Assembly (NCBI RefSeq): GCF_021206925.1
Contig: NZ_JAJPRF010000017.1
Span: 1-64,000, forward strand
Length of the DNA stretch: 64,000 nucleotides
Reading direction: 5' to 3'
Origin: Rhodoflexus caldus
GTDB taxonomy: Bacteria; Bacteroidota; Bacteroidia; Cytophagales; Thermoflexibacteraceae
The notes below the pieces were generated by a model, which did no database searches, was not told the origin of the DNA, and saw nothing but the letters and a program-made list of their open reading frames with translations. Each line of letters starts with the position of its first letter. Positions within the stretch are counted from its first letter, which is position 1. Made by a program: the position numbers and the translations under genes. Below are positions 1 through 64,000 of this stretch, piece after piece.

Positions 1-212
1 TTGTCACTTTTAAGATGCGACGTGCAACGTGTGAAAAATACTTGCCATAGTTATATAAATTTGAAAGAATCACCAAGTAAAATTAGGTAATTCACTGATA
101 ATCACCAACCAAAAGGTCTAAGGTAGACTGATAAAAGAAGGCAAACTTTAGAATTACAAAATTACCTTTCTTAATCTTGTACAAGAAAGTAGTTAACCTT
201 CACTCTCTCTTA

Positions 213-262
213 TTTGCGGCATGAAAATCAGTTGGTACGAACTGCCAACAAGCGCATTGCCC
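213..262 (+). pseudogene. Decayed partial copy of the queA 5' end
   Basis: Positions 213-231 repeat the bases around the queA start codon (397-416), with one A missing. Positions 232-262 repeat queA 449-480 almost exactly. The queA bases in between (about 417-448) are absent. A further one-base deletion shifts the frame after codons matching W-Y-E-L-P, so the ATG at 221 opens a 31-codon reading frame ending at 316 that soon leaves the QueA sequence. It reads as a remnant of an old tandem duplication. A functional leader peptide is possible, because the frame ends inside the hairpin at 277-314, but nothing else supports that. Confidence 0.75.
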
Positions 263-276
263 TCACATACTCGTAA

Positions 277-314
277 AAAGCAAGTCTATGTTCAGGCTTG
301 CTTTCCGCTTTTTT
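277..314 (+). terminator. Terminator-like hairpin upstream of queA
   Basis: An 8-bp stem (AAAGCAAG at 277-284 with CTTGCTTT at 297-304) and a 12-base loop are followed by CCGC and a run of six T. The stem is AT-rich, so its strength is doubtful. It lies between the queA remnant and the real queA gene. Confidence 0.45.
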
Positions 315-392
315 AGCATCTTAATAAAGAGCATCCTATACTACACACCAAAAAATCCGTGTGCATGAAAACAAGGCAGTAGCGCTTTGCAA

Positions 393-400
393 TATCTTTG
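393..400 (+). promoter_or_regulatory. Bacteroidota -7 box of queA
   Basis: TATCTTTG fits the TAnnTTTG -7 consensus of the Bacteroidota housekeeping sigma factor. It ends only four bases before the queA ATG, so a start about seven bases downstream would make the transcript nearly leaderless. Confidence 0.5.
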
Positions 401-404
401 CGGC

Positions 405-1637
405 ATGAAAAATCAGCCGCTGTTACAACCCGTTCGTCAGGAAGATTTCTGGTACGAACTGCCCGATGAGCGCATTGCCCGTTTCCCGTTAGAAGAGCGC
501 GATGCCTCCAATCTGTTGGTCTATCGCGATGGTGAAATCCGCCACAGTCGTTTTCGCCAAATTGCCAATGAATTGAAAAAAGGGGATACGCTGTTTTTCA
601 ATAACACCAAGGTAATTCCTGCCAGAATTTATTTCCAGAAGGAAACAGGGGCACTTATTGAGGTTTTTTTGTTGCATCCCGTGGCTCCTACGTCGGATGT
701 GGCGCTGATGATGCAGCAGACCGAGCGCTGCACATGGGCTTGCGCTGTCGGCAACCTGAAACGCTTGAAAGATGACACCTTGTTGGAGCGTGAGGTGGAG
801 ATAGAAGGCAAAACGGTCAAACTGCAAGCCACTTTGCAAAACCGCGAAGTGCAATGGGTTGATTTTCGGTGGAACAGTTCGGATATAAGTTTCGCCGAGC
901 TGCTGACCTACGTGGGCGTAACTCCGCTGCCGCCCTACCTGAAACGCGAAGCGGAAGAAAAAGACAAGCAGGTTTACCAAACCGTTTATGCCAAACAGGA
1001 AGGGGCAGTAGCCGCACCAACGGCGGGGTTACATTTTACAGACTACATTTTACAGGAGGCCTTGCCGCAAAAAGGCGTACAAACCGACTATCTGACGCTG
1101 CACGTGGCAGGCGGGACGTTTCAGCCCATCAAGCATGAGAACGTGTTAGACCACCCCATGCACTCCGAGCAGATGATTGTCAGCATGGAAAATATTGACC
1201 GCCTGTTGGCTGCCGAAGATGTGATAGCCGTCGGCACAACTTCCATGCGCACGTTGGAAAGCCTTTATTGGTACGGCGTACTGCTTGGCGAAAACCCCGA
1301 TGCCACTTTCCACATTCCCAAACTGATGCCCTATGGCTACGAGCCGGCACAACTGCCTACACGCAAAGCGTCCATTGCTCGCGTAAAGGACTACATGCAG
1401 CGCCATCAGTTGAAAAAACTACAAGGCGAAACTGAAATCATGATTATCCCGGGCTATGATTTCAAAGTTTGCGATGCGCTGATTACCAACTTCCACCTGC
1501 CCGGCACCACGCTGATTATGCTTGTGGCAGCATTTATTGGCAATGATTGGCAAAAGGTTTATCAGGAAGCGTTGGATAATAATTACCGCTTCCTGAGTTT
1601 TGGCGATTCATCGCTGCTGTTTCGCAAGAAAATGTAG
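405..1637 (+). CDS. queA: S-adenosylmethionine:tRNA ribosyltransferase-isomerase QueA
   Basis: QueA moves the ribosyl group of S-adenosylmethionine to preQ1 at the wobble base of tRNAs with GUN anticodons, making epoxyqueuosine. Family blocks are clear: RFPLEERDASNLL near the start, FFNNTKVIPAR, APTAGLHFT, GTTSMRTLES, and NFHLPGTTLIMLVAAF near the C-terminus. At 410 residues it is longer than the E. coli enzyme (356), as seen in other Bacteroidota members. The ATG at 405 was chosen over an in-frame TTG at 387, because the TTG lies upstream of the -7 box (393-400). No other queuosine gene is adjacent. It converges with the next gene over 29 bases. Confidence 0.95.
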   Translation: MKNQPLLQPVRQEDFWYELPDERIARFPLEERDASNLLVYRDGEIRHSRFRQIANELKKGDTLFFNNTKVIPARIYFQKETGALIEVFLLHPVAPTSDVALMMQQTERCTWACAVGNLKRLKDDTLLEREVEIEGKTVKLQATLQNREVQWVDFRWNSSDISFAELLTYVGVTPLPPYLKREAEEKDKQVYQTVYAKQEGAVAAPTAGLHFTDYILQEALPQKGVQTDYLTLHVAGGTFQPIKHENVLDHPMHSEQMIVSMENIDRLLAAEDVIAVGTTSMRTLESLYWYGVLLGENPDATFHIPKLMPYGYEPAQLPTRKASIARVKDYMQRHQLKKLQGETEIMIIPGYDFKVCDALITNFHLPGTTLIMLVAAFIGNDWQKVYQEALDNNYRFLSFGDSSLLFRKKM

Positions 1638-1666
1638 CATCGCATTTGCCAAACAGCACCTGCGGT

Positions 1667-2875
1667 TTACTCTTTCCCTTCTGCGAACGCCTGCAAATAG
1701 GCATACCGCTGGGTCAAGTGTCCGCCTTGGGTGATGGTAGCGCGTGCAATTACGCCCTCGTCATCTTTGAACAGGTGAGCCAGAATGCGCTCAATGAAGA
1801 TACCGCCAAACTCCTCCGAGGCATCGCGGGGCAGTTCGCTGGGCAGGTTATCTATTGCCATGACCGAAACATTGTCGGGATTGCTGTAGGGCGGCTCCAA
1901 CTGTTCGGTAAAGCGGTTGTAGTCGTACACGGGGTCGCCGATTTTGCTGGGGCGCTTGGTGGAAGGGATAGAGCCGTCGATGTCGCAGGTAATGTCGGCA
2001 ATGACGCGGATGCGGAAATCATCGCGCTTCATTTCTTCCGCCGTAAACAGTCGGGGGGCTTTCGGATGCCAGTAAGCGGCAGCAATCAACAGGTCGGTAT
2101 TCCGATAAAAGGGTTCAAAATGCGATTCAAAATGCTCGGGGAAGCTGTAAAATTCTTCGGCAATAAACTTGCGTCCTTTTTTGTGTACGTGGTAGGCAGA
2201 GGAACTCAACTGTGTATAAACAGGCATGGAAAACTGTTTTTGGTTGAGATATTCCATCACATCCACGCGCTCAATTTTCATTTCGTCCAGCATTTCCATT
2301 GCTCCTTTGGCAACGCGCCCGCTGCCTGTCAGGGCAATTTTGATGGGTGGCAAGGCTAATTTGTGCAGTCCGAAAATCAACTCGTGGCGGTCGAAGCACT
2401 GATGCGCAGGTTTCAGATGGAACAGGTTGTACTTTTCGCCGTAAGCCAAAATGCCGTTATAAGCGCCTACCAACCCTGCATAATGCCCGAAAGCAATCAG
2501 ACGATTACCTTTTTCGTCGGTGAGCGTTTCATAGTCCACCATGGTAATATTTTTCTGCAAAAGTGCTTGCAAAAGCGGACGATTGTATGCCTGTTTTTTT
2601 ATCGTATGTGAAAAAAAGAAGTACGTTTTATTAGCTATCAGGTTAGCAATCGGCACTTCTTTAATGCCCAGCAATACATCGCAGTGGCTCAAATCTTCGG
2701 TGAGCGGCAGCCCTTCGGCGGCGTATTCTTCGTCCGTGTAGCAACGAATGGGGCTGGGCTGTACATATATTTCAACATCCGGATGCAGACGGCGCAACAG
2801 GGTGCACTGGCGCGGTGTCAGCGGTACGCGGCGGTCGGGTGGGGTCTTCCCCTCTCTGATGATTCCGATTTTCAT
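1667..2875 (-). CDS. Saccharopine dehydrogenase (lysine-forming), Lys1-like
   Basis: The 402-residue protein resembles fungal Lys1, the NAD-dependent saccharopine dehydrogenase that forms lysine, and belongs to the alanine dehydrogenase/transhydrogenase fold. The N-terminal half carries the IIREGKTPPDRRVPLTP block and VDYETLTDEKGNRLIAFGHYAG, which matches the Lys1 motif around its lysine-binding site. A nucleotide-binding loop follows (IALTGSGRVAKGA), then a C-terminal MAIDNLPSELPRDAS segment, also Lys1-like. The ATG at 2875 was chosen because upstream codons are low-complexity and unlike the family. Family knowledge suggests lysine breakdown or synthesis through saccharopine, but no partner gene is next to it, so the direction in vivo is unknown. 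Confidence 0.85.
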   Translation of the reverse strand: MKIGIIREGKTPPDRRVPLTPRQCTLLRRLHPDVEIYVQPSPIRCYTDEEYAAEGLPLTEDLSHCDVLLGIKEVPIANLIANKTYFFFSHTIKKQAYNRPLLQALLQKNITMVDYETLTDEKGNRLIAFGHYAGLVGAYNGILAYGEKYNLFHLKPAHQCFDRHELIFGLHKLALPPIKIALTGSGRVAKGAMEMLDEMKIERVDVMEYLNQKQFSMPVYTQLSSSAYHVHKKGRKFIAEEFYSFPEHFESHFEPFYRNTDLLIAAAYWHPKAPRLFTAEEMKRDDFRIRVIADITCDIDGSIPSTKRPSKIGDPVYDYNRFTEQLEPPYSNPDNVSVMAIDNLPSELPRDASEEFGGIFIERILAHLFKDDEGVIARATITQGGHLTQRYAYLQAFAEGKE

Positions 2876-2969
2876 GATACCGTGGTTGGTTGATTTGTGA
2901 TGGGTTGATTTGGCAGTAGAATGATGTAAATGATTCGGTGATGCAATGATTTTGACGGTGTGGGATTGC

Positions 2970-3503
2970 TCAGTTTGCCTGATGGTGCACAAAGTAATGC
3001 CACAAAACAATGCCTGTTGTTACGGCAATATTAAATGAATGTTTGGTGCCGAACTGTGGAATTTCCAGCGCAAAGTCTGCCATGCCAACGGCTGCATCGC
3101 TTACGCCGCTTGCTTCATTGCCAAAAATAAAAGCATAATTAGCTTCCGATTGTGGAGCAAATTCATGCAGCATGATTTTTTCGTCGGTTTGTTCTACAAC
3201 GGCCAGTTGAAAACCTTCGCTTTTCAGATGTGCCAAGCAGACTTCCGTATCTGCAAAGTGTTCCCATGCAACGCTTTCCTGCGCGCCGAGTGCTGTTTTG
3301 TGAATATCGCGGTTGGGCGGAGTGGCCGTAATGCCGCACAAATAGAGCTTGTAAATCCCAAAAGCATCTGCCGTTCGGAACACCGAGCCCACATTGAGCG
3401 CACTGCGCACATTGTCCAGCACAACAGCTACGCGGCGATTCGCAAATTGACCATAGGCGGCGGCATCTATCCGCCCCAATTCTTCCATGCTGAGTTTGCG
3501 CAT
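2970..3503 (-). CDS. SpoU/TrmH-family RNA 2'-O-methyltransferase
   Basis: This 177-residue SPOUT enzyme is predicted to methylate a ribose 2'-OH in tRNA or rRNA using S-adenosylmethionine. The three knot motifs are visible: LDNVRSALNVGSVFRTADAF (motif 1, with the N and R typical of the family), FIFGNEASGVSD (motif 2) and IPQFGTKHSFNIAVTTGIVLW (motif 3, SLNVS-like). The ATG at 3503 starts MRKLSMEEL. Upstream codons in the open frame are poor. A possible -7 box (TAACTTTG on the minus strand) lies at 3607-3614. The exact RNA target cannot be told from sequence. It is divergent from the Nudix gene and upstream of the Lys1-like gene by 94 bases. Confidence 0.9.
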   Translation of the reverse strand: MRKLSMEELGRIDAAAYGQFANRRVAVVLDNVRSALNVGSVFRTADAFGIYKLYLCGITATPPNRDIHKTALGAQESVAWEHFADTEVCLAHLKSEGFQLAVVEQTDEKIMLHEFAPQSEANYAFIFGNEASGVSDAAVGMADFALEIPQFGTKHSFNIAVTTGIVLWHYFVHHQAN

Positions 3504-3639
3504 TTTTTTGACTTTTTTTGAATGCAGATATCGGCAGACTGCACAGATACAAGCAGATAAAGCATCTGTGAGTATCCGTTTGTCCGCATTCCCCAATTAA
3601 ACGGCGCAAAGTTAGGGCAATAATGCCGACATTTGCCTC

Positions 3640-4056
3640 ATGTCTGCTGTCTTATACGTAACCTGTGCCATCATCGTAGCCAACGGGCGCGTGCTGGCCG
3701 CGCGTCGTGCGCTTAACCGTTCGCAGGGTGGCTTGTGGGAATTCCCCGGCGGTAAAATTCACGAAGGAGAATCCGCCGAGGAGTGCATTCGTCGCGAAAT
3801 TGCAGAAGAACTTGGCGCAACTGTTTGCATCATTGACCGCCTGCCCGATAATGTGCATCATTACGCCGATAAATCCGTTTGTTTGATTCCGTTTGTCTGC
3901 AAACCTGCCAATAATACAGACTTTCAGGCGATTGAACATGCGGAAATTCGCTGGTGTACCGATGAGGAGTTGCACGCATTGGACTGGTGCGCCGCCGATA
4001 TAACCGTATTGCAACAGTACATGGCTTGGAAAATTACAGACAAAAAATCGGATTAA
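3640..4056 (+). CDS. Nudix (MutT-like) hydrolase
   Basis: The 138-residue protein carries a complete Nudix box: G-G-K-I-H-E-G-E, seven residues, R-E-I-A-E-E-L-G, at about residues 37-59. The fold and size match the MutT/CTP-pyrophosphohydrolase group, which removes oxidised or non-canonical nucleoside triphosphates. The WEFPGGK and AARRALNRSQGGLWEFPG segments are typical of that group. The substrate cannot be fixed from sequence. It ends 21 bases before the alaS ATG, but alaS has its own -7 box. Confidence 0.9.
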   Translation: MSAVLYVTCAIIVANGRVLAARRALNRSQGGLWEFPGGKIHEGESAEECIRREIAEELGATVCIIDRLPDNVHHYADKSVCLIPFVCKPANNTDFQAIEHAEIRWCTDEELHALDWCAADITVLQQYMAWKITDKKSD

Positions 4057-4060
4057 CCTT

Positions 4061-4068
4061 TATCTTTG
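4061..4068 (+). promoter_or_regulatory. Bacteroidota -7 box of alaS
   Basis: TATCTTTG, identical to the queA box, lies nine bases before the first alaS ATG and just after the stop codon of the Nudix gene. Confidence 0.5.
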
Positions 4069-4077
4069 CCCGTTCAA

Positions 4078-6774
4078 ATGTCTATGGACATATTTCCACC
4101 TATTAAAATGATGACTTCCAACGAAATACGCCGGCAATTCTTAGACTTTTTCACCAAAAAATGCGGCCATGCCTACGTGCACTCTGCACCAATGGTACTG
4201 AAAAATGACCCTACCCTGATGTTTTCCAACTCAGGTATGGTGCAGTTCAAAGATTATTTTTTGGGCAATCGCATTGCCGAACATAAGCGCGTAGCCAATT
4301 CACAAAAATGCTTGCGTGTTTCGGGCAAGCACAACGACCTGGAAGACGTGGGGCTGGATACCTATCACCACACCATGTTTGAGATGCTGGGCAACTGGTC
4401 GTTTGGCGATTATTTCAAAAAAGAAGCCATTCAGTGGGCGTGGGAACTGCTGACCGAAGTTTATCGCTTGCCAAAAGACAGACTGTATGTTACCGTTTTT
4501 GGCGGCGATGAAAAAGAAGGCCTCAGCCGCGATGACGAAGCCCGCGAACTCTGGAAACAACACATTGACGAAAACCGCATTTTGTACGGCAACAAAAAAG
4601 ACAACTTTTGGGAAATGGGCGACCAAGGGCCTTGCGGGCCTTGCTCCGAAATCCACATAGACTTGCGCCCCGACGAGGAACGCGCACAGATTTCAGGTTA
4701 CGATTTGGTAAACAACGACCACCCGCAGGTAATTGAAATCTGGAATCTGGTATTTATGCAGTTCAATCGCAAAGCAGACGGCAGCCTCGAGCCGCTTCCC
4801 GACAAGCACGTGGATACAGGCATGGGCTTCGAGCGTCTGGTGCGCGCCATTCAGAACAAAGTTTCCAACTACGATACCGATATCTTCCAGCCGATTATCC
4901 GCCAATTGGAGGAGGAATCCGGCAAAAATTATCATCAGGCCGAGCGGGAAAACAGCAAAGTTGCGGTTGCCATGCGCGTGGTTGCTGACCACCTGCGCGC
5001 GGTTGTCTTTGCCATTGCCGATGGACAGTTGCCCTCTAACAACAAGGCTGGTTATGTTATCCGCCGCATTTTGCGCCGTGCCGTGCGCTACGGGTACACG
5101 TTTTTGGGATTCCGTCAGCCGTTTATGTGCCGCCTTGTGCCACTCATGGCAGAGCAATTTGCAGGTATTTTCCCCGAAGTAAAAGCACAGTTAGATTTTA
5201 TCGTCAATGTTGTGCGTGAAGAAGAAGCCGCTTTCCTGCGCACATTAGAAAACGGCTTGCGCATGTTGGATGACATCATCGCGCAGTCTGTTGCCACTAA
5301 ACTCATTGACGGCAAAGTAGCATTTGAATTGTACGATACCTACGGTTTCCCGCTGGATTTGACGGCACTGATTGCACGCGAAAACGGCTTGCTGATAGAT
5401 GAGGCAGGTTTTGACAAAGCCATGCAGGAGCAAAAAGACCGTTCGCGCAATGCTGCCGCTTCCGAAAAAGGCGATTGGGTCATTCTGGAATCTTCTGACG
5501 AGCCTACGGAATTTGTGGGCTACGAAGCCGATGAGGCCGAAGCCCGTTTGCTCCGTTACCGCCAAATAACCGACAAAAAAGGTACACAATACCAGATTGT
5601 ATTAGACCGTACCCCATTCTATGCCGAAAGCGGCGGACAGGTTGGAGATACAGGTATTTTGGTAGTGCAGGGCGAAAACCCGCGCAAAATCCGCATTGCC
5701 GATACCAAAAAAGAAATTGACCAGATTATTCATTTTACTTACGATAACCTGCCTGAAATTTTGGCAGGAGTTAAGGGTGCGCCTGTTGTTACGGCACTGA
5801 TTGACAACAGCCGCCGTCGCTTAATTGAAAGCAATCACACGGCCACTCACCTGATGCACGCTGCCCTGCGCGAGGTGCTCGGTACGCACGTTGCGCAAAA
5901 AGGCTCATTGGTGAACGATGAAGTGCTGCGTTTTGATTTCTCGCATTTTGCTAAAATGACCGAATCGGAAATTGCTCAGGTAGAAAAAATTGTCAATGCA
6001 AAAATTCGCGAGAATATTCCGTTGGACGAGCAGCGCAATGTGCCGATTGAAAAGGCCAAAGCAATGGGTGCAATGGCCTTGTTCGGTGAAAAATACGGCG
6101 ACTTTGTACGGGTGATTACATTTGATAAAAATTTCAGCGTAGAACTTTGCGGAGGTACGCACGTTGCGCAAACAGGTGCTATCGGGCAGTTTAAAATTCT
6201 TTCCGAAAGTTCTTCTGCTGCCGGTGTGCGTCGCATTGAGGCCGTTACGGCAGCCAAGGCAGAGCAAATAATCAACGAAGAACTTGCCTTGCTCGATGCC
6301 GTGCGTGCGTTGTTAAAAAATCCGAAAGATTTGCTCAAATCCGTAGAAAACCTGCTGGACGAGAAGCAAGCCTTACAAAAAGAAATCGAACGCCTGCAAA
6401 ATGAAGCGTTGCAAGGCATCAAACAGCAGTTGCGTACACAAATTGCCGATAAAAATGGCGTTCAGTTCCTTGCCGCACAGGTAGAAGTGCCCAAGCCTGA
6501 TGCCCTCAAAACACTGGCGTTCCAACTGAAACAGGAAACAGAATCGCTGTTTGCGGTGCTTACGGCAGCCATTGACGGCAAAGCACATATTGCGGTGATG
6601 ATTGCCGATGAGTTGGTAAAAGAGCGCAACTGGAATGCCTCCCAAATCGTGAAAGATCTTGCCAAGTTGGTAGAAGGGGGGGGGGGCGGTCAGCCTTTCT
6701 TTGCCACAGCCGCAGGTAAAAATACGGCACAACTGAAAGCCGTGCTTTCGGCTGCCGAACAGATTTTGGCGTAA
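4078..6774 (+). CDS. alaS: Alanyl-tRNA synthetase
   Basis: AlaRS charges tRNA-Ala and edits mischarged Ser/Gly. The class II catalytic core opens with EIRRQFLDFFTKKCGH. The editing domain carries the HxxxH zinc motif (HTATHLMHA, about residue 585) and CGGTH (about residue 690). The C-Ala domain ends with a glycine-rich block followed by QPFF. The length of 898 residues is normal (E. coli 876). The first ATG after the -7 box is at 4078; ATGs at 4108 and 4111 (MTSNEIRRQF) fit the E. coli N-terminus better and are good alternatives. An unusual run of eleven G sits in the glycine block at 6676-6686, and the frame is intact across it. Confidence 0.97.
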   Translation: MSMDIFPPIKMMTSNEIRRQFLDFFTKKCGHAYVHSAPMVLKNDPTLMFSNSGMVQFKDYFLGNRIAEHKRVANSQKCLRVSGKHNDLEDVGLDTYHHTMFEMLGNWSFGDYFKKEAIQWAWELLTEVYRLPKDRLYVTVFGGDEKEGLSRDDEARELWKQHIDENRILYGNKKDNFWEMGDQGPCGPCSEIHIDLRPDEERAQISGYDLVNNDHPQVIEIWNLVFMQFNRKADGSLEPLPDKHVDTGMGFERLVRAIQNKVSNYDTDIFQPIIRQLEEESGKNYHQAERENSKVAVAMRVVADHLRAVVFAIADGQLPSNNKAGYVIRRILRRAVRYGYTFLGFRQPFMCRLVPLMAEQFAGIFPEVKAQLDFIVNVVREEEAAFLRTLENGLRMLDDIIAQSVATKLIDGKVAFELYDTYGFPLDLTALIARENGLLIDEAGFDKAMQEQKDRSRNAAASEKGDWVILESSDEPTEFVGYEADEAEARLLRYRQITDKKGTQYQIVLDRTPFYAESGGQVGDTGILVVQGENPRKIRIADTKKEIDQIIHFTYDNLPEILAGVKGAPVVTALIDNSRRRLIESNHTATHLMHAALREVLGTHVAQKGSLVNDEVLRFDFSHFAKMTESEIAQVEKIVNAKIRENIPLDEQRNVPIEKAKAMGAMALFGEKYGDFVRVITFDKNFSVELCGGTHVAQTGAIGQFKILSESSSAAGVRRIEAVTAAKAEQIINEELALLDAVRALLKNPKDLLKSVENLLDEKQALQKEIERLQNEALQGIKQQLRTQIADKNGVQFLAAQVEVPKPDALKTLAFQLKQETESLFAVLTAAIDGKAHIAVMIADELVKERNWNASQIVKDLAKLVEGGGGGQPFFATAAGKNTAQLKAVLSAAEQILA
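6676..6686 (+). repeat. Eleven-base poly-G run inside alaS
   Basis: Eleven consecutive G bases encode most of the conserved glycine block of the C-Ala domain (codons GAA-GGG-GGG-GGG-GGC-GGT). Such a run is prone to slipped-strand error both in vivo and in sequencing. Confidence 0.95.
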
Positions 6775-6831
6775 GTACTTTATCGCGCTGCAACTGCTTA
6801 TTTGCAAGCAGACGAATACTGTATTGATTCA

Positions 6832-6871
6832 GGACACAAGCGTGCAAGCGTCTTGTGTCCTTGTGTTTTTT
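6832..6871 (+). terminator. Terminator of alaS
   Basis: A perfect 9-bp stem (GGACACAAG at 6832-6840 with CTTGTGTCC at 6852-6860) and an 11-base loop are followed by TTGTG and a T run, 58 bases after the alaS stop. Confidence 0.8.
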
Positions 6872-6946
6872 GTGATAAAATCCAAGGCGGCGGCTCGCTT
6901 ACACACAAATATTTTCTGCTAACCGCTCGCGCTTATGTGCACATAT

Positions 6947-8173
6947 TCAGAGTTTGACATTGGCGCTGCGTTGCGCCCGTTCGCGGCTGATGAGTTCGTG
7001 GGAGTTGCGCATGAGTGTGTTATTCATTTGTCGGATGACCTCGTCCATCGCCTTGGCCTCTTCCTGCAACTTCGCGATAATTATCTTTGCATCTTCGCCC
7101 ATTTGGAAAAGAGCGGTCAGTCCAAGAATGCGTGCCAGCGGGCCGCGCAGTTCATGCGAGGTCAGAAAAGCATATTCGGAGAGGTCTTTCAGCAGTGCTG
7201 CCTGATGCTGCTCCAATTGCTTTCTTTCCGAAATTTCATAGTTGATGGAAAGGTATTTGTAAATTTTCCCCTCGGGCGAAAATACCGGATTGATAACCGT
7301 TTTCACCCAATAAATGCTCCCGTCTTTGGCGCGGTTGCAGATTTCTCCCCGCCAACTTTTCCCTTGGCTGATGGTTTCCCAGAGTTGTTGCCAGTAGGTC
7401 GGCGGGTGTACGCCCGAATTCAGCAGATTGTGGTTTTTGCCGAGCAGTTCTTCGCGGCTGTATTTGCAGACTTCGCAAAACTTGTCATTGACGGTTTCAA
7501 TGTTGCCTGCTAAGTCCGTAACACTCAACAAAGTTGAGTTGAGCAAGGCATTTTCTAAATTGATGCGCTCCTGTTCAGCAAGGATGTGTTGATTGACATT
7601 CTGCGCAACAACAATGCGGCAAGGAGTATTTTGATAGATGGAACTGTGCGAAAATATATTCACGTAGAAAGTTTCGCCCGACTTGCGTTTATGCAGCCAA
7701 ATGCCACTATTGCTGTAGTCGGCCGCAGGTTTTTGCAACTTAGCGGATAGCTTATGATGTTCACTTTCAGGGCGTAAATCGTACAGGTTGAGTTGGCAAA
7801 ACTCCTCGGGCGTATAGCCGTATTCGGTACAGGCGGCGTGGTTGGCAATCAAAATTTGACGGGTATCCGTTCTGTAAATCCACATCGGGTGCGGATGGTT
7901 TTCAAACAATCGCCTGAAATCTTCGGTTACGGCAAGCAGTCGGTTGGTGTGTTTGCGTATGAGAAAATACAGTAGCACGCTTGTCAGCAATACATAAAAG
8001 TAACCCTTGTATTGGCTGATGTGTTCAAGTGTAGCCCTATCGGCATTGGTGTAAGATATGATTGAAAACAGCAGTCGGTCGCTCAGCGTAATCCATACAA
8101 GGCCAAGTATCCCGTAAATAACGGGAATGGTAATATTATTGCCTGTGTTTTGCTTTACGTGGTTGATTGGCAT
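6947..8173 (-). CDS. Membrane PAS-PAS sensor with DHp helix but no ATPase domain
   Basis: The 408-residue protein has two membrane segments (about 13-40 and 57-73) forming the common N-terminal unit with GLVWITLSDRLL and KGYFYVLL. Two PAS domains follow (about 85-195 and 205-325), then a histidine-kinase dimerisation helix with the H-box SEYAFLTSHELRGPLARILGL (His340). The chain stops about 60 residues later. No N, G1 or G2 box of the ATP-binding domain is present, and the downstream DNA (6775-6946) does not encode one. It may act as a receiver of phosphate, a dimerisation partner for another kinase, or a decayed kinase. The ATG at 8173 was preferred to an in-frame TTG at 8194. Confidence 0.85.
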   Translation of the reverse strand: MPINHVKQNTGNNITIPVIYGILGLVWITLSDRLLFSIISYTNADRATLEHISQYKGYFYVLLTSVLLYFLIRKHTNRLLAVTEDFRRLFENHPHPMWIYRTDTRQILIANHAACTEYGYTPEEFCQLNLYDLRPESEHHKLSAKLQKPAADYSNSGIWLHKRKSGETFYVNIFSHSSIYQNTPCRIVVAQNVNQHILAEQERINLENALLNSTLLSVTDLAGNIETVNDKFCEVCKYSREELLGKNHNLLNSGVHPPTYWQQLWETISQGKSWRGEICNRAKDGSIYWVKTVINPVFSPEGKIYKYLSINYEISERKQLEQHQAALLKDLSEYAFLTSHELRGPLARILGLTALFQMGEDAKIIIAKLQEEAKAMDEVIRQMNNTLMRNSHELISRERAQRSANVKL

Positions 8174-8214
8174 TTTCCGTTTTGATAAGGCCAACAGTAG
8201 CGTTTAAGTAACGA

Positions 8215-8250
8215 AAAAAGCCTGTGAATATTGGCATCCACAGGCTTTTA
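8215..8250 (-). terminator. Terminator of the sufCD operon
   Basis: An 11-bp stem (AAAAGCCTGTG at 8216-8226 with CACAGGCTTTT at 8239-8249) lies 18 bases after the sufD stop. Read on the minus strand it is followed by a T run. Confidence 0.8.
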
Positions 8251-8266
8251 ATTGATGACAAAATTT

Positions 8267-9571
8267 TTAAATGTCCATTTTTAGCCGCGCGGCAATAATT
8301 TTTTCAACATGCCTGCGAACGCTTTCTACTTGGATGCGCTCCAACACGTCTTCGGCAAAAGCGAACATGAGCAGGGCTCGGGCGTTTTCTTCGTTGATAC
8401 CACGGGCGCGCAGGTAGAACAAAGGCTCTTCGTCTAATGCGCCCACCGTGCAGCCGTGCGAACATTTTACGTCATCCGCCCAAATTTCCAATTGCGGTTT
8501 GGTATCCACATTGGCATTGGGCGAAAGCAAAATGTTTTTGTTTGATTGGAACGCATTGGTTTTTTGTGCATCCTGACGGACAAATATTTTGCCGTTGAAT
8601 ACTGCCTGTGATTTGCCGTCCAGCAAACCTTTGTAGAGTTCGTTGCTGTGCGAATGTGGTTGGCGGTGGTCGGCTACGGTGTGGTTATCTACGACCGTGT
8701 TGCCGTCCAGCACATACAAACCGTTCATGAAGGCTTCGCAATTTTGCCCGTCAATGGCAATGTGCAAGTTGTTGCGCACAATTTCGCCACTGAGCGAAAC
8801 GGTTGTGTTGGCATAGTGGCTGTCTTGCAACTGCCAAGTTTGCGTAAAGCCAATATGAGAAGAAGTGTTTGCTTCGTTCTGAATTTTATAGTGGTCAAAA
8901 CGGGCATTGCCGCCTACAAACACCTCTGTTACCATGTTGGTCAGGCTGTGGTTGGCCTGTTCGGTGCTGTTGTAATGCTCTACAACGGTCAGTTGGGCGC
9001 TTGTGCCTACTACAAACAAGTTGCGGGTTTGTACCAACACGTCGCCGGCTTCTGCCGAGGCGATGTAGTGCAAAATAACAGGGGCTTCCACCGTTTTGTT
9101 GTTCGGCACGTAAATAAAAGCGCCTTCTGCATCGGCAGCCGTGTTGAGCGCAGCAAAAATATGGTGCTCGTCGTTGGCATACTTGCCGAAGTACTTGCCG
9201 AACTCGGCGGCGTATTTGCTCTTGGCTTCGCGCAGGTTGCTGATTTTCAGGTCTGATTCGGGCGAAACTACACGAGAAAGTGCGGGCATATAAACGCCAT
9301 TTACAAACACCAACACATTGGCGTTTTGCTCGTCGTAAGCCTCAACGAAAGGTTTGGCAATTGCAGCAGCCGTATCGCTTGCGTTACCATTGGCAAACGT
9401 ATAGGCGCGTGAAGCAATGTTTTTCAGATTGAGATATTTCCACTCTTCGTTTTTCGTAGTGGGAATATCCAACGAGCGAAAAACTTCGGCGGCGTGCTTT
9501 TGTATATCGGATTGCGGCGGTTTGGATTCCAAATAAGCCAATGCCAGCGATTTTAAATCGGTTTTTTCCAT
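8267..9571 (-). CDS. sufD: Fe-S cluster assembly protein SufD
   Basis: SufD is the scaffold partner in the SufBC2D complex that builds Fe-S clusters in the cytoplasm. The 434-residue protein shows the SufB/SufD beta-helix core, the block SNELYKGLLDGKSQAVFNGKIFVRQDAQKTNAFQSN (shown in part: residues around 300-335), and the C-terminal KCSHGCTVGALDEEPLFYLRARGI region containing the conserved histidine. It begins 37 bases after sufC, so the two are co-transcribed. No sufB or sufS is next to the pair, unlike the usual order. Confidence 0.93.
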   Translation of the reverse strand: MEKTDLKSLALAYLESKPPQSDIQKHAAEVFRSLDIPTTKNEEWKYLNLKNIASRAYTFANGNASDTAAAIAKPFVEAYDEQNANVLVFVNGVYMPALSRVVSPESDLKISNLREAKSKYAAEFGKYFGKYANDEHHIFAALNTAADAEGAFIYVPNNKTVEAPVILHYIASAEAGDVLVQTRNLFVVGTSAQLTVVEHYNSTEQANHSLTNMVTEVFVGGNARFDHYKIQNEANTSSHIGFTQTWQLQDSHYANTTVSLSGEIVRNNLHIAIDGQNCEAFMNGLYVLDGNTVVDNHTVADHRQPHSHSNELYKGLLDGKSQAVFNGKIFVRQDAQKTNAFQSNKNILLSPNANVDTKPQLEIWADDVKCSHGCTVGALDEEPLFYLRARGINEENARALLMFAFAEDVLERIQVESVRRHVEKIIAARLKMDI

Positions 9572-9608
9572 TCCTCAAACGGACATTTTAAGGGTTTACG
9601 GTAGCTGA

Positions 9609-10370
9609 TTAGGCGTTTTCGGCTTCTACTTCTGCCTTAATCCAGTCGTAGCCTTTTTCTTCCAACTCAAGCGCCAACTCTTTGGTGCCCGAACGCACGA
9701 TGCGCCCTTTGTAGAGTACGTGCACGTAATCGGGAACAATATAGTCCAGCAGGCGCTGATAGTGCGTGATAACCAGAATGCCGTTGTCTTTGTTGCGCAG
9801 CGTATTTACGCCGTTGGCAACAATGCGCAGCGCGTCAATGTCCAGTCCTGAATCGGTTTCGTCCAGAATGGCCAGTTTTGGCTCCAGTACTGCCATTTGG
9901 AAAATTTCGTTGCGCTTCTTCTCACCACCCGAAAAGCCTTCATTCAGCGAACGGTTCAGCAGCGCTTGGTCCATGTTTACGAGTTTCATTTTCTCTTTAA
10001 TCAGTTTGAGAAAATGAACGGCATCCAAAGGTTCTTCGCCGCGGTATTTGCGCACCGAATTAACGGCAGCTTTTAAAAAGTTGGTATTGCTTACGCCGGG
10101 AATTTCTACCGGATATTGGAAAGCCAGAAACAGCCCTTCGCCGGCGCGCTCTTCGGGGGCAAGTTCCAAGAGGTTTTTACCGTTGAATTCTACTTCGCCG
10201 CCTGTTACTTCGTAGTCTTCGCGACCTGCCAGCACGGATGCCAAGGTGCTCTTGCCCGAACCGTTAGGCCCCATGATAGCGTGCACTTCGCCGGGTTTGA
10301 TTTCCAGATTAATTCCTTTTAATATTTGCTTATCGCCAATGGCCGCCTGCAAATTTCTGATAGATAGCAT
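9609..10370 (-). CDS. sufC: Fe-S cluster assembly ATPase SufC
   Basis: SufC is the cytoplasmic ABC-type ATPase of the SufBC2D scaffold. It shows Walker A (GPNGSGKST), the signature [15 protein letters not shown], Walker B ([12 protein letters not shown]) and the H-loop (VITHYQRLL), all in the SufC pattern. The ATG at 10370 ([12 protein letters not shown]) gives 253 residues, the normal family length; the open frame upstream adds nothing family-like. It is the first gene of the sufCD pair. Confidence 0.96.
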
Positions 10371-10568
10371 ATCTTTAAGCCGATTAATTACGTTTAATAA
10401 AAGCGAACGGGTCTGCAAAGTTCTTAATTATTTAGAATAGTTTTAAACAAACTGTCGGATTTTTTGCAGCATCTCCCCGATATTTACCCCGCCTTTGCAA
10501 CGCAACTGATGCTTTAATCGTCAGTTTTATATGTGTATTACATCTTTTCCGATTTAAATTCAACTGCT

Positions 10569-12617
10569 ATGGTAATAAAGTATGGCTTTGTTGTTTTATT
10601 GGGCGTGCTTTTTTGCATAAGTATGTCTGCAAATGCGCAGGAAGATAAAAAAGACAAAAGACGCAATGAGCGACGCAAAGACCCTAAGGAAACTACGCTG
10701 AAAGGGCAGGAATTTAGTTTGGAAGATACCGCTTTCTTTTATGACGAAAACGAAATCAGTTTTCGGAATATCAACAAGGTTCCATTTTATTACAACGAGC
10801 GGCAGATAAATCTGATTAACAAGTACCAAAAAGAAAAACAGTGGGACAATTTGTTCAGAAGCCTGTTGAGTTATACCTCGCGCTTCGGAATAGGCAATTT
10901 CATTGATCCTTCGGGCATGGATATGGTGTGGCAGTTGGCGCGTGTGTCGGGGCAATTGGGCAAAACCCAGATTATGCGGGAGGCATTTCAACTTATCATT
11001 AAACATTACAGAGGAGATTTGAGAAGTGCTTGGCGGCGTTATGACAGCTTGTCGCGCTTTGATAAGCCCCGCTACGTGAGTTTAGACCAATACTACCAAA
11101 TGTTGGAATTGCGCAAGCACATTGACACATTGCGCCCGCCTCACGGTGTGCTTACGAACATAGGCGATGCTGTCAATTCCAAATTTGAAGACTACGGCGT
11201 AACTGTTTCCCGCGACGGTAAAACACTGATTTTCACCTCTAAACGCAATCGCACGCCGGGGACTAACCGCCTGAACCAGACCTATAACGAAGACCTCTAC
11301 ATGACCGAGCGCATCGGCGATGACACTACGCAGTGGCAGGATGCCTTCCCTTTTGCCGATATTAATTCCAATTATAACGAAGGTTCGCCTTGTTTAAGCG
11401 CAAAAGGTGATTTTATCATTTTCTCCCGCTGCGAAGCACCGGACGGTAAAGGTAACTGCGACTTATACATCAGCTATCGGGTTGATGGGCGCTATTGGTC
11501 AGAGCCCGAAAATTTGGGCATCGTAAACAGTACGGCATGGGACTCGCACCCCAGCCTGTCTGTTACGGAGGACACGCTGTTTTTCTCTTCCGACCGCGCA
11601 GGCGGTTTTGGCGGAGCCGATTTGTATTTTTCCGTGCGCGAACCCGGTGGCCGATGGGGAGAGGCCAAAAATCTCGGCCCGGTGATTAATACACAGAAAA
11701 ACGAAGTCAGCCCATTTATTCATCATAAGTATAATGTGCTTTATTTCAGTTCCGACGGGCAGTTGGTCAATTACGGCGATTTTGACATATTTAAAAGCTA
11801 CAATATTCGCGGCAGATGGACAGAGCCGAAAAACCTCGGCCCTTTGGTAAACAGCAAAGGCCGAGAGTTTTACTTTGCCATAGATGAACAGTCGGACAAG
11901 CTGTTTTTTGCCAAAGCCGAAGAAGATAACCCGCGCAATTTGGATATTTATTCCTATCCCATGCCGATGGAGGCTAAACCAAATGCCGTTGTTCGCTTTA
12001 CGGGGAAAGTCCGCGAAATAACCACCGGTGAAATTTTTAAAGGTATTGTATCCATCATAGACCTGAGCGATGGGGTAGAAGTTATGCCGCGCTATCTGTC
12101 CGACGACGGGGTATTTGAGTTCGAGCTCATTAACAACAAGCGCTACATGCTCATTGTGCAAGGCGAAAATTTCTTTCGCTTAGAGGAAGTATTTCTTCTG
12201 CAAGGCGATACAGAAAAGAACGTAGCGGTAAAAAGCATCCAAAATGTTCGGTTTGAATCTATTGAATTTGCAGAAGGCAGTGCGCAGATTCTGCCGACTA
12301 TGGAAAACGACCTTCACCTGATAATCAACTTCTTGGTTGATTATCCTGAATTTCAATTGAAAATATCGGGACATACCGACAGTTCCGGCGATGCTGCCAG
12401 CAATTTGAAACTGTCGCAGCGCAGAGCAGATGCCATCAAAAAATACTTGGTTAATTACGGACAAATCAATCCCGAACGTATTCAGGCTGTCGGCTATGGC
12501 AGCAGCCGACCCATTATCTCCCCCGAAAAAACACCGGAGCACAAGAAAATCAACCGCCGAGTCGAGTTTAAAATCCACAAGGGTGGCGAATTGGCAGAAG
12601 ACGACAGCAACAAGTAA
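10569..12617 (+). CDS. PorE-like outer-membrane protein: PD40 propeller plus OmpA domain
   Basis: The 682-residue exported protein starts with a signal peptide (residues 1-24, ending ANAQ). A charged and helical region follows (25-190), then WD40-like PD40 blades (about 205-455; repeats such as YFSSD and FFSSDRAGGFGGADLYF), a small carboxypeptidase-regulatory-like domain (about 465-545), and a C-terminal OmpA peptidoglycan-binding domain (GHTDSSGDAASNLKLSQRRA and GYGSSRPI). This order and size match PorE of the type IX secretion system, which anchors the system to peptidoglycan. Many Bacteroidota have several paralogues of this layout, so PorE itself is likely but not certain. The ATG at 10569 gives the signal peptide. 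Confidence 0.8.
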   Translation: MVIKYGFVVLLGVLFCISMSANAQEDKKDKRRNERRKDPKETTLKGQEFSLEDTAFFYDENEISFRNINKVPFYYNERQINLINKYQKEKQWDNLFRSLLSYTSRFGIGNFIDPSGMDMVWQLARVSGQLGKTQIMREAFQLIIKHYRGDLRSAWRRYDSLSRFDKPRYVSLDQYYQMLELRKHIDTLRPPHGVLTNIGDAVNSKFEDYGVTVSRDGKTLIFTSKRNRTPGTNRLNQTYNEDLYMTERIGDDTTQWQDAFPFADINSNYNEGSPCLSAKGDFIIFSRCEAPDGKGNCDLYISYRVDGRYWSEPENLGIVNSTAWDSHPSLSVTEDTLFFSSDRAGGFGGADLYFSVREPGGRWGEAKNLGPVINTQKNEVSPFIHHKYNVLYFSSDGQLVNYGDFDIFKSYNIRGRWTEPKNLGPLVNSKGREFYFAIDEQSDKLFFAKAEEDNPRNLDIYSYPMPMEAKPNAVVRFTGKVREITTGEIFKGIVSIIDLSDGVEVMPRYLSDDGVFEFELINNKRYMLIVQGENFFRLEEVFLLQGDTEKNVAVKSIQNVRFESIEFAEGSAQILPTMENDLHLIINFLVDYPEFQLKISGHTDSSGDAASNLKLSQRRADAIKKYLVNYGQINPERIQAVGYGSSRPIISPEKTPEHKKINRRVEFKIHKGGELAEDDSNK

Positions 12618-12646
12618 GTCGGCACAGGGCTTGCAACATTACTCCT

Positions 12647-12654
12647 TACCTTTG
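12647..12654 (+). promoter_or_regulatory. Possible -7 box of lon
   Basis: TACCTTTG fits the TAnnTTTG consensus, 30 bases after the stop of the PorE-like gene and upstream of the lon start codons at 12702 and 12741. Confidence 0.4.
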
Positions 12655-12740
12655 TAAAAAAGGGATTCCGCCGTATTGTCTGCATCAAGTATGATGTAAA
12701 AATGACAATTTGGCATCTTTATCATTATTTGACGGCAACT

Positions 12741-15242
12741 ATGTCACACTATTCTTTTAACGATATTCTATCAATAGCCATGTCGGAAGACGAGGCAGAA
12801 GATTTTATTCCGCTGATGAAGGGCACAGAGCAATCCATGGAAGAAAACAGCGATTTTCCGGCCGAATTGCCCATATTACCTGTGCGCAATTCGGTGCTAT
12901 TCCCCGGGGTTATTATGCCTGTTACGGTCAGTCGCCAGAAAGCTATTAAGTTGGTGCGCAAAGCCTACAAAGGCGACCGTATCATAGGAGTAGTTACCCA
13001 AAAAAATAATAATGCCGACGACCCCGGATTAGACGACATCTACACCGTAGGTACTGTGGCGCGCATCATGAAACTGATTGCCTTGCCCGATGGTCATACT
13101 ACTATCATCATTCAGGGGCGGCGCAAGTTTCATTTGGATGTCATTCTGCGCGAGCACCCGTATCTGACCGCTCAGGTTACTTATCTGACCGACGAAATGC
13201 CGGACGAGCGCAAAAAGGATACAAAAGCGTTGGTGCAGTCATTAAAAGAGGCCGCCCACAAAATCATGCGCCTGAATCCTGAAATTCCGCAGGATGCTGA
13301 AATTGCCATCAACAACATAGAGAGCACCGACTTCCTGATTCACTTTCTTTCTGCCAACATCAATGCAGAAGTGAAAGACAAACAGGAATTGCTGGAATAT
13401 AACTCGGTGAAGGAGCGCGGTACAAAGTTGCTGGCACATATGCTCAAAGAGATAGAGCTGCTGCAAATCAAACAGGAAATTCACTCCAAAGCCCACTCCG
13501 ATTTAGACCAGCAACAGCGCGATTATTTCCTCCGCCAGCAAATCAAAGTTTTGCAGGATGAACTCGGTGTGGACGGACACGAGCAGGAAATAGAGCGTCT
13601 TCGCCTTCGCGGTGCTCAGAAAAACTGGCCGGAGGCTGTCGCCAAACACTTTAATAAAGAATTAGACAAAGCCCTGCGCCTGAACCCTCAATCACCCGAA
13701 TTCCCCATTGCCATCAGCTATGCGGAATTTATGGTGGACTTGCCTTGGAACGAGTTTTCCGAAGATACATTTGACCTGAAAAAAGCACAGGCCATCTTAG
13801 ATGAAGACCACTACGGGCTGGCAAAGGCCAAACAGCGCATCATTGAATACTTGGCCGTTCTGAAACTGAAAGGCGGCAATATGCGCGGCCCTATTTTGTG
13901 TTTCTACGGCCCTCCCGGCGTAGGCAAAACCTCGCTTGGGCGCTCCATTGCCAAAGCATTGGGCAGAAAATACATCCGCATGTCGCTTGGCGGCCTGCGC
14001 GACGAGGCCGAAATTCGCGGGCATCGCAAAACCTATATAGGTGCAATGCCCGGCCGCATTTTGCAAAGCATCAAAAAGGCAGGCACAGCCAATCCGGTGT
14101 TTATTCTGGATGAAATTGACAAGGTAGGCAACGACTTCCGCGGCGACCCTGCATCGGCCTTACTGGAAGTACTTGACCCCGAGCAAAACAGCACCTTTTT
14201 AGACAACTATTTGGAGGTAGAATACGACCTTTCAAAGGTGATGTTTATTGCAACCGCTAACTCGCTGGATACCATTCATCCTGCGCTGCGCGACCGCATG
14301 GAAATCATAGAAATTACAGGTTACACACAAGAAGAAAAGGTGCAAATTGCCAAACAACACCTGTTGCCCAAACTTCGCAAAGACCATGGCCTCAAAGCCA
14401 AAGATTTCAGCATAGACGATAAAACCCTGCTGAAAATAGTGGAAGAATATACCCGCGAATCGGGCGTGCGCAATTTGGAACAAAAACTCGGTGCAGTAGT
14501 GCGCCATGTAGCCAAGTGGGTGGCCATGGAAGAGCCTTATCAGAAGCGGATTAAACCCTCTGATGTGGAGGCAATTTTGGGTGCTCCCATTTTTGACCGC
14601 GAAATGTATCAAAACAACAATTTCGCAGGCGTTGTAACAGGTTTGGCATGGACACAAGCGGGCGGCGAAATCTTGTTTGTGGAAGCAAGCCTCAACAAAG
14701 GCAAAGGAGCGCTTACCTTGTCAGGGCAGTTGGGCGACGTAATGAAGGAGTCTGCCATTACGGCACTTTCCTATCTGAAAGCGCATGCCGATGAGCTTGG
14801 TATAGACCACCGCATTTTTAATAATTACGACCTTCATATCCACGTTCCGGCAGGCGCCGTACCCAAAGACGGTCCCTCGGCAGGTATTACCATGCTGACC
14901 GCATTGGCTTCCCTCTACACACAGCGAAAAGTAAAAGACCGCTTGGCAATGACCGGCGAAATCACGCTGCGCGGGAAAGTATTGCCCGTGGGCGGTATCA
15001 AAGAAAAGCTGCTGGCTGCCCGACGTGCAGGTATCAACGAAATCGTACTGTCTGCCCGCAACCGCAAAGATGTGGAAGAGATAGACACACAATACCTCCA
15101 CGATTTGACCATCCACTATGTAGAAACCATAGATGAGGTGCTCCAAAAGGCACTGCTGCCCGAAAAAGTAGCCAAACCCATGCATTTTGAGGTGGAAACC
15201 ACACCGCAGGTAACTACCAACGGACAGACTGCGGGGGCGTAG
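12741..15242 (+). CDS. lon: ATP-dependent protease Lon
   Basis: Lon degrades damaged and regulatory proteins in the cytoplasm. The 833-residue protein has the LonA layout: an N-terminal substrate domain (LPILPVRNSVLFPGVIMPV), the AAA+ module with Walker A GPPGVGKTS (about residue 390) and Walker B VFILDEIDK, and the C-terminal protease with the serine in DGPSAGIT (about 712) and the lysine in GGIKEKLLAARR (about 755). The start ATG at 12741 gives MSHYSFNDIL; ATGs at 12702 and 12780 are possible. Confidence 0.96.
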   Translation: MSHYSFNDILSIAMSEDEAEDFIPLMKGTEQSMEENSDFPAELPILPVRNSVLFPGVIMPVTVSRQKAIKLVRKAYKGDRIIGVVTQKNNNADDPGLDDIYTVGTVARIMKLIALPDGHTTIIIQGRRKFHLDVILREHPYLTAQVTYLTDEMPDERKKDTKALVQSLKEAAHKIMRLNPEIPQDAEIAINNIESTDFLIHFLSANINAEVKDKQELLEYNSVKERGTKLLAHMLKEIELLQIKQEIHSKAHSDLDQQQRDYFLRQQIKVLQDELGVDGHEQEIERLRLRGAQKNWPEAVAKHFNKELDKALRLNPQSPEFPIAISYAEFMVDLPWNEFSEDTFDLKKAQAILDEDHYGLAKAKQRIIEYLAVLKLKGGNMRGPILCFYGPPGVGKTSLGRSIAKALGRKYIRMSLGGLRDEAEIRGHRKTYIGAMPGRILQSIKKAGTANPVFILDEIDKVGNDFRGDPASALLEVLDPEQNSTFLDNYLEVEYDLSKVMFIATANSLDTIHPALRDRMEIIEITGYTQEEKVQIAKQHLLPKLRKDHGLKAKDFSIDDKTLLKIVEEYTRESGVRNLEQKLGAVVRHVAKWVAMEEPYQKRIKPSDVEAILGAPIFDREMYQNNNFAGVVTGLAWTQAGGEILFVEASLNKGKGALTLSGQLGDVMKESAITALSYLKAHADELGIDHRIFNNYDLHIHVPAGAVPKDGPSAGITMLTALASLYTQRKVKDRLAMTGEITLRGKVLPVGGIKEKLLAARRAGINEIVLSARNRKDVEEIDTQYLHDLTIHYVETIDEVLQKALLPEKVAKPMHFEVETTPQVTTNGQTAGA

Positions 15243-15330
15243 GTAACAAAAAAGAATGTTAAAAAGTTAAGTTGAGTATTGGTAAGGACTAAACACCGCG
15301 CTAAATTCGCGGTTCAAAAAATTGTGATAA

Positions 15331-17445
15331 ATGGCAATCATTACACGAATTAGGCAACTTTCTACTGCGGTTATCGCGGTTATTTTCATTGCGCTGGGGC
15401 TTTTCATTGTTGGCGGAGACTTGTTATCTCCCAACTCTTCCATTATGAACATGTTCAATAGTAAGGAAGTAGCCCGTATCAATGGTGTAAGTATCTCACC
15501 TCAGGAATTTAGCGAACAACTGAACATCAGCCGAGCAAACTTGGCCAGTCGTTTGGGGCGCAGCGTTACCGAAGCTGAATCGGACTTCCTGCGCTATGAG
15601 GCTTTCAATGAGTTGATTTACAAATATGCCATGGTGCCTCAGATGGAAAAATTAGGCCTGATGGTAACGCCTGAAGAGGTAGTTGATATGGTTCAGGGCA
15701 ACAATATCCATCCTGAGTTGCAAGAAGCGTTCAGAAATCCGCAAACAGGCGAGATTGACAGAAACCAGATTATCACCTTTTTGAACAATTTGGCTTCTTT
15801 GCCGGCAGAACAACGTGCACAGTTTGAAGCGTTCGAGCGCTCACTGGCTCCTGCACGTCTCAGACAAAAGTATTCTCACCTGATGTTGTATTCAACTTTT
15901 GCCACCAAGCAAGAAGCCCAAACATACTATCACGACATCAACAATCGCCGTACAATCAAATTTTTGTACGTGCCTTTTACTTCCATCCCGGACTCTGCCA
16001 TCAAATACACAGAAAGCGACTTGCAGGCTTTCCTGAACGCCAATCAGTCTAAATATAAGCGCAAGGAAAACCGTGCGATAGAGTATGTAACCTTCCCGTT
16101 CAAGCCTTCATCCAAAGATACGGCGGCAATCAAAGCACAGGTGATGCGCTTGAAAGAAGAAATGGCTGCACTACCTGAGTCCGATTTGGAAGTATTTGTT
16201 ACCAACAATTCCGATTTCGGAAACTCTTACCGCGACTTCAAACCCGCAGACATTCCCGAAGAAATTCCGGCTGACAGCCTTAAAGTGGGTGCTGTGGTTG
16301 GCCCATACCTGAAAAATGGTTTCTATGTGGTATATCGCATCGTGAAATCAGGTCAGGATTCAGTGAGCTCTGCAAAGGCAAGCCATATCCTGTTCCGCTT
16401 CGGCGATGATAAAAATAAGGCCAAAGAGGAAGCCGAAAAGATTTTGGCACAACTGAAAAGCGGTGCAGACTTTGCTTTCATGGCCAACATGTACAGCCAA
16501 GACCCGGGCAGCCAATCACGCGGCGGTAACTTGGGCTGGTTTACCGAGAAGCAAATGGTAGAACCTTTTGAGAAAGCCGTAATGAATGCTACCAAAACAG
16601 GTCTGATTCCTAACTTGGTTGAAACAGAATACGGCTATCACATCATCAATGTTACAGGTTTGAAAACCCGTACAAAATATACCATTGCAGCCATTGCAAA
16701 AGAACTGTTGCCAAGCGAGGCTACCAAAAATGAGGCCTTTATGAAAGCAGGTGAATTTGCAAAAGCTAAAACCGCGAAAGAATACACCGAAAAAGTAATT
16801 GCTGCCAAAGATTTGATTAGCATTCAGGCACTTACCATTCCGGAAGATGCGCGCAGCATCAATAACCTAACAAGCCCTAAAGTAAAAGAAATTGTACGTT
16901 GGGCTTATGCCGATGAGCGCAACATCGGCGACGTTTCCGAAGTGTTTGAGTTAGAAGACCAATATTTGGTAGCCATGCTCCGCGGTGGTTCAGAAGAAGG
17001 TGATGCCAGAGTAGAAGACGTACGCGAGCAATTAATTACCGACTATCGCAAAGAGAAAAAAGCGGAAATGATTCGCGAGAAACTCTCTAAATTGAAAGGC
17101 AACACTCTGGAAGAACTTGCGAAAGGTTACGGTGCAGGTGCTGAAATTATTGAGCAACCCGACGTAACACCTCTTACATCTGGTATCCGTCAGGCTAACT
17201 ATGCGCCTAATGTGGTAGGAGCGACTTATGCACTGAAAAAAGGTGAGCGTTCAAAAATCGTGAAAGATGACTATGGCATGTTCATTATTGAGGTTACACA
17301 AGTTGATGATGCCAGCGAACTTGCAGACTACGCCACCTACAAGAATCAGATTGAAGAGCGCCGCAGGTTGCAAACCGAAGACAATATCATTAAAGCCATT
17401 AAGAAGTTGGCAAAAGTGAAAGATAACACTGCCCGTTATTTTTAA
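15331..17445 (+). CDS. Membrane-anchored peptidyl-prolyl isomerase, PpiD/SurA type
   Basis: The 704-residue protein has one N-terminal membrane anchor (about residues 9-32), a SurA/PpiD-like N-terminal chaperone region (45-250), and a parvulin domain (about 347-445) recognised by KASHILFRF, AKEEAEKILAQLKSGADFAFMA, GGNLGWFTEKQMV and TEYGYHIINV. A long C-terminal half extends into the periplasm. The layout is that of PpiD, which helps fold proteins as they leave the Sec translocon. It follows lon by 88 bases and may be co-transcribed with it, a sensible pairing in envelope protein quality control. Confidence 0.9.
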   Translation: MAIITRIRQLSTAVIAVIFIALGLFIVGGDLLSPNSSIMNMFNSKEVARINGVSISPQEFSEQLNISRANLASRLGRSVTEAESDFLRYEAFNELIYKYAMVPQMEKLGLMVTPEEVVDMVQGNNIHPELQEAFRNPQTGEIDRNQIITFLNNLASLPAEQRAQFEAFERSLAPARLRQKYSHLMLYSTFATKQEAQTYYHDINNRRTIKFLYVPFTSIPDSAIKYTESDLQAFLNANQSKYKRKENRAIEYVTFPFKPSSKDTAAIKAQVMRLKEEMAALPESDLEVFVTNNSDFGNSYRDFKPADIPEEIPADSLKVGAVVGPYLKNGFYVVYRIVKSGQDSVSSAKASHILFRFGDDKNKAKEEAEKILAQLKSGADFAFMANMYSQDPGSQSRGGNLGWFTEKQMVEPFEKAVMNATKTGLIPNLVETEYGYHIINVTGLKTRTKYTIAAIAKELLPSEATKNEAFMKAGEFAKAKTAKEYTEKVIAAKDLISIQALTIPEDARSINNLTSPKVKEIVRWAYADERNIGDVSEVFELEDQYLVAMLRGGSEEGDARVEDVREQLITDYRKEKKAEMIREKLSKLKGNTLEELAKGYGAGAEIIEQPDVTPLTSGIRQANYAPNVVGATYALKKGERSKIVKDDYGMFIIEVTQVDDASELADYATYKNQIEERRRLQTEDNIIKAIKKLAKVKDNTARYF

Positions 17446-17471
17446 TAGCTTTTCAGGCAATTTAAAATTAC

Positions 17472-17502
17472 AGCCCCAACTTTTGGTTGGGGCTTTTTTT
17501 TT
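17472..17502 (+). terminator. Terminator after the PpiD-like gene
   Basis: A 9-bp GC-rich stem (AGCCCCAAC at 17472-17480 with GTTGGGGCT at 17486-17494), a five-base loop and a run of nine T. This is a textbook intrinsic terminator. Confidence 0.95.
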
Positions 17503-17607
17503 ATCTATCTTAGGCCAATTTTTAATAATTTGGCAAAACTTAGTGTTGAACAATAAAAAAATGTTAGTAAGACAACTTTTTTGCCGCACATTTCTCAATA
17601 ATTGCAT

Positions 17608-18714
17608 ATGAATATTGAACGTTTGGAAAATTGGGGTATGCCTTCAACGGTTGAAACAGACGTAGCGGTGGCATCCCGAAAGAAACCTTTTATTATTGCA
17701 GGGCCTTGCAGTGCCGAAACTCCCGAACAGTTGTTGGCTACTTGCAGAGGGCTGGCTAATACCGGCATCAATGCATTGCGTGCAGGTATCTGGAAGCCGC
17801 GTACCCGCCCCAACAGCTTTGAAGGAGTAGGAGAAGTAGGTTTGCAGTGGTTTAAAGAAGTTCGCGATGAATTAGGCATACCGATTGCCACAGAGGTAGC
17901 CACGGCAGCACATGTTGAGTTAGCATTAAAATATGGTGTAGATATTCTTTGGATAGGTGCGCGCAGTACGGTTAATCCTTTTACCGTACAGGAAATAGCA
18001 GATGCTTTGAGAGGAGTGGATATTCCTGTGATAGTAAAAAACCCCCTAAACCCCGATTTGGCACTGTGGATAGGCGGTATGGAGCGCATTGCCAATGCCG
18101 GTATTACCAAATTGGCAGCCATGCACAGAGGATTCTCAACCTTTGAGAAAACCAAATACCGCAACATCCCCATGTGGCAAATGGCCATAGAGTTGCGCAG
18201 CCAAATGCCTGAACTGCCTATTTTCTTTGACCCCAGCCATACCGGAGGCAAGCGGGAGTTTATTTACCCGCTTTCGCAAAAAGCCCTTGATTTGGACTAT
18301 GACGGCTTGATGATTGAGTCGCACATAGACCCCGATAACGCATGGAGCGATGCTTCGCAGCAGGTAACGCCGGAGCGGTTTGCCGAAATCCTTAGCGAAC
18401 TGAAAATCAGGGAAGTAACATCTGACAATACAGAGTTTCAAAGCGTCTTGGAGGAACTACGCAACAAACTGGATTTAATTGACCGTGAAATTGTGGAGCT
18501 GCTTGCATCGCGCATGAACATCGTTGAAAAATTAGGGACTTACAAACGCGAAAACAACGTGGCTGTATTTCAGGTGGACAGATGGATTAAAGTATTTCAG
18601 TCACGGCCTGAATGGGGCGAAAAGATGGGCTTAAATAAGGATTTTATAGGCCATATTTTCAAACTCATTCACGATGAGTCCATTCGCATTCAGACCGCCA
18701 AAATTAGCGACTAA
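17608..18714 (+). CDS. Fused DAHP synthase / chorismate mutase
   Basis: The first about 260 residues are a type I-beta 3-deoxy-7-phosphoheptulonate synthase (FIIAGPCSAETPEQ, ALRAGIWKPRTRPNSFEGVG, DPSHTGGKRE, LMIESHIDPDNAWSDASQQ), the entry step of aromatic amino-acid synthesis. The last about 90 residues are an AroQ-type chorismate mutase (LRNKLDLIDREIVELLASRMNIVEKLG with the conserved R, D and E). The fused mutase probably also provides feedback control by prephenate or aromatic products, as in other fusions of this order. The ATG at 17608 gives 368 residues. Confidence 0.95.
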   Translation: MNIERLENWGMPSTVETDVAVASRKKPFIIAGPCSAETPEQLLATCRGLANTGINALRAGIWKPRTRPNSFEGVGEVGLQWFKEVRDELGIPIATEVATAAHVELALKYGVDILWIGARSTVNPFTVQEIADALRGVDIPVIVKNPLNPDLALWIGGMERIANAGITKLAAMHRGFSTFEKTKYRNIPMWQMAIELRSQMPELPIFFDPSHTGGKREFIYPLSQKALDLDYDGLMIESHIDPDNAWSDASQQVTPERFAEILSELKIREVTSDNTEFQSVLEELRNKLDLIDREIVELLASRMNIVEKLGTYKRENNVAVFQVDRWIKVFQSRPEWGEKMGLNKDFIGHIFKLIHDESIRIQTAKISD

Positions 18715-18738
18715 TCAACACCGCTTTTTATTGCCTCC

Positions 18739-18776
18739 GCCGCTCAAAGACAATTTGGGCGGCATTTCTTTTTTAT
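18739..18776 (+). terminator. Terminator after the DAHP synthase gene
   Basis: A 10-bp stem (18739-18748 with 18754-18763, including one G-T pair) and a five-base loop are followed by a T-rich tail, 24 bases after the stop codon. Confidence 0.75.
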
Positions 18777-18846
18777 CAATCTTTGCTCCCTGTTTTTACG
18801 TATGGCATACATATGGCTATTTGAGTAATCGATTAAATTTTTTGCT

Positions 18847-19500
18847 ATGAAAAAGTTGTTTGGGCTGATTGTGCTTTTCCTTATCACAGGAGCAGGCCTA
18901 CGTGCGCAGAACTTCTCAAAAGATATGTGGCACGATGGAGAAGTGGATTTGTTTTCCGGCGAAACTATCAGGGGAAAAATCAAGTACGATTTGGACAATA
19001 ACTCCTTGCAGGTAACTACGGGAGGAACGGTGCGTTCTTTCAGCTCCTATCAAGTGGAATCTTTCCAGATTTTTGACGATTTACAAAAAACGCCACGTTC
19101 GTTTTACACCTTGCCTTACAAAAAAGCCGGTAATTATGACAGCCCGGTTTTTTTTGAGTTGTTATACGAAGGAACCAAACTAACTTTGCTTAACCGAGAG
19201 GTGTTCATTCAGCGCGCCATCGGTGCGCCTAATCCTTGGGGGTGGGGGTGGTGGGGGCCTCGAATGGGTATGGGTACTACCGTTGTGCAGTTAGACAGCT
19301 ACTATGTGCTGGATATGGCAAAAGAGCAGGTAATAAAGCCGGGCGACCAACGAACCGACTGGCTGCCACTGATGAAAGACTTCCGCGACGAGATGAGTGA
19401 GTTTATGCGGGCTAACAAACTTTCCGTTACCGAGCGGAAAGATGTTTTGAAAATTATGGCTCACTACGACGAACTTGTTAAAACTGCCTCCAACAAATAG
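18847..19500 (+). CDS. Exported protein of unknown function
   Basis: I do not recognise this 217-residue protein. It has a clear signal peptide (residues 1-21, ending GLRAQ). A short beta-rich part (residues 25-70, DLFSGETIRGKIKYDLDNNSLQV) reads like proteins annotated as exported and involved in mineral or metal response, but that is only an impression. A striking Trp/Gly-rich patch (about residues 128-142, NPWGWGWWGPRMGMG) interrupts the middle. The C-terminal third is helical and charged. It stands alone between two terminator-like or AT-rich gaps. Confidence 0.75.
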   Translation: MKKLFGLIVLFLITGAGLRAQNFSKDMWHDGEVDLFSGETIRGKIKYDLDNNSLQVTTGGTVRSFSSYQVESFQIFDDLQKTPRSFYTLPYKKAGNYDSPVFFELLYEGTKLTLLNREVFIQRAIGAPNPWGWGWWGPRMGMGTTVVQLDSYYVLDMAKEQVIKPGDQRTDWLPLMKDFRDEMSEFMRANKLSVTERKDVLKIMAHYDELVKTASNK

Positions 19501-19541
19501 TGCAGGGTGAAGGCAAGAAAAAAAACATAAATCATATTGAT

Positions 19542-19566
19542 ATATGAAAATATGTTTATATATTTG
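19542..19566 (+). promoter_or_regulatory. Proposed ArsR operator and -7 box of arsR
   Basis: Positions 19542-19558 (ATATGAAAATATGTTTA) are identical over 17 bases to 26849-26865. The -7 box TATATTTG (19559-19566) follows at once, so a bound repressor would cover the promoter. This fits autoregulation of the ArsR gene starting at 19590. The site belongs to a family of four with consensus ATRAAWAYATGTTTR. Confidence 0.6.
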
Positions 19567-19589
19567 CACTGTTATTCATTTATACAGCT

Positions 19590-19901
19590 ATGGACATAGA
19601 AACGATTGCGTTGCGAATTGATACGGAAAAACTGGAACGGGCTGCTTTTGTGCTGAAGGCTGTGGCGCATCCGGTACGTATTGCAATTATAGATTTATTA
19701 GACCAGTGTGGCCGCCTGAATGTGAGCGAGTTGCAAAATAAGTTAGAGATAGAGCAGGCTTTGTTGTCGCACCACCTGACTAACATGCGCGACCGCGGCA
19801 TTCTCACTGCCGAGCGCGAAGGTAAATGTATTTACTACTCACTGACCGATACAACCATCACCAATATTATCCACTGTATCAACAGTTGCACACGATTTTA
19901 A
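19590..19901 (+). CDS. ArsR-family repressor with four cysteines, probable sulfide sensor
   Basis: The 103-residue protein has the ArsR/SmtB winged helix: LKAVAHPVRIAIIDLL, recognition helix region LEIEQALLSHHLTNMRDRGIL, and wing REGKCIYYSL. Cysteines are at 40 (end of helix 2), 80 (wing), 96 and 100 (last helix). Persulfide-sensing relatives SqrR, BigR and YgaV use one cysteine in helix 2 and one in helix 5. The pairing of C40 with C96 or C100 is similar in outline, though C40 sits a few residues later than in SqrR. A metal sensor is the alternative. The neighbours (persulfide dioxygenase, SQR) favour sulfide or persulfide as signal. It starts 92 bases before the dioxygenase gene, probably in one operon. 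Confidence 0.85.
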   Translation: MDIETIALRIDTEKLERAAFVLKAVAHPVRIAIIDLLDQCGRLNVSELQNKLEIEQALLSHHLTNMRDRGILTAEREGKCIYYSLTDTTITNIIHCINSCTRF

Positions 19902-19993
19902 TTATCTGAAAAACTGACGTAAGTCATTTTTTATCAGCTTTAATTTTTTGACTTTTACTTTTAGTTGATTCATTTTTTTAAACTATACAAACC

Positions 19994-21388
19994 ATGAAAA
20001 TCGAGCAATTGTACACAGGTTGTCTGGCTGAGGCAGCCTATTTTATCGAGTCAGCCGGCGAGGCTGCTGTGATTGACCCCATCCGTGAAACTGAGCCTTA
20101 CATAAAGTTGGCACAGGAACGCGGTGTTAAAATCAAGTACATTTTTGAAACGCATTTCCATGCCGATTTCGTATCCGGCCACTTGGATTTGTCGCACGCC
20201 ACAGGAGCGCCTATCGTATTCGGCCCTACTGCGAAGGCACAGTTTGACTATATTGAAGCCAAAGACGGTGAAATTTTTGAAATAGGCGATGTTACACTGA
20301 AAGTGCTGCATACGCCCGGACATACGCCGGAATCCATGTGTTTGCTGCTCTACGATGAAAACGGTAAGGAACATGCCGTATTCACAGGCGATACACTGTT
20401 TGTGGGTGATGTAGGTCGTCCTGACTTGCTGGACGGTGTTATTATCTCCAAAGAAGAGCAGGTAAGCAACCTGTACGATAGCTTGAACAAGAAAATCAAA
20501 ACTCTGCCTGATGATGTAATTGTATATCCCGGACATGGCCCGGGTTCACTTTGCGGCAAAAGCATCGGCAAAGAAACTCAGTCCACCATTGGCAGAGAGA
20601 AAATGTTTAACTACGCGTTGCAACCGATGACGCGTGAAGAATTTACCCAAATTATTCTGGCAGACCAGTTGCCTGCACCTCAATACTTCGTTAAAAATGC
20701 CATCATTAACCGAACCGGTTATGAGTCAATTGACGAGGTGTTAGGTCGCAACGTACAGCCGTTGGGTGTTACATCGGTAGAATTAGAAATAGAAACCGGT
20801 GCGTTGGTATTAGACACCCGCAACTCCGATGTGTTTGCAATAGGCCATATCCCTAATTCGCTGCAAATAGCGCTGGATGGTTCTTTTGCCGTATGGGTGG
20901 GTACACTCATTACCGATATCAAACAACGGATTGTAGTAGTAGCCGACAAAGGCCGTGAGCGCGAAACCATTCTGCGTTTGGCACGCGTAGGCTACGAAAA
21001 TGTTGCCGGTTATCTGGAAGGTGGTTTTGATGCATGGCGCGAAGCAGATATGCCTGTGGCCACTACCGAAGTGATTACTGCCGAAGAATTAGAGCGAATT
21101 TTTGATGCCGCCACTACAAAAATTTTGGACGTGCGCCGCACCAACGAGTACAAAGGCGGTCATTTGCCTAACGCCATCAACATCCCGCTGCGCGACTTAG
21201 AAAAGAATCTGCACCAGTTGAATCCGAAGGAACGCTACTTTGTGCATTGCGCCGGAGGTTATCGCTCTATGATTGCGGCTTCTATTCTGGCACGCAATGG
21301 CTATAACAAAGTGGTGAATGTGAATGGAGGCATGGAGGCTATTGCAAAAACCCATCTGCCTGTACTCTCAGAAACACAGATGGCATAG
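19994..21388 (+). CDS. Persulfide dioxygenase fused to two rhodanese domains
   Basis: The N-terminal 250 residues are an ETHE1-like metallo-beta-lactamase fold: His54, His56, Asp58, His63, His110, Asp132 and His180 match the metal-binding set, and GDVGRPDLL is typical of persulfide dioxygenases, which oxidise glutathione or other persulfides to sulfite. Two rhodanese domains follow. The first (about 255-355) has Asp317 where the catalytic cysteine should be and is likely structural. The second (about 360-455) has the active loop CAGGYRS with Cys418. A sulfur-transfer step joined to the dioxygenase is expected. The gene follows the ArsR repressor and precedes sqr. It acts in the cytoplasm. Confidence 0.92.
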   Translation: MKIEQLYTGCLAEAAYFIESAGEAAVIDPIRETEPYIKLAQERGVKIKYIFETHFHADFVSGHLDLSHATGAPIVFGPTAKAQFDYIEAKDGEIFEIGDVTLKVLHTPGHTPESMCLLLYDENGKEHAVFTGDTLFVGDVGRPDLLDGVIISKEEQVSNLYDSLNKKIKTLPDDVIVYPGHGPGSLCGKSIGKETQSTIGREKMFNYALQPMTREEFTQIILADQLPAPQYFVKNAIINRTGYESIDEVLGRNVQPLGVTSVELEIETGALVLDTRNSDVFAIGHIPNSLQIALDGSFAVWVGTLITDIKQRIVVVADKGRERETILRLARVGYENVAGYLEGGFDAWREADMPVATTEVITAEELERIFDAATTKILDVRRTNEYKGGHLPNAINIPLRDLEKNLHQLNPKERYFVHCAGGYRSMIAASILARNGYNKVVNVNGGMEAIAKTHLPVLSETQMA

Positions 21389-21456
21389 ACAGTAACTCAA
21401 AAACTGAGGCGGTTTTTAAGTGCCGCCTTAGTTTTTTAAAAAAAACATTTTTATAT

Positions 21457-21471
21457 ATAAATATATGTTTG
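21457..21471 (+). promoter_or_regulatory. Proposed ArsR operator overlapping the sqr -7 box
   Basis: ATAAATATATGTTTG differs from the arsR site at three of 15 positions and from 26835-26849 at two. The -7 box TATGTTTG (21464-21471) lies inside it. The sqr ATG is at 21509. So sqr appears to have its own promoter under the same repressor. Confidence 0.6.
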
Positions 21472-21508
21472 TACATTAGCTGCTACACACCAGTAACATA
21501 TAATCAGT

Positions 21509-22723
21509 ATGAAAGCCAATCTCAAATCACACTATCAGGTATTAATTGCCGGTGGAGGCAATGGAGGAATATCGGTGGCTGCACAGCTATTGCGCAAACA
21601 GTCTAATTTGGATATTGCCATTATTGAGCCTTCCGATAAGCACTATTATCAGCCTGCATGGACTCTTGTAGGCGGCGGAGATTTTGATATTAATGATACA
21701 GTTCGCAATGAAGCCGATTTTATTCCCAAAAATGCGGCATGGATAAAAGATAAGGTTGCACAATTTGTACCCGACGAAAACAAGGTCATACTGGCCGGTG
21801 GCGATGCGGTTACTTACGATTGGTTAGTAGTTTCTATCGGCATACAACTCAATTGGTCTGCTATTAAAGGGTTGGAAGGCAACTTGGGTAAAAATGGCAT
21901 TACTTCCAATTATCTCTTCAATGTTGCTCCTTACACGTTTGAGTGTATCAAAAACTTTAAAGGCGGGAAAGCAATTTTTACCAATCCGAGTACACCTGTT
22001 AAATGCGGAGGCGCGCCTCAAAAAATTATGTACTTGGCTGCCGATTATTTCCGCAAGCATGGTATATTAGATAAGGCCGATATTCATTTTTACTCCGGTG
22101 GCGGTGTAATTTTCGGTGTAAAAAAATATGCTGAAACACTTAACAAAGTTATTCAGCGATACGGTATCAAAACGCACTTCAAGCACAATTTGGTAGAGAT
22201 TCGCGCCGATGAGAAGAAGGCGATTTTTGAAACCGAGCAAGACGGTCAAAAAGTACAAGTAGTTGAAAACTACGAGTTTATACATGTAACTCCGCCACAG
22301 TCTGCACCGGATGTAATTCGTACAAGTCCGTTGGCAGTACCCGACTCTCCGGGAGGATGGTTGGATGTGGACAAAGGTACTTTGAGGCACAACCGATACA
22401 AAAACGTATTCGGAATTGGCGATAATACAAGCACGCCCAATGCCAAAACAGGTGCCGCCATTCGCAAACAAGCTCCTGTTTTAGTTGAAAATTTATACCG
22501 CAGTATTACAGGGCAACAAATGGATGCCATGTACAACGGTTATGGCTCCTGTCCGTTGGTTACAGGCTACGGCAAATTAGTGTTGGCAGAGTTTGACTAC
22601 AACAACGAGCCTATCGAAACATTTCCCTTTGACCAAGGAGAAGAACGCTGGACAATGTATCAACTCAAAAAGCGCGTATTGCCGTGGCTGTACTGGAATA
22701 AAATCCTGAAAGGAACAGCTTAA
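21509..22723 (+). CDS. sqr: Sulfide:quinone oxidoreductase, type II (SQOR-like)
   Basis: SQR oxidises sulfide at the membrane and passes electrons to quinone, producing persulfide. The 404-residue flavoprotein has the FAD loop GGGNGG at 15-20, the second flavin motif NVFGIGDNTSTPNAKTGAAIR, and the two redox cysteines of the family at 166 (VKCGGAPQK) and 348 (GYGSCPLVTGYGK). This pair and the C-terminal membrane-binding WTMYQLKKRVLPWLYWNKI match the type II group that includes human SQOR. The gene follows the persulfide dioxygenase by 120 bases and is followed by the DUF6132 gene after nine. Confidence 0.95.
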   Translation: MKANLKSHYQVLIAGGGNGGISVAAQLLRKQSNLDIAIIEPSDKHYYQPAWTLVGGGDFDINDTVRNEADFIPKNAAWIKDKVAQFVPDENKVILAGGDAVTYDWLVVSIGIQLNWSAIKGLEGNLGKNGITSNYLFNVAPYTFECIKNFKGGKAIFTNPSTPVKCGGAPQKIMYLAADYFRKHGILDKADIHFYSGGGVIFGVKKYAETLNKVIQRYGIKTHFKHNLVEIRADEKKAIFETEQDGQKVQVVENYEFIHVTPPQSAPDVIRTSPLAVPDSPGGWLDVDKGTLRHNRYKNVFGIGDNTSTPNAKTGAAIRKQAPVLVENLYRSITGQQMDAMYNGYGSCPLVTGYGKLVLAEFDYNNEPIETFPFDQGEERWTMYQLKKRVLPWLYWNKILKGTA

Positions 22724-22732
22724 TTTTTTGAT

Positions 22733-22924
22733 ATGTTAATCAAGTATAAAAAATGGTTGCTTGCTTCGGCAGGTATTTTGGTAGGTGGCATTGCCGGATG
22801 GGCATTCTGGTACTACATCGGTTGTGAAAGCGGCACCTGCCCGATTACTTCCAATCCGTATCGCAGCATGGCATACGGTGCAGTGATGGGTCTGTTACTG
22901 TTTTGGCCGGAGCGAAGCGAGTAA
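22733..22924 (+). CDS. Small DUF6132 membrane protein
   Basis: The 63-residue protein has two membrane segments (about 8-29 and 45-58) joined by a short loop with two cysteines, C31 and C36, in GCESGTCPITSNPYRS. This loop is the signature of the DUF6132 family, whose members in Bacteroidota commonly sit beside rhodanese, thioredoxin or sulfur genes. It lies nine bases after sqr, so it is co-transcribed. A role in moving or binding sulfur or persulfide at the membrane is inferred from context only. Confidence 0.88.
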   Translation: MLIKYKKWLLASAGILVGGIAGWAFWYYIGCESGTCPITSNPYRSMAYGAVMGLLLFWPERSE

Positions 22925-22947
22925 AACGCTGCTGTTTTGTAATTGCA

Positions 22948-22990
22948 AAAAGACCTGATGTCTCTGAAAAGAGGTGTCGGGTCTTTCTTA
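22948..22990 (+). terminator. Terminator of the sulfide operon
   Basis: A stem of about 17 bp with several G-T pairs (22948-22965 with 22971-22987) lies 25 bases after the DUF6132 stop. The T tract is short, so strength is uncertain. Confidence 0.6.
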
Positions 22991-23088
22991 TGTAGGCGTA
23001 TTTGAAAAATTTTTATGTAGGCCGCTGAAAAACAGTTTTTAAAATCTGATATTTTACCGGTGAATGTCAATTTTGCACGTAAAAACTA

Positions 23089-24573
23089 CTAAATCAGTCG
23101 GATACCAATCATCATGATGTCATCAAGTTGTTTTTGCATGGTTTGCTCCTGCCAGTCTTGCAGTTTTTCAATAAAAATATCCTTTTGCTCGGCCATAGGG
23201 CGGCTGTGAATTTCAAGTATTAACTCCCTCAGGCGGCGAATACCAAATCGCTTGTTTTTAGGGCCGCCAAACTGGTCTTGATAGCCATCGGAGAAGAGGT
23301 AGCACTCCAACGGTTGTTCAAAAGAAAAGTAATGATTGGTAAATGCAGAGGTAGCCATATCATCGCCCCCGATACTGATTAAATCGCCTTTGATATAATG
23401 TAATTCACCGTTTTGTACAATGATAATCGGGCTTTTAGCACCTGCAAAAACCAATTGCTTGCGTGCTTTATCTATACGTATCAGCGCAATATCCATCCCG
23501 TCTTTATTGAGAGTTTCGCGCTGTTTGAGCACTTTTTGAATAGCCAAGCGCATTTCCGCTAAAATAGCATCGGGCGTAAGAACACCGTGTTCTACAACAG
23601 CCTGCTCCAACAAGTTATTGCCAATCATACTCATGAAAGCACCCGGTACGCCGTGCCCTGTGCAATCGGCAGAGGCTATGAATATATACCCGTCTTTTTC
23701 CTGCAACCAATAGAAATCACCACTGACAATATCGCGCGGTTGGTATAATACAAAATGCTCGGGTAGTGTTTCAGCCAGTGTTTCATTGAGCGGTAAGATA
23801 GCTTGCTGGATTCGCTGCGCATAGCGAATGGAATCGGTAATCATGCGGTTTTTGGTTTCCAGCTCGCTGTTTTGTACAGCAATAAAGTCGCGTTGTGCCA
23901 AAATTTCCTCCTGCTGCGAAAGCAGTTCGGCTTGTGCAATTTCAAGGCTTTGATTTTTTTCGTCTAACTGTTGCAGTGTCTTTTTTAATGCCAAACTGTT
24001 AATAAAATTGCTTTTTAGGATATAGTAGCGAAAGATAGAGATGGAAAAAGAAACCAAACCCACCACAAAAAAGCCCGGAAACTCACTTGAAACAAAGAAA
24101 TCGAGTAAGGGCTTGTCGCAAAAAGCAATGAAAAATGTAATGTTGATAAAAATAATGAAAGCGAAATTGACAATAAATATTACAGGGTAAAGAATCGTCA
24201 TAACTGCCGCAGCAATGAAACAGATGATATTGGACACTAAGTAGGGCACCCAGTCCACACAATTGGGGCGATAGGCTGCCGAAGTAAACAGAGCTACTGC
24301 AATTACCTCAAAAACAATCTCGTGCCGAAATTTAAAAATGCGCTGTAACGCAATAGTGGCCAGAATTACGGGAGTAGGAAACAACATCATGAACCACCAA
24401 AGCGATTCGTTGTCTTTGGGAATATGCAACTGCGACAAAATACCGGTAGGGTAGAAGAGTGCAGCCACGAGCCCGCCCCAAATCGCATACCAAGTGCCGA
24501 TGCGTTTATATTCTTTTTGCCATTCGGGTTCAAATTCGCTTAGGTTCAGGTACTTAGGCAGTAGAAATTTCAT
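23089..24573 (-). CDS. Membrane SpoIIE-type serine phosphatase
   Basis: The 494-residue protein has about six membrane segments (residues 27-190), a coiled coil (about 195-255) and a C-terminal PP2C/SpoIIE phosphatase domain (about 265-494). Metal-binding residues are in place: SGDFYW, SADCTGHGVPGAFMS, DGMDIALI, LFSDGYQDQFGG and QLDDIMMIG. Such proteins dephosphorylate anti-anti-sigma factors in stress signalling. Its start is 17 bases after the carotenoid-oxygenase stop, so the two probably share a transcript. No partner switch genes (RsbV/RsbW) are nearby. Confidence 0.9.
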   Translation of the reverse strand: MKFLLPKYLNLSEFEPEWQKEYKRIGTWYAIWGGLVAALFYPTGILSQLHIPKDNESLWWFMMLFPTPVILATIALQRIFKFRHEIVFEVIAVALFTSAAYRPNCVDWVPYLVSNIICFIAAAVMTILYPVIFIVNFAFIIFINITFFIAFCDKPLLDFFVSSEFPGFFVVGLVSFSISIFRYYILKSNFINSLALKKTLQQLDEKNQSLEIAQAELLSQQEEILAQRDFIAVQNSELETKNRMITDSIRYAQRIQQAILPLNETLAETLPEHFVLYQPRDIVSGDFYWLQEKDGYIFIASADCTGHGVPGAFMSMIGNNLLEQAVVEHGVLTPDAILAEMRLAIQKVLKQRETLNKDGMDIALIRIDKARKQLVFAGAKSPIIIVQNGELHYIKGDLISIGGDDMATSAFTNHYFSFEQPLECYLFSDGYQDQFGGPKNKRFGIRRLRELILEIHSRPMAEQKDIFIEKLQDWQEQTMQKQLDDIMMIGIRLI

Positions 24574-24590
24574 TGAACAATAGTTGCCTG

Positions 24591-26759
24591 TTAAAAATTT
24601 GGATAGACGTATTGATTAAAAATTTGACTAATTTCTTGTCTGATTTGTTTGTTGCGTATTTTGCCAAGCATGTAATCGTAATCCTCCCTGATGTTGATTA
24701 CATAGTCAGGGTTTGTATTGGGTTGTGCATCGGGCACCCATACGGTATGGATAGTAAACCCGAAGGACATATCGGGGTGGTTTAATTTGCAAACAGGCCC
24801 TTTGGCGAGGGCTGTGGCATCAAAAATCCAGATTTCAGGTTGGTAATCGTATGTGCCATCCGAAAGCGGATAGCCTACGGAAACCGTTGTCAGTATGTAA
24901 CCATCTTTGTAGGGTGGTATATCGCTGCGAGGTTCGCTGCGAGGTACAAACTGCAATGACCAGAAGTAGGTTTCTTTGTCAAATGTGTAAAAATCATCTA
25001 CTGTCATTCCTGCGGTTTCCAGACAAAAGAGGGTGTACTGCGAGCCTTGGCGCGTGGCTTCCAAAACCTCCGGTACAGGCACTTTGCGGTTGCGTTTGGG
25101 GTCGTCGTACAGGTTGCGAATAAATACGGTAAGCATATCGGGGCGGAGGCCGTAGCTCTGCCAGTACATATGCGTAATATCGTCTGTTGTGTTATCCGCC
25201 GAGCACATATCGCGGTGGGTGTATAAACCAATACCCCACGTGTGTGCTTCGCGGTTATTGGTATTGTAATAATATTTGCTGTGGTCGGCGAGGTAAGTTC
25301 CGTTCTTGGCATCCATTACTATGCGGCCTACTTGACCTACGTCCATTGCGCCTACGGCCAGCAACCCTACTTTGTCTTTGCGAATCGGTTGCTGCGGATT
25401 AACAGCCTCGCGGTCGTAGGAGCGAATCCATTCGGCAGGGCAGGCAGAGCAGTTATGTGCCGAAAACATGGTAATAATGCCATAAGGATTTTTATAGTTC
25501 ACCGAAAAGTGAACGGTTTCTATCGGAATGACAATTTTTTTTGCCTTCACATGTTTTACATCGGGGCGCAGGTCTGCCCGATGCACCAGATAAATATCGG
25601 TTGAGTCTTGCTGTACGCCACTGGTGAGTTTGCGCATAAACGCATCTATATCTTCCTTGTCGGGAAACACGTTGTACAGCATCACATCCAAGCTAAACTT
25701 AAAAGCGGCATCAATCAGGATGATATAATCCTCGCTGAAGCCGATTTGGTGCATATTTTGGTCAATGAGCAAGCCGTTGCCGTCTTGGTCTGTAACTTCC
25801 CATTGCTGCATGGCGCCTTGCCCGTTCCATCTCATCAGATAAACTGCGTTTTTATTGCTGATGGACGAATCTATTTTGCCTAAAATTTTGGCTTTCAGCC
25901 AGTTCCATATTTTCTCCCAAACAGAATTTTGCGGAATGTATTTGTTTTCCAGTCCGCGGATAAATCCGGCCGCGCGGGTAAGAAAATCTTCGCGCGAGAG
26001 GTTTTCTTTTTCCACTATCCGCATAAAGTTGCGGATGCGCTCTTCCAATCCGTCGGGGTCGGTTTCCAGCCAACTAAAAATGGTCGTGGAAGCCATCAGT
26101 GCTTCATCGGTTTTGGTAAAGTTTACCGTAAACAACTCGCGGGTGCGCGGGTCAAATACAGGGTGTGCCGTTGTCAGCACCATGGCAAAAGGTTGGCGCA
26201 TGAAAGGCGGCGTTCCGCCACGCCATTCTTTATTAGCGCCAATGGGTGTAATTAGGTTGAGGGTATGCGGGTCAAACTCAAAGGGGCGGCCTGCATCAAA
26301 AGTAGCCAGCAGGCGTGTGTGCTTATCATTGCCGAATTTGACAGGCTGAACGGCAGTGTTAATCTGATTTCGCGTTCCCATTTTAATGGAAATGCGCGCC
26401 AGCCCTAAATTCATGAAACCGTATTTTTTGTGCCAAACCGTGCCGCGCATCGTTGCTTCGTCGGCGTAATAGCAGGGAGTGCGCATCAGCCCCGTACTCA
26501 GCAGTACCTGACCTTTTTTTGTTAAATCAAATTTAAGAATTAAACCATCGCCGTTGATAACAGGTGTGCTGTATTCCTGCGCAATGCTGCCGTCCGAGTA
26601 GCGCTCCGTATAGGGAAGGCCGTTGGTATTAACCGTTCCCACGGCAGAGTTAATGAATACAAAGCCTTGTAAATCAGTAGGAACAGTTCCCTCTTTAACA
26701 TCTAATGCGATTTGATTCAACTCTTTGCGGCTGGCAGCAAGCAGGGGGCGCGGAGACAT
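24591..26759 (-). CDS. Carotenoid-oxygenase family protein with large insertions
   Basis: The 722-residue protein belongs to the carotenoid/stilbene cleavage oxygenases (RPE65-like seven-blade propellers with Fe(II)). All four iron-binding histidines can be placed: His199 (TAHPVFDP), His337 (NMHQIGFSEDY), His417 (ETVHFSVNY) and His671 (FTIHTVWVP). It is about 200 residues longer than usual, mainly from a helical insert at about 215-305 and long loops after 430. No signal peptide is seen. The substrate is unknown; a carotenoid, apocarotenoid or stilbene is possible. It starts 99 bases from the divergent DUF2490 gene and has a possible -7 box at 26776-26783. Confidence 0.88.
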   Translation of the reverse strand: MSPRPLLAASRKELNQIALDVKEGTVPTDLQGFVFINSAVGTVNTNGLPYTERYSDGSIAQEYSTPVINGDGLILKFDLTKKGQVLLSTGLMRTPCYYADEATMRGTVWHKKYGFMNLGLARISIKMGTRNQINTAVQPVKFGNDKHTRLLATFDAGRPFEFDPHTLNLITPIGANKEWRGGTPPFMRQPFAMVLTTAHPVFDPRTRELFTVNFTKTDEALMASTTIFSWLETDPDGLEERIRNFMRIVEKENLSREDFLTRAAGFIRGLENKYIPQNSVWEKIWNWLKAKILGKIDSSISNKNAVYLMRWNGQGAMQQWEVTDQDGNGLLIDQNMHQIGFSEDYIILIDAAFKFSLDVMLYNVFPDKEDIDAFMRKLTSGVQQDSTDIYLVHRADLRPDVKHVKAKKIVIPIETVHFSVNYKNPYGIITMFSAHNCSACPAEWIRSYDREAVNPQQPIRKDKVGLLAVGAMDVGQVGRIVMDAKNGTYLADHSKYYYNTNNREAHTWGIGLYTHRDMCSADNTTDDITHMYWQSYGLRPDMLTVFIRNLYDDPKRNRKVPVPEVLEATRQGSQYTLFCLETAGMTVDDFYTFDKETYFWSLQFVPRSEPRSDIPPYKDGYILTTVSVGYPLSDGTYDYQPEIWIFDATALAKGPVCKLNHPDMSFGFTIHTVWVPDAQPNTNPDYVINIREDYDYMLGKIRNKQIRQEISQIFNQYVYPNF

Positions 26760-26775
26760 AATTAGCTTGTTTGCT

Positions 26776-26783
26776 CAAATTTA
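26776..26783 (-). promoter_or_regulatory. Possible -7 box of the carotenoid-oxygenase gene
   Basis: Read on the minus strand this is TAAATTTG, a TAnnTTTG match 16 bases before the start codon at 26759. Confidence 0.4.
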
Positions 26784-26834
26784 AACGAATTGCGGGAATC
26801 TTGCATATATGAAATAAAGTTAGTACTATTACGC

Positions 26835-26865
26835 ATAAATACATGTTTATATGAAAATATGTTTA
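26835..26865 (+). promoter_or_regulatory. Two proposed ArsR operators between divergent genes
   Basis: Two motif copies lie nearly side by side: ATAAATACATGTTTA (26835-26849) and ATGAAAATATGTTTA (26851-26865). The second, with the two bases before it, is identical to 19542-19558 at the arsR promoter. The first matches the sqr site at 13 of 15 positions. The double site sits between the carotenoid-oxygenase and DUF2490 genes and touches the proposed DUF2490 start codon. Confidence 0.55.
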
Positions 26866-27596
26866 AAGTGCAGGTCTGTATAACAATTCTAACCATTTAT
26901 TCCTTGCTGATTTTTTCACCTGCCCATGCGCAGCTACATATGAACTGGTGGACAAGGTTGTCAATTACAACGCCCGTTAGTTCTGTTTTCTATACAGAGT
27001 TGGAAGGTCAGATTCGCCGTCAGAACAATTATTTTTCCGAATCGGGTTGGAATCCGACAACGGCACACTTAACCCACAGCCTTCGCTTGTTCGTTCATTA
27101 CAGACCATCTGCTAAGTTTTCGGCAAGTATTTCACCGTTTACTTGGTTTGCATCAAGTCCCGTTATTGTTGCTCCTTCCGATGCAGAGGCACCATTGCAG
27201 CACGAAATTCGCCCGTCCATACTGGCTGAGTGGCAGCCGACACTTACGAACAAGTTATCGGCAGCAGCGCGTACATGGGTAGAATACCGCGATTTTCAGG
27301 GAACCCCCAATGACCTGGTGCGATTCAGGCAGCGGTTGGGGGTGCGTTACCGCATGGCTGATAAATGGCAACTTTTTATGGCCAATGAATTGCTGCTGCA
27401 CGTATATGGTGCAGAAAAAAATCAGTTGTATGACCATAATCGCTTGATTTTCAATATTAATTATAAGCCCAATCCAAAATGGCGGATTGAGTTGGGTTAC
27501 ATGTATGCCAACCGATTGTTGCGCAATCGGATGCAATACATTGATGAAAGTAACCTTATTACACATTTCTATTACACACTGCCTAAGAAAAACTAA
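26859..27596 (+). CDS. DUF2490 outer-membrane-like protein
   Basis: The 245-residue protein has a signal peptide (residues 1-25, ending SPAHAQ) and alternating beta-strand pattern typical of DUF2490, a family predicted to form outer-membrane barrels. Blocks such as RFRQRLGVRYRM and NPKWRIELGYMYANRLLRNRMQY are characteristic. The function is unknown. It is followed after 16 bases by the SoxB-like gene, so the two form an operon. The ATG at 26859 is the only start giving a signal peptide; it overlaps the proposed operator, which is odd and may mean that translation starts differently. Confidence 0.8.
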   Translation: MFKVQVCITILTIYSLLIFSPAHAQLHMNWWTRLSITTPVSSVFYTELEGQIRRQNNYFSESGWNPTTAHLTHSLRLFVHYRPSAKFSASISPFTWFASSPVIVAPSDAEAPLQHEIRPSILAEWQPTLTNKLSAAARTWVEYRDFQGTPNDLVRFRQRLGVRYRMADKWQLFMANELLLHVYGAEKNQLYDHNRLIFNINYKPNPKWRIELGYMYANRLLRNRMQYIDESNLITHFYYTLPKKN

Positions 27597-27612
27597 TCAC
27601 CATCTTTAAATA

Positions 27613-29316
27613 ATGACAATGAAAAAGCAACATGAACGCAGGGATTTCCTCAAACAATTAAGTGCAATAAGTATTGGCGGCGCAACGTTTTCCGCGCTGC
27701 CTTTCAGTGCAGAGGCTCATCGGGAAGAAAAGCCGCAAGAAACTCAAAATCAGAACTTTACTATCAATTTATTGCAAACTACCGACGTGCATTGCCAACT
27801 GCACGCACACGACGAACTGTTCTGGGAAAACGGGAAAGCCGTTTTTCGCAAAGCAGGCGGTTATGCACACATGGCAACCTACTTGAATGAGTTTCGCAAA
27901 AAAAATCCGTACACTTTTTTAGTTGATACGGGTGATATGTTTCAGGGTAGTGAGCTTTCGGTTAAAACCAAGGGCAAAGCGTTGGTTCCTATCCTGAATC
28001 AACTGAACTACGACCTGTATCTGCCGGGCAACTGGGAAGTGGTGTATTACAAAAAAACAATGCAGCAACTGCTCGGCTCGCTCAATGCACCGAAGGTTTG
28101 TACTAATATGTACCACGACCTCGGCGACGGCAAAAAGGGTGAGTTGATTTTCCAACCTTACCATATTTGGCATGTAAACGGCATTAAAATCGGTTTTATC
28201 GGTTATACCGACCCGCTGGTACCGATTCGCCAATCTCCCAATTACAGTAAGGGGATTATTTATACACAGCCCGAAGAAAATATTGCCTATTATGTAGATG
28301 TATTGCGCAATCAGGAGCAATGCCATTTTGTCATTTTGCTTTCGCACTTGGGGCTTTCGCAGCAAATTCACTTGGCCAACCTGCCCGTTTGCGAAGGAGT
28401 GGACTATATTTTCGGCGGCGATACACACGAGCGCGTGCGCACACCGATTGTCTGCAAATATGCCAAAGTGGTAGAACCGGGGGCGTTTGGTTCTTTTGTA
28501 GGTAAGCTGGAATTGACCGTACAGAACGGCAAAATCGTAAAAGACGAATACGAATTAGTGGAAATCAGCAGCACACGCTACAAGCCCGACAAGGCAATGG
28601 AAGCGCTGATAGCAGAAAATGAGCATCCGTTTTTGGAAGACTTGCAAACCATTATCGGCTACAGCACGCTGCCGCTTTATCGCTATTTCGTTATTGAAAA
28701 TACGATTGACACCATGATTCTGGATGCGCTGTACTGGAAGTTGCAGAAAGAATACAACGTAGATGTGGTGCTTTCCAACGGTTTCCGATTCTGCTCGCCG
28801 CGGGCTACTCCCGACAAAACAGGCAATATTCCGATTAACAGCGCCTTCTTGTACGAGATGTTGCCGGTGGACAGCACAGTGCGCGTGGCGCAGGCAACAG
28901 GCAGGCAAATCAGTGAATGGCTGGAAAAAGAGTTGAACAACGTGTTTGCCAAAAATGCTGCCGAACGCTTTGGCGGATGGGTAGTGAAATTTAAAGGCAT
29001 GAAAATCACTTTCAACGCGCATGGTGAAAAAGGACAGCGGGTGCAAAGTGTTCTTATCAACAACGAGCCGTTAAACCCCGATAAGACCTATACACTCTGC
29101 GCCTGTGAACGCGACGGCGACCCCGAAGATGTACTTTGCCGCATGAAAGGTGTTAAAAATATGAAAAATACACCTTTCACGCTACACATGGTCATGAAGG
29201 ATTATCTGAAAGCCAACAGCCCTGTAACGCCTAAACCTGCTGTTTCTGCTAAGGCTTTGGATGTGCCGCAGGATTTGCTCACACAGGTGCGCGGAGTAGA
29301 TTACCAGTTTCAATAA
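27613..29316 (+). CDS. SoxB-like Tat-exported metallohydrolase
   Basis: The 567-residue protein starts with a Tat signal (RRDFLKQL, residues 9-16). It has the 5'-nucleotidase/SoxB two-domain layout: metal-binding Asp58 and His60 (TTDVHCQLHAH), Asp105/Asp108 (VDTGDMFQG), and GGDTHER. The usual nucleotidase motif GNHE is replaced by GNWE (139-142). SoxB has GHWE here, so the His-to-Trp position matches SoxB. Further SoxB-like segments are EPGAFGSFVGKLEL and, in the C-terminal domain, ERFGGWVVKF with GEKGQRV. SoxB hydrolyses sulfate from a SoxYZ carrier in the periplasm, but no soxYZ, soxA or soxX is in the window. A plain nucleotidase is the alternative. The ATG at 27619 is another possible start. 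Confidence 0.8.
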   Translation: MTMKKQHERRDFLKQLSAISIGGATFSALPFSAEAHREEKPQETQNQNFTINLLQTTDVHCQLHAHDELFWENGKAVFRKAGGYAHMATYLNEFRKKNPYTFLVDTGDMFQGSELSVKTKGKALVPILNQLNYDLYLPGNWEVVYYKKTMQQLLGSLNAPKVCTNMYHDLGDGKKGELIFQPYHIWHVNGIKIGFIGYTDPLVPIRQSPNYSKGIIYTQPEENIAYYVDVLRNQEQCHFVILLSHLGLSQQIHLANLPVCEGVDYIFGGDTHERVRTPIVCKYAKVVEPGAFGSFVGKLELTVQNGKIVKDEYELVEISSTRYKPDKAMEALIAENEHPFLEDLQTIIGYSTLPLYRYFVIENTIDTMILDALYWKLQKEYNVDVVLSNGFRFCSPRATPDKTGNIPINSAFLYEMLPVDSTVRVAQATGRQISEWLEKELNNVFAKNAAERFGGWVVKFKGMKITFNAHGEKGQRVQSVLINNEPLNPDKTYTLCACERDGDPEDVLCRMKGVKNMKNTPFTLHMVMKDYLKANSPVTPKPAVSAKALDVPQDLLTQVRGVDYQFQ

Positions 29317-29344
29317 GTCGTAAATTATTCAAAATCAAGCATTT

Positions 29345-29381
29345 AAACCTAATGGGTCTTAAAGACCCGTTGGGTTTTTTA
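29345..29381 (+). terminator. Terminator of the DUF2490/SoxB-like operon
   Basis: A stem of about 15 bp with two G-T pairs (29345-29359 with 29363-29377) is followed by six T, 29 bases after the stop codon. Confidence 0.85.
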
Positions 29382-29470
29382 TAAGTTGGGAGAGCATTTT
29401 AAAACACACTTACAAATTTTTCAACCGCAAAGTCGCTGAGTTTTACACAATCGCGCTATTTTCTTACCCA
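29382..29470. other. Intergenic DNA between the terminator and the MITE-like element
   Basis: The gene-free stretch 29317-29675 is 359 bases. It is made of the terminator at 29345-29381, this AT-rich part where I see no gene or motif, and the MITE-like element at 29471-29676. Confidence 0.6.
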
Positions 29471-29676
29471 ACGCGAATTATTTGCTATTCAATTGAAAAT
29501 CAGTGCGTTTTGCGCAAAAAAATCAAAACGACACCGCTTGCACGAAAATGTGATTCCGTGAATTGCATTTTTCCGATGCGGGTAAATTTGTAGGACAAGG
29601 CACGTATTGTCCCTCTATGGATAACATAGAGCTAAATTAAATTTTTTCAAGATTCTATCGCGAAAAAAATTCGCGT
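29471..29676 (+). mobile_element. MITE-like element, copy 1
   Basis: A 206-base non-coding unit is bounded by perfect 9-bp inverted repeats, ACGCGAATT (29471-29479) and AATTCGCGT (29668-29676). It is flanked directly by the 6-base repeat TACCCA (29465-29470 and 29677-29682), as expected from target duplication. Internally it holds a degenerate hairpin near 29590 (AGGACAA with TTGTCCCT). Its last base is the first base of the dnaE stop codon on the minus strand. It aligns along its length with copy 2 at 51376-51600 in the same orientation. No transposase is nearby. Confidence 0.75.
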
Positions 29677-32600
29677 TACCCAATCATCCGATATTCCAGA
29701 TTCAAATCAGCTAATTTTTGCAAAAACTCGTTGCCCGGGTTGATTTTATACCTGCGCGATACGCTTTCAACGTTCATGTTTTGTATTGGGTCAAAAACGG
29801 CTACTCGCAGCTCGCAAGTGCCCGCATGTTGCTGAACGGCTTGCTGCAAGGCATTGAGCATATCGGCGGAAATCTGTTGTACGTTGATGCGCAGTTCTAA
29901 CTTGCGAATCATTTTTTCGCGGATATCTGCCAGCAGTTGAATTTGCGTCGGGCGAAATTCCCATACGCCAATTTGTCCGTAGCGCTCCTGTACTTTGCCT
30001 TTCAGGAAAAGAAACTGCCCCAACGAAAGCATGTAGCTGTGTTTCAGGTAATCTTCGCCAAAGAGGGCAAATTCCAGCGAGCCTTGATAGTCTTCGATGG
30101 TAAAAATGCCGAAAGGCTTGCCGTTTTTGCCTACGCGATTGTTTACGTTGGCAACAATGCCTGCAATTTTTATTTCTTGGCCTTTGAAATTTTCAATTTC
30201 GGTAACGGCACAGGTGCAGAAATTCTTGATGTCTTCGCGGAACTGGTCTAACGGATGACCGGAGAGATAAAAACCGACTACTTCTTTCTCAAATTTGAGT
30301 TTAATTAAATCCGTCCATGGCTCGCAAGGCGGCAATTTGGGTTTAGCCACCGTGCCGCCGCCACCGCCGCCAAAAAGGGAGGCTTGCAGCGAAAGTTTTT
30401 CGCTTTGTGCGGCATTGCCGTAGCGGATAATTTTTTCAATACCGGAACTGTCGCCTTCGGGCGTATGGAAATACTGCGCGCGGTGAATATCGGTAAAGCA
30501 GTCAAAACTTCCGCCGTAGGCAAGGCTTTCAAAGGTCTTTTTATTGACTGTGCGCAGGTTGATGCGTTCAGCAAAATCCCAGATGCTACTGAATGTGCCT
30601 TTTTCTTCGCGCTCCTGAATGATGCTATCCACGGCTGCCTCGCCCGCACCTTTAATGGCACCCAATCCGAAGCGGATTTGTCCTTTTTTGTTTACGTCGA
30701 AAGTGGCGGACGATTCGTTCACGTCGGGGCCTAATACGGTGAGCCCCATGCGTTTACATTCTTCAAGGAAGAAACTGATTTTGTCAATATCGCCCATGGA
30801 ATGGGTCAACACCGATGCCATGTACTCGGCGGGATAGTTGGCTTTGAGATAGCCTGTTTGGTAAGCCACCACAGAGTAGGCCGCAGAGTGAGAACGGTTA
30901 AATCCGTACTCGGCAAATTTTTCCATGATGCCGAAAATTTCTTCGGCTTTATTTTGCGGAATGTTGTGCAGTTGTTTGGCTCCGGCAACAAATTTGTCTT
31001 TTTCCTTTGCCATTTTTTCCTTATCCTTTTTACCCATCGCACGGCGCAGCAAATCCGCGCCGCCGAGCGAGTAGCCGGCCAGAATCTGAGCAGTTTGCAT
31101 AATCTGCTCCTGATAAACCATGATGCCGAACGTATAGCCAAGGATAGGCTCCAACAGCGGATGCGGAAACTCCACCTGTTCGCGGCCGTGCTTGCGGGCA
31201 ATGTAGTTCGGGATGAACTGCATCGGCCCCGGACGGTAAAGGGCGTTCATCGCAATCAGGTCTTCTATGTTGGTGGGTTTCAGTTCTTTGAGGTACATCC
31301 GCATACCTTCGGATTCAAACTGGAAAGTACCTATGGTTTCGCCGCGCTGATAGAGTTCAAAAGTTTTGGGGTCGTCGTAAGGAATGCGGTCTATGTCAAT
31401 TTCTTTGCCATGATTTTTCTTGATGAGTTTGATGGCATCTTGAATGATGGTCAGGGTTTTTAAGCCCAAAAAGTCCATTTTAAGCATCCCCGCATCTTCA
31501 ATTACCTTGCCGTCAAACTGGGTAACGAGCAGGTCGGAGTCTTTGGCAACGCAAACGGGTATATAGTCTGTCAAATCTGCCGGCGCGATGATAACGCCTG
31601 CCGCATGGATGCCCGTATTGCGCACCGAACCTTCCAAGATTTCGGCACTTTTCAGAATTTCGGCGCGGAGGTCGTTGCCCTTGCGAATGGCTGCCAATTC
31701 GGGCACTTCTTCGTAGGCTTTGGCCAGTGTGGTGCCGGGCTTTTCGGGAATCAGCTTGGCTAACTGGTTGGTTTCCTCCAACGGGAAATCCAGCACGCGG
31801 CCTACGTCTTTCACCGACATTTTGGCCGCCATGCTGCCGTAGGTGATAATTTGTGCCACTTGATTTCTGCCGTATTTGTCCACCACATAGTCAATAACGC
31901 GCTGACGGCCTACGTCGTCAAAGTCCACGTCAATATCGGGCATGGACACGCGCTCGGGATTTAGGAAACGCTCGAAAAGCAAATTGTACTTAATCGGGTC
32001 AATGTTGGTAATGCCGGTGCAGTAGGCCACAGCCGAGCCGGCAGCCGAACCGCGCCCCGGCCCAACAGCCACACCTAACTGCCGTGCGGCGGCAATAAAA
32101 TCCTGCACAATGAGGAAGTAGCCCGGGAACCCCATTTTTTTGATAATTTCCAGCTCAAAGTTGAGGCGTTCCTCTATTTCCGACGTAATGGTTCCGTAGT
32201 TGCGTTTGGCGCCCAAAAAGGTGAGATGACGCAAGTAGTCGTCTTGGGTTTGAAAACCTTCGGGCAGCGGAAAGTTGGGCAGCAGAATGTCGCGCTTGAG
32301 CTTTAGCTTTTCAACTTTTTCTACAATTTCGTTGGTATTGTCCAGCGCTTGCGGCAAGTCGCCGAACAGTTGGTTCATTTCTGCCTGCGACTTGAAGAAA
32401 AATTCGTTATTGGGGAAGCCAAACCGAAAGCCTTTTCCATCGCCAACGGGGGTGGAGCGCTTTTCACCCGTGTTGATACACAGCAGAATATCGTGCGGGT
32501 CTGCATCTTTCTGGTCAATGTAGTGGCTGTCGTTGGTGGCAATAATTTTGAGGTTGTACTTTTTGGCAAAACCGATGAGGGTTTGGTTGACGTCCTCTTG

Positions 32601-33170
32601 GCTGATACCCGTTCCGTCTATGTCGTTGATGTGGTGGCGCTGCAACTCTATGTAATAGTCTTCGCCGAAAAGGTCAATCCACCACTGCAACAGCTTTTCG
32701 GCTGCCTCTGCCCCCTGATGAATGATGGCTTGCGGCACTTCCGCGCCAATGCAGCAGGAAGTAGCAATCAGACCTTTGTGGTATTTCTGAATCAGTTCCT
32801 TGTCTATGCGCGGGTATTTGCTGTACAAGCCCTCAATGAAGCCCAGCGAACACAGTTTGGAGAGGTTGCGATAGCCTTCGGGATTTTTGGCCAGCAGCAG
32901 TTGGTGAAAGCGAATGTCTTTGCTGCCTTTGCCAAACTCTTTTCGGTGGCGGTCTGCCACAAGGTAAAACTCACAGCCTACAATGGGTTTTATGCCGTGC
33001 TTATCGGCTTCCGCTACGAATTTGAAAGCCCCGAACATATTGCCGTGGTCGGTCAGGGCAACGGCTTTCATGCCGTCGGCAGCGGCTTTTTTCATCATGC
33101 CGGAAATGCTTGCTGCGCCGTCCAGCAGCGAAAATTGTGTGTGGCAGTGCAGGTGTGAGAAGGATTGCAT
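29676..33170 (-). CDS. dnaE: DNA polymerase III alpha subunit DnaE
   Basis: This is the replicative polymerase subunit. The 1164-residue protein has the PHP domain (SHLHCHTQFSLLDGA, LTDHGNMFG), the palm with GRGSAAGSAVAYC and the acidic motif PDIDVDFDD (about residue 410), fingers (RPGPMQFIPNYIARK), helix-hairpin-helix region and an OB-fold near residue 1000 (IKIAGIVANVNNRVGKNGKPFG). The length is normal for DnaE1. The ATG at 33170 was chosen; a -7 box TAATTTTG on the minus strand lies at 33204-33211. Its stop codon is shared with the edge of the MITE-like element. Confidence 0.97.
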   Translation of the reverse strand: MQSFSHLHCHTQFSLLDGAASISGMMKKAAADGMKAVALTDHGNMFGAFKFVAEADKHGIKPIVGCEFYLVADRHRKEFGKGSKDIRFHQLLLAKNPEGYRNLSKLCSLGFIEGLYSKYPRIDKELIQKYHKGLIATSCCIGAEVPQAIIHQGAEAAEKLLQWWIDLFGEDYYIELQRHHINDIDGTGISQEDVNQTLIGFAKKYNLKIIATNDSHYIDQKDADPHDILLCINTGEKRSTPVGDGKGFRFGFPNNEFFFKSQAEMNQLFGDLPQALDNTNEIVEKVEKLKLKRDILLPNFPLPEGFQTQDDYLRHLTFLGAKRNYGTITSEIEERLNFELEIIKKMGFPGYFLIVQDFIAAARQLGVAVGPGRGSAAGSAVAYCTGITNIDPIKYNLLFERFLNPERVSMPDIDVDFDDVGRQRVIDYVVDKYGRNQVAQIITYGSMAAKMSVKDVGRVLDFPLEETNQLAKLIPEKPGTTLAKAYEEVPELAAIRKGNDLRAEILKSAEILEGSVRNTGIHAAGVIIAPADLTDYIPVCVAKDSDLLVTQFDGKVIEDAGMLKMDFLGLKTLTIIQDAIKLIKKNHGKEIDIDRIPYDDPKTFELYQRGETIGTFQFESEGMRMYLKELKPTNIEDLIAMNALYRPGPMQFIPNYIARKHGREQVEFPHPLLEPILGYTFGIMVYQEQIMQTAQILAGYSLGGADLLRRAMGKKDKEKMAKEKDKFVAGAKQLHNIPQNKAEEIFGIMEKFAEYGFNRSHSAAYSVVAYQTGYLKANYPAEYMASVLTHSMGDIDKISFFLEECKRMGLTVLGPDVNESSATFDVNKKGQIRFGLGAIKGAGEAAVDSIIQEREEKGTFSSIWDFAERINLRTVNKKTFESLAYGGSFDCFTDIHRAQYFHTPEGDSSGIEKIIRYGNAAQSEKLSLQASLFGGGGGGTVAKPKLPPCEPWTDLIKLKFEKEVVGFYLSGHPLDQFREDIKNFCTCAVTEIENFKGQEIKIAGIVANVNNRVGKNGKPFGIFTIEDYQGSLEFALFGEDYLKHSYMLSLGQFLFLKGKVQERYGQIGVWEFRPTQIQLLADIREKMIRKLELRINVQQISADMLNALQQAVQQHAGTCELRVAVFDPIQNMNVESVSRRYKINPGNEFLQKLADLNLEYRMIG

Positions 33171-33203
33171 AGGCAAATGCGGTGTGCAAAAAGTGTATGT
33201 ACA

Positions 33204-33211
33204 CAAAATTA
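33204..33211 (-). promoter_or_regulatory. Possible -7 box of dnaE
   Basis: Minus-strand TAATTTTG, a TAnnTTTG match about 33 bases before the dnaE ATG at 33170. Confidence 0.4.
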
Positions 33212-33246
33212 CGCTTTATTTGTGCCAATCGGAATCGGCAGTGCTT

Positions 33247-36198
33247 TTACTCCTCCTCATTTTCCGAAACATTGCGTTCTGCAAACGAGATTGCGGGGTC
33301 TAACATTTCGTCAATGATTTTTTGGAGGAAGGTTTCCACATAAGTATTAAAATCGCTTATCGTTTGCGGTTCGTCGTCCAGTTTGTAGGGCTGAAAACCT
33401 TCGTTGAGTTTTCGGAAAAAGTAGAAGCCCGATGTTATGTTGAAATCATTGACCAACTGTGCGGCTTTTGCCGATGTTTTGAAGGTTGATTGATTTTGCA
33501 AATGCTTGATTAGCAGGTATTTGTAAATCAGCAACTGCACTACCTTGCTCTTTTGCGGATTGATGAATAACTCTTCCAAATTGGCAGCCGTCAGGTCTGT
33601 TTGGCTGAAAGTACCTGTTTTGTAGTCCACTACCCGCAGTTGGTCGTTGCAAATATCAATGCGGTCGGCTGTGCCCTTCAATAATACGGGAACGGTTTCG
33701 CCGGTAGCGAGCAACTGAACGTTAAGCGGAGTGCGCAAATCGGTTTCTTGTGCGAGCAACTCAAAAGGCGCATTGTCTTTTTCCTTGTTAAGGAATTGTT
33801 CAATTAGCCAGCCGGCGATGTATTTGAGCAGGTAGTTTTTGCCCTTGTCTGTAATAATGCCGCCTTTGATACGTGTAATGGCATCATTGAGCAGTTGGTC
33901 AAGTTGTTCGGGGTTGTTGGCAAGTTCGGCGATGGCTTCGGGGGTAAGGGTTTTCTGTTCGTAGTTTTTGAACAGGTTTTCCAGTGTTTGGTGAACCATT
34001 GAGCCGAAAGTATGGTCCATCATATCCTCTTCCATCTCGTTGGGTTCGCCCAAAGCAAGGATATATCGCTGAAAAAATGCCAGCGGATTGTCTATGTAGA
34101 GGTTGATGGCAGAGGGCGGAATACCTTTCTGCAAATATTCCCGCACCATTGCCAGCACTGCGGGCGTTTTTTCTACCTGCAAAACAGCGGCTGCTTTTTC
34201 GGGCAAGTTGAGTTGCAAACGGTATTGACGCAGCGTGATATTGTCGTATTTGGCAAGTTCGGCTTCCAATTGCGTAATGTAGCGGCTTTTTTCGGTCGTA
34301 TTGATGCCCCTGCCACCTACCGCATCTACATACACAAGCGTTACATGGCGCGCATGGTGCAGCAAACGGTAAAAAGTATAGGCATAGGTTGCGTCGTTTT
34401 CCGTGTGGGTGGGCATACCGAACCGCTTGCGGATATCCATCGGGATAACTGAGCCAAACTGTTTGCCCTTGGGCATGATGCCTTCGTTACAAGAAAGAAT
34501 AATCAGTCGCTCAAAATCCAGCGTGCGGCTTTCCAGCATCCCCATCAATTGCAGCGGGCTAAGTGGCTCTCCGGTAAAGGGCACCACAGCCCCGCGAATG
34601 GTTTCATAGAGAAACTGCTGCAAGGTGCGGGCGCTGATTTGCTTTTTGTAGTCTCCCAATACGCTCTCTATGCGTTTGAGCAGGGTGAAAAACTGCAACA
34701 GAAACTCATTTTCCAGTACGTTGTTTTCCCCGTCAAACAGTTGGGAAAGAACTTCGCACAGGTCAAAAAGGGCTTGCAGCGCTGTATCGGCGCGGTTGTC
34801 CCACCAGCGAAAGACCGTTTGATAGAAGCTCGTTCCTTCGCCCCATGCCAGCAGGGTTTCCAGCGGCACATATACCAGATTTTCTTTCTGAATATGAATC
34901 AGGTGCTCTTGTACTTTGTCATAGTCCTGAGCGAATCGGGTGGAATATTGCAGGTAGGGGTGGCGAAGCAGTTTAAAAATATCCCGAAAATAGACCAAAC
35001 GCTGCCCGTTTTCGTCGGTTGCAAAGTTTGCCTGCATGGCAAACAGGTTGTCTATGAGGCTGAAAAATGGCGTTTTGTCCATGGAAAGCCCCATGGTAAT
35101 GTTCAGATACTCTTTGGCGGGCAGTTCCACCCCGTTGATTGCCGCGGTCGGCAGGGCATACAGCACAGGCATCAACATACTTTCATCGGGCAACAATATC
35201 CCTACATAGTTGATGGATTGTTTAAAGTCTGCAATGCCTTCGGCAAGTGAGGGGGCGGCTTGTATTTTTTCAAGTATGGCTTTTTGCAACAGGTCGCCGC
35301 AGAGTTTTGCCTGCGTAACCTTGTTGCTAACAGCAATCACATCAATCTTTTTGGGTTCTTCGGTCAGCGTTTTGCCCCATTCATAGGCCGATGGAATCAA
35401 TCCTTCGTTTTTATGCCGCCGCAAATACAGACCTGCCTCATGGCGAGGCTGTGCGGCGATGTAAAACTCATCGGTATCCCAATAGAACTCGGCAATGCCC
35501 AACCGCTTGAAGCGTTGAAAAATTTCCGTTTCGGCCGCCGCCAATTGGTTGAACCCTATGAAAAAGACTTTTTTCAGTTGCTGTTTTTCAGCAATTTGTT
35601 TGGCATTTTCTGCCACAATGCGGTAGGCCATACCCAGATAGGCGCTGCCTGCATCCAACAGTTTGCCCCGAAAATGGAAGTAAGTATTTTTCAGATATTG
35701 CCAAAATTGATAATAAGCCGATACCGTGCTGTTTTGTCCGATTTTCGCCTGTATGTAGGCGATGTCTTGCCCCAATTCTTCAGCCCATCGCTCAATAGCT
35801 TTGGCTTCCTCCACGTAGTCAAACAGTTTGTCAGCCTCTACCATATTTTTGTCAATTAAATCAAAATCGCGCAGCAGTGCAGCACCCAGCGGCGCGAATC
35901 TGTCTAAGTTATGGTTGGGGTCGGTATCAAAAAGTCGGTAGCTTTCATACAGCGAAAATAAAAGCGAAACATGGTCGGGGATGGTGAGTCCGGCGATGCG
36001 GGCTACAAAATCATCGGCGGCTAAAATTTCGGGCGCAAGGAACGAATGTGGAGCAACTTTTGCCAAATATTGCTTCATATACAGACATGCCCGACGCGTA
36101 GGAAGTATCAAATACCACGAAGTAAGTTCTTCCCAACCCCTTACAGAGATATGGTCTTCTAACAAACTATTGGCGACCTTTTCCAAAAATACCGACAT
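33247..36198 (-). CDS. AddB-like PD-(D/E)XK nuclease family protein
   Basis: The 983-residue protein has an N-terminal inactivated helicase-like region (LILPTRRACLYMKQYL in place of a Walker A) and a C-terminal PD-(D/E)XK nuclease: FGSMVHQTLENLF, then GTADRID (about residue 842) and VVDYKTG (about 857), giving the D...D-Y-K catalytic set. This is the layout of AddB/RexB, partner of AddA in double-strand-break repair by RecBCD-like enzymes. The four-cysteine Fe-S motif of classical AddB is not apparent. No addA is adjacent. The ATG at 36198 (MSVFLEKVANSLL) was preferred to a GTG at 36279. Confidence 0.85.
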   Translation of the reverse strand: MSVFLEKVANSLLEDHISVRGWEELTSWYLILPTRRACLYMKQYLAKVAPHSFLAPEILAADDFVARIAGLTIPDHVSLLFSLYESYRLFDTDPNHNLDRFAPLGAALLRDFDLIDKNMVEADKLFDYVEEAKAIERWAEELGQDIAYIQAKIGQNSTVSAYYQFWQYLKNTYFHFRGKLLDAGSAYLGMAYRIVAENAKQIAEKQQLKKVFFIGFNQLAAAETEIFQRFKRLGIAEFYWDTDEFYIAAQPRHEAGLYLRRHKNEGLIPSAYEWGKTLTEEPKKIDVIAVSNKVTQAKLCGDLLQKAILEKIQAAPSLAEGIADFKQSINYVGILLPDESMLMPVLYALPTAAINGVELPAKEYLNITMGLSMDKTPFFSLIDNLFAMQANFATDENGQRLVYFRDIFKLLRHPYLQYSTRFAQDYDKVQEHLIHIQKENLVYVPLETLLAWGEGTSFYQTVFRWWDNRADTALQALFDLCEVLSQLFDGENNVLENEFLLQFFTLLKRIESVLGDYKKQISARTLQQFLYETIRGAVVPFTGEPLSPLQLMGMLESRTLDFERLIILSCNEGIMPKGKQFGSVIPMDIRKRFGMPTHTENDATYAYTFYRLLHHARHVTLVYVDAVGGRGINTTEKSRYITQLEAELAKYDNITLRQYRLQLNLPEKAAAVLQVEKTPAVLAMVREYLQKGIPPSAINLYIDNPLAFFQRYILALGEPNEMEEDMMDHTFGSMVHQTLENLFKNYEQKTLTPEAIAELANNPEQLDQLLNDAITRIKGGIITDKGKNYLLKYIAGWLIEQFLNKEKDNAPFELLAQETDLRTPLNVQLLATGETVPVLLKGTADRIDICNDQLRVVDYKTGTFSQTDLTAANLEELFINPQKSKVVQLLIYKYLLIKHLQNQSTFKTSAKAAQLVNDFNITSGFYFFRKLNEGFQPYKLDDEPQTISDFNTYVETFLQKIIDEMLDPAISFAERNVSENEEE

Positions 36199-36330
36199 AG
36201 GCGTAATGAAGCTCGCAACGAAATTATAAACATTCACCAGTAATATTTGCAGGTGTTTTGTTAGTTTGTCTATTTTCACTTAAAATTGAGAGACACAACC
36301 TAAATAACCAATCATTATTCATTCAAAACA

Positions 36331-39300
36331 GTGAAGAAAATGTTAGCAAAACTTACTAAACAGCTATGCTTTGCTTTGGGCATGGTGCTGCTGATGGCTG
36401 CCCAAGCAATGGCTCAAACAACCGTAACCGGTAAGGTAACGGATGCAGGCACGAAAGAAACACTTGCCGGCGTAAATATTAAAGTGAAAGACCGCGTGGT
36501 AGGTACTATCACCGATGGGAAAGGCAATTTCACACTGAAAGTAAACAGTGCGCCTCCGTTTACCTTGCAAGTATCTATTATAGGCTATCAGAGCAAAGAA
36601 GTTGAAGTTACTTCCGACGGTATGAACTTGGATATTGCGCTGAACGAGCAAACCATCATGGGGCAGGAAGTAGTGGTTTCCGCTTCCCGCGTGGAAGAGA
36701 GCGTACTGAAGTCGCCTGTTACCGTTGAGCGCATGGATATTATGCAAATCCGCGAAACACCGGCAGCCAACTTCTACGACGCTTTGCAAAATATGAAAGG
36801 CGTAGAAATGAGCACGCAGAGTTTGACCTTCCGCTCATTCAACACCCGTGGTTTCAATGCCAACGGCAACGTGCGCACGGTGCAAATGATTGACGGTATG
36901 GACAACCAAGCGCCCGGTTTGAACTTCCCCGTAGGTAACATTGTAGGTATCTCCGAGCTTGACCTCGAGACACTGGAACTGTTGCCCGGTGCAGCCTCTG
37001 CTCTCTACGGCCCGAACGCTATCAACGGTATCATTTTGATGAACTCCAAAAATCCGTTCCAGTATCAGGGGGCAAGTGCCTATGTACGCACAGGTTTGAT
37101 GAGCGAGAAAAACCGTTTGAAACCCGGTACAGAAGATGCGCTGGGTGCAACAGGTATGGTTGATGCTGCCATCCGCTATGCCAAATCCATCAACGACAAA
37201 TTGGCATTTAAAATAAACATAGGCTATTTGCGTGCCAACGACTGGCAAGCCTCCGATATCCGCGACCAGAGCTTGCTGAACGGTTTCAACGCTACCACAG
37301 GCAACCGCGCCAACAACCCGGGCTACAACGGCGTGAACACCTACGGCGACGAAAACAACGTAAACCTGTTTACTTCTCTGTTTGCCAATGGTCAACCGGG
37401 CACGGGTGCGGGCGGTACTTCGCCTTTCTTGGGTGCAATTGCCAGCTTCCGCTATCCTGCCGGAACGCCCGGCATTGGCGGTGCTTCGCTCACTCAACTG
37501 ACAGGTCAAACACCTCAACAAATTTTTAATGCTATTATTCCGAATACATTCGTTTCACGTACCGGCTACAACGAGCGCGATTTGGCAGACTATACTACCA
37601 AGAGTGTGAAGTTTAACGGTGCGTTGCACTATCGCCTGAACGATAAGGTAGAAGCCATTTTGCAAGCCAACTTAGGTATGGGTACTACCGTTTATACAGG
37701 TGCTGACCGCTATTCGTTGAGCAACTTCACGCTGGCACAATACAAGGCCGAGGTGCGCGGTTCTAACTTTTATTTGCGCGCCTATACTACCCGTGAAAAC
37801 TCAGGCGACTCTTATGCCATCGGTACATTGGGTTCAGGTATCAACGAAGCATGGAAACCAAGCACTACATGGTTCCCTCAATACTTCGGTGCATTCGGCG
37901 AGCGCGCCTTGGGTGCTTATGCCACCACTTTTGCAGGTGCTTTAGCACAGGGACAAACCCCTGCTGCTGCCGCTGCCGCTGCTGCCGCTGCTGCTCAAGC
38001 AGGTTTCAACACCTTCCATCAGCAAGCACGTGCCATAGCCGACCAAGGACGCTTCCTGCCCGGCTCGGCAGAGTTCCAACGCGCATCTGAAGCTGTTCGC
38101 AGCCGTCCTATTCCGGGCAATGCACAAGGCGTAGGTGCACGCTTTACCGACAAAACCAGCCTGTACCACTTCGAGGGTATGTACAACTTCTCTAATCAGA
38201 TTAAGTTTGCCGAAATCATCGTAGGTGCCAATTACCGCATATATGCGCTCAACTCCGAGGGAACACTCTTTGCACGCCAAGATGACGGCAGCGAATTTAA
38301 CATCAACGAATACGGCGGTTATGTACAGGCTTCCAAAAAACTATTTGAAGACCGTTTGAAATTAAGCGGCTCACTGCGCTACGATAAGAACCAAAATTTC
38401 AAGGGACAAGTGAACCCGCGTGCTTCTGCTGTATTGACAGTTGCCAAAGACCACAACATCCGCGCTTCTTATCAGACAGGTTTCCGTATTCCGACTACGC
38501 AGAACCAATATATTGACCTGTTGACTCCGCAAGCCCGATTGGTAGGTGGTCTGCCGCTGTTCCGCGAGCGCTATAACATGATTAACAACCCTGTTTATAC
38601 GCTGCAATCTGTACAGGCATTCGGTGCTGCTTTGCAACGTGGTGTAGCTCCTGCCGAAGCTGCTCGCCTGCTGCAACAGTTCCAGTTCCGCGACTTCCAG
38701 CCTGAGCGTGTGCGTTCATTTGAATTTGGTTATAAGAGCTTGATTGCCAATAAATTGTCTATTGACGCTTATTATTACAACAGCACATTCCTGAACTTTG
38801 ACGGTGGTGCAGTAGTTGTACAATCAAGAACCCCGCTGCCTGCCGGTGCATTACCGCTGACACTGTTGAGCGCCGACACCCGCAATGTTTACAGCTTCCC
38901 TGTAAACAGCGACCAGCAACTGACCAACCACGGTTGGGCATTGGGTGTAGACTATGCACTGCCTAAAGGTTTCGCTGTTGGCGGTAACGTTTCTTACAAC
39001 GAACTGCTGAATACAGACAAACTGCCTGCAGGCTTTGAAACATCTTTCAACACACCTAAGTATCGCTATAACCTGTCGCTTTCTAACCGCAACTGGATTA
39101 AGAACGTGAGCTTCAGCGTAAACTACCGCTGGCAAGACCAGTTTGTATGGCAAAGCTCTTTCGTAGGCCCTGCCATCCGTGGTGCGAGCCAAAGCATTGT
39201 GCCTGCGTTCAGCACATTAGATGCACAGGTAAGCCTGAAAATACCTTCTGTTAAGTCTATCGTAAAAGTAGGCGGCAGCAACCTGTTGAACCAAAGCTAT

Positions 39301-39375
39301 ACACAAGCTTGGGGTAACCCATCAGTAGGTGCTATCTACTACATCCAAATTACTTTTGATGAGTTCCTTAACTAA
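36331..39375 (+). CDS. TonB-dependent outer-membrane receptor
   Basis: The 1014-residue receptor has a signal peptide (to about residue 29, AMAQ), a carboxypeptidase-like domain (about 30-110, VTGKVTDAGTKETLAGVNIKVK), a plug (about 112-235, with VVVSASRVEES and the AASALYGPNAINGIILM block) and a 22-strand type barrel ending in an aromatic-rich strand (YYIQITFDEFLN). The ligand is unknown and no SusD partner follows, so a siderophore, cobalamin or peptide is as likely as a sugar. A run of eleven alanines (37963-37995) sits in a barrel loop. The start is GTG at 36331 (MKKMLAKL) or ATG at 36340; both keep the signal peptide. Confidence 0.93.
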   Translation: MKKMLAKLTKQLCFALGMVLLMAAQAMAQTTVTGKVTDAGTKETLAGVNIKVKDRVVGTITDGKGNFTLKVNSAPPFTLQVSIIGYQSKEVEVTSDGMNLDIALNEQTIMGQEVVVSASRVEESVLKSPVTVERMDIMQIRETPAANFYDALQNMKGVEMSTQSLTFRSFNTRGFNANGNVRTVQMIDGMDNQAPGLNFPVGNIVGISELDLETLELLPGAASALYGPNAINGIILMNSKNPFQYQGASAYVRTGLMSEKNRLKPGTEDALGATGMVDAAIRYAKSINDKLAFKINIGYLRANDWQASDIRDQSLLNGFNATTGNRANNPGYNGVNTYGDENNVNLFTSLFANGQPGTGAGGTSPFLGAIASFRYPAGTPGIGGASLTQLTGQTPQQIFNAIIPNTFVSRTGYNERDLADYTTKSVKFNGALHYRLNDKVEAILQANLGMGTTVYTGADRYSLSNFTLAQYKAEVRGSNFYLRAYTTRENSGDSYAIGTLGSGINEAWKPSTTWFPQYFGAFGERALGAYATTFAGALAQGQTPAAAAAAAAAAAQAGFNTFHQQARAIADQGRFLPGSAEFQRASEAVRSRPIPGNAQGVGARFTDKTSLYHFEGMYNFSNQIKFAEIIVGANYRIYALNSEGTLFARQDDGSEFNINEYGGYVQASKKLFEDRLKLSGSLRYDKNQNFKGQVNPRASAVLTVAKDHNIRASYQTGFRIPTTQNQYIDLLTPQARLVGGLPLFRERYNMINNPVYTLQSVQAFGAALQRGVAPAEAARLLQQFQFRDFQPERVRSFEFGYKSLIANKLSIDAYYYNSTFLNFDGGAVVVQSRTPLPAGALPLTLLSADTRNVYSFPVNSDQQLTNHGWALGVDYALPKGFAVGGNVSYNELLNTDKLPAGFETSFNTPKYRYNLSLSNRNWIKNVSFSVNYRWQDQFVWQSSFVGPAIRGASQSIVPAFSTLDAQVSLKIPSVKSIVKVGGSNLLNQSYTQAWGNPSVGAIYYIQITFDEFLN
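37963..37995 (+). repeat. Eleven-codon GCN alanine repeat in the TonB receptor
   Basis: Eleven GCT/GCC codons in a row code for poly-alanine in a predicted extracellular loop, between TFAGALAQGQTP and QAGFNTFHQQ. Triplet repeats of this kind change length without shifting frame. Confidence 0.9.
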
Positions 39376-39396
39376 TTTCGGAAACTCATTGCACCG

Positions 39397-39433
39397 AAAA
39401 GCCCCGCCGTTTTTATGATGGCGGGGTTTTTTG
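39397..39433 (+). terminator. Terminator of the TonB receptor gene
   Basis: A GC-rich stem (CCCCGCC at 39402-39408 with GGCGGGG at 39420-39426, extended by A-T and G-T pairs) is followed by six T. Confidence 0.9.
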
Positions 39434-39517
39434 TTTGATGATGTTTTGCCTGTTGTGCTGTAATATTTTCTCGTGAAAGTCGTTATCTTACGCTATTGAT
39501 AAAACAACTTCTTCTGT

Positions 39518-41611
39518 ATGAGGCATTTATACCTCATGGCCTTGGGGGCAATATTGGTGATGCTGCCTGCCCATGCCCGACAAACTGTAATTACGGCAAG
39601 CACGCAGGCAAGTGAAATTTCTCTCGGGAAATATTTTTACTATTTTGAGGACACTACCCGCCAATTACAACTGTCTGATATTCAAAAAATTGCTGCAAAG
39701 GGGTTGTTTAAGAAATCTGATACAGACATTCCTTATTTGGGCATGTCGGCTTCTGCATATTGGTTGAAATTTGATATAGATGCCGCATCATTTGCACAGG
39801 ATGACTGGGTGCTTACGTGCGGGCTTGCAAGCTATTCCGATATATCGCTGTTCTATTTCAACGGGCAAACGTGGGAGAGTTACCGCACAGGCACTAAGTT
39901 TCCGTTTCATACACGCCCGGTCAGTTATCGTTTTTTTGCTTTTCCGCTGCGCATATACAGCGAAACAGGTACTGTTTCGTACTTTATACGCATCCAAACC
40001 GAACGGGCTTTCACGCTGCCGCTCAGTTTGCAACGCACCGCCCGCTTCATTGGCCATGTGATTTATCAGGAGTGGATTTACGGGGCTTATTTGGGCATTT
40101 TGCTGTTTTTCAGCATTTATAACCTGATATTGTTTTTGGCTTTTCGCGAGCGGACATTCTTGTTTTATGCCATCTACATTTTTTTCTCTGCTTTGCTGTT
40201 GCTGTTTTACTACGGCTACATTTTCCAGTTTTTCTTGCCCGATGTAGTTATCAACCCAAGTGTGGCCTTTTTCTATTCCATTTTGGCGCAACGTTGCGGA
40301 TTAATTTTGTTGGTTATCAGTTTTTTTAACATTAACAAACGCGGCGGCAATACTTACCGCATTTTGCAAGGCTTACTCTTGCTCTATGTGTTGATATTTC
40401 TGCTCAGTTTTGTATTTCCGCGCAATATGCTCACTTCTTGGCAGTCCATGCTTTCATTGCTCACACTGGGGCTGACCACCGTTTACGGGTTTTACTTTTA
40501 TTTTAAAAAGAAACTGAAGTATGCGCGGTTCTATCTGGCAGGGCACACGATTTATTTCCTTTTTGCCATATCTAACAATGTCAGTTTTTTTGATATCGGC
40601 CTGTTGCTGCCCAAGTTTATATTCATGCACATCGGCGAGGTGGGCATATTGATTGAGGCTGTATTTCTGGCACTTGCGCTAACGGATAAATACACGTGGG
40701 AAAGGCAGCAAATTGTGCGTGCCAAAGAAAAAGCACAGGAACAACTGATTAACATACAAAGGAAAATCAACGAGGAGTTGGAGCAAAAAGTGGCAGAACG
40801 CACTGCTGAGTTGCAGGAAACCAACGAAGAACTCCGATTGCAAAAAGAAGAAATCGGTATATTGAACAATTATTTGGAGCAGCAGGTTGCCGCACGCACC
40901 GAAGAACTGAACCATACCGTAAATCGTCTTATCCGACAGAATGAAAATTTGGAGCAGTTCTCCTACATCATTTCGCACAATATCAAAGCGCCGGTAGCGA
41001 GCATTAAAGGCTTGCTCAATATCTATGATACAAGCGAAATTTCAAGCAGCATCAATGCAAGTGTTTTTGAACACCTGCAAATTACGACCCATAAGTTGGA
41101 TATGCTGGTAGGCGACCTTTCCGAAATACTGTCCATCAGAAACACCACTGATTTTCACAAGGAATGGGTTCATTTGGACAATCTCATCCGAAATTCGCTG
41201 GAACATGTGGCCGACCAAATCATGTTGCACAATGTGCACGTAGAGAAGCAATTGCTCACACAGGAAGTTTATACTTCCAAAAACTTTCTGCAATCCGTTT
41301 TGAACCACCTGATTGACAATGCGGTCAAATTCAGAGACCCCGAACGCCCCTTGGAAATTGTTATTAAAGCGGAAACCATTGACGGCAAACATTGCATTTC
41401 TGTCAGCGACAACGGTTTAGGGGTAGATATATCCGACGATTACAAAATTTTTGGGCTGTATCAACGGATGCATACCCATGTAGAAGGTAAAGGATTGGGG
41501 CTTTACTTATGCAAAACGCAAGTTGAGGCACTTGGTGGCTACATAAAAGTAGAAAGTACTCCCGGCGAAGGAAGTACTTTCTACGTATGGCTGCCGAACG
41601 ATACCGATTGA
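39518..41611 (+). CDS. 7TMR-DISM sensor histidine kinase
   Basis: The 697-residue sensor has a signal peptide (1-20), a periplasmic 7TMR-DISM extracellular domain (about 25-170, LGMSASAYWLKFDI is typical), seven membrane helices (about 185-395), a coiled coil (about 400-475), a DHp helix with the H-box FSYIISHNIKAPVASIKG (His about 485) and a complete ATPase domain (N-box HLIDNAVKF, G1 VSDNGLGVD, G2 GKGLGLYL). The extracellular domain suggests sensing of a sugar or other small ligand. No response regulator is adjacent. It ends two bases before the stop codon of the convergent methyltransferase gene. Confidence 0.95.
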   Translation: MRHLYLMALGAILVMLPAHARQTVITASTQASEISLGKYFYYFEDTTRQLQLSDIQKIAAKGLFKKSDTDIPYLGMSASAYWLKFDIDAASFAQDDWVLTCGLASYSDISLFYFNGQTWESYRTGTKFPFHTRPVSYRFFAFPLRIYSETGTVSYFIRIQTERAFTLPLSLQRTARFIGHVIYQEWIYGAYLGILLFFSIYNLILFLAFRERTFLFYAIYIFFSALLLLFYYGYIFQFFLPDVVINPSVAFFYSILAQRCGLILLVISFFNINKRGGNTYRILQGLLLLYVLIFLLSFVFPRNMLTSWQSMLSLLTLGLTTVYGFYFYFKKKLKYARFYLAGHTIYFLFAISNNVSFFDIGLLLPKFIFMHIGEVGILIEAVFLALALTDKYTWERQQIVRAKEKAQEQLINIQRKINEELEQKVAERTAELQETNEELRLQKEEIGILNNYLEQQVAARTEELNHTVNRLIRQNENLEQFSYIISHNIKAPVASIKGLLNIYDTSEISSSINASVFEHLQITTHKLDMLVGDLSEILSIRNTTDFHKEWVHLDNLIRNSLEHVADQIMLHNVHVEKQLLTQEVYTSKNFLQSVLNHLIDNAVKFRDPERPLEIVIKAETIDGKHCISVSDNGLGVDISDDYKIFGLYQRMHTHVEGKGLGLYLCKTQVEALGGYIKVESTPGEGSTFYVWLPNDTD

Positions 41612-41613
41612 GC

Positions 41614-42402
41614 TTATGCCGCTTTGGTAACAACGGCAAATAAATCTAAGCATACATCAGGGTTGCTGTCTAACGAAAAATCCTCTATGCCGATATTGCT
41701 GACTAATTCGTTGTCCTGATGCATCAACTTATTGCGGTTGATGCGGTTCAATATGTCGTAAGGAATCTGCAATACCTGACGCGGCAGTTTGTGCTGTAAA
41801 TCAAAAATATCCCAGCGCATAATTCGCTGCACCGAGCGACGGTTTTGCTCGTGGTACTTCATCACCGCCTCACTGCCTTTTACGCCTTTCAGCTCTACCT
41901 GCCCCGGGAAATACTGTTCCAGCAATGCTTTTAGTTGAGCGGGCGTGTATTCGCGAACATGCCAAGGGTTGCGGGAGAGCGTATAGTTAATATTGGGTGT
42001 GCTGATGATGGCTTTACCCCCCGGTTTCAGTACACGCCTGATTTCGCGGAGGAATGCATGGTCATCTTCAATGTGTTCTATTACTTGCAGCGTAACTACC
42101 ACGTCAAAATCATTATCTTTTACTCCTTGCAAGGGCGGAATAAAGCAGTCAATAAACGTAAATCTTGGATAGAGTTTTGACAAGTGGTTAAGCAATTGCG
42201 TATTCTTGTCAATGGCGGTGTAGTGCTCGCAGCGGTTTGCAAAAACAGTAAGCCCTTTGCCTGTTCCGCAACCCACTTCCAGCAGGTTGCCGTGCACCAT
42301 TTCCGCCGCTTTTTTGTAGGCAAAAAACAAGCGATTGTTTAACACGTTATCGCTTGCAATTTCGTAGGAAGTAACCTCAGAGGTTTTGAACATTTTTTCC
42401 AT
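41614..42402 (-). CDS. Class I SAM-dependent methyltransferase
   Basis: The 262-residue protein has the Rossmann methyltransferase motifs: LLEVGCGTGKGL (motif I), the acidic TAIDKN (motif II), DVVVTLQVIEHIEDDHAFLREIRRVLKPGGKAIISTPN (motifs IV-V, here residues about 108-146). The HIEDD and LKPGGK pattern is that of the Methyltransf_11/UbiE-like group. The small-molecule or lipid substrate is not known. The ATG at 42402 (MEKMFKTSEV) was preferred to a TTG at 42408. A minus-strand -7 box TAACTTTG lies at 42429-42436. Confidence 0.9.
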   Translation of the reverse strand: MEKMFKTSEVTSYEIASDNVLNNRLFFAYKKAAEMVHGNLLEVGCGTGKGLTVFANRCEHYTAIDKNTQLLNHLSKLYPRFTFIDCFIPPLQGVKDNDFDVVVTLQVIEHIEDDHAFLREIRRVLKPGGKAIISTPNINYTLSRNPWHVREYTPAQLKALLEQYFPGQVELKGVKGSEAVMKYHEQNRRSVQRIMRWDIFDLQHKLPRQVLQIPYDILNRINRNKLMHQDNELVSNIGIEDFSLDSNPDVCLDLFAVVTKAA

Positions 42403-42428
42403 CAGCAATGATGTTATTACATCGGCTG

Positions 42429-42436
42429 CAAAGTTA
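42429..42436 (-). promoter_or_regulatory. Possible -7 box of the methyltransferase gene
   Basis: Minus-strand TAACTTTG, a TAnnTTTG match 26 bases before the ATG at 42402. Confidence 0.4.
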
Positions 42437-42547
42437 CGCAGCTTTTCCGTCTGCTTGCGCCGTTGTTTTGTTTTTTGGTTACTGCATCCGATTTCGGCTG
42501 AAAATCACTAACTTTCAATCAATCTACATTAGCTATTCCACCGAACA

Positions 42548-43894
42548 ATGAAAACGAAAAAACTACACTCGCGCCGCACATTTGTCAAAGCCTCTGCGCT
42601 GGCTTCGGGCGGCTTGCTTGCTATGGGTATGCCTTGGGGCGCATATGCCCGCCATGCCGATGATACCATTAAAGTAGCACTCATCGGTTGCGGCGGCAGG
42701 GGAACAGGCGCTGCGGCTCAGGCACTTTCCGTAAAGCAAAATACGAAGCTGGTAGCCATGGCCGATGCCTTTGCAGACCGCCTCGAGGATTCGTACAAAG
42801 CCCTCACTGCCAAATCGTTCAAAGACTGGACAGGCACAGAAGTAAACGTTGCCTCCAAGGTAGATGTTCCCAAAGAGCGTCGTTTTGTCGGGTTTGACGG
42901 CTACCTGAAAGCCATTGAACTCGCCGATGTGGTGATTTTGGCTACACCGCCCGGTTTTCGCCCCGCGCACTTTGAGGCGTGCATCAAAGCGGGCAAGCAT
43001 GTGTTTATGGAAAAACCCGTGGCAACCGATGCCCCCGGCGTGCGCAAAGTGCTGGAAACCGCCGAACTCGCCAAGCAGAAAAAGCTCAACGTGGTGGTCG
43101 GCTTGCAGCGACACTACGAAACCAGCTACCGCGAAATGATGCAGCGCATCCACGGCGGCGAAATCGGCGATATTGTGGCCGGACAGGTGTACTGGAACAA
43201 CGATGGCGTATGGGTGATAGACCGCAAACCCGAATGGACGGAAATGGAATATCAGATGCGGAACTGGTACTATTTCAACTGGCTTTGCGGCGACCACATT
43301 GTAGAGCAGCACATCCACAATATTGATGTGTTCAACTGGGCTAAAAATGCCTACCCAGTGCGTGCGCAGGGAATGGGTGGCAGGGAAGTTCGCACCGGTA
43401 AACAATATGGCGAAATTTTTGACCATCATTTCGTGGAATTTGAATATGCGGACGGTACGATACTCAACAGCCAGTGCCGCCACATCCCCGGCACAATGAG
43501 CCGCGTTTCGGAAACCATCATCGGTACGAAGGGGCGCGCCACAACTCACAATAACCACGTTATCACCGACCTGAAAGGCAATCGCTTGTGGAGTTATCGG
43601 AAGAAAGAAAAAGAGCTGAATCCTTATCAGGTAGAACACGACGAACTGTTTGAGGCAGTCGCCAAAGGTGAATTTAAGTTTCAGGATGCCGAATTTGGCG
43701 CAAAAAGCACGATGACAGCCATTTTGGGACGCATGGCTACTTATTCGGGGCAAGTGATTACATGGGAAGAAGCCTTGAACTCCAATATTAATCTGATGCC
43801 CGACAAGCTCGCATGGGATGCACTGCCCAAAGTCCTGCCCGACGCAAACGGCCTGTATCCTGTGGCAATTCCCGGCAAAACAAAAGTTGTGTAA
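42548..43894 (+). CDS. Tat-exported Gfo/Idh/MocA-family oxidoreductase
   Basis: The 448-residue protein starts with a Tat signal (SRRTFVKAS, then a hydrophobic stretch to about 35). The NAD(P) fold follows: VALIGCGGRGTGAAAQA (about 43-59), VILATPPGFRPAHFE and the family motif AGKHVFMEKPVATD. The C-terminal domain contains GDHIVEQHIHNIDVFNW, with the paired histidines seen in secreted members acting on sugars. It probably oxidises, or hydrolyses through a redox cycle, a carbohydrate in the periplasm. It is followed by the AlkB-type gene after 20 bases, likely on one transcript. Confidence 0.92.
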   Translation: MKTKKLHSRRTFVKASALASGGLLAMGMPWGAYARHADDTIKVALIGCGGRGTGAAAQALSVKQNTKLVAMADAFADRLEDSYKALTAKSFKDWTGTEVNVASKVDVPKERRFVGFDGYLKAIELADVVILATPPGFRPAHFEACIKAGKHVFMEKPVATDAPGVRKVLETAELAKQKKLNVVVGLQRHYETSYREMMQRIHGGEIGDIVAGQVYWNNDGVWVIDRKPEWTEMEYQMRNWYYFNWLCGDHIVEQHIHNIDVFNWAKNAYPVRAQGMGGREVRTGKQYGEIFDHHFVEFEYADGTILNSQCRHIPGTMSRVSETIIGTKGRATTHNNHVITDLKGNRLWSYRKKEKELNPYQVEHDELFEAVAKGEFKFQDAEFGAKSTMTAILGRMATYSGQVITWEEALNSNINLMPDKLAWDALPKVLPDANGLYPVAIPGKTKVV

Positions 43895-43914
43895 CAAAAA
43901 ACCTCTTATGCGCT

Positions 43915-45009
43915 ATGAATATTGGTAAAAAAATCGGCTTTTTTTCTGCTTTTATCATTCCTGCTTTGGTTGTGGCCGGATTCTACATCGGTGGATGGTG
44001 GAATTACATGTCGGCCGTATTTGTGTTCATTCTCATCCCCTTGATTGACGCACAAGTGGGGTTAGACGATGAAAACGTACCCGAAAGCGAGGTTAAAATC
44101 GTATCGGAAGAATTTTACTATCGTTTTGTAACCTATGTATGGACGTATTTTCAGGTGGCATTCCTGCTCTGGGCAATGTGGCAAATAGCGGTTCACCCGT
44201 TTACAACAGCCGAACTGATTGGCTTTGTGATAGGCGTTCCCTTGGTAACAGGTGGCATAGGTATTACCGTAGCACATGAGTTAGGGCATAAAAAGCCTGC
44301 CATTGAGCGGCTGTATGCACAAATTTTGCTGCTGACCGTCTGTTACATGCACTTCTACATTGAACACAACAAAGGGCATCACGTGCATGTAGGTACGCCC
44401 TTAGACCCCGCTACCAGTCGCCGCGGTGAAAATTTTTACGCTTTCTGGTGGCGTTCGGTCAGTGGCGGCTACCTGAGCGCATGGCGGCTTGAAGCCGAAA
44501 GGCTGCGCAAGAGGGGGCTTTCTCCTTATTCCCTGCAAAATATGATGATATGGTACACTTTGCTGCCGTTTGTTTTTGGCATTAGTGTAGCATGGATATT
44601 CAGCCTTTGGGCAGGTCAGGCGGCCTTTTGGCCTGTACTGGGTTTCTTTCTGATACAGAGCGTGCTTGCCTTTACTTTGCTCGAGTTGGTTAATTACATT
44701 GAGCACTACGGCATCCTGCGTCGCGAGGTAGCCCCCGGACGTTACGAAAAAGTGAATACCTTACACTCGTGGAACGCTAACCAACTGATTAGCAACTTTT
44801 TCTTGTTCCAATTGCAGCGTCACTCCGACCACCACGCCTATGCACACAAGCGCTATCAGGTCTTGCGGCATATTCCTGAAAGTCCGCAACTGCCCGCCGG
44901 CTATCCTGCCATGATTTTACTGGCGATGGTGCCGCCGCTTTGGTTTGCTATTATGGATAAAAAATTGGATGAGTGGCAGCGGGCATACGGTCGCGCCTTA
45001 ACAACCTGA
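43915..45009 (+). CDS. AlkB-type membrane di-iron alkane hydroxylase
   Basis: The 364-residue membrane protein has the histidine motifs of alkane 1-monooxygenase: HELGHKK (121-127), EHNKGHHVHV (150-159), LQRHSDHHA (300-308) and NYIEHYG (260-266), set among about six membrane helices. AlkB hydroxylates the terminal carbon of medium-chain alkanes, using rubredoxin as electron donor. No rubredoxin or reductase gene is in the window. Relatives that act on fatty acids, xylene or sterol-like molecules share the motifs, so the substrate is open. The ATG at 43915 was chosen; the longer open frame overlaps the preceding gene. Confidence 0.9.
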   Translation: MNIGKKIGFFSAFIIPALVVAGFYIGGWWNYMSAVFVFILIPLIDAQVGLDDENVPESEVKIVSEEFYYRFVTYVWTYFQVAFLLWAMWQIAVHPFTTAELIGFVIGVPLVTGGIGITVAHELGHKKPAIERLYAQILLLTVCYMHFYIEHNKGHHVHVGTPLDPATSRRGENFYAFWWRSVSGGYLSAWRLEAERLRKRGLSPYSLQNMMIWYTLLPFVFGISVAWIFSLWAGQAAFWPVLGFFLIQSVLAFTLLELVNYIEHYGILRREVAPGRYEKVNTLHSWNANQLISNFFLFQLQRHSDHHAYAHKRYQVLRHIPESPQLPAGYPAMILLAMVPPLWFAIMDKKLDEWQRAYGRALTT

Positions 45010-45098
45010 AAGTGCCGTTCCATAAGGGGATTTTTGCAAAATTTTGCACTTAAACACTTTTTTCTATAACTTTACAAATATCAATAACCGACAGACCT

Positions 45099-46460
45099 AT
45101 GCCGCCCGTATGGAATGTTGCCAATGCAAAGCATTTGTTAGCCCGAACTTTGTTTGGCTACACAAGGCGCGACTTGGAACAGGCGCTCTCTACGTCGCTC
45201 ACCAATTTTGTCAATAATCAATTGTTGGCCAACCTGCCTGCACCGGCTCCTCCGGGTGCATGGATTAGGGAAGCGCCTGTTGCCAACAACGGGACGGTTG
45301 ACCGCCAACGCCTGCAAGAAATGCGTCTTTGGTGGCTTGGACTCATGGCGCGGCAAGGCCTGAACATTCAGGAAAAAATGGTGCTGTTTTGGCACAATCA
45401 TTTTGTGTCGGAATCGTCCAAAGTGCAATATCCGCAGTACCTCTACGAACAAAACCGCCTGACCCGACAATATGCGCTTGGCGATTTTCGCGAATTTACC
45501 AAAGCAATGACCATAGACCCTGCCATGTTGATTTATTTGGATGGCAGAACCAATACGCGAAGCAGTCCCAACGAAAATTATGCGCGCGAATTGCTGGAAT
45601 TATTTACAATCGGCATTGGGCACTATACCGAAGCCGATATTCGCGAAGCCGCCAAGGCGCTTACAGGCTGGACGGTGAACGGTTTAAATGCTGTTTTTAC
45701 ACAAAGCAGATTCAATACGGAAACCAAAACCTTTTTGGGCAGACGCGGCAATTTTGGCTATCGGGAAATTGTGGACATCATATTTGAGCAGGCAGAAACC
45801 GCACGCTTTATCTGCCGCAAACTCTACAAAGAATTTGTCTATTATCAACCCGATGAGGCCTTTGTGGAACAAATGGCTGATGTTTTTCGCCGCAACAACT
45901 ATCAAATCAGACCGGTTTTGGCTTTTTTGTTTACCTCCGACCATTTCTATGAACCGCGCTTTAAAGGTGTCAAAATCAAGTCGCCCGTAGAGTTGGCCAT
46001 CGGGGTTATCAAACAACTGGAACTTACGGTCAATGACTTTTCCTACCTCAACGAAATGACCCGCAGCCTGCAACAGGAGCTCTTTGAGCCTCCCGATGTG
46101 CGCGGTTGGGAAGGACAACGCAAATGGATAACCTCAACCACCTATCCGAACCGCAACGTATTTACCGATACGCTGATAAACGGTAGGCGCACCAACGGAC
46201 AAACGCTCCCGTTTCGCTTGAATGCTCTTACTTATGCCCGCAGCTATCGCAATGCGGAAAATGCTGCCCTTTTCGTCAGAGAAGTAACCGATTTCTGTCT
46301 GGATTATCCGCTGACAGACAGCCGTCGGGCAAGTCTTCTGGAAACGCTGCTGAGCGGTACAATTGCAGCCAACTGGTCAACGTCGCTGGCAATGGCAGAT
46401 ACTCGCATTTTGTCGTTTTTACGCGCCATGATGCGCTTGCCGGAGTATCAGTTGTGCTAA
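45099..46460 (+). CDS. DUF1800 protein
   Basis: The 453-residue protein is a DUF1800 member: HLLARTLFGYTRRDLEQAL at the start, the WHNHFVSESSKVQ block, DPAMLIYLDGRTNTRSSPNENYARELLELFTIG, AAKALTGWTV and the C-terminal FEPPDVRGWEGQRKWI. The function of the family is unknown. Its genes are usually followed by a DUF1501 gene, as here (42 bases). No signal peptide is visible at the N-terminus, although the partner is clearly exported. The ATG at 45099 is well placed, and no better upstream start exists. Confidence 0.9.
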   Translation: MPPVWNVANAKHLLARTLFGYTRRDLEQALSTSLTNFVNNQLLANLPAPAPPGAWIREAPVANNGTVDRQRLQEMRLWWLGLMARQGLNIQEKMVLFWHNHFVSESSKVQYPQYLYEQNRLTRQYALGDFREFTKAMTIDPAMLIYLDGRTNTRSSPNENYARELLELFTIGIGHYTEADIREAAKALTGWTVNGLNAVFTQSRFNTETKTFLGRRGNFGYREIVDIIFEQAETARFICRKLYKEFVYYQPDEAFVEQMADVFRRNNYQIRPVLAFLFTSDHFYEPRFKGVKIKSPVELAIGVIKQLELTVNDFSYLNEMTRSLQQELFEPPDVRGWEGQRKWITSTTYPNRNVFTDTLINGRRTNGQTLPFRLNALTYARSYRNAENAALFVREVTDFCLDYPLTDSRRASLLETLLSGTIAANWSTSLAMADTRILSFLRAMMRLPEYQLC

Positions 46461-46502
46461 ACTCTATTTTGTCAAATTTTACACCACTTGCCCGATGAGC
46501 CT

Positions 46503-48023
46503 ATGAATCGCCGAGATTTCTTATACCAACTCAGTTTTTTAACAGGCGGCGCCACAGTTGCCATGAGCGGCATCCCCTTGCGGGCATTTGCGCACCCGCT
46601 TGTACCCGATGCGGCAACTGCCAATGGCAAAATCATTGTGTTGTTGCAACTCAACGGCGGCAATGACGGCCTGAATACCGTTATTCCGTTTCGCAATGAT
46701 ATTTACTATCAGAAACGCCCTACCATTGCCATCAGGCGAGAAAATACCATTGCCTTAAACGATGAAATAGGGCTGCATCCTTCTATGCGCCTGCTCAAAA
46801 ACCTGTACGACAAGGGGCAAGTCAGCATTGTGCAAAATGTTGGTTATGACAACCCCAATCGCTCGCATTTTCGCTCTACCGATATTTGGTTGTCAGGTTC
46901 AGATGCCAATGAGTTTCTTTACGATGGGTGGACAGGTCGCTATTTGGCACAGGCATTCCCCGAGTTCCCCGGCAAATTTCCCGAACATCCGATGGCTATC
47001 CAGTTGGGGGCGGTAGAGTCTATGCTGTTGCAAAGTCAATGGGGTTCTATGGGCGTAGTATTTGACAGCCCAAGTGCCTTTTATCAGTTGGTATCGGGCA
47101 GCCGTGCCGACTCAGACCCGCCGCCGCCGACCATTGCAGGCGAAGAGCTCAGATTTTTGAAAGGAATTGCGGCTCAATCTATCCAATACGCCAACGTAAT
47201 TAAGGCGGCAGCCGACAAAGCACAAAATCAGGTAACATATCCCAATACGAACATTGGCAGGCAGTTAGCCATTATTGCCGAACTGATTGGCGGCGGTTTG
47301 CAAACCTCTGTTTACTTGGCAACACTGGGTGGATTTGATACACATGCCGGGCAGTTGCCGCTACACGCCAATCTACTGACACAGTTTTCCGAAGCCGTAG
47401 CCGCTTTTCAGGCAGACCTCGAAAAATTAGGTGTTGCGGAGAAAGTAGTACTGATGACATTTTCCGAGTTTGGCAGAAGGCTCAACGAAAACGGCAGCGC
47501 AGGAACCGACCACGGTACGGCAGCCCCCTTGTTTGTGATTGGCAAAAGTGTCAGAGGCGGTATTTACGGCGATGCGCCTGCACTCAATGATTTGGATAAT
47601 GTAGGCGACATCAAGTTTCGTTATGATTACCGACAAATTTACACCGCAGTTCTTCGCGACCACCTCGGGCTTACGAATGCCGATATAAAAAAGGTGCTGG
47701 AACAGCGCGATTTCAATGCACTGCCTATTTTCAAACGCAACACTCCGCCATTGGCTGCCGATGTGCTGTTTGAGTTATATACTAATGCGCCCAATCCTTT
47801 TTCCGAAAGCACCACGATTGCCTATAAACTTGCTAAAAGCATGGATATCAGGCTAAGGGTTTACGATTTGCAGGGGCATGTAGTTGCCGTCTTGCATGAA
47901 GGCATACAGGATGCAGGTATGCACGAAATCCGTATGGAGCGTGCAGGAATGGCCGCAGGGGTTTATTTATGTGCGCTGGAAGCCGAGGGGCAACGCGCCG
48001 TAAAGAAAATGTTGGCTTTATAG
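46503..48023 (+). CDS. DUF1501 protein with Tat signal and T9SS sorting domain
   Basis: The 506-residue protein opens with a Tat signal (NRRDFLYQLSF, then a hydrophobic stretch ending AFAHP). The DUF1501 body (about 45-410) resembles alkaline-phosphatase-like sulfatases: LLQLNGGNDGLNTVIP, HPSMRLLKNLYDKGQVSIVQNVGY, LGGFDTHAGQ, MTFSEFGRRLNENGSAGTDHGTA. The last about 80 residues are a type A T9SS C-terminal domain (NAPNPFSESTTIAYKL, YDLQGHVV, AGVYLCAL, ending KKMLAL). The protein is thus predicted to reach the periplasm folded through Tat and then the cell surface through T9SS. The ATG at 46503 was preferred to a TTG at 46488. Confidence 0.9.
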   Translation: MNRRDFLYQLSFLTGGATVAMSGIPLRAFAHPLVPDAATANGKIIVLLQLNGGNDGLNTVIPFRNDIYYQKRPTIAIRRENTIALNDEIGLHPSMRLLKNLYDKGQVSIVQNVGYDNPNRSHFRSTDIWLSGSDANEFLYDGWTGRYLAQAFPEFPGKFPEHPMAIQLGAVESMLLQSQWGSMGVVFDSPSAFYQLVSGSRADSDPPPPTIAGEELRFLKGIAAQSIQYANVIKAAADKAQNQVTYPNTNIGRQLAIIAELIGGGLQTSVYLATLGGFDTHAGQLPLHANLLTQFSEAVAAFQADLEKLGVAEKVVLMTFSEFGRRLNENGSAGTDHGTAAPLFVIGKSVRGGIYGDAPALNDLDNVGDIKFRYDYRQIYTAVLRDHLGLTNADIKKVLEQRDFNALPIFKRNTPPLAADVLFELYTNAPNPFSESTTIAYKLAKSMDIRLRVYDLQGHVVAVLHEGIQDAGMHEIRMERAGMAAGVYLCALEAEGQRAVKKMLAL

Positions 48024-48061
48024 AGGGCTGTATGTATTTATTGCAGGCTCCGACAAACAAA

Positions 48062-48092
48062 ATACCCGACAGGCAAACCACCTGCCGGGTTA
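48062..48092. terminator. Hairpin between convergent DUF1501 and usp genes
   Basis: A stem of ten pairs with one mismatch (about 48064-48073 with 48081-48090) lies between two convergent genes. T-rich bases follow it on the minus strand, so it may serve mainly the stress-protein gene. Confidence 0.5.
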
Positions 48093-48118
48093 CTGCAACA
48101 GACCTATAGAAAAAACAC

Positions 48119-48985
48119 TTATTGGCTGAATGTAAGAACAGAACGCCCCGACTTTTTGGCTACCTTTTCAGTCAAATTGCCAAACAAGAAGTGCGCTAAG
48201 CCGTTCCGGTCTGAGTTGGTCATAGCTATCAGGTCGGCCTGTACCGATTCGGCAAATTCCCGAATGGCCACTTCCTTATTTTCACCCGAATAGATATTGG
48301 CGGTATAATTCAAAAATCCGTGGCGCATGGCAAATGCGGAAATGATATCCAGATTTTCCTTTTGCCATTCTACATCGGACTTAGGCGGAATAATCTTCAC
48401 AAAGTGGACGGTAGCCCCAAGCAATTGCTGTATGGTTTTTAGGTGGTCAATCGTTTTGCTTGATATATTCTTAAAATTGGAGGCAAAAACTACATTGTTA
48501 AAATCAAGCGTTCGCTGCTTTTTCTTGACAGTAAATACAGGCACTTTTGCCTGATGGATAATTTTCTCTTCCATCTGGCTGCGGGTAATGTCTGCCGCCG
48601 ATTCACCGTCGCTGTGGGAGCCCAAAACAATTAAATCAGCATTTTCGGCTACAATAAAATCGGCAATGTCTTTGGTAAATTCATCAAATACTATCTGTTT
48701 GCGAATGCGCAACTCCGGATAGCGATTAACAAAAGCCTGCAATTTATCTTTGGCCTGCACAACCATTTTTGGCAGGTAGGTTTGCGCCATATTTACTTCT
48801 TCCGCCGCCTCTTCGGCTGTTATTATGCGTTTTGCTCCTGAAAACAAATGTGCCAGCGGCATATCTATCACATGAAATAGCAATAATTCTGCATGGCTGC
48901 GCCTGGCAATAAGGGCTGCCACCTCAAAAGCGTTCTCCGATTCTTCGGAAAAGTCCATCGGAATCAAAATAGTGCGCAGTTTCAT
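48119..48985 (-). CDS. Tandem-domain universal stress protein
   Basis: The 288-residue protein has two UspA domains (about 1-155 and 160-288). The first has ILIPMDFSEESENAFEVAALIA and the ATP-binding-like segment LIVLGSHSDGESAADITRSQMEEKIIHQAKVPVFTV (residues around 118-153). The second has a weaker copy (LIAMTNSDRNGLAHFLFGNLTEKVAKKSGRSVLTF). Such proteins are induced by starvation, oxygen limitation or stress. An inverted repeat lies upstream at 49033-49068. Confidence 0.92.
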   Translation of the reverse strand: MKLRTILIPMDFSEESENAFEVAALIARRSHAELLLFHVIDMPLAHLFSGAKRIITAEEAAEEVNMAQTYLPKMVVQAKDKLQAFVNRYPELRIRKQIVFDEFTKDIADFIVAENADLIVLGSHSDGESAADITRSQMEEKIIHQAKVPVFTVKKKQRTLDFNNVVFASNFKNISSKTIDHLKTIQQLLGATVHFVKIIPPKSDVEWQKENLDIISAFAMRHGFLNYTANIYSGENKEVAIREFAESVQADLIAMTNSDRNGLAHFLFGNLTEKVAKKSGRSVLTFSQ

Positions 48986-49032
48986 GGTGTTATAGTTTAG
49001 TGTAAAAATCGGTAAAAACTTACATTTGAAAT

Positions 49033-49068
49033 GATAAGTGCAATATAGGAATAAAAGTGCACTTTATC
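49033..49068. promoter_or_regulatory. Inverted repeat between usp and mutase genes
   Basis: GATAAGTGCA (49033-49042) is repeated in reverse as TGCACTTTATC (49058-49068), one extra T apart. The right half includes the 10-base palindrome AAGTGCACTT (49055-49064). It sits in the 192-base gap between divergent genes and could be an operator. No known regulator site is recognised. Confidence 0.4.
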
Positions 49069-49177
49069 AAGTTGTAATTGGATTTTATTTCCAAATACCT
49101 TCAACTGCTCTAAACACCGCGAAATTGCATCCACACAAAAGTTCTTTAATTTTACCCTCCTAAAATGAACAGCATCT

Positions 49178-51376
49178 ATGGCCGCTTTTCACGAATTATC
49201 ATTTGCGGATATCCGTGTGCGCTTACAAAGCAAAGCACAACAGGTAAATCACCGGACAGCCGATGCCTTTCCTGAATGGATGACGGCAGAGCAAATTTCC
49301 GTGCCGGCTTTTTACCGACCCGAAGCCCGCTCGCAATGGGAACACATCAAGTATTTGGCAGGCGTTCCGCCCTACCTGCGCGGCCCTTATGCGACCATGT
49401 ACACCCAACGTCCGTGGACTGTTCGCCAGTATGCAGGTTTCAGTACTGCCGAGGAAAGCAACGCCTTCTATCGCCGCAACTTGGCAGCGGGGCAGATGGG
49501 GCTTTCCGTGGCTTTTGACTTGGCTACTCACCGCGGCTACGACTCCGACCACCCTCGCGTGCAAGGCGACGTAGGCAAAGCAGGTGTTGCCATCGACTCT
49601 GTTTTGGATATGAAAATTTTGTTCAACGAAATTCCGTTGGACAAAATGTCGGTTTCCATGACCATGAACGGCGCTGTTATTCCCGTCATGGCTTTTTACA
49701 TCGTGGCAGCCGAAGAACAGGGTGTAAAACCCGAACAACTCAGCGGCACTATTCAAAATGATATCCTCAAAGAGTTCATGGTGCGCAATACGTACATCTA
49801 CCCGCCTGCACCGAGTATGCAGATTATCGCCGATATTTTTGAATATACCGCGCGCTACATGCCCAAATTTAACAGCATCAGCATCAGCGGCTACCACATG
49901 CAGGAAGCAGGCGCAACAGCAGATATTGAACTGGCATATACTCTTGCCGACGGGCTGGAATACCTGCGCACGGGCGTTGCTGCGGGGCTGCCGATAGATG
50001 ACTTCGCACCGCGTTTGTCGTTCTTCTGGGCAATCGGCATGAATCATTTCATGGAAATTGCCAAAATGCGCGCCGGCCGCCTGCTCTGGTCTAAAATCGT
50101 GAAGCAGTTCAACCCGCAAGATACCAAAAGCATGGCACTGCGCACCCACTGCCAAACTTCGGGCTGGAGCCTGACCGAACAAGATGCGTTCAACAACGTT
50201 ACGCGCACTTGCATTGAGGCAATGGCTGCCGCGCTTGGAGGCACGCAAAGTTTGCATACCAACTCATTGGATGAAGCCATTGCGCTGCCAACAGATTTTT
50301 CGGCAAGAATTGCAAGAAATACGCAACTTTTTATTCAAAAGGAAACAGATATTACACGCGCTATCGACCCTTGGGGTGGTGCCTATTACGTGGAGCACCT
50401 CACTCATGCGCTGGCGCATCGGGCTTGGCAACTCATTGAGGAAGTGGAGCAATTGGGCGGCATGACCAAAGCCATTGAAGCGGGCTTGCCCAAAATGCGC
50501 ATTGAAGAAGCCGCTGCCCGCAAACAGGCGCGAATTGATTCGGGCAAAGACGTAATTGTGGGCGTAAACCGCTACCAAACTACCGAAGAGAAGGAAATTG
50601 ACTTGTTGGAAGTGGACAATACCGCCGTGCGTCAGTCGCAAATTGAGCGCTTGCAGCAACTCAAAGCCAGCCGCGACAGCCAAGCCGTCGAGCAAATTTT
50701 GGCAAAAATCACCGCTTGCGCCACCGAAAAAATGGCACGCATCAAAGCCAACAACGGACAGATTCCTGCCTCTACGGGCAAAGACAGCGACAACCTGCTG
50801 GCGCTTGCCGTAGAAGCTGCCCGTGCCCGCGCCACGCTGGGCGAAATTTCCGACGCGATGGAAAAAGCCTTCGGCAGGCATCAGGCAGTTATCCGCAGCA
50901 TTGCGGGCGTGTACGCAGGCGAAGCCGCCGAGGACAAGGAGTTTAGCAAAGCCAAAGCAATGGTAGAACAATTTACCGCGCAGGAAGGCCGCCGTCCGCG
51001 CATTATGATTGCCAAAATGGGGCAAGACGGACACGACCGCGGCGCAAAAGTCATTGCCACCAGCTTTGCCGACTTGGGTTTTGATGTGGACATCGGGCCG
51101 TTGTTCCAAACCCCCGAAGAGGTAGCCCATCAAGCCGCCGAGAACGACGTACATATTGTAGGAGCATCCAGCCTTGCGGCAGGGCACAAAACCCTTGTGC
51201 CTCAATTGATTAACGAACTGAAAAAAATCGGCCGTGAGGACATTATGGTTATTGCAGGCGGCGTAATTCCGCCCAAAGATTATCAGTTCCTGTATGAGCA
51301 CGGCGTAGCGGAAGTATTTGGCCCCGGTACGGTCATTCCGGTTGCCGCTCAAAAGATTCTGGAAAAATTAATGTAA
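49178..51376 (+). CDS. Methylmalonyl-CoA mutase large subunit
   Basis: The 732-residue enzyme converts succinyl-CoA and R-methylmalonyl-CoA with coenzyme B12. The N-terminal barrel shows [53 protein letters not shown] and [12 protein letters not shown]. The C-terminal cobalamin domain has DGHDRG with the cobalt-binding His (about residue 618), plus [16 protein letters not shown] and [10 protein letters not shown]. The length is that of a full active subunit. Bacteroidota normally have the small subunit gene immediately upstream, but here the neighbour is the divergent usp gene. It would serve propionate formation or breakdown. Confidence 0.96.
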
Positions 51377-51600
51377 TGCGAATTATTTGCTAATCATCTG
51401 ATAATCAAAACATTTTGTGTCGGAAAAATCAAAATGAAACATTATCGCAAAGATGCATGTTGGTAAATTGTATTTTTTCTATGTAGGTATATTTGTAGGG
51501 ACAAGGCATACCTTATCCCTACAGGTTTTGCATGAATTATTGCGCAAAACCGAATTTAATCAAATTTAATTTTTCCAAGATTCTGCCGCGAAATTCGCGT
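51376..51600 (+). mobile_element. MITE-like element, copy 2
   Basis: A non-coding unit of about 225 bases aligns with copy 1 (29471-29676). Shared stretches include GCGAATTATTTGCTA, AAAAATCAAAA, ATTTGTAGG, ACAAGGCA, AAGATTCT and AATTCGCGTTA. Ends are inverted repeats with one mismatch (ATGCGAATT at 51376-51384, AATTCGCGT at 51592-51600). A central hairpin (about 51497-51524, GTAGGGA with TCCCTAC) is better kept than in copy 1. It begins at the last base of the mutase stop codon. A target duplication is not clear, so this copy may be older. Confidence 0.7.
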
Positions 51601-51710
51601 TAATCAATCAAGCCAATTAAAACGCATTGCGCAAGCAGGCGGATTGTTGCGGGCGATACGTTTTTCGCTGATTTTTTTAAATCTGAAATCTAAAATGCCT
51701 GCTCAACGGC
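51601..51710. other. Intergenic DNA between MITE-like copy 2 and the glycosyltransferase
   Basis: The gene-free stretch 51377-51710 (334 bases) is the MITE-like element plus these 110 bases, in which I see no gene or clear signal. Confidence 0.6.
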
Positions 51711-52730
51711 TTACTTCAAAAATCGCTTAGCAACCAAGGCCGGCAGCAGCAGATTTTTGCGGATACCGTTGGCACGCCACAGCGGACTCCCGAAATAGCC
51801 TTTCAAAGCAGCCAATCCTTCCTTGTGCCGCAGTTGCCAATAGTCATACCAGATTTCACCAATCACTTCGGCCATTGCTTCTTGTTGGTAAATGCGGTGT
51901 TTTTGGTTTTGGTGCAGCAGGTATGCCAGCCATTTTTGGGCTTCTTGGGCAAAGGTATTATCCAATGCAAACTGACGATGCCGCAGTTGTTGGTGCAAAA
52001 ACAATTCATTGGCAGCAGGGGCGATGCACAGTTTACCAATATTGTGCCTGATAATTTCTTCGGTTTGCTGCCTGCTTTTTTCCGATTCGCGGTTTGTCCA
52101 ATTGTTGTTGTGCTCACGTCTTGCGCCTAACTTCTCGGGGATAATATGCAGGCGTGTAATGGTTGCCGCTTCCGACCAAAGGGCATAATCTTCGCAAGGT
52201 TCAAATGCAGCAGGGAAACCATGCAACCGCTCCCACACACTGCGCCGCATCATTACCGAGGAAAGTGCGAAAGCATTGCCAAATAACAGAAAAACGGGCA
52301 AATGCGTATCCTTTTCCCTGCGCCAAATCCATTGTAGCGGATGTAGCAGGCCGTTTTGGTCAATGATATCTAACCAATGGGCAACAAGCCCCACCGATGG
52401 ATTTTGCTGCATAAAGACGACTTGTTTTTGCAGCCGTTGGGGGTAGGCAAGGTCATCGGCATCCAGAAAGGCAATCAGTTCGCCACAGGATACTTCAATG
52501 GCCTTATTGCGACTCTGCGCGGCTCCTGCCTGCTTTTCGTTGCGGATGAGGCGGATGCGTTTGTCCGTATCAGCCCATAACGAAACGATGGCAGCCGTAT
52601 CATCTCGGCTGCCATCGTCAATAACGATTAGTTCCCAATCAGTAAAATGCTGATTGACAATGCTTTGTACTGATTCGCTGATGTACTGCGCTGCCTGATA
52701 AGCCGGCATGATAACACTGACTTTCGGCAT
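51711..52730 (-). CDS. Family 2 glycosyltransferase
   Basis: The 339-residue protein has a GT-A fold of family GT2: VSVIMPAYQAAQYISESVQS, ELIVIDDGSRDDTAAI (the first Asp pair), and GELIAFLDADDLAYPQRLQKQV with the DxD-like DADD. The C-terminal half is variable and helical. It probably adds a sugar to a surface glycan precursor. It starts 12 bases after the DUF368 gene, so the two are co-transcribed. Confidence 0.92.
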   Translation of the reverse strand: MPKVSVIMPAYQAAQYISESVQSIVNQHFTDWELIVIDDGSRDDTAAIVSLWADTDKRIRLIRNEKQAGAAQSRNKAIEVSCGELIAFLDADDLAYPQRLQKQVVFMQQNPSVGLVAHWLDIIDQNGLLHPLQWIWRREKDTHLPVFLLFGNAFALSSVMMRRSVWERLHGFPAAFEPCEDYALWSEAATITRLHIIPEKLGARREHNNNWTNRESEKSRQQTEEIIRHNIGKLCIAPAANELFLHQQLRHRQFALDNTFAQEAQKWLAYLLHQNQKHRIYQQEAMAEVIGEIWYDYWQLRHKEGLAALKGYFGSPLWRANGIRKNLLLPALVAKRFLK

Positions 52731-52742
52731 AGTATCCCAAGA

Positions 52743-53666
52743 TTATCCCTGCTTTTGTGAGGCAGCCTTTTCAATCAGGTACACCACGGCAAAACCGACC
52801 AAGCACAATGCAATACAAGCCGCCAGCATGGGTTCTTTTCCTGTCAGCTCGAGGTATTGTGTGGGCAGAACGTTGCTTTCTACAATGGGTTTGAGCTTGC
52901 CGTGTCGGTCGGTATAGTATTCCAATACCTGTTTCCATGGCCATACTTTGTTTAACGAACCAAGCATGAAGCCCATCAGCAGGGCTACGGCCAAATCGTG
53001 GTAACGTTTTAATAACCAATGCAATACATGCGAAAAACTCAACAGACCTGCAACGCAGCCCAAAGCAAAAGTAATGATGACTTTAAAGTTGAGTTCGGTC
53101 AGTGAGCGGATGATGTACTCATATTTACTCATCAGCAACAAAATGAAACTGCCTGAAATGCCGGGCAGAATCATGGCGCAGATGGCAATGGCTCCACTCA
53201 GGAAAATAAACCACAAATCGGTAGGGGTTTCAACCGGAACGGCAATCGTTACCCAATAGGCAACAGCAGTTCCTGCCATCAAGGCAACTATTGCCGCTAT
53301 GTTCCACTGCTTTACCGATTTGGCTACCAGCAGAGCAGAAGCTATAATCAACCCAAAAAAGAACGACCAAAGCATTTCGGGCTGATTGGCCAACAAATAC
53401 AAGATGAGTTTTGACAGGCCAAGCACAGACGTTCCGATGCCCGCAAATAAAACCACCAGAAAAGTGCCGTCTATATGCTGCCAAAGCTCCTTGATGCGTC
53501 CTAAAAAGAGTAGCTTCAGCGCTGTGCCGTTGGCAGAGCGGATGGCATCCAATAATCGTTCGTAAATGCCGGAAATAAAGGCAATTGTTCCTCCCGAAAC
53601 ACCCGGTACCACATCAGCGGCACCCATGGCAACACCTTTCAGGAAGAGGAAGATATACTCTCTCAC
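52743..53666 (-). CDS. DUF368 / PopT-like polyprenyl-phosphate translocase
   Basis: The 307-residue membrane protein has about eight to ten helices and the two family repeats: KGVAMGAADVVPGVSGGTIAF near the start and ICAMILPGISGSFILLLMSKY in the middle. DUF368 proteins (PopT) have been shown in other bacteria to return undecaprenyl phosphate across the inner membrane for reuse in cell-wall and glycan synthesis. The neighbouring glycosyltransferase fits that role. The start is GTG at 53666; no ATG fits the conserved N-terminus. Confidence 0.9.
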   Translation of the reverse strand: MREYIFLFLKGVAMGAADVVPGVSGGTIAFISGIYERLLDAIRSANGTALKLLFLGRIKELWQHIDGTFLVVLFAGIGTSVLGLSKLILYLLANQPEMLWSFFFGLIIASALLVAKSVKQWNIAAIVALMAGTAVAYWVTIAVPVETPTDLWFIFLSGAIAICAMILPGISGSFILLLMSKYEYIIRSLTELNFKVIITFALGCVAGLLSFSHVLHWLLKRYHDLAVALLMGFMLGSLNKVWPWKQVLEYYTDRHGKLKPIVESNVLPTQYLELTGKEPMLAACIALCLVGFAVVYLIEKAASQKQG

Positions 53667-53698
53667 GTGAAGTTTGTTCTATGAATGGATGAAAATAA

Positions 53699-53899
53699 TC
53701 AGGCAGTTTTCACCTCGTTTTGGCACGGTTCGCCTGCTTTTTTGCCGCAAACCACGCAATCAACACCGTTTTCGCGCAGGGCAGGGCTTTGTGTGGCACA
53801 TGTGCCTTTAAACTCGCCGTTTTTAACAAACAGCAGGCGCACGCTCATCAGTACAAAAAATACTGCCATTACGCCAACTGCCAAAAGGATAGTCATCAT
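53699..53899 (-). CDS. Small membrane protein with four cysteines
   Basis: The 66-residue protein has one membrane helix (about 3-24) followed by GEFKGTC and a tail with cysteines at 34, 48, 51 and 59. The layout of one helix, then GTC, then a cysteine cluster resembles NqrM (DUF539), an Fe-S assembly factor for the Na-translocating NADH:quinone reductase, but the spacing differs and no nqr genes are seen. The tail may bind a metal. It lies between the carbamoyltransferase gene (50 bases) and DUF368 (32 bases), all on the minus strand. ATGs at 53899 and 53896 are both possible starts. Confidence 0.75.
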   Translation of the reverse strand: MMTILLAVGVMAVFFVLMSVRLLFVKNGEFKGTCATQSPALRENGVDCVVCGKKAGEPCQNEVKTA

Positions 53900-53949
53900 G
53901 GTTGTAAAGGAATTAAGACCGTACAAAGTTAATCATTTTTCGGTGCTTC

Positions 53950-54900
53950 TTACAGGCTTTCCAACATGCGTTTGAGAACAGCCTGACACGCCCAAACGCG
54001 ATTGGCTGCCTGCGGAATAATCAGCGATTGCGGGCTGTCAATCACCGCATCGTCCACTACCACATTGCGCCGCACGGGCAGGCAGTGCATGAAGTGCGCA
54101 TTGTTCGTCAGTGCCATTTTTTCGGCGCTGACCGTCCATGAACGGTCGCGCAGCAGTATCTGGCCATATTCGTGGTAGCTCGACCAGTTTTTGGCATAGA
54201 TAAAATCCGCATTTTTGAAGGCCTCTGCTTGGTCGTAAGTAATTTTGGCACCTTGGGTGAAGGATTCGTCCAATTCGTATCCTTCGGGATGTGCGATAGT
54301 CAAATCCACATCGGCGGCCAGCATCCACTCCGCAAACGAATTGGGAACAGCTTGCGGCAGTGCGCGCGGGTGCGGAGCCCATGTAAGTACTACCTTGGGG
54401 CGGGGTTTCTTTTTGTATTCTTCAATGGTTACAAGGTCTGCCAGCGATTGCAGCGGGTGGCGGGTAGCCGACTCGAGGCTTACCACAGGTACGCCGGAGT
54501 AACGAATGAAATCGTTCAGGTTTTGCTCGGCGTAGTCTTCCTCTTTGTTCACAAGTGTAGCAAAAGAACGCAGCCCCAGAATGTCGCAATACTGTCCCAT
54601 AACGGCCACCGCATCTTTAATGTGTTCTGCCGCATCGCCATTCATTACCACACCTTCACCGGTTGCCATTTTCCACGCATCTTTGTCGGCATTCATTACC
54701 ATAGCCTGCATACCCAAATTGAGGGCGGCGCGTTGAGTGCTTAGGCGTGTCCTGAGGCTGGGGTTCATAAAAACCAGACCGATAACTTTGTTTTTGCCCA
54801 AGTGCTGATGTGCAAACGGATTTTTTTTCAACGCGATGGCATCTTTTACCAATTCATGCAAAAAATTTCTGACATCGGCTACGCCGGTAAATTGTTTCAT
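53950..54900 (-). CDS. N-acyl-ornithine carbamoyltransferase (succinyl or acetyl)
   Basis: The 316-residue enzyme is close to the N-succinylornithine carbamoyltransferase of Bacteroides (arginine synthesis by an acylated route). It has FMNPSLRTRLSTQRAALNLGM (carbamoyl-phosphate loop), ESATRHPLQSLADLVTIEEYKKKPRPKVVLTWAPHPRALPQAVPNSFAEWM (residues about 143-193), and MHCLPVRRNVVVDD. The residue that separates the acetyl (Glu) from the succinyl (Pro) enzymes, in the GD-x-x-EH segment, appears here as Ala91, so the acyl group is uncertain. No other arg gene is adjacent. Confidence 0.93.
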   Translation of the reverse strand: MKQFTGVADVRNFLHELVKDAIALKKNPFAHQHLGKNKVIGLVFMNPSLRTRLSTQRAALNLGMQAMVMNADKDAWKMATGEGVVMNGDAAEHIKDAVAVMGQYCDILGLRSFATLVNKEEDYAEQNLNDFIRYSGVPVVSLESATRHPLQSLADLVTIEEYKKKPRPKVVLTWAPHPRALPQAVPNSFAEWMLAADVDLTIAHPEGYELDESFTQGAKITYDQAEAFKNADFIYAKNWSSYHEYGQILLRDRSWTVSAEKMALTNNAHFMHCLPVRRNVVVDDAVIDSPQSLIIPQAANRVWACQAVLKRMLESL

Positions 54901-54948
54901 GGTTTTTAATTTAAGAAGGATGAACGGCCGTGAATAATTTGAAATAAT

Positions 54949-54988
54949 AAAAAAAGCCCTAAGGACAAATGGGAATCCTCAGGGCTTT
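54949..54988 (-). terminator. Terminator of the zinc-ribbon gene
   Basis: A stem AAAGCCCT/AGGGCTTT (54953-54960 with 54981-54988), extended by AAGGA/TCCT, is followed by a T run on the minus strand, 27 bases after the stop codon at 55015. Confidence 0.85.
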
Positions 54989-55014
54989 GGATGGTTTATC
55001 GTACCATAACCGTG

Positions 55015-55842
55015 CTAATCGTCAAGGCTTCCCAGACCTACGTCTAAAACTTCAGCCCTCTCTTCTGTTGCACGGCGGCGAGTTGTTTTCCTTGCAGGCG
55101 CAGCTTTTTCAGGTGCGATGTTTTCTTCCACACCTGCAAGCACGCGGCCGCAATGTTCACAAACAATTAGTTTCTTTTGCTCTCTGATTTCTGCCTGACG
55201 TTGTGGAGGCACGATATTGAAACAGCCGCCACAGGCATCGCGCTTAACGGTAACAACGGCAAGGCCATTGTTAGAGTTTTCGCGAATTTTCATGTATGAT
55301 TTGTACAGGCGCGGCTCGAGGCTTTTGGCGCGTTTTTCTCTTTCTTTGAAAAGTTTCGCCTCGTCTTCTTCGCTTTCCGCAATAATCAGTTCAAGTTCTT
55401 TGCGCTTGTTTTCCAAGTCTTTTTCGCGGTCGGCCAGCAATTGTTGAGTTTCTTCAATTTGCTTTTTCTTGCCTTCAATTTTCAGCTCAAGCTCTTTGTT
55501 CTTCTTTTTGAAAATCTGAATTTCCAGCTCTTGCAACTCAATTTCCTTGCTGATGGCTGCAAACTCTCGGTCATTGCGCACGTTTTCTTGCTGTGCTTGG
55601 TATTTTTCAATCAGCTTTTCAGCGTCTTTAATGCTTTGCTTGTTATTGCTGACTGTTTCGTTGAAAGATTTCAGCTCATCGTTGAATTTGGAAATACGGG
55701 TTTGATAGCCTGCAATTTCGTCTTCCAAATCCTGCACTTCTTCGGGTAAATCGCCTCTGATTTTATCGATTTCGTCTAATTTGGAATCTATCTGCTGCAA
55801 TTTGAGCAGCGCTTCTAATTTTTTTGCTATCGGGTTTTCCAT
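55015..55842 (-). CDS. Coiled-coil protein with C4 zinc ribbon
   Basis: The 275-residue protein is a long coiled coil (about 10-185) followed by a C4-type zinc ribbon (CGGCF near residue 204 and CEHCGR near 227) and a charged tail rich in Arg, Ala and Glu. The family (CT398-like, YbgI-neighbour in many Bacteroidota genomes) is thought to act in RNA or protein complexes, but no firm function is known. The C-terminal tail is low complexity. The ATG at 55842 (MENPIAKKLE) was preferred to the longer frame, which starts 42 bases earlier. Confidence 0.9.
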   Translation of the reverse strand: MENPIAKKLEALLKLQQIDSKLDEIDKIRGDLPEEVQDLEDEIAGYQTRISKFNDELKSFNETVSNNKQSIKDAEKLIEKYQAQQENVRNDREFAAISKEIELQELEIQIFKKKNKELELKIEGKKKQIEETQQLLADREKDLENKRKELELIIAESEEDEAKLFKEREKRAKSLEPRLYKSYMKIRENSNNGLAVVTVKRDACGGCFNIVPPQRQAEIREQKKLIVCEHCGRVLAGVEENIAPEKAAPARKTTRRRATEERAEVLDVGLGSLDD

Positions 55843-55981
55843 GAGAGGACGGGCAAGAGTAATTTTGTTTGATAATAGCCGCAAAGTAAGTCATTATTTC
55901 ACCAATAATCAAGAAATTGGGGCTTGAAAAGCGGTGTCGTCTTTTATTTTCTTTTAACTAAACCCGACAAACTTTGAACAT

Positions 55982-57310
55982 ATGGATGTATCTACGGCTA
56001 CGCCTTCCATAACCATTGTTGGTGCAGGTATATCCGGGCTTTCGTTGGCTGCGGCTTTGCAAAAAAGAGGCTTGCAAGCAGCCGTTTTCGAGGCTGCCAA
56101 CGAGCCCGGTGGCAACATAAAAACCCTACAATCAGGCGCTTACAGGTTCGATACAGGGCCTAATTCGCTTTTGGCAGATGATGCGGTGCGCCAATTTCTG
56201 GCCGATGCGGGTGCGGATGATTTGATGGTGGCACCATCGGAGGTGTCGTCGCACCGCTACATACTTTGGGGGGGCAAGCCGCAATTGCTGCCGACCTCTC
56301 CACCTGCCTTGCTGAAAAGCGATTTTTTTTCATGGCATACCAAGTGGCGTATTTTTTCGGAGCTTTTCCGAAGAAGCAAAGGGGCTGCCGATGAAACGCT
56401 GGCAGATTTTGTCCGCCGTCGCTTTTCGGATGAAGCAGTAGAAAAGGTGTTGAAGCCTTTTGTAGCCGGCATCTATGCGGGTGACCCCGAGCAACTGTTG
56501 GTCAGGGAAGCCTTTCCGCAATTAGTTGATTATGAGCAACAATATGGTTCCGTGCTGCGCGGTATGATGAAGGCCGGCGGGGGAGGCAGAAAGCAATCCT
56601 ATTCGTTTAAAGGAGGGATGCAGGGCTTGGCAAAAGCACTGGCCAGAAATCTGAACGTTACCTATGGCGCTCAACTGGCAGGGGTTAGAAAAATCGGAAA
56701 GCGGTTTCGGCTTTTGTTCGAGGGCACGGGCAGCGTAGAAACCGACTATTTGGTGCTGGCCTTGCCTGCGTGGCAAGTGGCCAAAATCGTTGCCGACTTG
56801 TATCCTGCGGCTGCTGCGGCGTTCAAGGAGGTGTACTATCCGCCCATGTGTGTGGTACATACCGTTTTTGCCAAAAAATCGGTCAAACTGTTGCCCAACG
56901 GATTTGGGTTGCTGCATCCGAAGGCTGAGGGAACTTTTATGGCAGGCAGCATTTGGAGCAGCAGTATTTTTCCGGACTGTTGCCCCGACGACCAAGTGCT
57001 TTTTACCTCTTTTGTAGGAGGGGCAATGTTTGCCGAAAATACCCTGATGCCGCAAAAGCATATTGTAAGCCGAGTAGTAGAAGAATTGCAGCGCATTTAC
57101 GGCATAGATGCAGCCCCGTTGGCTACTCATTTTACGCGATGGGAGCGTGCCATTCCTCAGTATGACAAGCATATTACCGCGGCAAAACAGGCGGCGGCCA
57201 TGCTGCGCACCGAGGGCATTTACTGCCACTCCAATTGGGTGCATGGCATTTCATTAGCCGACTGTATCCGTGCCGGAGTAAAACTTGCCGCAGAGTTTGA
57301 CAGGCATTAA
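55982..57310 (+). CDS. hemG: Protoporphyrinogen oxidase
   Basis: This oxygen-dependent flavoprotein makes protoporphyrin IX, the last step before iron insertion in haem synthesis. The 442-residue protein has the FAD loop ITIVGAGISGLSLAAAL, the conserved FDTGPNSLL, LKPFVAGIYAGDPEQL (typical of HemY/HemG-type enzymes), SFKGGMQGL, and a C-terminal FAD motif HSNWVHGISLADCIRAG. Its stop codon overlaps the stop of the convergent GAF-sensor gene by three bases. No other haem genes are next to it. Confidence 0.93.
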   Translation: MDVSTATPSITIVGAGISGLSLAAALQKRGLQAAVFEAANEPGGNIKTLQSGAYRFDTGPNSLLADDAVRQFLADAGADDLMVAPSEVSSHRYILWGGKPQLLPTSPPALLKSDFFSWHTKWRIFSELFRRSKGAADETLADFVRRRFSDEAVEKVLKPFVAGIYAGDPEQLLVREAFPQLVDYEQQYGSVLRGMMKAGGGGRKQSYSFKGGMQGLAKALARNLNVTYGAQLAGVRKIGKRFRLLFEGTGSVETDYLVLALPAWQVAKIVADLYPAAAAAFKEVYYPPMCVVHTVFAKKSVKLLPNGFGLLHPKAEGTFMAGSIWSSSIFPDCCPDDQVLFTSFVGGAMFAENTLMPQKHIVSRVVEELQRIYGIDAAPLATHFTRWERAIPQYDKHITAAKQAAAMLRTEGIYCHSNWVHGISLADCIRAGVKLAAEFDRH

Positions 57311-58893
57311 TGAGTACTTCCGGGGAGTTTGCTCTCTTTATTTTCGCTGACTTTTCGGTGTAGCGCTTCGTGGGTTGCTTGCAACTCTTCCATGTTTTGG
57401 CGGAGTTCTTCCTCTTGTACGCGCATGGTTTCGGTTTGCAGTTTGAGCTGCTCTAACAGCAGGCGATTCTGTTCTGCATTTTTCTGTGAGGCAATGGCAG
57501 AAGCGAGAAACTCGCAAGTGCGCTCTAAAAAAGCAACGGTTTCATTGTCATAGGTCTGCAAAGTGGCCAATTCTATCACTCCTTCCACCAAATCGTTGGT
57601 TTTCAACGGGATAATGATAAGCTCTTTGGGCTTGACAGACCCCATGCCCGCAGAAATGGCGGTATAGTCTGCCGGAATGCGGGCAATGTGAAGCGTTTCC
57701 TTTTCCAAATAGACCTGTCCAATCAGTCCTTCACCCGGCTGGATTTGACGCTGCATGGCTTTAATGCGTTCGTAGGCATAGCAGGCGCTCATTTCAAGTA
57801 CTTTTTCGGCACCGGGGGATTGTTTGGCAATAAAAATGCCGCCCTGCAAACTGTCGGTATAGCGAACCAAAAAGGATAGCACATGAACGGAGAGTTCTTT
57901 CAGGTCGTGCTGATGTTTGCGTAGTAGTTCATTAAATTGTGTAACTCCTTCGGCTGCCCAGCGGCGGCGCTCCTCTTCGCGACTGACACGCGCCAGTTTA
58001 TCTTTTAACTGCAAAAGTTCACCGACTACGTTTGTGGTGTTCAATGCTGCGTTTTCGGGTGTTAGTCCTTTCCACGTGGCATTGTAGTTACCTTCGGCTA
58101 TTGCTCTGATAAAGGCTTCTGCCTGTTTCATGTTTTTGGTTACGTTGCCGATAACGCTTTCCGGGGTTAATTCCACATGCACATTGCCATCATCAAACAG
58201 TTCGGCACGGTTGGTGTCATCCAGTTTTTGCAGCAGGTTTCTGCGGTTGAGCGCATCTCGTTGCAGTTTTCTTACCAGCCAAATGAGCAGCGGAATACCG
58301 ATGATAAGTAATGATAACTGGAAGCCTCTGTTAAGCGTAAAAGCAAGTTGTAAATCGGCTTCGGCTTCTTTAATTTTTTTTGTTTCATATTCGGCTACGG
58401 CTTCCCATGCAGGATGATACAAAAGCCAAAGAGTTTTCCCTCGGTCTTCCAGTAGCAGTTTTTTAAATTGTTCCATGCTGTCTTGCCGAACCAATCGCTC
58501 CATTTCCAGTATGTATGGCTCATAGTTTTTCAGGCCTTCCAAAGATGAGCGGACTTTTTCTTCAAAAGAATAACGGCGAATTTTCAGAACGGAATCAATA
58601 ATGGCAGCAGAGACGCGGTATCGCAAGGGGTTCGAGGTGTAGGCAGCCAGATATGCGGTGTCTTTCATGATGGCGTACCCGCGAATACCAACGTCCCAAG
58701 CACGGATGATATCCATATATTGACGGCTGAAATGGATATACATCGTATCGTAAAAAGCGCGGTTTTCCGTGAGTGCATCAATTTTCAACTTCATATTGTA
58801 TGAAGTAACGATACCGATGCTAATCAGGGCGGCAACTATGTAAACCGATACATAGATAAAGTTACTACGCAGGTACTTGAAGTAGTAATTCAT
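57307..58893 (-). CDS. Membrane sensor with GAF domain and no output domain
   Basis: The 528-residue protein has a membrane helix (about 12-32), a periplasmic four-helix-like sensor (about 33-195), a second membrane helix (about 196-214), a linker (about 215-325), a GAF domain (about 330-480) and a C-terminal coiled coil (about 480-520). No kinase, cyclase, methyl-accepting or phosphatase domain follows. It may signal by contact with another protein. The stop codon overlaps that of hemG. No partner gene is adjacent. Confidence 0.85.
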   Translation of the reverse strand: MNYYFKYLRSNFIYVSVYIVAALISIGIVTSYNMKLKIDALTENRAFYDTMYIHFSRQYMDIIRAWDVGIRGYAIMKDTAYLAAYTSNPLRYRVSAAIIDSVLKIRRYSFEEKVRSSLEGLKNYEPYILEMERLVRQDSMEQFKKLLLEDRGKTLWLLYHPAWEAVAEYETKKIKEAEADLQLAFTLNRGFQLSLLIIGIPLLIWLVRKLQRDALNRRNLLQKLDDTNRAELFDDGNVHVELTPESVIGNVTKNMKQAEAFIRAIAEGNYNATWKGLTPENAALNTTNVVGELLQLKDKLARVSREEERRRWAAEGVTQFNELLRKHQHDLKELSVHVLSFLVRYTDSLQGGIFIAKQSPGAEKVLEMSACYAYERIKAMQRQIQPGEGLIGQVYLEKETLHIARIPADYTAISAGMGSVKPKELIIIPLKTNDLVEGVIELATLQTYDNETVAFLERTCEFLASAIASQKNAEQNRLLLEQLKLQTETMRVQEEELRQNMEELQATHEALHRKVSENKESKLPGSTH

Positions 58894-58956
58894 GATGTTG
58901 CGTAAGTTTATTGTTTCATTTTCACTTGCACAATAAATTTACGCAAAAAGCAGTAC

Positions 58957-59487
58957 TTATAAAAACTTGTTGCCTATTTCTGCCCAGTTATTCACGCGTT
59001 CGAAGCCTTGCAGGTGAATATTGTGAGGGGCTGTAAAAACAATAGGCGTACCTGTGAAACTAATCAAATTTTTTTCGTGGTCGTCAATCAAGTAGTTTGC
59101 CTGAATCATGTACTTGTGGCCGCACAGCACAATATAGCGCCAGTCTATGAACGGGAAGTGTTCTGCCAGCCATTCTACTTTTTCCCGCAGCGATTGAGGA
59201 AACTCGATAGCAGCCGATACAATAAACACTTCGTATTTTTTTACCAATTCTTTCATTACTTCTTTGCTGTCGGGCATGGGCTGCATGTGGCGGAAGAACC
59301 CCTCTTCCCACAGCCATTCCCTGATTTTTTCGTAAGGGATACCTGCCTTGTTCAGCAATTCGGTGCGGAGTTCCTCGCGCCCGATAGTAACTCCGTGCCG
59401 CTCGGCTATCCATTCTACAAATCGTCCGCTTGCATCTGCCATTACATCGTCCATATCAATGGCTATGCGCTGTTTATCTTTTTGCAT
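58957..59487 (-). CDS. 5'(3')-deoxyribonucleotidase
   Basis: The 176-residue HAD-fold protein shows IAIDMDDVMADASGRFVEW (nucleophile DxD plus the typical DVMAD of the NT5C family), VSAAIEFPQSLREKVEWL and the acidic LIDDHEKNL motif. Family members remove phosphate from deoxyribonucleotides and help control dNTP pools. It is a single gene in a stretch of minus-strand genes, 63 bases before the GAF sensor. Confidence 0.9.
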   Translation of the reverse strand: MQKDKQRIAIDMDDVMADASGRFVEWIAERHGVTIGREELRTELLNKAGIPYEKIREWLWEEGFFRHMQPMPDSKEVMKELVKKYEVFIVSAAIEFPQSLREKVEWLAEHFPFIDWRYIVLCGHKYMIQANYLIDDHEKNLISFTGTPIVFTAPHNIHLQGFERVNNWAEIGNKFL

Positions 59488-59832
59488 CTCTTTTTGTTTG
59501 TAAATTCAGTATCAGGTTACCCGACTGGCAAAAATACGATTATGCAGGGTTTTTATCATTTTTATTGGCTGTTTACAGTGTGTATGTATATACGTATATG
59601 AGCGGGAGCAGTTTACTGCGTTTTTTACTGCGGAGTGCGCAAAGATTTAACCGCAGTGTACACAGAGAAAAGATTCATCATAAAAATACTCAGCACTCTT
59701 GGCTTAATACTCAGCGGGCTTTGCGGTAAATTTGAAAAATTGTTTTAAACTGCTCACCTACTTATATGTAAGCGCAACGTTTAAGGATTGGGTTGTTGGC
59801 TTTTGCTCTTTTTCATAAAGCCTAATAAAGTG
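59488..59832. other. Gene-free stretch of 345 bases
   Basis: No ORF here looks real, and the base composition is AT-rich. There is a short palindromic stretch around 59585-59600 (TATATACGTATAT) and a weak hairpin (GCAG/CTGC at 59608-59619) followed by T's. I see no gene or clear regulator site. Confidence 0.55.
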
Positions 59833-60510
59833 TCAGGCAAACAGCATCACAAGGTTATGCCCTAAGAAAAACAAAAACTGAGAGAACAAAACAACTACCG
59901 ACATATCATTTTTTGCCAGTGATGATTTGTTCATGTAAAAAAAAACGGCTGCCATCAGACTTCCCGTAATCAGCCATGCCACATAATTTTGCAAAGGTAC
60001 AGGCGCATCAAACCAATGCCAGAGTCCGAAACGAATTGCAAAGGGCTCAATCAGCACATCCAGCAAGGTCATACCGGCACCTACGAGGAAGGCCTTTTGC
60101 CAGATAGGCCAGTTTTTGTCGGCTAAGACGGTGGCTATCGCATAAATCAGCAGCAGCCAGTTAATGCCAATCATCAGCGGCGTTTCCCATATTTTGATGC
60201 CTAACACATCGCCATAGGCATAATGACCGAAGATAACACCTGTTTGCACGCCGGCTAACTCTACCAAAAAGCCTCCGAGCCACATAAGCACGCAACTAAG
60301 GGTAAATGTTGTCGTGCGGTTTTTGTGGAAATAGAGCATAGCGCCCAGCGATACGAGCAGATTTAGTGGGGTCAGCGATACAAAAAATGCAGCAGTTGGC
60401 TCCCAAAGCATAAAGCCAAAGCCAAAAAAGTGCATGGAAACAATGAGCAAGGCAAGCCACTCGAAAGATGTCCATTGCCCAATGGGCAGTGCAAAAGATT
60501 TTAGGCGCAT
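59833..60510 (-). CDS. CruF-like carotenoid 1',2'-hydratase (DUF422)
   Basis: The 225-residue membrane protein has six to seven helices and DUF422/CruF blocks: FLVELAGVQTGVIFGHYAYGDVLG, TPLMIGINWLLLIY, TLLDVLIEPFAIRFGLWHW. CruF adds water to the psi-end of gamma-carotene or related carotenoids, giving 1'-hydroxy carotenoids. It is the last of a tight minus-strand set (trpS, histidine kinase, this gene), only five bases after the kinase stop. No other carotenoid synthesis gene is adjacent. Confidence 0.88.
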   Translation of the reverse strand: MRLKSFALPIGQWTSFEWLALLIVSMHFFGFGFMLWEPTAAFFVSLTPLNLLVSLGAMLYFHKNRTTTFTLSCVLMWLGGFLVELAGVQTGVIFGHYAYGDVLGIKIWETPLMIGINWLLLIYAIATVLADKNWPIWQKAFLVGAGMTLLDVLIEPFAIRFGLWHWFDAPVPLQNYVAWLITGSLMAAVFFYMNKSSLAKNDMSVVVLFSQFLFFLGHNLVMLFA

Positions 60511-60515
60511 AGCGG

Positions 60516-62582
60516 TTAAGCGTGATTCGGCAAAGTTACCGTAAAAGTAGTGCCTTGTCCGTATTCTGTTTGTAGTTCGATTTCTCCACCCATGCGGCAG
60601 ACGGTTTGTTTAACGATGTACAGTCCCAAACCTGACCCTTGTGCGTATTCATGGGCACGGAAAAACATATCAAAAACTTTGTCTGCCAGTTCGGGTCTGA
60701 TGCCAATGCCGTTGTCTTTGATGATGAATATTCCTTTCTCCGAGTTGATTTCGACGGTTATTTCTAAGCGGTTGTCATTTTTATAGACATTGGCATATTT
60801 AATGGCATTGGAAATCAGGTTGCTGAGAATGATAGACAGCCTTGTCGCATCAGACTTAAAAGAAATATGTTTTTTGGGCAGATTGTAGGAAACTCGCACG
60901 CGCGGGAAGTTGTCCATGTGGCTCAGGCTGGTCATGCACTCTTCCAGCAGCGATTCAATGTTAATTTCCTCGATGTGTTCCGCTTTCCGATTGGCTTGGG
61001 AGTATTCCAGCAGTGTATGTACATAGTGGTCAAGTCGCTTAATGCTTGTTACCATTTTGTCCAGTAACTCCCTGAGCATTTCAGGATTGTTGATGTAGGT
61101 ATGCATCACACTTATCAGCCCCAACAGCGATGTAAGCGGCGAGCGGATATTGTGCGAAACCCGATGCACAAATTCATCCAGTTCATAATTGCGTTCGGAG
61201 AGTTCGCGGATAACTTGGTCGAGCTTATGCTGATTGACCCTGAGCGCCTCATTGGTTTGTATGAGTGCATCCTCTTTTTCTATCAGCTCCTGATTTTGCT
61301 GATTGATTTGCAGGCTGTATTGCTGCAAAGCTGTTTTAGTTATTCGCTCTTGTGCCTCCATTTCTTTGATGCGCGTAATATCCACTTGCATCGCATAAAC
61401 ATTGGCGGTTTGTTCATCGCTTTGCACAGGGATAAAGCTGGAAATTATCCATGCTTTTTTACCGTGTTTGGTTTTGATGTGCAAATCGGTAGGCACAGAA
61501 GGTTGCCTGAGCAAATTGACATGGTGAATTTTTTGGATTAAACTGCTTGCATTGTGAAACAAATCGCTCAAATGGCTGCCTAAGGCTTTTTGCTGAGAGT
61601 ATCCGTAGAGTTGTTCGCTGTGTTTGTTCCAATAAGTAACTTTTCCCCGCAGGTCATAGCTCTGAATGGCAACTAAAGGTGTATTTTCAAGAAGGCTTTC
61701 CAAAATAGCCAGCGTTTGGGTGGCCTGCTGCTCTGCTGCTTCGCGGGCAACAATGTAGCTGTCAATTTGTTTTTTTATGCGCATGTTGCGGATGTTATTG
61801 GCAACTGCAGATGCAAAAAATACCAGCACCGCATCTAATTTTTTTTGAGACAGCGGCAACGGTTTGGAGGAATACAGGCCAAGTAAACCTTCCATGTGTT
61901 GCTCGGAGCGAATGGGTATAAATAGTGCGGAATGCAAACCGGATTGTTTGACAAGTTGCCGAAAGGGGCGCAGTTCGTCGTTGGCAGTAGTGTCGGTGCG
62001 CAACAGATAGCGTGCTCGCGGCCCTATGTTTTGGGCGAGCGCATCCAGCATGTCTTTATTCGGGTGCAGCAATTCGGGCAATGGCTCAATCTGAGGATTC
62101 TGAATGCAGTAGGCTTTTATATATTCTGACCAAGCACTGTTTTCATAAGGGTATATAATGCCTGCATCGTATTTGCCGATTTGCGTAATGCTTTGCAGTA
62201 TGTCCGTGATGCCTTTATCTGTATTGAGGTCGCGCAGCAGGTTGCCCGATAGTTGCAATAGCAGCGTGTTAATCGGGTCTGAGCTATATGCTTGGTTGTT
62301 GGCTGCCGTTTTCGCTAGGGCAGGCTGCAACCGAACGGTAAACCAACGCAGCTCGGGCGAGTGGAGCGGGCGCTCTTCCAATACAAAGGTTTCATCTCCA
62401 ATAGTCAGGCCGGGCTTTTCGGAGAGATGAACGGTTTTTCCCGTGATGCCCCCGACAGGGTTTAGCTGTTGGGCTGACCTATTGGCATACCTGATTTCGC
62501 CTGTTGCCGAGCAAACTATTACAGGCTGCTCCTGTTGCTCTATCAATTCTTGCAAAAGCGTAATTTCAGGTATGGGCTGCAT
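60516..62582 (-). CDS. Cytoplasmic PAS-GAF-PAS histidine kinase
   Basis: The 688-residue soluble kinase starts with a PAS-like domain (about 10-100), then a GAF domain (about 115-285), a second PAS (about 305-420), a coiled coil, a DHp helix with the H-box DEFVHRVSHNIRSPLTSLLG (His about 474) and a full ATPase domain (NLISNAIKYA, IKDNGIGI, GSGLGLYIV). No membrane segment is seen, so it senses an internal signal. It starts one base after the trpS stop. The ATG at 62582 (MQPIPEITLLQEL) was preferred over the longer frame. No response regulator is adjacent. Confidence 0.93.
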   Translation of the reverse strand: MQPIPEITLLQELIEQQEQPVIVCSATGEIRYANRSAQQLNPVGGITGKTVHLSEKPGLTIGDETFVLEERPLHSPELRWFTVRLQPALAKTAANNQAYSSDPINTLLLQLSGNLLRDLNTDKGITDILQSITQIGKYDAGIIYPYENSAWSEYIKAYCIQNPQIEPLPELLHPNKDMLDALAQNIGPRARYLLRTDTTANDELRPFRQLVKQSGLHSALFIPIRSEQHMEGLLGLYSSKPLPLSQKKLDAVLVFFASAVANNIRNMRIKKQIDSYIVAREAAEQQATQTLAILESLLENTPLVAIQSYDLRGKVTYWNKHSEQLYGYSQQKALGSHLSDLFHNASSLIQKIHHVNLLRQPSVPTDLHIKTKHGKKAWIISSFIPVQSDEQTANVYAMQVDITRIKEMEAQERITKTALQQYSLQINQQNQELIEKEDALIQTNEALRVNQHKLDQVIRELSERNYELDEFVHRVSHNIRSPLTSLLGLISVMHTYINNPEMLRELLDKMVTSIKRLDHYVHTLLEYSQANRKAEHIEEINIESLLEECMTSLSHMDNFPRVRVSYNLPKKHISFKSDATRLSIILSNLISNAIKYANVYKNDNRLEITVEINSEKGIFIIKDNGIGIRPELADKVFDMFFRAHEYAQGSGLGLYIVKQTVCRMGGEIELQTEYGQGTTFTVTLPNHA

Positions 62583-62583
62583 A

Positions 62584-63555
62584 TCAATTAAAACCGAGTT
62601 TTTGACGAACTTTATCAAGCACCTGACGGGCAATTACTCTTGCTTTGGCTTCCCCTTTTTCCAATTCTGCTTCCAAAGCGACGGCATCCGACATGTAATA
62701 GTCAAATTTTTCGCGCTCGTTCTTGTATTTGGCCATAATCAGTTCAAAAAATTCCTGTTTGGCAGCGCCGTAGCCGTAGTTGCCTCCTAAATACTTTTCG
62801 CGCAGGCTTTGGGTTTGTTCAGGGCTTGCAATGAGCGAATATAGTTTAAAAACCGTACAAGTGTCAGGATTTTTCGGCTCTTCCAACGGCGTGCTGTCGG
62901 TTTTAATGCCCATGATTTGTTTTCGGAGTGCTTTTTCGGGCAGGAAAATATCAATGGTATTATTATATGACTTGCTCATTTTCTGCCCATCCGTGCCCGG
63001 AATGGTTTTTACTTCTTCGCTGATGCGCGCTTCGGGAATGACAAATACATCGCCGTAATGGTAATTGAATGAGCGTGCAATATCGCGCGTGATTTCTAAG
63101 TGTTGCTCTTGGTCTTTGCCTACGGGTACAAATTGAGCATCGTAAAGCAAAATATCTGCCGCCATCAGCACGGGATAGGTAAACAATCCTGCATTGACAT
63201 CGGCCAGTCGGTCTGACTTGTCTTTGAACGAATGAGCGTTGGCAAGCATGGGGTAAGGAGCAAAGCAGTTCAGGTACCATGCCAGTTCGCAAACTTCCGG
63301 CACTCTTGACTGCCGATAGAATGTATTGCGGGTAGTATCAAAGCCAAAGGCGAGCCATGCAGCCGCTACCGCACGCGTATTTTCTTTGCGCAAATCTGCG
63401 TCTTTGATAGTAGTCAGCGAGTGTAAATCGGCTATGAATATAAATGCCTCATTTTTAGGGTCTTTGGACAGTTCGATGGCAGGAATAATTGCGCCGAGTA
63501 AGTTGCCGAGGTGCGGCCTTCCGGAGCTTTGAATACCTGTAAGAATTCTTGACAT
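62584..63555 (-). CDS. trpS: Tryptophanyl-tRNA synthetase
   Basis: TrpRS charges tRNA-Trp. The 323-residue class Ic enzyme has the HIGH-type motif SGRPHLGNLLGA, the VGKDQEQHLEITRDIA block, and KMSKSYNN as KMSKS. The length is usual for a bacterial TrpRS. A minus-strand -7 box (TAGTTTTG) lies at 63615-63622, 60 bases upstream of the ATG. It leads the three-gene set with the histidine kinase and cruF-like gene. Confidence 0.97.
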   Translation of the reverse strand: MSRILTGIQSSGRPHLGNLLGAIIPAIELSKDPKNEAFIFIADLHSLTTIKDADLRKENTRAVAAAWLAFGFDTTRNTFYRQSRVPEVCELAWYLNCFAPYPMLANAHSFKDKSDRLADVNAGLFTYPVLMAADILLYDAQFVPVGKDQEQHLEITRDIARSFNYHYGDVFVIPEARISEEVKTIPGTDGQKMSKSYNNTIDIFLPEKALRKQIMGIKTDSTPLEEPKNPDTCTVFKLYSLIASPEQTQSLREKYLGGNYGYGAAKQEFFELIMAKYKNEREKFDYYMSDAVALEAELEKGEAKARVIARQVLDKVRQKLGFN

Positions 63556-63614
63556 TGGAAATAGTTTAATATTTTTGTACGTAAGATACGTCGCAAATCA
63601 GGTAAGTTTTGCGG

Positions 63615-63622
63615 CAAAACTA
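63615..63622 (-). promoter_or_regulatory. Possible -7 box of trpS
   Basis: Minus-strand TAGTTTTG, a TAnnTTTG match in the gap between divergent trpS and the carbonic-anhydrase gene. Confidence 0.4.
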
Positions 63623-63649
63623 CGAAGACGCTAACTCTTATACAATGTT

Positions 63650-64000
63650 ATGGCTCTGATTAAAGCAGTAAACGGGGTGATGCCCGTTATCGGTGAAAAC
63701 TGTTTTCTTGCCGACAATGCAACCGTTGTGGGGCAGGTAACGATGGGTGCAAATTGTAGTGTATGGTTTAACGCCGTTGTGCGAGGCGATGTCAATAGTA
63801 TTACCATCGGGCATACTACCAACATTCAGGATGGTGCGGTTATCCACTGTACCTATCAGCGGGCGGCAACCGTTATAGGCAACCGCGTATCCATCGGGCA
63901 CAATGCCATTATCCACGGCTGCACGCTGGAAGACGATGTGCTTGTTGGCATGGGCGCCATAGTGATGGATCATGCAGTCGTTCAAAAAGGTGCGTTTATT
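63650..64000 (+). CDS. Gamma-carbonic anhydrase family protein (partial, cut by window end)
   Basis: The open frame from the ATG at 63650 runs to the window end (117 codons, no stop). The protein shows left-handed beta-helix hexapeptide repeats and the gamma-carbonic anhydrase pattern: VWFNAVVRGDVNSITIG, NIQDGAVIHC, IGHNAIIHGCTLEDDVLVGMGAIVMDHAVV. The His residues of VIHC, IGHNAIIHG match the metal ligands of the family (YrdA/PaaY-like). The full protein should be about 170 residues. It is divergent from trpS. Confidence 0.92.
   Translation, partial: MALIKAVNGVMPVIGENCFLADNATVVGQVTMGANCSVWFNAVVRGDVNSITIGHTTNIQDGAVIHCTYQRAATVIGNRVSIGHNAIIHGCTLEDDVLVGMGAIVMDHAVVQKGAFI

Follow-up and report, generated by a model that had tools for sequence, protein, structure and literature searches.

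The DNA analysed here is a 64,000-nucleotide stretch of a Rhodoflexus caldus contig (hereafter, the window) encoding a metallohydrolase that resembles the thiosulfohydrolase SoxB, and no genes for the Sox carrier are found in the window. The first-pass annotation had described a Tat-exported metallohydrolase with GNWE in place of the GNHE of nucleotidases and the GHWE of SoxB; the open reading frame, the export signal and residues 139–142 have all been verified. The protein combines a calcineurin-type metallophosphatase domain with a 5′-nucleotidase C-terminal domain (Pfam PF00149 and PF02872), and its N-terminal HERRDFLKQL motif scores 17.6 bits on the Tat signal model TIGR01409, against a cutoff of 16.7. 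Its gene, its motifs and its neighbours are listed in Table 1.

Table 1. Features of the window around the SoxB-like gene, in window coordinates
Feature	Position	Strand	Remarks
ArsR-type regulator	19590..19901	+	upstream of the dioxygenase gene
MBL-fold protein with two rhodanese domains, persulfide/sulfur-dioxygenase-like	19994..21388	+	PF00753, PF00581 x2 (domains only)
SQR type III-like sulfide:quinone oxidoreductase	21509..22723	+	NF049943 E 9e-67, below its cutoff
Small membrane protein downstream of SQR	22734..22925	+	read from sequence; also in sister species L091
DUF2490 outer-membrane-like protein	26859..27596	+	PF10677 E 7e-22; 16 bp upstream of the SoxB-like gene
SoxB-like Tat-exported dinuclear metallohydrolase (GNWE family), 567 aa	27613..29316	+	alternative start 27619
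TTDVHCQ motif, residues 56-62, metal-ligand positions D58 and H60	27778..27798	+	aligned with UshA and SoxB
GNWE motif, residues 139-142	28027..28038	+	Asn nucleotidase-like, Trp SoxB-like (GHWE)
GGDTHE motif, residues 268-273	28414..28431	+	Asp for the metal-ligand His of GGHTH, in the whole family
SNGFRF motif, residues 388-393	28774..28791	+	matches SoxB SPGVRW / SPGFRW, unlike nucleotidases

Residues D58, H60, D108, N140, H245, D270, and H272, which we take to occupy the positions of the UshA metal ligands, are invariant among 41 aligned relatives. The dinuclear site therefore looks intact as judged from sequence, with Asn and Asp in place of the two His of SoxB. GNWE is likewise invariant in all 41 relatives and is thus no chance variant. 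A second active-site change, absent from the first-pass annotation, is GGDTHERV, where both SoxB and the nucleotidases have a GGHTH-type motif; every GNWE member examined has GGDTH (or GADTH, or GNDTH). The GHWE and GGHTH-type ligands of SoxB occur neither in the window protein nor in those members. Also missing is the GNHE motif with its His, the catalytic residue of UshA, which is replaced by Trp in 41/41 aligned members.

These residues bear on the reading implied by public annotation, in which the protein is a 5′-nucleotidase, or another phosphoesterase, that accompanies sulfur genes by chance. Like UshA, it has the two-domain architecture and most of the metal ligands, including the Asn of GNHE, and a copy on a Runella slithyformis plasmid (64% identical) is annotated as a “bifunctional metallophosphatase/5′-nucleotidase”. 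However, the Trp at the catalytic-His position, together with the phylogeny and the consistent sulfur-gene context described below, makes such a role quite improbable.

The resemblance to SoxB noted in the first-pass annotation is real. The protein matches the SoxB model TIGR04486 (E 7e-75), scoring 252 bits and thus lying below the curated equivalog cutoff of 550. Its best PDB matches by sequence are Thermus SoxB entries 2wdc and 4uwq. The AlphaFold2 model (pLDDT 86, pTM 0.85) finds the same SoxB entries as best Foldseek matches (4uwq/2wdc, TM 0.79/0.82), with nucleotidase 3ivd close behind (0.74/0.84). The entry 4uwq, described as a disulfide-linked SoxB–SoxYZ complex, has a Cys at the position of the GHWE Trp, which aligns with the Trp of GNWE. 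For this reason, the Trp of GNWE and GHWE probably marks the seat of the carrier sulfur, and it is kept in the GNWE family.

The TIGR04486 score was rejected as proof of SoxB identity and is a weak guide when used alone, because a GNHD nucleotidase-like protein reaches 277 bits on the same model. That protein (L087:6069-7679) is encoded directly upstream of a GNWE gene and outscores the GNWE protein itself, so that below the cutoff the model separates the two poorly.

A phylogenetic tree was built from ten nucleotidases, six SoxB, seven SoxB-like proteins with a GHWD motif, three haloarchaeal proteins with GNWD, and fifteen GNWE proteins; two of the SoxB came from annotated sox operons and four from SoxY-bearing genomes of the phylum. 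The nucleotidases were split from all of the Trp-bearing proteins with a support of 100/98, and placement of the GNWE proteins with nine of the nucleotidases, or with the remaining one, was rejected (p-AU 0.0036 and 0.0016). The protein thus falls on the SoxB side and not within the 5′-nucleotidases, the placement that the first-pass annotation had named as counting against its reading. In a first tree, which had few and very long nucleotidase branches, a split uniting GNWE with the nucleotidases was not rejected (AU p 0.35); this split equates to GNWE as sister to SoxB, GHWD, and the archaeal proteins together, and is therefore no test of nesting among nucleotidases. The branching order of GNWE, GHWD, and SoxB was not settled (p 0.058; support 84/82). 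The GHWD proteins, from Sphingobium plasmid pANTQ-1, Hymenobacter, and Cnuella (L071), group near GNWE in the tree; unlike GNWE members, they retain His both in GHWD and in a SAHTH motif, and are about 480 aa long.

A scan using one genome per species recovered 67 GNWE loci, all of them in Bacteroidota as judged by record title and roughly 62–95% identical over nearly the full length. The nearest named relative of the window gene at the genus level is from a Bernardetiaceae metagenome-assembled genome (MAG; 87%). Members scoring at least 610 bits were present in 20 of the 392 Bacteroidota genomes sampled, and the next match dropped to 312 bits. The GNWE proteins are a distinct and tightly conserved branch of the SoxB lineage, found here only in Bacteroidota.

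We then searched the whole genome of the window for SoxY, SoxZ, and SoxA. None was found over the cutoff, and the same searches were positive in other genomes of the phylum, so the lack of soxYZ in the window extends to the whole genome. (Taken by itself, the exclusion of SoxY from the 20 family-positive genomes is not notable; p 0.40.) The protein shares with SoxB the fold, the Tat-type export signal, the Trp of GxWE, the Arg-aromatic motif and its side of the tree. However, because its score is less than half the curated cutoff, its motifs are GNWE and GGDTH rather than GHWE and GGHTH, and its genome is without SoxYZ or SoxA, classification as SoxB is not warranted. SoxB surveys that apply the curated cutoff or require SoxYZ would miss the family, which public annotation calls a 5′-nucleotidase.

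The sulfide oxidation cluster reported near the gene is present, with the SQR, persulfide-dioxygenase-like and ArsR genes at 19590-22723. In a sister species (L091), the run from ArsR through the dioxygenase and SQR to the SoxB-like gene is intact, and the SoxB-like protein is 95% identical. The first-pass annotation had also proposed the DUF2490 protein as a partner of the hydrolase. It is indeed the adjacent gene by Pfam (the open reading frame was listed from a TTG at 26790; the likely start is the ATG at 26859). The partnership itself was rejected: besides the window, DUF2490 is found near only 5/73 SoxB-like loci, and in the sister species it survives as a gapped remnant with stop codons, and the carotenoid-oxygenase-like gene is likewise reduced to a remnant (both in L091:7105-7974). 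DUF2490 is a dispensable, incidental neighbour. On the minus strand of the window, between the SQR and SoxB-like genes (23089-26759), lie genes for a SpoIIE-type phosphatase and a 722-aa RPE65/carotenoid-oxygenase-like protein; neither was found intact at that place in L091.

Across the family, the association with sulfur genes held: one or more of eight families of sulfur genes are represented within about 8 kb of the hydrolase gene in 63/73 related loci, and in 45 of the 49 loci longer than 15 kb. The commonest neighbour is a TsdA-like diheme cytochrome (48 of the 73 loci), followed by a DsrE-like gene (41), the two halves of a YeeE/YedE transporter (35 and 34), an MBL-rhodanese protein (29), rhodanese (24), TauE (23), and SQR (13). 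An OprD-type porin is found near 35/73 loci. The DsrE-like gene is often immediately adjacent to the SoxB-like gene; its product begins with a signal-peptide-like segment, contains a single invariant Cys, and finds the DsrE-type structure 1l1s as a match. On the Runella plasmid, the run comprises TauE, MBL, cytochrome c, DsrE, SoxB-like, OprD, YeeE, and DUF6691 genes. The whole cluster occupies a single run of this 44.7-kb plasmid (L187; NC_015705, pRUNSL04; 7856-20289), which suggests horizontal spread.

In the genome of the window, the sulfur gene set is spread over four contigs, and the main partners of the hydrolase (TsdA-like cytochrome, DsrE-like protein, YeeE/YedE, and OprD porin) are on contigs other than its own. 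Contig 11 carries the TsdA-like gene and two OprD porins, contig 21 the DsrE-like gene, and contig 3 a YeeE/YedE pair, TauE, and a Crp-type regulator; the SoxB-like, SQR, dioxygenase and ArsR genes are in the window. The TsdA-like protein (L168:8725-9783) matches Allochromatium vinosum TsdA (4wqc) with an E of 2e-49, and SoxA with an E of only 6e-4.

The nearest sulfur genes, both in the window and in L091, are those of the ArsR–dioxygenase–SQR run and not TsdA. This would suit an enzyme that detoxifies organic sulfur compounds rather than one that takes part in thiosulfate oxidation; its substrates would be, for example, Bunte salts (glutathione- or cysteine-S-thiosulfonates) that arise from SQR persulfide and sulfite. 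We consider such a function improbable, given that the TsdA-like gene is the commonest neighbour over all loci and that the window's own genome has one.

Co-occurrence was scored over the 392 genomes with profiles A1 and A2, themselves derived from genes neighbouring the hydrolase. TsdA-like genes (E <= 1e-20) were present in 15/20 family-positive genomes compared to 34/372 others (p 3e-11), and DsrE-like genes in 12/20 compared to 9/372 (p 1e-12), with both p values ignoring shared ancestry. Five of the 20 family-positive genomes have no TsdA-like match and eight have no DsrE-like match. Among the genomes that lack the hydrolase, the nine with a DsrE-like gene all have a TsdA-like gene as well, and the two genes were close together in each of the five hydrolase-free genomes inspected. 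Because such pairs occur without the hydrolase, TsdA–DsrE looks like the core pair, with the GNWE hydrolase added in some lineages.

In four of these five genomes, the TsdA–DsrE run includes a Tat-type protein of ~230 aa. Its gene lies beside the TsdA-like gene, with no SoxB-like gene, at L213:6143-8473, L214:6987-8749, L215:6509-8688, and L216:6289-8482; two of the proteins were checked and had no Pfam match. A DsrE-like gene is in or next to each run; in L214, the DsrE-like match and the Tat-type open reading frame are on opposite strands, and no separate open reading frame was called for the match.

A precedent for a SoxB that works with TsdA comes from Erythrobacter flavus 21-3, in which deletion of tsdA or soxB almost abolishes the formation of sulfur globules (PMC7608252). 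In that organism, thiosulfate use is blocked in the ΔtsdA strain, whereas loss of soxB leads to a build-up of tetrathionate with no production of zero-valent sulfur; sulfur dioxygenases operate later in the pathway. Its SoxB had been annotated as a metallophosphatase/5′-nucleotidase, and Bacteroidetes are mentioned among the genomes with both tsdA and soxB (PMC7608252). A 2025 survey also reported some MAGs with SoxB as the sole Sox gene, several of which have TsdA (PMC12345210). The TsdA–SoxB–sulfur dioxygenase pathway is therefore already known, and the Bacteroidota GNWE module would be a variant of it. Common to both are a TsdA homologue, a SoxB homologue annotated as a 5′-nucleotidase, an MBL/rhodanese dioxygenase (in the window's genome, the protein encoded at 19994-21388, assigned by domains only) and no need for SoxYZ. 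The module described here differs in that it occurs in Bacteroidota rather than Alphaproteobacteria, has a GNWE/GGDTH active site, and includes DsrE-like, split YeeE/YedE, and OprD partners. Neither a GNWE/GGDTH family nor a DsrE carrier acting in such a role was described in the part of the literature covered by our search.

Based on these observations, we conclude that the gene product is probably a periplasmic, thiosulfohydrolase-like, sulfonate-cleaving hydrolase of a SoxYZ-free thiosulfate/sulfide oxidation module of Bacteroidota. Most likely it works downstream of TsdA, and our best inference is that its substrate is either a small sulfur compound or a carrier other than SoxYZ. Against this reading stand the score below the SoxB cutoff, the two active-site residues unlike those of SoxB, the close Foldseek match to nucleotidase 3ivd, the location of the partners on other contigs in this genome, the family-positive genomes without a TsdA-like (5/20) or DsrE-like (8/20) match, and the TsdA–DsrE pairs that occur without the hydrolase.

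The reactions and their order may be as follows. OprD-type porins would pass thiosulfate over the outer membrane, and the TsdA-type diheme cytochrome would oxidise it to tetrathionate. Tetrathionate would then either be used directly or react with a thiol, for which the periplasmic DsrE-like protein with its invariant Cys is the probable source. The GNWE hydrolase would release the terminal sulfonate as sulfate, and the sulfane sulfur would stay behind. This sulfur, or thiosulfate, would be imported by the split YeeE/YedE transporter and join persulfide made by SQR; the rhodanese-fused dioxygenase would convert it to sulfite for export through TauE.

A narrower version of the favoured explanation is that free tetrathionate is hydrolysed directly, as by E. 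flavus SoxB, and that the DsrE-like protein is an accessory sulfur carrier. We regard this as a serious possibility, albeit one at somewhat less than even chance. The co-occurrence of TsdA-like genes with the family, the E. flavus genetics, and the close relationship of GNWE to the GHWD proteins, some of which lie in similar clusters, are in its favour. However, the frequent immediate adjacency of the DsrE-like gene suggests a closer role for its product, the GNWE motif is unlike that of both SoxB and the GHWD group, and the E. flavus evidence is genetic in kind.

A route with the DsrE-like protein as candidate periplasmic carrier is plausible. SoxB hydrolyses the small molecule trithionate, and tetrathionate forms thiosulfonate adducts on a carrier Cys (PMC5336275), the latter making a DsrE-carrier variant chemically reasonable. 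In its fullest form, which we put forward only tentatively and think rather unlikely, there would be a Sox-like cycle in which the DsrE-like protein replaces SoxYZ, a TsdA-type cytochrome loads its Cys with thiosulfate directly or via tetrathionate, and the GNWE hydrolase strips off sulfate, using an Asn/Asp instead of a His/His second metal site. If the module as a whole is real, numerous heterotrophs among the Flavobacteriia, Cytophagia, Saprospirae, and Chitinophagia bear an unrecognised capacity for thiosulfate oxidation, in one case on a plasmid, and the DsrE-like protein is a testable candidate substitute for SoxYZ.

SoxB-like genes of the GHWD and GNWD types were also observed on plasmids. 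The Sphingobium GHWD-clade gene lies on conjugative plasmid pANTQ-1, in a stretch (L197:6580-20887) with DsrE, ArsR, YeeE, DUF6691, SQR-like, TauE, DsbA, cyd, and MBL genes, and with no annotated sox genes. The GNWD proteins of haloarchaeal plasmids (L211:2950-5947 and L192:944-2734) are annotated as 5′-nucleotidases, and their genes adjoin an MBL-rhodanese gene or lie near a rhodanese gene.
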